Below, one piece after another: positions 1 through 24,796 of a stretch of 24,796 nt of DNA. The notes below the pieces were generated by a model that did no database searches, was not told the origin of the DNA, and saw nothing but the letters and a program-made list of their open reading frames with translations. How positions within the stretch are numbered: position 1 is the first letter of the stretch; each line of letters opens with the position of its first letter. The stretch comes from a virus. The stretch spans positions 1 to 24,796 of IMG/VR virus record IMGVR_UViG_3300049783_000694, one strand, 5' to 3'. The position numbers and the translations under genes were made by a program.

Positions 1-3000
1 ATCCACACGGTTGCCATGAAACAGTACCTCATCGTGGTTGTCGTGAGTGGCGAAACCAGAACGACGAGCGCCTGTTGCAAGGTTGTTTATGAAGTTTACA
101 CCACGGCTCGTACCTTCGGCACCAAAGCTATCTCCAGTTACAGTAAGACACATAGCTTCGCGCCCACCATGTGCGGAAGAGTTCACTACATCAAACTTGT
201 AGGTAGTGTTTGCTACAGCGATACCATAACTGGTCTGGGTGTTGTTGTCGCGATCAAGCATGGTCACAGTAGTGTTGTCGATAAGCCCTTCGATTACACC
301 TGCGGCCAGTATACCTTGGTGATCAAAGCCTGTGACGTCGCAGTCTCGCATAACAAGCTTCTCTGCGTTACCTACATGGATACCGCGATCACCATCGGTA
401 GCTCCATCAAACTGACCGGGTCCCCGTATACGGATACCATCAAACACGAGATCTGCCATAAAGCCGTTGTTACGTCGAATAAGGAGGTTGTTGCCCGTGT
501 CGATGTACGAGTCCTTGATAGGTGATACCAAGTGAATATTTGCGCCTACTGTCTTTGCCACCTTAACCCACTCACCTTTATGACCCTGACTAACACCCCC
601 ACTGTCGTAGTCTTCTTCGGTGAAATTTTCGTCGGTGCCAATATGTAACCACATACCATCTTCCATCAAAGCGGTGTAGTCCGTAGAGGAAACTGGGATA
701 ATTGTGTCACCTTTGTCCAAGTTACCAACGATTCCCATATTGCCACCAAGTGCTCCAACACGTTGCATCACACGTATGCCAGCACCATCAATAGTGTTCC
801 ACGGTGAAAAGTCTAACAATGCACCTGTCTCTTGGATCAGTCGAGCCTTGAGAGGGAGTATCAAGGAACCGTCAGTCCGAGCAGCGAACCCGTAGGTTAC
901 ACTACTTCCTATAGGACTGTTGATAACACCTTCACGACCCTCTGAGGCTGTTAGGAAGGCTTGCATACCTGTGTGAGAATCCGATGTACTTGAAACGTAG
1001 TCCGAAAGTTGAATATAGCGTTTAGCTAGGATCGTAGGCATTGAAAGCGGCGTTAGAACATCCGTCCACTCTGTCCAGCCACCATCGTAAGCACGCGCAG
1101 CAAGCTCAATTCCATCAGTACCTGCACTTTGACTTTTAATAATAAACTGTGCTCCACGGTTGCTACTACCAGCGAAACCCTGCCAACCTACTGCGCCCCT
1201 GTTGTCGAACGGGTCGTTTACTGGGTTCTGTGAGGAACTAGAGTGTCCTATGAAGCGGGTATCGAACCCAAAATCATTGTAGTCGTAATTCCCTGCTGTC
1301 CCGTAGTACGAATAAGCAACCGGTCCGGCACCCGCGACACTGGCAGTAACATCGGCAGTAACAATAGGTAATGTTGCAAAGGTGGAATCTCCGGCTACAG
1401 CCAGATCAAGAGTGATGGAAAGGTCACCAGTGATGTCAGCACCCGTGCTATTAGTATTAATCCGCTTTGAACCATAGTAGTTTAAGGTCGCTTCACCAGT
1501 GGCGCCGTTAAGTGTGATGTAATCTACTAACCCTGTATTACCAGCATTGGCGGATTGTATCTTAATAGCACCATCAGTCCCAAGGTTGCGGAGAAAAAGC
1601 GCGCCTGTGGCGGTACTAATATAAGCATTATTACCGTTGTGGAAGGCGGTCAGATCATTGCCCGTACCCAGATTTAGCACGCCATTGTCAGGGAGCGAGA
1701 TATTACCGGATACACCAAGATCGCCAGTGACGGTCGCTCCAGCAAAGGTAGGACTATCTGTAGTAGCAACACCTTGATTCAGAGCCTTTACGGCAGCTAT
1801 ATCAGTAAGTTCGCTATCCATAAGAGCGCCTGCAGCATGATCAAATGCCCAATTACTAGATATTGAGGTAGTAGTTGCCCCATTAACAGGTACGTCGTCT
1901 ATAGGTCTGAAGGTGTTAGACACAGCTTCGGTTGATACTCTACTTAGAATTAATTCTGATTTTGATACTACCGAAGTAAGTGCATCAGCGGTATCAGCAT
2001 TATCAAAGCCGCCGTATATATCAATGTAGTCTCCTGCTGACAATAGCATGATAGTATTGACCTTGATTGAGATGTCTCCGTAGGCCGAGCCTCGCGAGTA
2101 TGCGGTGCCGATAGTCTTTTCATCTAGAACACCGTTTTTTCGTGCTGCAAGTGTTCCTGTAATCCTGCTTGCGCCAGATTGTACAAAGAATACATTACAT
2201 AGAATTTGGTAATATCCTGTTTCAGATACAGTAACTCGTTCAGGGTTAGTAGAGTTGCTATGGGTGTAAATACTGTCCTTAGCATCTTCTACGTCCCAAC
2301 GTATAGGTTGAGGTGTTGTTCTGACATCTTCAGTAAGTATAGACTTTTCAAGGCGGATAGTTTGTAGTGTTAGAGCATCTGCGTCAAAAGCACTACCATT
2401 TAATGTTATACCCGCGCCGCCTGTATAGGTCGTGTTCGTGTAGTTAGCGGCATTAATGTTAGTAGCGCCTTGATTAGTAGTCCAGTCTATGTGCTCGTTA
2501 GCTACAAAACCTAATAGGTTATCATGGGTAACAATCGCCTCTATCTCACCTGCTGTTTGGTCGGCAGTAGCAGCCGGTTCTATGCCATCTAGTTTTGTAC
2601 CATCGGCAGCAACATCTCGACCATCAACCGTTCCGGTTACTGTTATGTTACCAGTGAAGTTAGCACCCGTGCTAGTGGTGGTGATCTTCTCTACACCGTA
2701 GTGCGACATTGAGGCTTCGCCGTTTGCACCGTTGGCTCGGAAGTAATCGACTACTCCCGTACCCGTGTTATCATCGGATTGTATTTTGACAACACCATCA
2801 GTCCCAAGGTTGCGGAGAAAAAGCGCGCCTGTGGCGTTATTAATGTAGCCATTAGAGCCGTTGTGGAAGGCGGTCATATCGTCGCCCGTACCCAACCTTA
2901 GCTCTGCACCATCAGGTAGTGAAATGTCACCAGAGACATTCAAGTCACCAGTTAAGTCGAACAGGCCCTCACTAAACACACCGACATCGGTATCGTGTGC

Positions 3001-6000
3001 CTTAATAGTGACTGTAGATGCTAGACCTCTTGACCAAAGCCTAACATCCGTTGGAGTTTCATCCCCGTCATTGTTGTTAGCGCGAATGTCTATATCATCC
3101 CCAGCATTAGCGGTGAAAATTACGGACTGTCCTACTTTTAGTAGTTGTATATTACCCTCGGTAGCAAGTTTACCAGAAGCTTTTATGTCACCAAAAGCTT
3201 CTAAACCAGCCTCGTCCAACTGCATTTTAGTTGCCGTGGAGTATGAAACACCAGCGGTCACCGCGCTGCCCAACTCGAAGGTCATGGTTGGGAGAGAGGT
3301 TAAGTCAGTGTTTACTACAATTCGGCCACCGTTGCCCAAGATATCTGGGATACCATTGGCATGGTTGAATGTAAGGTTTGCGTTACCCTGACCGTCGTTG
3401 ACTGTAAGAGCAACAGCCCCGCTACCTTGTCCTGCGATTATTGAAGAAGCAGATATATCTGACGCCCACTCAAGTTCGCCACTAGACCTGATTTTACCGC
3501 AAGAATTGACACCATCATTGCTGGTATTGACGGAGTTGTAGGTGAAGAATTCAAGACCGTGGGGGTCGCCATCTGTCCCGTCTTGGAAGGCAGCAATCAT
3601 TGCACGGCGGCGGCTGGTATTCGTTCCTGTAAAGGCCAAAGCACTAGACAAAACACCATCACCAAAAGCCGTGCTATTTTGACCCGAAAGTATTAGCGTG
3701 GCTTTTTCACCAGTAGCTACACCGTTTAGAGGACTAGGATTATCCCCACCGCGCACTTCGCCTACTGTCAAAATGCTATCTATTACTATATTACCGGATA
3801 CACCAAGATCGCCAGTGACGGTCGCTCCAGCAAAGGTAGGACTATCTGTAGTAGCAACACCTTGATTCAGAGCCTTTACAGCAGCTATATTAGTAAGCTC
3901 GCTATCCATTACTGCGCCTGCAGCGGTAACATTGATTGTGTCTGTTACGTCAGCAGCCGTTTCTATGCCATCTAGTTTTGTACCGTCGGTAGCAACATCA
4001 CGTCCATCAACTGTTCCAGTGACTGTTATGTTGCCAAAAGTGGCTAGGCCTGTGAACACAGCGGGACCGCTCACTTCTAGGGACTGATCATCCCCAATCA
4101 ATCTCATGACTTCAATAGTGTTGTTCGTGAAGTCAGACGGGTCATCGAACAATGCGATCGGGTCAGATGTGCTAACACCAAATACGAGGTCGGCCCTGCC
4201 AAAGGCATCTGCCGCCTGTAATTCTACGGAACCTCCAATACGACGACCAGAGCCGCCTGTAGAAGCATCACGGTTGTAGAACAAGAGTTCTCCGAGAACA
4301 TCACCCGCTGCACTCGTGCCACCCGCGATGCCAATCAGCATCCGACCAGCGGTGGTGTTGTCAATGGTATTGTATGTCTCTGTCCGCAGGATTGCTTCTG
4401 TGGAGTAGAAGGATGCGAGGTCAACGCCGTCTACCGTACCAGTGATGGCAAGGTTGCCAGTGATTGTCCCGCCAGTAAGCGGCAGTGCAGCATCAGCCGT
4501 TGAGCCTTGCGCAGCTGTTGCGTAGTTTGCCCCATCAAAAGCTTTGACCGCTGCAAGGTTGATAACTTCACTATCCATCAACGCGCCCGACGATGTGACA
4601 TTTGCGGTATCGGTTACGTTTGCCCCAGTCTCAATGCCTGATAGTTTAGTTTGTTCCGCGTCGCTAAACACGTTTGTGTTGGCATTACTTTCATAGGCTG
4701 TTTTGATCTGCGCCGCCGTTTGGTCAGCAGTTGCGGCTGTTTCGATTCCGGATAGCTTAGACTTCTCTTCGGTGAGAAAGCTGGCAGTCGTATTGACAAG
4801 AACAGTTGAGTGCGCCTGAACCGAAGAGCCAATGTCCGCATTCTGCAAGGCGCTGCCCGCAAGAGTTCCTTGTGCTGCGGTGGCGTAGTCAGCCGAATCA
4901 AACGCTTTAACTTGTGCAAGGTTCACCACCTCGCTGTCCATCAACGCACCCGCCGCCGTGACGTTGATCGCGTCGGTCACGTCAGCCGCCGTCTCGATAT
5001 TAGAAAGTTTGGTTTGTTCTGTATCAGTAAATGCGTTGGTGTTTGCGTTGCTCTCGTAGGTTGACTTGATCGCCGCTGCGTCTGCCGCAGGTTGGATAAT
5101 TGTCCACCCGCCCGCCGTCGCAGGGTTAGCCGCGTCCGCGATGAGTGTGTCACCCGCATTTAGATCAGTGGCGTAGAACGTACCTGCCACCGTGACAGCG
5201 TACATATCGCCGATAGCGACGCCAGTCGGGCTTGTATCCAGGTTTGGCGTGTTTGTTGCCGCGTCATACGAACCTTTGAAGGACACACCAGACGCGACGA
5301 CATTATCGACGTATGCTTTTACACTCTGCTGCGTCGGTACTTTGGTTGCCAAGTTTGAGGCCATCGTGTCTTCGTCGATGACAAAGTCCATGCCTGCTGT
5401 AGAGGTGTCGGCGGTTGCCACAACACCCGCCAGAGCAGAACCGTCGCCTGCAAAGTTAGTCGCCGTCACGGTTCCAGACACAGCAAGATCGCCAGTTACG
5501 GCTGCACCCGTGCTAGTGGTGGTGATCTTCTCTACACCGTAATGGAACATCGAAGCTTCGCCGTTTGCACCATTGGCTCGGAAGTAATCTACTATTCCCG
5601 TACCCGTGTTATCATCGGATTGTATTTTGACAACTCCGTCAACCGCGAAGTTGCGGATAAAGGTCGCGCCTGTGCCGTTATCAATGTAGCCATTAGAGCC
5701 GTTATGGAAGGCTTTCATGTCATTACCTGTGCCGAGCCTTAGCTGTTGGGTGTCAGGGAGTGAGATATCACCAGAGACATCAAGACTCCCAGTTACCGCA
5801 GCGCCTGCGCTAGTGGTGGTGAACCGCTCTGAACCATAGTAAGACATAGACGCTTGACCGTTTGCGCCGTTTGCTCGGAAGTAATCGGCTAATCCGCCCG
5901 CACCGTCGTCTGATACGATCTTAGTAGTACCATCAACCGCCCTGTTACGGATAAAAAGAGCGCCTGTTTCACTGTCTATATAAGAAGCAACCCCGTTGTG

Positions 6001-6990
6001 GAACGCTGATAGACCAGATGCGTCACCTAGTATTAGCATCGCGCCGTCGGGTAGTGAGAGATCACCGGACATATCAAGATTGCCTGTTATGTCTAAACCA
6101 CCGTTGGTTATATTCATTATCTCTGACGTGTTGTATGCGGTGTCAACGGTCACAGCGCTGCCTAACTGGAAGGTCATTTTTGGACCGGAAGTTGAATCAA
6201 CGTTTACAACAATTCGAGCACCATTACCTAGTACGTCTGGGATACCGTAGGCATGGTTGAATGTAAGGTTTGCGTTACCCTGACCGTCATTGACTGTAAG
6301 AGCAACAGCACCGCTGTCGTTCCCTGCCATAACCACATCTCCATAAAGGATGTCTGCAGTAACGTCTCCTGTGACAGTAAGATCACCGTTTATGCCAACA
6401 CCCGCGAATGTAGGACTGTCTGTAGTAGCAAGACCTTGATTCAGAGCCTTTACAGCAGCTATATCAGTTAGTTCGCTGTCCATTACAGCGCCCGCAGCAG
6501 TAACATTAACAGTATCAGTTACGTCAGCGCCTGCCTCAATTCCTAAGATTGTTCTGACCTGAGTCGCGCTTAAATCTTGGGGGTCGCCAGTGGTGCCTAG
6601 CGAACGGCCCTTGATGGTTTGTGTTGCCATATTTGCTAGTTTGGCATTATTAACAGCATTAGCAGCGATAGTCAATGCAGTTGCCCCGGTCACATCACCA
6701 GAGTGAGTTGCATTTGTGACTTTAGCATTATTCAGCACCACCGCGTCGTCCAAGTCGGTTAAAACTGATGAAAGAAAATCAGATGATGTATTAGTCAACG
6801 CAGAAGAATCTACGGCAAGATTATCTTCCGTGACTTCTTTTATAGTTACTATTGATTCGGCGCCATCATTCTTTTTAATGAATAAGTTGCCGTCAAATGT
6901 ATTGATCGCAACTTCACCCAACTCTAACTGAGCGGTCGTAGGAATATTCCCGTTTACTGCGCTTCTTTTTAATTTAATATTTGTAGTCAT
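1..6990 (-). CDS. Giant modular tail fibre/tailspike with beta-helix end (partial)
   Basis: I read the frame from ATG 6990 to base 1 and found no stop, so at least 2330 residues are encoded and the C-terminus lies outside. Residues 1-45 (IKLKRSAVNGNIPTTAQLEL, then a DGNLFIKKNDG segment) are a docking start shared in part with the 512-residue fibre. Next come duplicated linker modules (TKLDGIETAADVTDT, AAGAVMDSELT, ATTDSPTFAG) and repeated blocks with LRLGTGDDMTAFHNGSNGY. Residues about 1531-1686 look like a C1q/TNF-type jelly roll (RVTVSETGYYQILC, LAARKNGVLDE, MLLSAGDYIDIYGG). A pyocin-knob-like stretch with GGWTEWTDVL lies near 1885-1985. From about 1985 a tailspike start (YIQLSDYV) leads to parallel beta-helix turns (GIHVGNAEKLVMRDCDVTG, RSGFATHDNHDEVLFHGN) that run to the window edge. 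A receptor-binding or glycan-degrading tip is likely. AGAGGG precedes the start. Confidence 0.8.
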   Translation of the reverse strand, partial: MTTNIKLKRSAVNGNIPTTAQLELGEVAINTFDGNLFIKKNDGAESIVTIKEVTEDNLAVDSSALTNTSSDFLSSVLTDLDDAVVLNNAKVTNATHSGDVTGATALTIAANAVNNAKLANMATQTIKGRSLGTTGDPQDLSATQVRTILGIEAGADVTDTVNVTAAGAVMDSELTDIAAVKALNQGLATTDSPTFAGVGINGDLTVTGDVTADILYGDVVMAGNDSGAVALTVNDGQGNANLTFNHAYGIPDVLGNGARIVVNVDSTSGPKMTFQLGSAVTVDTAYNTSEIMNITNGGLDITGNLDMSGDLSLPDGAMLILGDASGLSAFHNGVASYIDSETGALFIRNRAVDGTTKIVSDDGAGGLADYFRANGANGQASMSYYGSERFTTTSAGAAVTGSLDVSGDISLPDTQQLRLGTGNDMKAFHNGSNGYIDNGTGATFIRNFAVDGVVKIQSDDNTGTGIVDYFRANGANGEASMFHYGVEKITTTSTGAAVTGDLAVSGTVTATNFAGDGSALAGVVATADTSTAGMDFVIDEDTMASNLATKVPTQQSVKAYVDNVVASGVSFKGSYDAATNTPNLDTSPTGVAIGDMYAVTVAGTFYATDLNAGDTLIADAANPATAGGWTIIQPAADAAAIKSTYESNANTNAFTDTEQTKLSNIETAADVTDAINVTAAGALMDSEVVNLAQVKAFDSADYATAAQGTLAGSALQNADIGSSVQAHSTVLVNTTASFLTEEKSKLSGIETAATADQTAAQIKTAYESNANTNVFSDAEQTKLSGIETGANVTDTANVTSSGALMDSEVINLAAVKAFDGANYATAAQGSTADAALPLTGGTITGNLAITGTVDGVDLASFYSTEAILRTETYNTIDNTTAGRMLIGIAGGTSAAGDVLGELLFYNRDASTGGSGRRIGGSVELQAADAFGRADLVFGVSTSDPIALFDDPSDFTNNTIEVMRLIGDDQSLEVSGPAVFTGLATFGNITVTGTVDGRDVATDGTKLDGIETAADVTDTINVTAAGAVMDSELTNIAAVKALNQGVATTDSPTFAGATVTGDLGVSGNIVIDSILTVGEVRGGDNPSPLNGVATGEKATLILSGQNSTAFGDGVLSSALAFTGTNTSRRRAMIAAFQDGTDGDPHGLEFFTYNSVNTSNDGVNSCGKIRSSGELEWASDISASSIIAGQGSGAVALTVNDGQGNANLTFNHANGIPDILGNGGRIVVNTDLTSLPTMTFELGSAVTAGVSYSTATKMQLDEAGLEAFGDIKASGKLATEGNIQLLKVGQSVIFTANAGDDIDIRANNNDGDETPTDVRLWSRGLASTVTIKAHDTDVGVFSEGLFDLTGDLNVSGDISLPDGAELRLGTGDDMTAFHNGSNGYINNATGALFLRNLGTDGVVKIQSDDNTGTGVVDYFRANGANGEASMSHYGVEKITTTSTGANFTGNITVTGTVDGRDVAADGTKLDGIEPAATADQTAGEIEAIVTHDNLLGFVANEHIDWTTNQGATNINAANYTNTTYTGGAGITLNGSAFDADALTLQTIRLEKSILTEDVRTTPQPIRWDVEDAKDSIYTHSNSTNPERVTVSETGYYQILCNVFFVQSGASRITGTLAARKNGVLDEKTIGTAYSRGSAYGDISIKVNTIMLLSAGDYIDIYGGFDNADTADALTSVVSKSELILSRVSTEAVSNTFRPIDDVPVNGATTTSISSNWAFDHAAGALMDSELTDIAAVKALNQGVATTDSPTFAGATVTGDLGVSGNISLPDNGVLNLGTGNDLTAFHNGNNAYISTATGALFLRNLGTDGAIKIQSANAGNTGLVDYITLNGATGEATLNYYGSKRINTNSTGADITGDLSITLDLAVAGDSTFATLPIVTADVTASVAGAGPVAYSYYGTAGNYDYNDFGFDTRFIGHSSSSQNPVNDPFDNRGAVGWQGFAGSSNRGAQFIIKSQSAGTDGIELAARAYDGGWTEWTDVLTPLSMPTILAKRYIQLSDYVSSTSDSHTGMQAFLTASEGREGVINSPIGSSVTYGFAARTDGSLILPLKARLIQETGALLDFSPWNTIDGAGIRVMQRVGALGGNMGIVGNLDKGDTIIPVSSTDYTALMEDGMWLHIGTDENFTEEDYDSGGVSQGHKGEWVKVAKTVGANIHLVSPIKDSYIDTGNNLLIRRNNGFMADLVFDGIRIRGPGQFDGATDGDRGIHVGNAEKLVMRDCDVTGFDHQGILAAGVIEGLIDNTTVTMLDRDNNTQTSYGIAVANTTYKFDVVNSSAHGGREAMCLTVTGDSFGAEGTSRGVNFINNLATGARRSGFATHDNHDEVLFHGNRVD
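1430..1707 (-). repeat. LGTG-AFHNG block, copy 4
   Basis: It encodes LNLGTGNDLTAFHNGNNAYI, FLRNLGTDGAIKIQSANAG and a diverged second half with LNGATGEATLNYYGSKRINT. DNA identity to copy 3 is high only around 1570-1615, which suggests patchy conversion between copies. Confidence 0.8.
1701..1821 (-). repeat. 121-bp repeat, copy 1 (giant fibre)
   Basis: This stretch matches 3789-3909 at a constant offset of 2088 bases with about three mismatches over 121 bases. It encodes the linker from AAGALMDSE-adjacent residues through ALNQGVATTDSPTFAG and ATVTGDLGVSGNI. A more diverged third relative lies at about 6360-6480. Near-identity at DNA level points to recent duplication or gene conversion inside the gene. 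Confidence 0.85.
2655..2928 (-). repeat. LGTG-AFHNG block, copy 3
   Basis: It encodes LRLGTGDDMTAFHNGSNGYI, FLRNLGTDGVVKIQSDDNTG and ASMSHYGVEKITTTS. It is near-identical in DNA to copy 2 over its downstream half. It also shares the AAGGTTGCGGAGAAAAAGCG segment (plus strand) with copy 4, so the copy looks like a patchwork of its sisters. Confidence 0.85.
3223..3435 (-). repeat. GAVALTVNDGQGN block, copy 2
   Basis: It encodes GAVALTVNDGQGNANLTFNH, GIPDILGNGGRIVVN and MTFELGSAVT. DNA identity to copy 1 is highest in the first 80 bases of the coding sense and falls off downstream, where the DNA differs but the protein pattern stays. Confidence 0.85.
3789..3909 (-). repeat. 121-bp repeat, copy 2 (giant fibre)
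   Basis: Partner of 1701-1821 with about three base differences. It also encodes ALNQGVATTDSPTFAG and ATVTGDLGVSGNI. In this copy the module is followed by different downstream sequence (IVIDSILTVGEVRGG), so the repeat marks a joint between otherwise unlike segments. Confidence 0.85.
5496..5769 (-). repeat. LGTG-AFHNG block, copy 2
   Basis: It matches copy 3 at 2655-2928 at a constant offset of 2841 bases, including a 38-base exact run beginning at 5504 and 2663 and a long near-exact stretch around the TGTTATCATCGGATTGTATT segment. It encodes LRLGTGNDMKAFHNGSNGYI and GANGEASMFHYGVEKITTTS. Confidence 0.85.
5785..6063 (-). repeat. LGTG-AFHNG block, copy 1
   Basis: First of four blocks of about 92-98 residues with the order SLPD, LxLG, AFHNG, YID, TGALFIRN, a DYFRANGANG segment and TTTSAGAAVTG. 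This copy is the most diverged in its first half (GAMLILGDASG). It is followed directly by copy 2, so the two form a tandem pair. The block resembles the GNDLxIYHDGSNSYI modules of many fibre proteins and is probably a trimeric shaft segment. Confidence 0.8.
6112..6330 (-). repeat. GAVALTVNDGQGN block, copy 1
   Basis: About 73 residues with GAVALTVNDGQGNANLTFNH, GIPDVLGNGARIVVN and MTFQLGSAVT. The plus-strand stretch GGCATGGTTGAATGTAAGGT and its flank is shared almost without change with copy 2 at 3223-3435. It is probably another fibre-shaft or small globular module. Confidence 0.85.
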
Positions 6991-7003
6991 ATGACCCTCT
7001 TAT

Positions 7004-7011
7004 TTTTTATA
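7004..7011 (-). promoter_or_regulatory. Weak late promoter-like box before the giant fibre gene
   Basis: The minus strand reads TATAAAAA, one base off TATAAATA, 13 bases before the ATG at 6990 and partly inside the 52-base gap that follows the 512-residue fibre. Spacing to the start is the same as at the 8834 box. It overlaps by one base the palindrome at 7011-7032. The gap is very AT-rich, so chance is a fair alternative. Confidence 0.25.
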
Positions 7012-7032
7012 TCTTTTATATATATAAAAGAT
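7011..7032. repeat. Perfect 22-bp AT-rich palindrome between two fibre genes
   Basis: The 22 bases form a perfect inverted repeat: an ATCTTTTATAT arm meeting its complement with no loop bases. It lies just after the stop of the 512-residue gene and before the giant fibre gene. As RNA it could form only a weak hairpin, with no following T-run on the minus strand, so it is not a convincing terminator. It could be a protein-binding site, an RNA processing site or part of a promoter region. Confidence 0.6.
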
Positions 7033-7042
7033 CTCTTTAATA

Positions 7043-8581
7043 TTAAAACGTTCCTCCATCAACTGCAGTTATCGCAACGGCACCAGAAGTTACCGTAAAG
7101 TTACCTGATGCGAATGACGCAACGCCCTTGATAGCAGTTGTAGCATTTATTCCAGCAATTACAACACCAGCTCCTTCGCCCGTGCCTGAAACAGAAAGGC
7201 CAGTTGAAGCTGTTACGCCAACTGTTGCCACATAATTACCAGTGGTATCAGCACCTAGAGCAACTGAATTAGGTGCAATCGTTGTTGTAAACGATAGATT
7301 ACCTGATCCGTCGAATGATGGACTTGAACCAGTCACATCGCCCGTGAGTGTAATAGTTCTTCCGGTTGCCCATGTTGTAGCAGTAGAAGCATTGCCTGTA
7401 AGCGAACCCTCAAACGTATTGGCAATAAAGGTCTCAGCACCAACCGTCCATTTGCCAACAGTTTCATCCCATATAAGAGATTTGTTAGTAGAGATGCCTC
7501 TTTCAATTTCAAACCCGGCGTTTTGAGAAGGCACTCCGGTTTCATCGCTATTAAGCAATATTATAGCATCGCCGATATTGACTTCATTCGAATTGACTGT
7601 TGTCGTAGTACCGTTGACGATAAGATCACTTGAAATCACAACCGCGCCTGTTCCGTTTGGCGTAAATATGATATCACCATCAACATCAGTAGAAGATATT
7701 ATATTTCCGTCAAATGTGAGGCTATCAACTGCAAGACTTGTAAGACCAGATATAGCACCGTCGAGCGCAAAGCTAACTTGATTGTTAGTAACGGTCGAAG
7801 TAATATTACTTCCGCCTACGAATGTCAATGTATCCGTGCTTGGGACTATATCGGTTCCCGAATCGCCTGCGATGTTAAGGTCTGTGGAAATTGTAGCTAT
7901 TCCAGCCGCGGTCAGTCGACCTTGTTGATCAACTGTGAATGTTGGGATTTGAGTACTGCTACCGTATGATGCCGGAGTCACAGCAGTATCATCAAGATCA
8001 ATAGAGATAGAATTATCGGCTACTGATGTTGAAATACCTGTAAGACCACTGAACACGATGGTCTGACCTCTAGATACAGGATCTGCAGTTCCGGTATCTG
8101 CGTCAATAGTAAAAGCATTGGCCACAGATAGTTCATCATCTACATATTTTTTAGTTGCAGCATGTTGTGCTGCGGTAGGGTCGGTGACATTTATTATCTG
8201 CGAAGTGCTTGCATCAATCGAACCCGTACCTGCAGGAGAAAGTGTAATGTTACCGTTCGTATTAGTCGACGTTATTGCATTTCCGTCGATAGTTATATTA
8301 TCAACATTTAAAATATTAATTTTGCCACTGCCATCAACAATAATAGCACTATTTGCAGTAAGCGTCCCTGGAACGTGATCTAACTTACTTGTAAAATATT
8401 TGCCGCCTATTGCTTCAATATTGGCTGCTTCTCCGTTTGTTTCTGTCCCTGTTCCTACATATAACCGATCTCCGCCATTTGATTGCGTGCCTGTTAAATA
8501 TGAATATGCAAATTCGCCTTGAGCAAGTGCAGTAGGTGATCCTGTTACAGAGGACCGTTTAATTCTAATAGTCGATGTCAT
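7043..8581 (-). CDS. Tail fibre-like structural protein (512 residues)
   Basis: A 512-residue Ser/Thr/Gly/Asn-rich protein. It starts TSTIRIKRSSVTGSPTALAQ, a docking-like segment also seen at the start of the giant fibre at 6990. Residues about 85-150 hold short beta repeats (NITIDGNAITST, GNITLSPAGTGSID) and the AAQHAATKKYVDDEL helix typical of T4-like fibres. A central block near residues 325-385 has TTTVNSNEVNIGDAIILLNS, then QNAGFEIERG and SLIWDETVGKWTVG, a combination I associate with cyanophage fibre proteins. The end reads TAVDGGTF, like the NGGHF end of the gene before it. There is no signal peptide or enzyme motif. Translation probably couples to the 79-residue gene by the TAATG overlap and a strong GGAGGT site 8 bases upstream. 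Role: fibre shaft or adhesin, from family resemblance. Confidence 0.75.
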   Translation of the reverse strand: MTSTIRIKRSSVTGSPTALAQGEFAYSYLTGTQSNGGDRLYVGTGTETNGEAANIEAIGGKYFTSKLDHVPGTLTANSAIIVDGSGKINILNVDNITIDGNAITSTNTNGNITLSPAGTGSIDASTSQIINVTDPTAAQHAATKKYVDDELSVANAFTIDADTGTADPVSRGQTIVFSGLTGISTSVADNSISIDLDDTAVTPASYGSSTQIPTFTVDQQGRLTAAGIATISTDLNIAGDSGTDIVPSTDTLTFVGGSNITSTVTNNQVSFALDGAISGLTSLAVDSLTFDGNIISSTDVDGDIIFTPNGTGAVVISSDLIVNGTTTTVNSNEVNIGDAIILLNSDETGVPSQNAGFEIERGISTNKSLIWDETVGKWTVGAETFIANTFEGSLTGNASTATTWATGRTITLTGDVTGSSPSFDGSGNLSFTTTIAPNSVALGADTTGNYVATVGVTASTGLSVSGTGEGAGVVIAGINATTAIKGVASFASGNFTVTSGAVAITAVDGGTF

Positions 8582-8820
8582 TAGAAATGACCTCCGTTAA
8601 TTATCTGTTTATCGAGTAATGTTGTTGCTAAGAATTTTTCTTCTATTTCATCATATACTAGAACAGAACCGTCAACTGCATCACTTGTATCTACATCAGC
8701 CAAGTCGCTCAAAGAATCAACAGTTCTCAAAAGATTGGATTGATTCAGCGCAACTTGGTTTCTATTAGTAGGTCTTGAAACTACTGATCTCGGCGAGGTT
8801 GATTTTACTTTTACCGGCAT
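8581..8820 (-). CDS. Small conserved virion-associated protein
   Basis: A 79-residue protein. The N-terminal 30 residues are basic and polar (MPVKVKSTSPRSVVSRPTNR). The rest carries SLSDLADVDTSDAVDGSVLV, then YDEIEEKFLATTLL and the end INGGHF. The pattern LADVDTSDxxDGSVLVYD followed by a KFxATTLL strand is like the linker modules found in fibre proteins of marine T4-like phages, here as a free-standing gene. AGGGG about 10 bases upstream serves as the ribosome binding site. The codons for the terminal GG in NGGHF form the GGAGGT Shine-Dalgarno for the next gene, and the stop overlaps its ATG by one base (TAATG). A structural or fibre-assembly role is inferred from the neighbours only. Confidence 0.65.
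   Translation of the reverse strand: MPVKVKSTSPRSVVSRPTNRNQVALNQSNLLRTVDSLSDLADVDTSDAVDGSVLVYDEIEEKFLATTLLDKQIINGGHF
8590..8595 (-). promoter_or_regulatory. Strong Shine-Dalgarno inside the preceding gene
   Basis: The minus strand reads GGAGGT 8 bases before the ATG of the 512-residue fibre. These bases are also the two glycine codons of the NGGHF end of the 79-residue protein. With the TAATG overlap this favours re-initiation by ribosomes finishing the upstream gene. Confidence 0.75.
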
Positions 8821-8833
8821 TTCTGCATACCCC

Positions 8834-8841
8834 TATTTATA
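8834..8841 (-). promoter_or_regulatory. Second late promoter-like box overlapping a stop codon
   Basis: A second exact TATAAATA on the minus strand. Its TAA (8839-8837) is the stop codon of the BppU-like gene, and it lies only 13 bases before the ATG of the 79-residue gene, so a transcript from it would have a very short leader. It may be a real late promoter, or just the result of a leucine-stop codon pair in AT-rich DNA. Confidence 0.35.
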
Positions 8842-9172
8842 AAGAAACGGTAGGAAGGATAGTAAGTAATCCTTCCATCAATTTTGTTTTTATGACGCCG
8901 TTATACATTATTAAATCATATCTATATTTACCGGGTGCGACGGTCAGAGTAGAAGCAGATGGTATGGTCAACATAATATTATTAGGATCGCCATCTCCTA
9001 AATCTATAATGATATCTATATTAAAAGCTAATGTCGAAGCATATATTTTTTTTGCACTGCACGTGAAAGTTTCATCGGTAATTACAATTTCTGCGTCATT
9101 GACATCAAAAGCGTCAACGGTTATCGAATAATCAATACCTTGATCTACATATAAATTTACATTCGTGGTCAT
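8837..9172 (-). CDS. Small BppU-like or Ig-like virion protein
   Basis: A 111-residue beta-strand protein. It starts NVNLYVDQGIDYSITVDAFD, has a VTDETFTCSAKKIYAST-type middle and ends PGKYRYDLIMYNGVIKTKLM, EGLLTILPTV. This layout, where a dependent variable strand is followed by GKYxYDL and a final GxLxILP strand, resembles the N-terminal domain of BppU-type baseplate proteins and a small protein common in T4-like marine phages. It is AT-rich (30% GC at 8881), in contrast to the neighbouring chaperone. Its Shine-Dalgarno is AAGGA, and an exact late promoter box lies 28 bases before the start. Its TAA stop is embedded in a second TATAAATA box. A fibre-attachment role is plausible but not shown. 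Confidence 0.5.
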   Translation of the reverse strand: MTTNVNLYVDQGIDYSITVDAFDVNDAEIVITDETFTCSAKKIYASTLAFNIDIIIDLGDGDPNNIMLTIPSASTLTVAPGKYRYDLIMYNGVIKTKLMEGLLTILPTVSL

Positions 9173-9200
9173 TGAGAAATCCTTAGTTTTTCTATAAATC

Positions 9201-9208
9201 TATTTATA
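9201..9208 (-). promoter_or_regulatory. T4-type late promoter box
   Basis: The minus strand reads TATAAATA here, an exact match to the -10-like box of T4 late promoters, which are read by the phage sigma gp55 with gp33 and the sliding clamp. It lies in the 59-base gap between the chaperone stop and the BppU-like gene, 28 bases before that ATG, with AAGGA between them. This leaves room for a start site and a short leader. It would open a late transcript covering everything from 9172 to the left. An exact 8-mer in an AT-rich gap is suggestive, not proof. Confidence 0.6.
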
Positions 9209-9231
9209 ATCATGCATTAATATGTATTGTG

Positions 9232-9675
9232 TTAGCCGATGCCGAATAATGTATCTAGAATCTCCGGCGTGATATCATCAATCCAGGAACCTAGTATTAA
9301 TACGAACTCGTTAGTTCGATAAACTCTAGCAGCGGTAGCCCACTCGATCTGGACAGAAGCTGCTTGGATAGGGGAAAGGTAGCTCAAAAACGAATCCATA
9401 CTTGGAGGCCATTGACCTCTCGAGGCTATTACCGCCTCATCCGCTGTTAAAATGTCAAGGGCAATAAGACCCTCGCAGAACATAGACTTGCTGATGAACT
9501 TTATCGAGCGGATATACTCAATAGAAGGGGTATCAATATGTACAATGTCAACACCAGATGAAATCAATTCGACATAATGTCGGTTCCCGGGGTCAACGGG
9601 AATAGTCATTTCTATGCCGTCAAATGTTGCTGTTATACTACCGTCTTTTCTGTATTTCGCATTCGTGATACTCAT
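9232..9675 (-). CDS. Putative tail fibre assembly chaperone
   Basis: A 147-residue protein if started at the ATG at 9675, which I prefer because AAAGGAA lies 9 bases upstream and the frame then avoids overlapping the fibre gene. An earlier ATG at 9753 would add 26 poorly placed residues. The N-terminus reads as a small beta domain (SITATFDGIEMTIPVDPGNR, then HYVELISSGVDIV), like the start of fibre-associated small proteins of marine phages. The rest is helical with many aromatic residues and a WPPSMDSF segment. No catalytic motif was seen. A small gene directly after a fibre-tip gene is the usual place for a chaperone such as T4 gp38, and its raised GC (50% at 9421) matches the fibre tip beside it, not the next gene. 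The function is inferred from context. Confidence 0.55.
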   Translation of the reverse strand: MSITNAKYRKDGSITATFDGIEMTIPVDPGNRHYVELISSGVDIVHIDTPSIEYIRSIKFISKSMFCEGLIALDILTADEAVIASRGQWPPSMDSFLSYLSPIQAASVQIEWATAARVYRTNEFVLILGSWIDDITPEILDTLFGIG

Positions 9676-9683
9676 GATATCAA

Positions 9684-9690
9684 TTCCTTT
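9684..9690 (-). promoter_or_regulatory. Shine-Dalgarno that fixes the chaperone start
   Basis: The minus strand reads AAAGGAA 9 bases before the ATG at 9675. No comparable site precedes the in-frame ATG at 9753, which would overlap the fibre gene by 38 bases. This supports a 147-residue product. Confidence 0.7.
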
Positions 9691-9715
9691 CTGCGTTTTT
9701 TTGTATCTGTAACTA

Positions 9716-11389
9716 TCACGAGACCAACTCCGCATCTGCTGTAAATTCCACAAAGATGAAGTTGCCTGAGCCTGATAGCATTGTAGCGTTGCATCCTACT
9801 GAACCGATCCGAGAATTTTGAACAGCCAACCCCTCCTTATAACCGGTAGATGTAGTCAGGGACAGAGCTACTGTGGGGGCAACTCTTTTTTCATTGGCAA
9901 AAGTCGTTGATACGCCCAGAATCCAATCACCAGACGCATACGCCCCTTGAGCGAACAGAACACCTTCTTCGTAATACCGCTGACAACGTACAAGCTCCAA
10001 AGCGTAATTACTATATTCAAAAGGCGTTATGTTCACCCCAGCCTCCACTTGGACCCCTCTAAAAGTACCGCCTGAAATTGTTACCACAACGTTCACATAG
10101 GTTGGCAGTGTGAACGAGCTACCCTTGCCTTGGGAAACCCCATTCACCGTGACTGTTGCGGTCCCTACCCAGTTGATACAGTAAGTACCCCCATAAACAT
10201 TCGCGGCCTCAATGACCTGAGTTACACCACCAGAATAGGCTGTCATAATGCGTCCAGCCTCTGTGCCAGTAAACGATATGCTTTGACCAACTGTGTTGAC
10301 GTACCACCGATCTAGAGTAAATTGGTTTGCTGATTGAGTTGCAGTTCCGGATATATATCCCCGTTGGTTTACTTGGCCTGATCCGTTGATGATCAGGTTT
10401 CGACCCGAAAGCGTGTATAGGGAGTTAAGTTGTGACGCATTAACAGTCACGCCGTCAAGAATATTCAACTCCGATGTGGTGGCAGTAAGACCATCCAACA
10501 CATTAAGTTCGTCTGTCGTCGCAGTCACGCCATCCATTATGTTGAGTTCGCCGGTAGTAGCAGTCACGCCATCCATTTTGTTGAGTTCGCCGGTAGTAGC
10601 AGTCACGCCGTCCAAAATATTCAACTCCGATGTCGTCGCCGTCACGCCATCTAAGATATTCAATTCGCCAGCAGTAGAGGTGATCTCTGTGCCACCCAAA
10701 GATAAAGAACCACTAATTACAACATCGCCAGCTACGTCTAGTTTAGATGTAGGATCGGGACTAGTTATACCGATACCTACCGTACCTGTCTGAGTTATAA
10801 CAAAGGGGTTATTATCAGGGGAAGAACTATCCTCGACAACAAAAGAATTGCCTGTGCCCGTCTGTGTAATGCGCACGGCATCATCGGAACTGTTCGCCTC
10901 CAGCCTAAGAACCCCAGTTGAATTAATTGTACCATTTATTATAAAATTGGTCGCAGATAATGTTAGATCATTCGCTGTAGCTAAAGTAGTCGAGTCTGAA
11001 GTAAGTGAAAATGTTTGCGATGTCGCTGTTATGACATCTGTACTTAGGATAAAAGTATTAGCAGTAATAGAGTTACTGGTGTGATTAGATATTGTTTCAA
11101 GTGCTGTAAAACTAGTATTTGCTGTAAATGTTGTAGCAGATACTATAGATAATGCAGCCGGTGTTGTTACGGTACCCCCTCGTAAAGAAGTTCCCACTGC
11201 AACTTCAGAAGCAGAAAATATTCCTACCAAAGATGTATTGCCAGTGGTGGTTCCTCCTGCCGTTGTTACTTCAGCGGTGAGTACTTTAGAACCGATATCA
11301 CTTGATATAGCATTTGTTCTTTCGAACCAATCGCCAAATGTATTGGTACCTTTGACTAGAACATTGCTGAGATATGAAGGTATGGCCAT
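9716..11389 (-). CDS. Tail fibre protein with tandem ELN repeats and a binding-tip domain
   Basis: A 557-residue protein. Residues 1-40 (KGTNTFGDWFERTNAISSDI) resemble the baseplate-binding start of marine T4-like fibres. Residues 40-200 are Ser/Thr-rich shaft. A GTVGIGITSPDPTSKLDVAG segment, common in phage fibres, lies near 205. Residues about 238-315 are six 13-residue repeats of the type ELNILDGVTATTS. The tip from about residue 323 starts RNLIINGSGQVNQRGY, contains FTLDRWYV, and continues to EAGVNITPFEYSNYALELVR and CQRYYEEG. This is the widespread fibre C-terminal domain thought to bind surface sugars. GC content rises from about 37% in a shaft stretch (11041) to 47% in the tip (9721), which suggests exchange of the tip. 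The gene is followed after 40 bases by a likely chaperone. Role: host recognition, inferred from family. Confidence 0.8.
   Translation of the reverse strand: MAIPSYLSNVLVKGTNTFGDWFERTNAISSDIGSKVLTAEVTTAGGTTTGNTSLVGIFSASEVAVGTSLRGGTVTTPAALSIVSATTFTANTSFTALETISNHTSNSITANTFILSTDVITATSQTFSLTSDSTTLATANDLTLSATNFIINGTINSTGVLRLEANSSDDAVRITQTGTGNSFVVEDSSSPDNNPFVITQTGTVGIGITSPDPTSKLDVAGDVVISGSLSLGGTEITSTAGELNILDGVTATTSELNILDGVTATTGELNKMDGVTATTGELNIMDGVTATTDELNVLDGLTATTSELNILDGVTVNASQLNSLYTLSGRNLIINGSGQVNQRGYISGTATQSANQFTLDRWYVNTVGQSISFTGTEAGRIMTAYSGGVTQVIEAANVYGGTYCINWVGTATVTVNGVSQGKGSSFTLPTYVNVVVTISGGTFRGVQVEAGVNITPFEYSNYALELVRCQRYYEEGVLFAQGAYASGDWILGVSTTFANEKRVAPTVALSLTTSTGYKEGLAVQNSRIGSVGCNATMLSGSGNFIFVEFTADAELVS
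10446..10679 (-). repeat. Six-copy 39-bp in-frame tandem repeat in the 557-residue fibre
   Basis: The anchor GTCACGCC (GTAAGACC in the second copy) recurs on the plus strand at 10446, 10485, 10524, 10563, 10602 and 10641, exactly 39 bases apart. Each unit encodes 13 residues of the type ELNILDGVTATTS. Copies differ by a few bases, mostly conservative. Such repeats form beta-rich shaft turns in fibre proteins and can change copy number by slippage or recombination. The array sits where GC content rises toward the tip. Confidence 0.9.
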
Positions 11390-11392
11390 TTA

Positions 11393-11632
11393 TTATTCTT
11401 CCATTCTTATTAATGTTTTTATTTCTTCGATCATCATTCTCATTTCAGAAACTTCATTTTTTGTTTCTGCCAATTCTTTTTTTAGCAAGTCGACACTTTC
11501 TGATGATTTCTTTAAATTTTGCATAATTAATTTTTGTCTTTTATAAGCATTTAGTTTATTTATATCTTTATTTACTATAGCACCAGTTTTGACATCTTTA
11601 TATATGCCATCTTTATCTGTTTTTTCAAGCAT
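11393..11632 (-). CDS. Small coiled-coil protein
   Basis: A 79-residue, charged, helical protein. The N-terminal third has a DGIYKDVKTGAIVNKD motif followed by LNAYKRQKLIMQNLKK. The rest, from about residue 43 to the end, is a regular heptad coiled coil (VDLLKKELAETKNEVSEMRM and onward). Short proteins of this form recur in marine T4-like phages beside structural genes, but I know no proven role. A good Shine-Dalgarno (TAAGGA) lies 7 bases upstream and overlaps the stop of the DUF4815 gene. The gene ends with two in-frame TAA codons directly followed by the ATG of the fibre gene, and its GGAAGA near the end probably serves as that gene's ribosome binding site. Position suggests a virion or assembly partner of the fibre; that is inference. 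Confidence 0.75.
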   Translation of the reverse strand: MLEKTDKDGIYKDVKTGAIVNKDINKLNAYKRQKLIMQNLKKSSESVDLLKKELAETKNEVSEMRMMIEEIKTLIRMEE

Positions 11633-11641
11633 CTATTTTCC

Positions 11642-14600
11642 TTATTTTTGAAGTGCTATTGCTCTTAATCTGCTTGCTCTTGGATATATCGCCTTATTAG
11701 TACTGGACATGCCTATCTTGATTTGAAATTCACTATATCTGCTATATATAGACTCAACTACCGGCGACACAGTACCGTCGCCATCAGAAGGTCCAGTTGC
11801 AGTGAATGTGACTCCAACAACATTCGATCCCGCACCAAAGTCGGTAAAATCGGTCGAACCAGTCTTGACAATTATATAATCGTCGCTTGCCTCCATCGCA
11901 GAACCGTTTATTACCGCAGGATTGCCCGATGTTGTGTATTGAATTACACCTGTATCACCTTCGCCCGTAAGGAATTCTGCAGGTACTATATAAGTTGTAT
12001 CGATGAAATTATCCTTATTGACACTCGAAGAAACTGCACTCTTGATAGCAGACATTTCAAACCATGGTCTGTCATTTATGTCAGTTATGTCAGTATTATT
12101 TTTAATTCTCGCCCATACTTGTATGGCAGTGCCTTCAGGACGATATTCTTGTAGTTGCACAAGCAAATCTTCCGCTATATTATCATCCGACAACTCTATA
12201 ATTTTTGATATATATTTGCTAGTAAGATTACCGCCCTTTGAAAGTAATTCGCCAGTTATATCATTATTTAGTTGGTTGCTTGTTAATACTGTGCCCATGA
12301 TTGCTTCATCTAATACGGGAGACAGATAATCAGATTCAGATGTTATTGTTGCATTTATCGAAAATGATTTCGCACCGCTAAGAAGTCTTATTTCCTCGGA
12401 TCTCGAAAGCACATTTTTGACAGTAGAAAATTCATAATCTTCATTCGGATAGATTGACAATTCAGAACCTATAGTAGTTCCTTCTGTAGTTATGACTTTA
12501 AATTGTATATCAGTGAGTCCATCAAATTTCAGATATGATGGTCTTATCATCGCAGACGAGTATTCATGAACGCCGAATTGGGCTATGGTATGCACAGGAA
12601 CGAGTGTCACATTTGCCAACGCCAGTCCTACAGGCAATGTTATAGTACCAGTAGGCGCATACGGGTTGGGAACCGAAGAACTCGCCCGTGTATACGTTAC
12701 TGATAGTTCTGTGCCATTCAATATAGTCTTATGGCGATCAGGAAGAATTGATCTTATATGCGCACCAGCAAAAAACTTGCCGTTTGAGTGTGTAATATCA
12801 AACTTGAAATTTGTTGTATCTATACTGTCAACTATACCTGTGCCGAAGTCGACGGAAGATATAACACCCGTATCTCTTACGGTGGCAGTAACACCTTCGT
12901 ATATAGTCACCGCGGAATTGAGAATATAATCAAATCCTCCCATGAACACATCGGTGCCGTCGATGTCTATAATTGTCGAAGTCGTATTACTCGTTCCATC
13001 AACAATAGTATCACCAACTTGCAGAACACCAGCGCCGTCAATTGCTATGTTGAGTATTTCCGTGCTCCTGACGGGTTCACCTTCTCTAAAGAACATTGTT
13101 GGCAATGCCGTGTTGGCCGTGATAAATTCCACGTCCTCGATAGAAAATCTACCTACAGAAGAGATTGGAGTTGCTATCGTAGCCCCGGTACTCATACGAT
13201 TGAAACGAATTTTCAAGTCAATATCTGGAACAATATCCCAGTTTAAGTTGTTGTTTGTTGTATAGTATGTTCCAAACCGTCCGCGATTGGTCACAGGATT
13301 GCCTGAAGTAACGTCAGTCCCGCCAAGACGAGATACCCAAAAATATGTATCAGGGTTAAGTCCTTCTGTGTGTATAACGAAAGCGTATTGTGTATTGTTA
13401 TACAGGAATATAGGCGAGTCAAAGTTTACATTGGTTGCATTCGCAATGCCGTCCGTGCTGATGCTTAAACGAGTGTCATTGCGGTTCATCCAGACAACAC
13501 TATAAGGAACGGTTGTTCTTGTAATTCCTCCTGCGCTATCCATTTCTCTAAGTTCAAACCAAACGCCGAGGCTTGGGTGTATTGCAGAAAGCCAAATGTC
13601 TATTGAACTTAAGAAAACGCCTTCGACATCTTCAGCTTCATCCACGAATATCGAATATGCTGCACAAGACGGTCCTACTTCGAACCAACCGGCGGGGGTA
13701 GCACTAGATCTTTGAATTGTGCTAGTTCTGCTATCAATTACTTCTCTTCTTTCGACGCTCTGTGTCTTAGTAGAGATAATTGTATTCTGTTTTTGTAGGT
13801 TTAATCCCGAAGCAATAAAAGAGCCTTTACTGTAGCTCGAAGCATCCGAATCGTTAGTAGGACTATCTGTTATTATGACTTCTTTTTCACCAACTCGGAA
13901 TCGCTTATTGGTCCCGTTAGGCAATCTCATGAATATAAGAACTTCGCCGTTGCTGTTTGAGAATACACTTGATCCCTCAGTTCCTATATCCGAAAGATCA
14001 GTATCGTAGTCAAGATAACCCGTATTTCTATCTTGAGTAGCATCGAAATATTGTGACACTGCTACTGGCGAAGCAAAGTCATTCATACTTTCGCCGTCAA
14101 AGAAAACATGAAACCTTGTGTTTGGTTTTAGGCCGTATGCGTATAGTTTTATAGTTTGCGCTCTTATATACGGCACCAGAGAAATATCTGTTACAAAATT
14201 GCCTAAATCATATGATTCAGATTCAGTAGAAACGGTTGTTTCTATATTTGTTCTTTGTTCTTGAATTGTTTCTTCTGTAGTTACTTTACCGCCGTATACG
14301 ATGAAATACCGAGCTTTTGCAGCTATATCAAATCCAACTCGGGTTTTTATATCTTCGAAAGTGGTGCCGTCGTTTATTGCAGGCAAAGATGATGCTCTCC
14401 GGCTACTGCCGTTGCCGGATATAAAATCTGCAACTTGTTGTACTGTGCTAAATGTTCTGAGTAATGTCTCATTACCGCCGAAGTGCATATCGCGGAAGTT
14501 ACGGTGATAGACTTTATATACATTGGACGTGGTACCAGATATAGCACCCGTGCCTATTTTTTGCCAAGCACCAATTTCAGTCGAAATTACCTTTGACTCC

Positions 14601-17600
14601 GGCGTGTCGTTACCAAAGTCTATAGTTTTATCTACTGTTGTCGTATCAGCCCAAGTATCAATGTCGGGGTATACGCTCATGCCTCCAATGAAACGATAAG
14701 AACTAAGTTCCACGTTTCTCGTAGTTGTCGCAAACAGTTGTTCTTTCAGCACTTTTTCAGCATATGGAATATGAACCAGTGCTCCGGTTTTTACAGCAGT
14801 AAACGCAGCGCCAGATACAAACCTGGTGTCGAAACCCTCCACATTAATCGGAGGCTGAATTGATTTGTCTTTTCTATTCACCGCGATATTATAATCTGTG
14901 TTTGTTACATCCGAAAGAGTATGGTCGATGAATGGGTTGATGAACACGCCGTTTTTGAATCTGTCAAGTCCATTTTCATCTAAAACTAGAAGATCAAGGG
15001 TGTTCTTTTCCAATAAACTAAGAGCATTGTAATATTCGAGATTCTTAACTCTTTGTTTTATAGCACCGATGTCGGACATTTTGTGTCTACTGAATGTTAT
15101 TTTTTCGGAAACGATGCCTTCATCTTTTCTTCCAAGTATTTTAGCATAATTTTCTGATAGAGAAGGAAATGGCGGCACGTATATATTCGCAATGGACATA
15201 TAAGTTTCTGGAACGGTGGGGAACATAGGATATACACTAGGCTGGCCTTTGAAAACTTTAAAATCTCCATTAGATTTGACCGCAAGAATATCTCTTCTCG
15301 GCAGATAATATGAATAATCAAATTTTATATTTGTGCCCGGTATCGGTGACTTGTAACCTCCGGCAGGTATAGTAAATGCTGTTGAAGCCGCTGGATTGCT
15401 AGCTGCAGTTGCAATTGAAGTTCCTGTCGTCACAGTAGGAGATGTAACTGTACGGAAATCTATATAATTTCTCTGTAACGAATTTAGATCTTCTGTTTTT
15501 ATAGTTGTATTAGATTCTATGTCATCATCGACGGGATAAGAATCTATAGAGAAATACGATCCGCTGCCTGCAAGATCAGCTTCGTAGTAATCAAAAATAA
15601 TTAAGAGATGATCACTTGTCGTGATAGGAGTATCAGTTACAATAAAAGAGGTACCGTATGAAAATTCACTTTCATTTTTTCCTAAAAGAAAACTACTTGT
15701 TACATCATCGCCATCTGTAATGGCAGTAATTTCAGCAGTGTGTTTTCTCACTTGGCGTATTTTTATAGCATCTGGGACGCCCAGGAAGAATTTCTCAAGA
15801 TTACCGTATGTAGAACCATCAATTTTAACATACCTACTTGCTCTAATAGTTTTTGATCTCTCTGAGGTTAGATCTTTGATTGCCCGATATGAAAGTTTGC
15901 TTGGCGTTGATACAGAAAAGGTTTCTCCCAAATCAATTGAAATAGAGGTTGGAGTTGCTGTTACAACTCTTCTCGCGCCCGTGCCGTATCCTTTTGAATT
16001 TAGATCTATTAAATCGCCAGACACATAACTCTTTGTCCATGCTACCCCACCTGCGGTTGTAAGCGCATTTGTAGCAAGCGTCATTGACAAGTTACTTTCG
16101 ATGCTTTTAACAATGTAAGAGTTTGTGTCTATAACAACTCTATCGCCAACATTTAGGTTGTTAAAGTTCGTACCTACGCCAGTGGCAACCGGGTCACCTG
16201 AAGTTATGGAAATCGTTCCTGTGCCGGTAATAGTTGCATTGCCAGTGACATGCAACACTATAGTTTCTTTTGCAAGAGATGCGAGTGTGCCCGTACCGTA
16301 AATGAGTGTTTCGTTTACCCCCAGAGAAACAACACCTGATAAAGCACCACCAGTACTGATATTACCTGTTCCTTGCTTCATGAAAGTAAGAGTTGTGTCA
16401 GGGTCGCCTAGATTGTTCTTTACACTTTTCGTATAATCATTACCCACGTATATCAATCTAGATGAATTAGAAGAATCGTAAAGAACAGCCGATCCATTTT
16501 CGAGTTTTATATCTGCAAAGAAATTTGAAGTCTTAATTGAACGAACGTCGGCAAAGATCTTACCAGCATTCATTTCTATATCACCAAGATAAAATCTTAC
16601 GGTCGCAGTCGGTTGTCCGTATTGGCCACTTTCTTCAACGAATGAAATTAGTCGTGCAACACCTATCTGGGTGCCTGATGCAGCAGCATTAAAAGCAACT
16701 GAGGAAGATATTCTGCTCTCTGCAGTGTCGTAAAGTTGAACTATATTATAGGAATCAGGTTCCGGCATGCCCATAATCTCGTTCGCAAGAACATGGGCGC
16801 CGGATGGTATGAAAGAATACTGATTGTCTATGAAAATAGAACTGGATGATTTATCTGTTTCGATCGGTCTAGTAGAAACCGTTTCCACTTCATAACCTTT
16901 TACATACGCAAGACCTTTTTCGATTTCTACGACTAATTTATCCGCGTCTCCACCTTCGGCTTCCGAAAATCTACCACCGTTAGAACCTGTGTTCAAATGT
17001 TCTCTGGTTCTAATGTCCCATCCTCTTACGACATAGTCGCCGGATTCGTCAAAAGTTCTTTTCGCAAGATTGTCGGCAATCTCATTGTATACTGTTTTTT
17101 CATTTTTGACATAAATTTGACCTTCTCGAAGTTCTAAAAGCACAAAATTGCTGTCGTCTGAAAGGTCCACGTCTAGATTAGATACATTTAATGTTAGGTT
17201 GCATCGAAGTCTATCTGCGCCTGGCGCATTGAAGTTATTATAACCCTGTGCATTATCTAATAGAGTACTATCTTCGTCGGAATTGACAACAAGAAATTCT
17301 GCTTTCATATACACACGCTTGTTGGCACTAGAATTGAAAGGGTCTATAGCAATTTTCTGTGAGTCAAACTTGACGAAGAAACCATTTACATACAGAACAC
17401 CGCCCGTAATGCCAAATATGGAACCTTTGCCTGTTATATTCACAAGTGTTGTACTAAATGATCCTGTAGCTGTGTCTGTAGTGTACGAAATACTCTCGCT
17501 AGTAAAAACAACTACCGATTCGCTATTATTTAAATCCGTGTAATTGACAAACAGAACAGATACACCAACTTCGGAAGGATCTGCCTCGGCATGAATTACT

Positions 17601-17905
17601 CTTGCTTTCAACCCGGTCACAGCACCAGTCAATTCGCCGCCTACTATGTCAGATATATCGTTGATGTTGATTTGAACACGAACATAGTCAACTGGATCTT
17701 GGGGATCGAACGTGCCGCCCAATACTCGCGAACCGTTTTGGAATATATGATCGCCGAATCTTTCGATTTGATTTTGAAGTATTGTTTGGAGTTGAGTTAA
17801 TTCTCTAGCTTGTACCGCAAGACCTGGCTTGAAAAGAACCCGGTGATAATTTTTATCTTCGTCGAAATCATCGAAATACGGTAATCTGTTTAGATCTATT
17901 GTCAT
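11642..17905 (-). CDS. DUF4815-family virion structural protein, giant
   Basis: A 2087-residue protein. The N-terminus (residues 1-80: PYFDDFDEDKNYHRVLFKPG, then QARELTQLQTILQNQIERFG) is the hallmark of DUF4815 proteins, which in T4-like marine phages usually sit just after gp8. The rest is mostly beta-rich with few hydrophobic runs, no signal peptide and no membrane segment. A conserved block near residues 870-1000 holds YYLPRRDILAV then KISFSRHKMSD-like residues and RVKNLEYYNALSLLEK. The last 37 residues (YSRYSEFQIKIGM, then RASRLRAIALQK) look like the family end. Residues about 2000-2050 form a foreign-looking insert with TDFTDFGAGSNVVGVTFTATG. The start has GAAGGT 6 bases upstream, and the stop TAA overlaps the Shine-Dalgarno of the next gene. 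It takes the place where T4 has gp9 and gp10, so a peripheral baseplate or fibre-connector role is inferred. No enzymatic motif was seen. Confidence 0.8.
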   Translation of the reverse strand: MTIDLNRLPYFDDFDEDKNYHRVLFKPGLAVQARELTQLQTILQNQIERFGDHIFQNGSRVLGGTFDPQDPVDYVRVQININDISDIVGGELTGAVTGLKARVIHAEADPSEVGVSVLFVNYTDLNNSESVVVFTSESISYTTDTATGSFSTTLVNITGKGSIFGITGGVLYVNGFFVKFDSQKIAIDPFNSSANKRVYMKAEFLVVNSDEDSTLLDNAQGYNNFNAPGADRLRCNLTLNVSNLDVDLSDDSNFVLLELREGQIYVKNEKTVYNEIADNLAKRTFDESGDYVVRGWDIRTREHLNTGSNGGRFSEAEGGDADKLVVEIEKGLAYVKGYEVETVSTRPIETDKSSSSIFIDNQYSFIPSGAHVLANEIMGMPEPDSYNIVQLYDTAESRISSSVAFNAAASGTQIGVARLISFVEESGQYGQPTATVRFYLGDIEMNAGKIFADVRSIKTSNFFADIKLENGSAVLYDSSNSSRLIYVGNDYTKSVKNNLGDPDTTLTFMKQGTGNISTGGALSGVVSLGVNETLIYGTGTLASLAKETIVLHVTGNATITGTGTISITSGDPVATGVGTNFNNLNVGDRVVIDTNSYIVKSIESNLSMTLATNALTTAGGVAWTKSYVSGDLIDLNSKGYGTGARRVVTATPTSISIDLGETFSVSTPSKLSYRAIKDLTSERSKTIRASRYVKIDGSTYGNLEKFFLGVPDAIKIRQVRKHTAEITAITDGDDVTSSFLLGKNESEFSYGTSFIVTDTPITTSDHLLIIFDYYEADLAGSGSYFSIDSYPVDDDIESNTTIKTEDLNSLQRNYIDFRTVTSPTVTTGTSIATAASNPAASTAFTIPAGGYKSPIPGTNIKFDYSYYLPRRDILAVKSNGDFKVFKGQPSVYPMFPTVPETYMSIANIYVPPFPSLSENYAKILGRKDEGIVSEKITFSRHKMSDIGAIKQRVKNLEYYNALSLLEKNTLDLLVLDENGLDRFKNGVFINPFIDHTLSDVTNTDYNIAVNRKDKSIQPPINVEGFDTRFVSGAAFTAVKTGALVHIPYAEKVLKEQLFATTTRNVELSSYRFIGGMSVYPDIDTWADTTTVDKTIDFGNDTPESKVISTEIGAWQKIGTGAISGTTSNVYKVYHRNFRDMHFGGNETLLRTFSTVQQVADFISGNGSSRRASSLPAINDGTTFEDIKTRVGFDIAAKARYFIVYGGKVTTEETIQEQRTNIETTVSTESESYDLGNFVTDISLVPYIRAQTIKLYAYGLKPNTRFHVFFDGESMNDFASPVAVSQYFDATQDRNTGYLDYDTDLSDIGTEGSSVFSNSNGEVLIFMRLPNGTNKRFRVGEKEVIITDSPTNDSDASSYSKGSFIASGLNLQKQNTIISTKTQSVERREVIDSRTSTIQRSSATPAGWFEVGPSCAAYSIFVDEAEDVEGVFLSSIDIWLSAIHPSLGVWFELREMDSAGGITRTTVPYSVVWMNRNDTRLSISTDGIANATNVNFDSPIFLYNNTQYAFVIHTEGLNPDTYFWVSRLGGTDVTSGNPVTNRGRFGTYYTTNNNLNWDIVPDIDLKIRFNRMSTGATIATPISSVGRFSIEDVEFITANTALPTMFFREGEPVRSTEILNIAIDGAGVLQVGDTIVDGTSNTTSTIIDIDGTDVFMGGFDYILNSAVTIYEGVTATVRDTGVISSVDFGTGIVDSIDTTNFKFDITHSNGKFFAGAHIRSILPDRHKTILNGTELSVTYTRASSSVPNPYAPTGTITLPVGLALANVTLVPVHTIAQFGVHEYSSAMIRPSYLKFDGLTDIQFKVITTEGTTIGSELSIYPNEDYEFSTVKNVLSRSEEIRLLSGAKSFSINATITSESDYLSPVLDEAIMGTVLTSNQLNNDITGELLSKGGNLTSKYISKIIELSDDNIAEDLLVQLQEYRPEGTAIQVWARIKNNTDITDINDRPWFEMSAIKSAVSSSVNKDNFIDTTYIVPAEFLTGEGDTGVIQYTTSGNPAVINGSAMEASDDYIIVKTGSTDFTDFGAGSNVVGVTFTATGPSDGDGTVSPVVESIYSRYSEFQIKIGMSSTNKAIYPRASRLRAIALQK

Positions 17906-17921
17906 TTCATACCTTCTTTTT

Positions 17922-19952
17922 TTAGAACTTTACTATTATTTTTATTTTCTCAGACGTCGAGTCCGAACGATCTAGATGTGAAGTATTTTCTACATACAAC
18001 ACATCGCCACTATTATCAATTACCTGTTTAACCCCGACATTTGTAGCAAGGGCACGCGCAGCGCTCGTGTTTCCTATAATTACATCACTTATATTTGTCG
18101 TGAAACTACCAAATACCATAACTATATTTATAACACTTGCAGAACTTTTTACTACGATTCCCGTCGCATTGCTGTTAGTTTGAGTTATTTTTTCGCCTAC
18201 TGTAAAAGTACCTATAATTGGAGATATGGTAAGTGTAATATCGTTGTTAAATAAATCAGATGATCTATTTATCGCGGTTATAACAGAAGTAGTAGCCGTG
18301 TTACCTGAAATCGTGTTACTTGCACTTACTATAAAATCACCAAATACATCGGTCAGAGTGAGCACATTACCAACCGTATCAATTTCAGAAATCGTTGCCC
18401 TAGATTTTTCATTCAACTGCGTTATTTCTTCGCCTACTGTATATTCACCATCTACTAAAGTATCTAACGTAAGGCTTATATTATCTTGTAGTAGGTTTCT
18501 AACGACTGCAATTTTCGAAAAAGATATATAATCAAGAACTTCCGAGTTCGAAAAAGAAACTGATATGCCAATGTTACTTGCATAGAGCTCTTCCAAAGGA
18601 TTGGAACCATGTCCATTCGGTGGCGCTATTACAGGTCTTAATAAAGCATTATCTGTCATGATAGGAGTACCGTTTGCTGCTATTATGCCCGTATTTCCTG
18701 AAATGGTGGCATTTGCATATGAATAACCAGAACCCCTATCTATAATGATAACATCAGATATCGAATTGGATGCAGGATTTATTTCAGGTAAAGCAATCGC
18801 GCCCGTGCCGTCTCCTATTATGGATATTTTAGGCAAAATGCTAAATGTAGAAGTAAGATTCAACTCGCTAGTAAAAGCACTGTCCAGGGTTATTACCCTA
18901 TCATTTCCTATTACCTCGTAATCTGTCACAGTTCTAATTTGTCCTGCACCAGCGCCGCCCCTTATATAGAAAACGGCATTTTTATAAAAGTTGCTGTTGT
19001 TTGATAGTACAGGAAGATTTTCTTCTTGTATAGCAACAACATCTGCAGTTACTGTATTACTCGAAACAGTTATAGTATTTGAGGTGGCAACTGTTGACTG
19101 GGTTATATTCTGAGTATTCGCGCTAATCTCCACTGAAATAGTCAATACGCTTGTTTTATATATCGTGGCGTCTACTGAAGATTGACCCGGAACATTGACC
19201 GATATCACATCGCCTTCTGTGAATGTCGTGTTACTCGAATATACGAGGTCATATGTTTTCACAATCACTGCCTCATCAGATTTAACAGCATATTTAAGAG
19301 TACTGTTAGTATAGTTAATTTCTTTGACTGTTCCGTATGCATAATTATTATATCCGGAACCAATGTTTTCTGTCAATACAGCATCAATAGTACCAGCCAC
19401 TGCGGATGAGATAACAGTAGCATTAAGTGTCACAGGAACATAATTTATATTAGCAAATTTTTGATATGCAACTGAATCAATTGTAAACATTAATTTCCAG
19501 TGATAACCATCGCCCGTAATATAAACTTCATCAGATGGGCTCGTTTGGTTCACGAGCGGTTTATATACAGATACCGGATCAGATACAGGATTTTTATATA
19601 AACATTTAAATACACCGTATGTGCCATCTTCCTGATCTGATATGACGAAGAAAGAACTCGACTGTATATCATTATTAAGATCGTCATACATATCATATCT
19701 TTGTCCAGATATCCATGGTATATTGCGGAGCATAAAACTCACATCAGCTGGTTGTATTCTTTTACCGAATAACATTTCATCATATGTTCGGTAGAAAGTT
19801 TCATGTATGCCAGCACCGGGCATAGGTATCGTACCCGCAAATGGCTCTGATTTAGCACCCACCAAATGGAAAGTTGAATCTCCGGCTTCGGAAAGGGTAA
19901 ATTTGAATTGCTCTGCAAGCAACATTTTAAATTTATTCGTTAAAATTTCCAT
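17922..19952 (-). CDS. 8: Baseplate wedge protein gp8, enlarged
   Basis: A 676-residue protein, about twice T4 gp8 (334). The first 175 residues carry the marine T4-like gp8 pattern: TNKFKMLLAEQF at the start, YDEMLFGKRI, RNIPWISGQRYDMYDD, FFVISD, YGVFKCLYKNP and GDGYHWKLMFTID. The final residues LYVENTSHLDRS then EKIKIIVKF match the gp8 end, which in T4 reads ENRPPI then INILFTF. Between these ends sit added beta-rich segments, including GSGY repeats and two back-to-back modules at residues about 490-568 and 569-640 with the core YTVGEEITQ or FTVGEKITQ. gp8 is a structural dimer in each wedge that binds gp7, gp6 and gp10 in T4. The start is preceded by AGGA 8 bases upstream. It lies 12 bases after the gp7-like stop and 16 bases before the next gene. 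Confidence 0.88.
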   Translation of the reverse strand: MEILTNKFKMLLAEQFKFTLSEAGDSTFHLVGAKSEPFAGTIPMPGAGIHETFYRTYDEMLFGKRIQPADVSFMLRNIPWISGQRYDMYDDLNNDIQSSSFFVISDQEDGTYGVFKCLYKNPVSDPVSVYKPLVNQTSPSDEVYITGDGYHWKLMFTIDSVAYQKFANINYVPVTLNATVISSAVAGTIDAVLTENIGSGYNNYAYGTVKEINYTNSTLKYAVKSDEAVIVKTYDLVYSSNTTFTEGDVISVNVPGQSSVDATIYKTSVLTISVEISANTQNITQSTVATSNTITVSSNTVTADVVAIQEENLPVLSNNSNFYKNAVFYIRGGAGAGQIRTVTDYEVIGNDRVITLDSAFTSELNLTSTFSILPKISIIGDGTGAIALPEINPASNSISDVIIIDRGSGYSYANATISGNTGIIAANGTPIMTDNALLRPVIAPPNGHGSNPLEELYASNIGISVSFSNSEVLDYISFSKIAVVRNLLQDNISLTLDTLVDGEYTVGEEITQLNEKSRATISEIDTVGNVLTLTDVFGDFIVSASNTISGNTATTSVITAINRSSDLFNNDITLTISPIIGTFTVGEKITQTNSNATGIVVKSSASVINIVMVFGSFTTNISDVIIGNTSAARALATNVGVKQVIDNSGDVLYVENTSHLDRSDSTSEKIKIIVKF

Positions 19953-19964
19953 TTATAAATCCTG

Positions 19965-22949
19965 TTATGTTTGTTCAATGTAACTCTCTGTTGTGATAAG
20001 AGGATCAACTGCGGTAGTTTTTACTAGGCTGCCAAAGAATTGTGTTCCTGCGACGTGAAGTATATCTAATACTATATTTCTATAATTTTCTATATTTATA
20101 GAAGTCTTTATATCATATGAGTAATCTTGATAGTATTTATTATCATGCAGACGCTTTTCTGAGTTTAGATGAGAAGTTCTAGATTTCCAATATCCTGGCG
20201 CAACTCCTTGTTTCTCGACATTTACAATTCCTATTATAGTAGAGCTACCATCTATTTTTTCCAATGATACTTCTTCATTGTCCTGATATCCGAAACCAGA
20301 ATTTATAACTTTGACCGATGTCACAACATCAATCTTCACATTTACTTCATTCTTCACGATGGCATTTTGTCCCATTAAAAGATTTTCGTTCGCATACTCT
20401 ACTGATGTAGCGTCTGCCTCTGTAAGACTATCAGTACCAGTTATTCTCAAGCCGGAGACAAAGCTTTCTGCGAAAGAAGTGTTCTTTAAAGTAATAGAGG
20501 TCGTATTTGCTGTTCTGACTACGCCCTCGGCAGTATTAGTTGCTTGTGTTACTATCTCTCCTACTGTAAAAATTCCCGTTCTGTTTGATATATTTACTAT
20601 TTGATCTCTTCTGTTGAAAGAGACAATAGTAGGATTTTCAATTTTCAGTACCGGAGTTCTTCCGTAAAACTCGCCAGGTCTGTTCTGGGTTATAGAAGAT
20701 ATAGTTCCTATTTCATAAGATGCAGTTGTTAGGGCATCTGAAATGATTGTATCATATCCTGCATATACTTCTTTCGGAAAGCCATATCCATAAGTCATAT
20801 TTATATCAAAAGTTGCAGATGAACCATCTGCAACTGCAATCGTCGCAGCTCCATAATAACCCTCGCCCTTTTCTATAATGGTTATCGAAGTAATCGTACC
20901 AGATACATCTGTGGTAACCGACGCGATTGCATCGATTAATGGGTTCTGATTTAGATAGCCACCACCTGTAAATGTCACGATGGAGCTGTTGCTATAACCA
21001 GTTCCACCGGAATTAACACTAATAGAATCGATGTGGCCTATACCCGAACCCTCCCCAGTACCAATAATCATGTCAGTATATGGAATAGATGCTACATTTT
21101 CACTACCTATAAGTTCATCTTCGAAAAGAATTACTTCAGTATTCTCTAGAGAACCAATTTTAAATCCTGCGCCTACTCCTGGATCGATGCTCGGAATTGT
21201 TAATTCATTTCCTGCGGCATCGCTAATGACAGATGTATTTTCACTGACGAGTAAAAAATTATTTTCCAAAGTAGTAATTTCCAAAGTGCCGGCGGATTGT
21301 CCAATCAGCTCGCCTTTGAAATGTGTACTTGCAGAAGAAAAGGTATTTGCAGTGGTCGAACCGAATTCTATAGAGTCCACAGAAATATTTTCAGATGATG
21401 AAACAGTCGAAAATACTTTGCTCTTTTTACTTCGTATTATATTACTGGCGACAAAATCTTTTGTCGCGGAAACAACATATTCGGTATTTGAATTTTTTTG
21501 TACTATCGTTCCAGTCGCGCCATTAAATACTGCAGTTACGTCCGTATCAATCGTGCCGACCGCGCCCGAAGTTTCACCTACGAGATCAGAAGTTGCTAGA
21601 AAATTGCCGAATGCATTACTTACAGTCATTGCATTATTGGCATCAATGCTTATAAATGTGCCGAAGTTATATAATGTGCTTACCGTATTTGAGGTGTTAG
21701 CTAAAAATTCTCTTTGATAGACTTGTTCGCCTGGTGTAAAAGCGCCAGTGTTTGCTGTCAAATTTAGAAGATATTCACTTTCTTCTTCCAATTCGCTATC
21801 TAAATCATATAGGGTATCAGCACCAAGTGTCAATATTTGGGTTTGAGCGAATGTTTCACCAACGTCCAATTGGATATTTAAAAACTGTGATGATATATTA
21901 TCTACTGTCTCAGTTCCCTTTCCCATGACAAGTCCTGTTATGGGAGTTGTATTCGCAACAAAATTACCAGTCAATTCATCACCTAGAGATATTGAAGTAA
22001 AAAGATCATTTCCATCACTAGGCAAAAAATTAATTTTTTCTATTCTCTGTACTAGTATATCACCTAGTGCGAATGTCGTAGTCGAATTATCAAGAATAGC
22101 TATAACATCTGATATAGCTATTCTTGTCGGGCTTGCCAATGTATAGCCATACCCTCCATCTAATAACTCAAAATTGATGCCCGTGGATTGATCTGACTTC
22201 GACGAGACCGAGACAACTCCATTCTTACCAAATCCAGAAACGACGTTGTATTTGTCTCCTGTAATATTACCACCCGGATCATCTTGAGTAGAAGTAATAG
22301 TTATATCAGTGAGCGAACCTGTGACTCTTGGCGCACCTTCTAAGACGCCATCATCAGTAACAATTTCACCAAAAATAAATGAGCCTTGGACTTGGCTCAA
22401 ATATAAAATGTCAATCAATCTGTTGTTAGATCTTTTAGTAACAATTGCATCAACGAATGCTTTTGTCCCAGAAACAGAACCAAATATTTCTTTATCGACA
22501 AAACTCAGTGATCTGTCGGACGAAAGAACTTCTATATATTTCGGTGTAACCCATAAAGAATCAGATGCTCTAAGAACATCTCGACCAGGATAATATATTT
22601 CCGAATCGACATTAAAAAGTAACCGCAATAAAAGCCTTACAGATTCATCAGAACCTTTTGATCTGTACAGATCAATGATATTTTTTACAAGAAATCTGTC
22701 GTCGGTAGTTGACACGAAAGGAAGACCTTCGAGATACTTTTTTCTGAATTCTTCAACGAATTCATCATAAGTAGTATCAATGTCCTTTATCGCGAACATA
22801 TCTCTATTCATGATATGTTTATTTTCTTCTAGATATTCGTAATATGCCTTGACAAATGCTACTAGAACTTCGCCATCTTCTCTGTATATAGAAGGAAATT
22901 GATTCTCTACAAACTGAGAGATTGTTTTGCTGATGTCATTTATTGCCAT
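19965..22949 (-). CDS. 7: gp7-like baseplate wedge protein with a large central beta-rich insertion
   Basis: A 994-residue protein between gp6 and gp8, the gp7 position in T4. Residues 1 to about 200 resemble, from memory, the C-terminal third of T4 gp7: a helical AYYEYLEEN segment, then DDRFLVKNIIDLYRSKGSDE, LLFNVDSEIYYPG and SDSLW. The last 79 residues (from 916) again fit the gp7 end, with WKS, a YYQDYSYDIK strand and ILHVAGTQFFGSL, similar to the VIRFVHPVGFGF region. Between them lie about 700 residues of beta-rich repeats that T4 gp7 lacks: GxGY repeats (GGYGY, GGTGY, GEGYY, SGFGY) and modules with a GxFxxGExVxQ core. The large N-terminal part of T4 gp7 is absent. The start overlaps the gp6 stop (TAATG) and has no clear Shine-Dalgarno, so coupled translation is likely. 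In T4, gp7 clamps the gp6 ring to the outer baseplate. The assignment as gp7 is an inference from position and two short homologous ends. Confidence 0.7.
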   Translation of the reverse strand: MAINDISKTISQFVENQFPSIYREDGEVLVAFVKAYYEYLEENKHIMNRDMFAIKDIDTTYDEFVEEFRKKYLEGLPFVSTTDDRFLVKNIIDLYRSKGSDESVRLLLRLLFNVDSEIYYPGRDVLRASDSLWVTPKYIEVLSSDRSLSFVDKEIFGSVSGTKAFVDAIVTKRSNNRLIDILYLSQVQGSFIFGEIVTDDGVLEGAPRVTGSLTDITITSTQDDPGGNITGDKYNVVSGFGKNGVVSVSSKSDQSTGINFELLDGGYGYTLASPTRIAISDVIAILDNSTTTFALGDILVQRIEKINFLPSDGNDLFTSISLGDELTGNFVANTTPITGLVMGKGTETVDNISSQFLNIQLDVGETFAQTQILTLGADTLYDLDSELEEESEYLLNLTANTGAFTPGEQVYQREFLANTSNTVSTLYNFGTFISIDANNAMTVSNAFGNFLATSDLVGETSGAVGTIDTDVTAVFNGATGTIVQKNSNTEYVVSATKDFVASNIIRSKKSKVFSTVSSSENISVDSIEFGSTTANTFSSASTHFKGELIGQSAGTLEITTLENNFLLVSENTSVISDAAGNELTIPSIDPGVGAGFKIGSLENTEVILFEDELIGSENVASIPYTDMIIGTGEGSGIGHIDSISVNSGGTGYSNSSIVTFTGGGYLNQNPLIDAIASVTTDVSGTITSITIIEKGEGYYGAATIAVADGSSATFDINMTYGYGFPKEVYAGYDTIISDALTTASYEIGTISSITQNRPGEFYGRTPVLKIENPTIVSFNRRDQIVNISNRTGIFTVGEIVTQATNTAEGVVRTANTTSITLKNTSFAESFVSGLRITGTDSLTEADATSVEYANENLLMGQNAIVKNEVNVKIDVVTSVKVINSGFGYQDNEEVSLEKIDGSSTIIGIVNVEKQGVAPGYWKSRTSHLNSEKRLHDNKYYQDYSYDIKTSINIENYRNIVLDILHVAGTQFFGSLVKTTAVDPLITTESYIEQT

Positions 22950-24730
22950 TATTCAGATACACTCGTTATTGTTATTGTGATATCTTCTGGTCTGATAAAT
23001 GAGACATGTTCTGCCGGAGTTTTTATATCATCTGTTCTAATTTTTCCGTAGAATTTTATAGCATCGCCGGTATAAGAATCGGTCACAAATCCATCTATTC
23101 CTACTAGACCCGTTTCGTAATTCACTGTGCCTACATTCCTTTCTAAAAACTGTATTGTACTTCCGACATTTGAAAGAATATCTAGAGTACCATTACCATT
23201 ATCTCTCAGATAAGCATCCTGCCCCTGATATACAAACACAGAAGAAACTATAGCAGTTTCAACACTCTGTACTGTTGTACTCAATTGTGCCTGGTCTCTC
23301 TGTACGAATAAAGAATTGCCGAAACGTATTGAGTAGTTGTCTGGGATATCTGGGATTGGAGTAATTTCAAGTATCAGCCTTAAGTCTGTCTCATTTGATA
23401 GAATACTTTCATCGGAATCATCAATTAATGCAGCCAGTTTAGAAAACCGAAGCGTATTTTTAAAATCGCCGAGATTATTATCCGAATAATCTAAAACTGC
23501 ACCTTGTACTAATCCCTTAATATCGGCTGCTGATTTTATGGTATTTTTAGTATTATATGAAACATTAGTTCTTACATCAAAATATGCAAATTCGGCAGGA
23601 ACTACTATCGGCTCAACTGTAAGTGCACTTCTTTCTTTTAAAAATTTTCTATATATTTCACTGCTATTTGTACTTATATTACTGAAATCTTGTAGGGCAA
23701 CTGATATTACAATTCTACCATACTGCGGCGGATCGAGAGTTTCTCCGCCGTAAACAGCAACAGTTCTTACTTCTGGGAAACTTCTTTTAAGTAAAATTTC
23801 ATAATCTTTACCCACAACTGCTCGTTCCTGAACTTGAATTGCCTTGGGTGCGAAATAACGAATAGATTTTAAGCTTTCTCTTTCTGCGCCACCCCTGGAT
23901 GCCGTACGTAAAGAAATGGTAGCACCAAATCCCTGGATAGTTTCAGCCGCTTCAAAACTCGTAATTCCATTTCCTTCTTCGCCTGCCGTTACTCTATATG
24001 TGACTTCTATTGTAGATCCAGTCTTTGGCTCCACGCCATAAACATCATTACCGAAAAAGATCTCATATGAGTTTTCAGTATGTGCTTGTAGAAAGAAAGA
24101 TTTATCAGTTGAAACTCTATTATATAGATCAGATGAATAGATATACTCTTCACTGAAATCATTTTCAATAATTCTAACCTCTAAACTTTTAATGTCGATG
24201 TTCTGGTTCGAAATCAGATATCTTTGGGTCGTACTGGCGCTTGGATCGAATAGCTCTGTCACATAACCCCCTTCGTATATATCCAGACTGTTGAATTTAT
24301 ATTCCCCGTCGCTTGGCGTTATGGTAACAGTTTCTCGAGTATAAAAAGTATATGTATCGGAACCGCAGACTGCACGGAATTTTGTTTTCGACGGTACTAT
24401 CACAAATGTAGGATTTCCGGAAGTATTTAAAGTAATATCCACGACTGCTTTGGCAGATGATCTTGAACTCGGCAAATAATTCAGTTCTTTTGCGTGTGAT
24501 ATCACAGAATCTCTCAATTGAGCGGAGTCGAGAAACATTTCACTAATTGCCATGTTTGTATAAAAGTTATTCTGGAATGTATTGTACGAAAGTACATCCA
24601 AAAGAACATTCATATTAGAACCTTCATAGTCATAATCTTTAAAGCGTTCTTGGCCTTGCAAGTATGATGTCAAACCCGCCTTTAGTTCATCAAAGTCAAG
24701 ATTAGTTACAGGAAATTTCTTTGTTGACAT
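22949..24730 (-). CDS. 6: Baseplate wedge protein gp6 (gpJ-like)
   Basis: A 593-residue protein, near the length of T4 gp6 (660). Residues 1-95 are a helical start with a pattern seen in T4-like marine phage gp6 proteins (the FPVTNLDFDELK start, then NMNVLLDVLSYNTFQNNFY). The middle, roughly residues 240-350, carries the baseplate-J type core: a Gly-rich stretch, then RTASRGGAERESLKSIR, an APKAIQVQERAVVGKDYE segment and a VRTVAVYGGE strand. In T4, gp6 forms the ring that holds the wedges around the central hub and transmits the signal for sheath contraction. The gene starts directly after the gp25-like stop and ends in a TAATG overlap with the gp7-like gene. No strong Shine-Dalgarno is seen; AGAAAGAA lies about 8 bases upstream. 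Recognition is from sequence pattern and gene order. Confidence 0.9.
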   Translation of the reverse strand: MSTKKFPVTNLDFDELKAGLTSYLQGQERFKDYDYEGSNMNVLLDVLSYNTFQNNFYTNMAISEMFLDSAQLRDSVISHAKELNYLPSSRSSAKAVVDITLNTSGNPTFVIVPSKTKFRAVCGSDTYTFYTRETVTITPSDGEYKFNSLDIYEGGYVTELFDPSASTTQRYLISNQNIDIKSLEVRIIENDFSEEYIYSSDLYNRVSTDKSFFLQAHTENSYEIFFGNDVYGVEPKTGSTIEVTYRVTAGEEGNGITSFEAAETIQGFGATISLRTASRGGAERESLKSIRYFAPKAIQVQERAVVGKDYEILLKRSFPEVRTVAVYGGETLDPPQYGRIVISVALQDFSNISTNSSEIYRKFLKERSALTVEPIVVPAEFAYFDVRTNVSYNTKNTIKSAADIKGLVQGAVLDYSDNNLGDFKNTLRFSKLAALIDDSDESILSNETDLRLILEITPIPDIPDNYSIRFGNSLFVQRDQAQLSTTVQSVETAIVSSVFVYQGQDAYLRDNGNGTLDILSNVGSTIQFLERNVGTVNYETGLVGIDGFVTDSYTGDAIKFYGKIRTDDIKTPAEHVSFIRPEDITITITSVSE

Positions 24731-24796
24731 TTATCTTGTTCTTTCTAGTGTGAGTTCTAGTTCTATGTTCTCAGGTATATTTATTATATTAAATAT
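24731..24796 (-). CDS. C-terminal end of a gp25-like baseplate wedge protein (partial)
   Basis: Only the last 21 codons and the TAA stop are inside the window. They read in frame from the right edge to 24731 and end in the residues LELTLERTR. The stop codon directly abuts the gp6 start codon. In T4-like and P2-like phages the small gp25/gpW-family wedge protein is very often encoded just before the gp6/gpJ protein. A short, beta-strand-like, charged C-terminus of this kind is compatible with gp25. The identification rests mainly on position, because too little sequence is visible to see the family core. It could be another small wedge protein. Confidence 0.5.
   Translation of the reverse strand: MFNIINIPENIELELTLERTR

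Follow-up and report, generated by a model that had tools for sequence, protein, structure and literature searches.

A long, repeat-built tail-fibre gene in a putative marine T4-superfamily phage and its modules shared with a contig carrying T5-like genes

The fibre locus and its phage lineage

The DNA analysed here (hereafter the window, meaning the whole stretch) is a linear 24,796-bp fragment from IMG/VR. At its left end lies a minus-strand open reading frame that begins with an ATG at 6990 and runs through 2330 codons with zero stops to position 1, where it is still open at the window edge. A stop-free run of this length is far above chance, and the frame matches the tail-fibre families phrog_24456 (E 4e-72) and phrog_892 (E 6e-34), confirming the single uninterrupted fibre frame that a prior reading of the sequence alone had described. 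A plus-strand ORF at 1-525, like the other ORFs antisense to the fibre, was interpreted as a shadow of its frame. Upstream of the fibre, toward higher coordinates, the next gene encodes a 512-aa fibre-like protein; beyond it come small genes, the gene for a 557-aa fibre, and then VrlC and the three genes for baseplate wedge proteins. The main features of the window are:

1..6990, minus strand: long tail-fibre gene, 2330 codons in the window, full length estimated at ~2632 aa by extension along the related contig L007
7043..8581, minus strand: 512-aa fibre-like protein (phrog_15769) directly upstream of the long fibre, found in the same place in the sister contig L008
11642..24730, minus strand: T4-superfamily backbone, comprising a VrlC-like protein (2087 aa) and three baseplate wedge proteins, ordered as in phiN3

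The baseplate wedge proteins of 994 and 593 aa (window 19965-22949 and 22949-24730) are nearest to those of Sinorhizobium phages phiN3 and phiM12, at 35-43% identity, and then to those of Caulobacter phage Cr30. The order gp6, gp7-like, gp8, VrlC, small gene, fibre is common to the window and phiN3, and the long fibre gene sits downstream of the baseplate wedge and VrlC genes as this order predicts. phiN3 and phiM12 (Emdodecavirus) nevertheless differ from the window in having one annotated 781-aa fibre with an assembly protein and no long second fibre. From these similarities we assign the window to a T4-superfamily phage that is nearest to phiN3/phiM12 and too distant from them for genus membership. 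Given that phiN3/phiM12 and then Cr30 are the nearest relatives, and that the gene order is that of phiN3, an alphaproteobacterial host is likely.

Three smaller features lie upstream of the long fibre gene. A 39-nt tandem repeat of ~5 copies (10444-10677) in the 557-aa fibre gene codes for ELNILDGVTATT-type repeats. A 173-aa gene with a listed TTG start (9232-9753) adjoins that fibre gene in the position of the phiN3 fibre assembly protein, and has weak relatives in Paracoccus phage Shpa and Ochrobactrum phage ORM_20. Finally, a 111-aa protein (8837-9172) matches phrog_1084 and also phrog_3304, the latter with a T5-type label (L-shaped tail fibre assembly).

Module organisation of the long fibre

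Motif positions, a DNA repeat search and a windowed protein comparison divide the long fibre into the following modules, listed from the N-terminus:

6721..6990, minus strand: residues 1-90, putative N-terminal virion anchor (77% identical in L008; GC3 0.36, nearer to the backbone)
6361..6564, minus strand: residues 143-210, linker of the ADVTD..LTDIAAVKALNQG type (motif and windowed protein comparison)
6091..6360, minus strand: residues 211-300, GAVALTVNDGQGN block 1 (97.4% nucleotide identity to L007)
5467..6090, minus strand: residues 301-508, AFHNG blocks 1 and 2 (motif and protein comparison)
5305..5430, minus strand: residues 521-562 (..TSTAGMDFVIDEDTMASNLATKVPTQQSVKAYV), matching P-SCSP1u gp28
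4483..5079, minus strand: residues 638-715 and 759-836, duplicated linker pair (73% amino acid identity)
4027..4464, minus strand: residues 843-988, module common to L007 (86% amino acid and 88.6% nucleotide identity)
3772..4020, minus strand: residues 991-1073, linker holding one copy of a 92-nt exact repeat (3788-3879)
3430..3771, minus strand: residues 1074-1187, module common to L007 (74% amino acid identity)
3196..3429, minus strand: residues 1188-1265, GAVALTVNDGQGN block 2 (motif and protein comparison)
2626..2955, minus strand: residues 1346-1455, AFHNG block 3 (motif and protein comparison)
1891..2385, minus strand: residues 1536-1700, probable C1q/TNF-like jelly-roll domain (low-confidence model with coherent C1q/TNF matches)
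1732..1890, minus strand: residues 1701-1753, linker overlapping the second copy of the 92-nt repeat (1700-1791)
1402..1731, minus strand: residues 1754-1863, AFHNG block 4 (motif and protein comparison)
1036..1353, minus strand: residues 1880-1985, suggested earlier to be pyocin-knob-like (no relatives in the loci searched)
1..1035, minus strand: residues 1986-2330, first half of the C-terminal tip, suggested earlier to be a beta-helix (86% amino acid identity to L007)

The repeat content that the sequence-only reading had proposed, namely four AFHNG blocks, two GAVALTVNDGQGN blocks and duplicated linkers, is borne out by these comparisons. The AFHNG motif occurs exactly four times (residues 329, 427, 1374 and 1782) and the GAVALTVNDGQGN motif exactly twice (residues 227 and 1191). 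The AFHNG blocks, of ~110 residues each, are 65-80% identical at the nucleotide level in the pairs measured, and the two GAVALTV blocks are 78% identical to each other. Besides the duplicated linker pair, residues 143-210, 991-1068 and 1701-1764 are related, and six DNA repeat families (D1-D6) are consistent with the protein repeats. The longest exact internal repeat is the 92-nt one.

The single-sequence model of residues 1536-1702 has PDB fold matches that are mostly C1q/TNF (E down to 8e-5) and include a domain of the cyanophage A-1(L) short tail fibre; no relatives of this domain were found in viral contigs, and the model was therefore built without an alignment. The C1q-like jelly roll proposed earlier thus gains modest fold support and remains probable, but the model has a pLDDT of 49 and the region has no Pfam match. 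The model of the C-terminal tip, built on L007 with a two-sequence alignment, reached a pLDDT of 28.6. Searches of Pfam, NCBIfam and PDB sequences returned no match for the knob-like region (1880-1985), nor any to a beta-helix or other family for the tip, and relatives of the tip were found in L007 but in no cultured phage, bacterial genome or other viral contig. A Pfam Spike_JR1 match at residues 1775-1808 was below cut-off and falls inside an AFHNG block, and NCBIfam and weak Pfam matches were dismissed as chance.

Related fibres in T4-like and T5-like contigs

Two T4-like contigs, L008 and L009, are close relatives of the window (82-83% nucleotide identity over the backbone), and the VrlC of L008 is 87% identical to the window's at the amino acid level. 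At the same site L008 carries a fibre frame that extends over 2063 codons or more. Its residues 1-90 are conserved, while past residue 90 the similarity to the window is mostly confined to scattered modules, with identities of roughly 25-50%. The two fibres therefore show the conserved N-terminal part and variable distal part by which tail fibres are recognised. Because residues 1-90 are conserved while the rest differs, they probably form the N-terminal virion anchor, and a swap point just after the anchor would fit this pattern. The L008 fibre (13854-19364, continued in L179) has exact internal repeats of its own, of 91 and 55 nt, so the fibre of the window is not alone in having such repeats.

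A second relative, contig L007, starts inside a fibre gene (L007 2-4240), and the N-terminal anchor region thus lies off the contig. The L007 fibre has counterparts of four stretches of the window's fibre, residues 211-410, 843-988, 1074-1187 and 1978-2330, arranged in the same sequence, and is without 511-842, most of 989-1073, and 1188-1977. It ends ~302 residues past the point at which the window stops, which suggests that the window's fibre ends about 302 codons beyond the edge, for a total of ~2630 aa. Extending the gene leftward along this relative, as had been proposed, allowed a C-terminus to be read: no Pfam match to the Peptidase_S74 chaperone domain was found in that of L007, the window's own C-terminus lying outside the window. 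L007 also encodes a Radical-SAM-like protein (7543-8490, between fibre and terminase) that has no close relative in most of the T5-like contigs checked.

These relatives bear on whether the frame is an assembly artefact in which two fibre genes, or one shorter gene, were joined through internal repeats. The many repeats, including the 92-nt exact one, would provide sites for such a join, and all three contigs (window, L007 and L008) break off within the long fibre gene, suggesting sequence that is hard to assemble. However, the frame is open throughout, its longest exact repeat is shorter than ordinary 150-base reads, and the corresponding site in L008 independently holds an open frame no shorter than 2063 codons. 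L007, also an independent contig, preserves the succession of residues 843-988, 1074-1187 and the tip. A wrong join through the two 92-nt copies would have separated 843-988 from 1074-1187, whose order L007 keeps, and is therefore disfavoured. We consider an artefact improbable.

Nucleotide identity between the window and L007 is patchy, ranging from 77 to 97%: residues 211-300 are 97% identical and the sequence just before them 77%, while 301-410, 843-988 and the tip are at 87-89% and 1074-1187 at 78%. An exact run of 176 nt (window 6202-6377) covers the start of GAVALTVNDGQGN block 1. The juxtaposition of 97% with 77% and 87% identity, together with the exact run, points to recent recombination. 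Over most modules shared with L007, variation at third codon positions exceeds that at the first two by a factor of 2-3 (0.19 vs 0.08 for the tip), which shows selection on the fibre protein. The plentiful repeats and rearrangements might otherwise recall a degraded or inactive, pseudogene-like repeat array, but with this third-position excess and 2330 stop-free codons we regard decay as very improbable.

The L007 fibre is followed by genes for a tail terminator and the small subunit of terminase, and the terminase and portal of this contig are nearest to those of T5-like phages. The modules of the window's fibre are thus shared with a contig that carries T5-like genes, although the junction between fibre and T5-like genes rests on one contig. 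A fibre at the contig end could instead mean that L007 is chimeric, its fibre coming from a T4-like relative, such that this fibre would be a variant within one T4-like lineage and no distant exchange would have occurred. The T5-like relatives checked carry their fibre-like genes in other places, in most cases immediately upstream of the gene for the terminase large subunit, and in none of them does a long fibre directly precede the tail terminator; moreover, L007-type terminases (98-100%) and the T4-like L008 both occur in metagenome 3300049783. On the other side, the L007 fibre ends at an ordinary stop ~150 bases before a tail terminator on the same strand, which together with the terminase small subunit keeps the T5-like order. 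Fibre sharing between distant phages is also documented: Alteromonas phages A5 and V22 have closely related fibres and belong to distant families (PMC10579305), and a large survey found recent cross-family mosaicism only in receptor-binding proteins (PMC10684548). We therefore consider a chimera unlikely, though less so than a mis-assembled window.

Base composition was compared through GC3. The baseplate and VrlC genes of the window lie at 0.27-0.32, whereas most distal fibre modules lie at 0.4-0.58; some linkers and the C1q-like block, at 0.23-0.35, are backbone-like. The L007 fibre has a GC3 of 0.46, against 0.23-0.32 for the other genes measured there. The distal fibre thus mostly matches neither backbone, and repeat-rich coding may contribute to this difference.

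Known long fibres and a model of module exchange

Single fibre genes of this kind have precedents. Among cultured cyanophages, S-CREM2 has one annotated long tail fibre (gp85) of 14,916 bp, ~4971 codons, and S-B68 has one (QBP06148) of 9,318 bp, ~3105 codons. Like the window's gene, these are single very long fibres of T4-like marine phages, and their linker and AFHNG-type stretches match; they differ in being longer, in having another tip and host group, and in that the similarity is local only (~40% at the amino acid level). Since both are longer, the size and one-gene arrangement that the sequence-only reading had singled out are not unusual, although its picture of one polypeptide that docks by its N-terminus and carries a stack of modules is supported. 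The fibre gp28 of cyanophage P-SCSP1u (PDB 8i4m) likewise has the ADVTD linker, the KVPTQQSVKAY stretch and AFHNG-like blocks, but it is a 1079-aa protein of a T7-like podovirus in which the window's N-terminal anchor has no match. On the virion this protein is trimeric in its N-terminal domains, the distal fibre being unresolved in the structure (PMC10575957).

By these comparisons the fibre product would form a homotrimer, fixed to the tail by its N-terminal ~90 residues. The repeated linkers with the AFHNG and GAVALTV blocks would make up a long shaft with globular inserts, one of them probably a C1q-like jelly roll, and a C-terminal tip of ~650 residues would bind the receptor. By recombining at its repeated modules, the gene may grow longer or shorter and acquire a different distal part, and its distal modules may be traded with unrelated phages, presumably ones with the same hosts. 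We place at roughly 85% the probability of this reading as a whole, in which a marine T4-superfamily phage carries one real, unsplit tail-fibre gene with an anchor, a repeat shaft, a tip and recombining distal modules exchanged with unrelated phages. Somewhat less firmly, we favour the view that the distal modules, 77-97% identical at the nucleotide level, passed recently and block by block between a T4-like and a T5-like phage whose backbones are unrelated, very long fibres thereby constituting a pool of exchangeable receptor-binding parts shared across phage families.

Neither the size nor the modularity of the fibre is new, and the process is already known in phages. Compared with the A5 and V22 fibres, what is shared here is separate modules within one long fibre, in T4-like and T5-like contigs known from sequence alone. 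With the principle already established (PMC10684548), the value of the locus is that of a well-resolved case: the patchy identities, with 97% next to 77%, allow exchanges to be placed within one gene, and the fixed anchor, the shaft rich in repeats and the tip, which lies next to two unrelated gene sets, make a clean natural example of how phage recognition changes.
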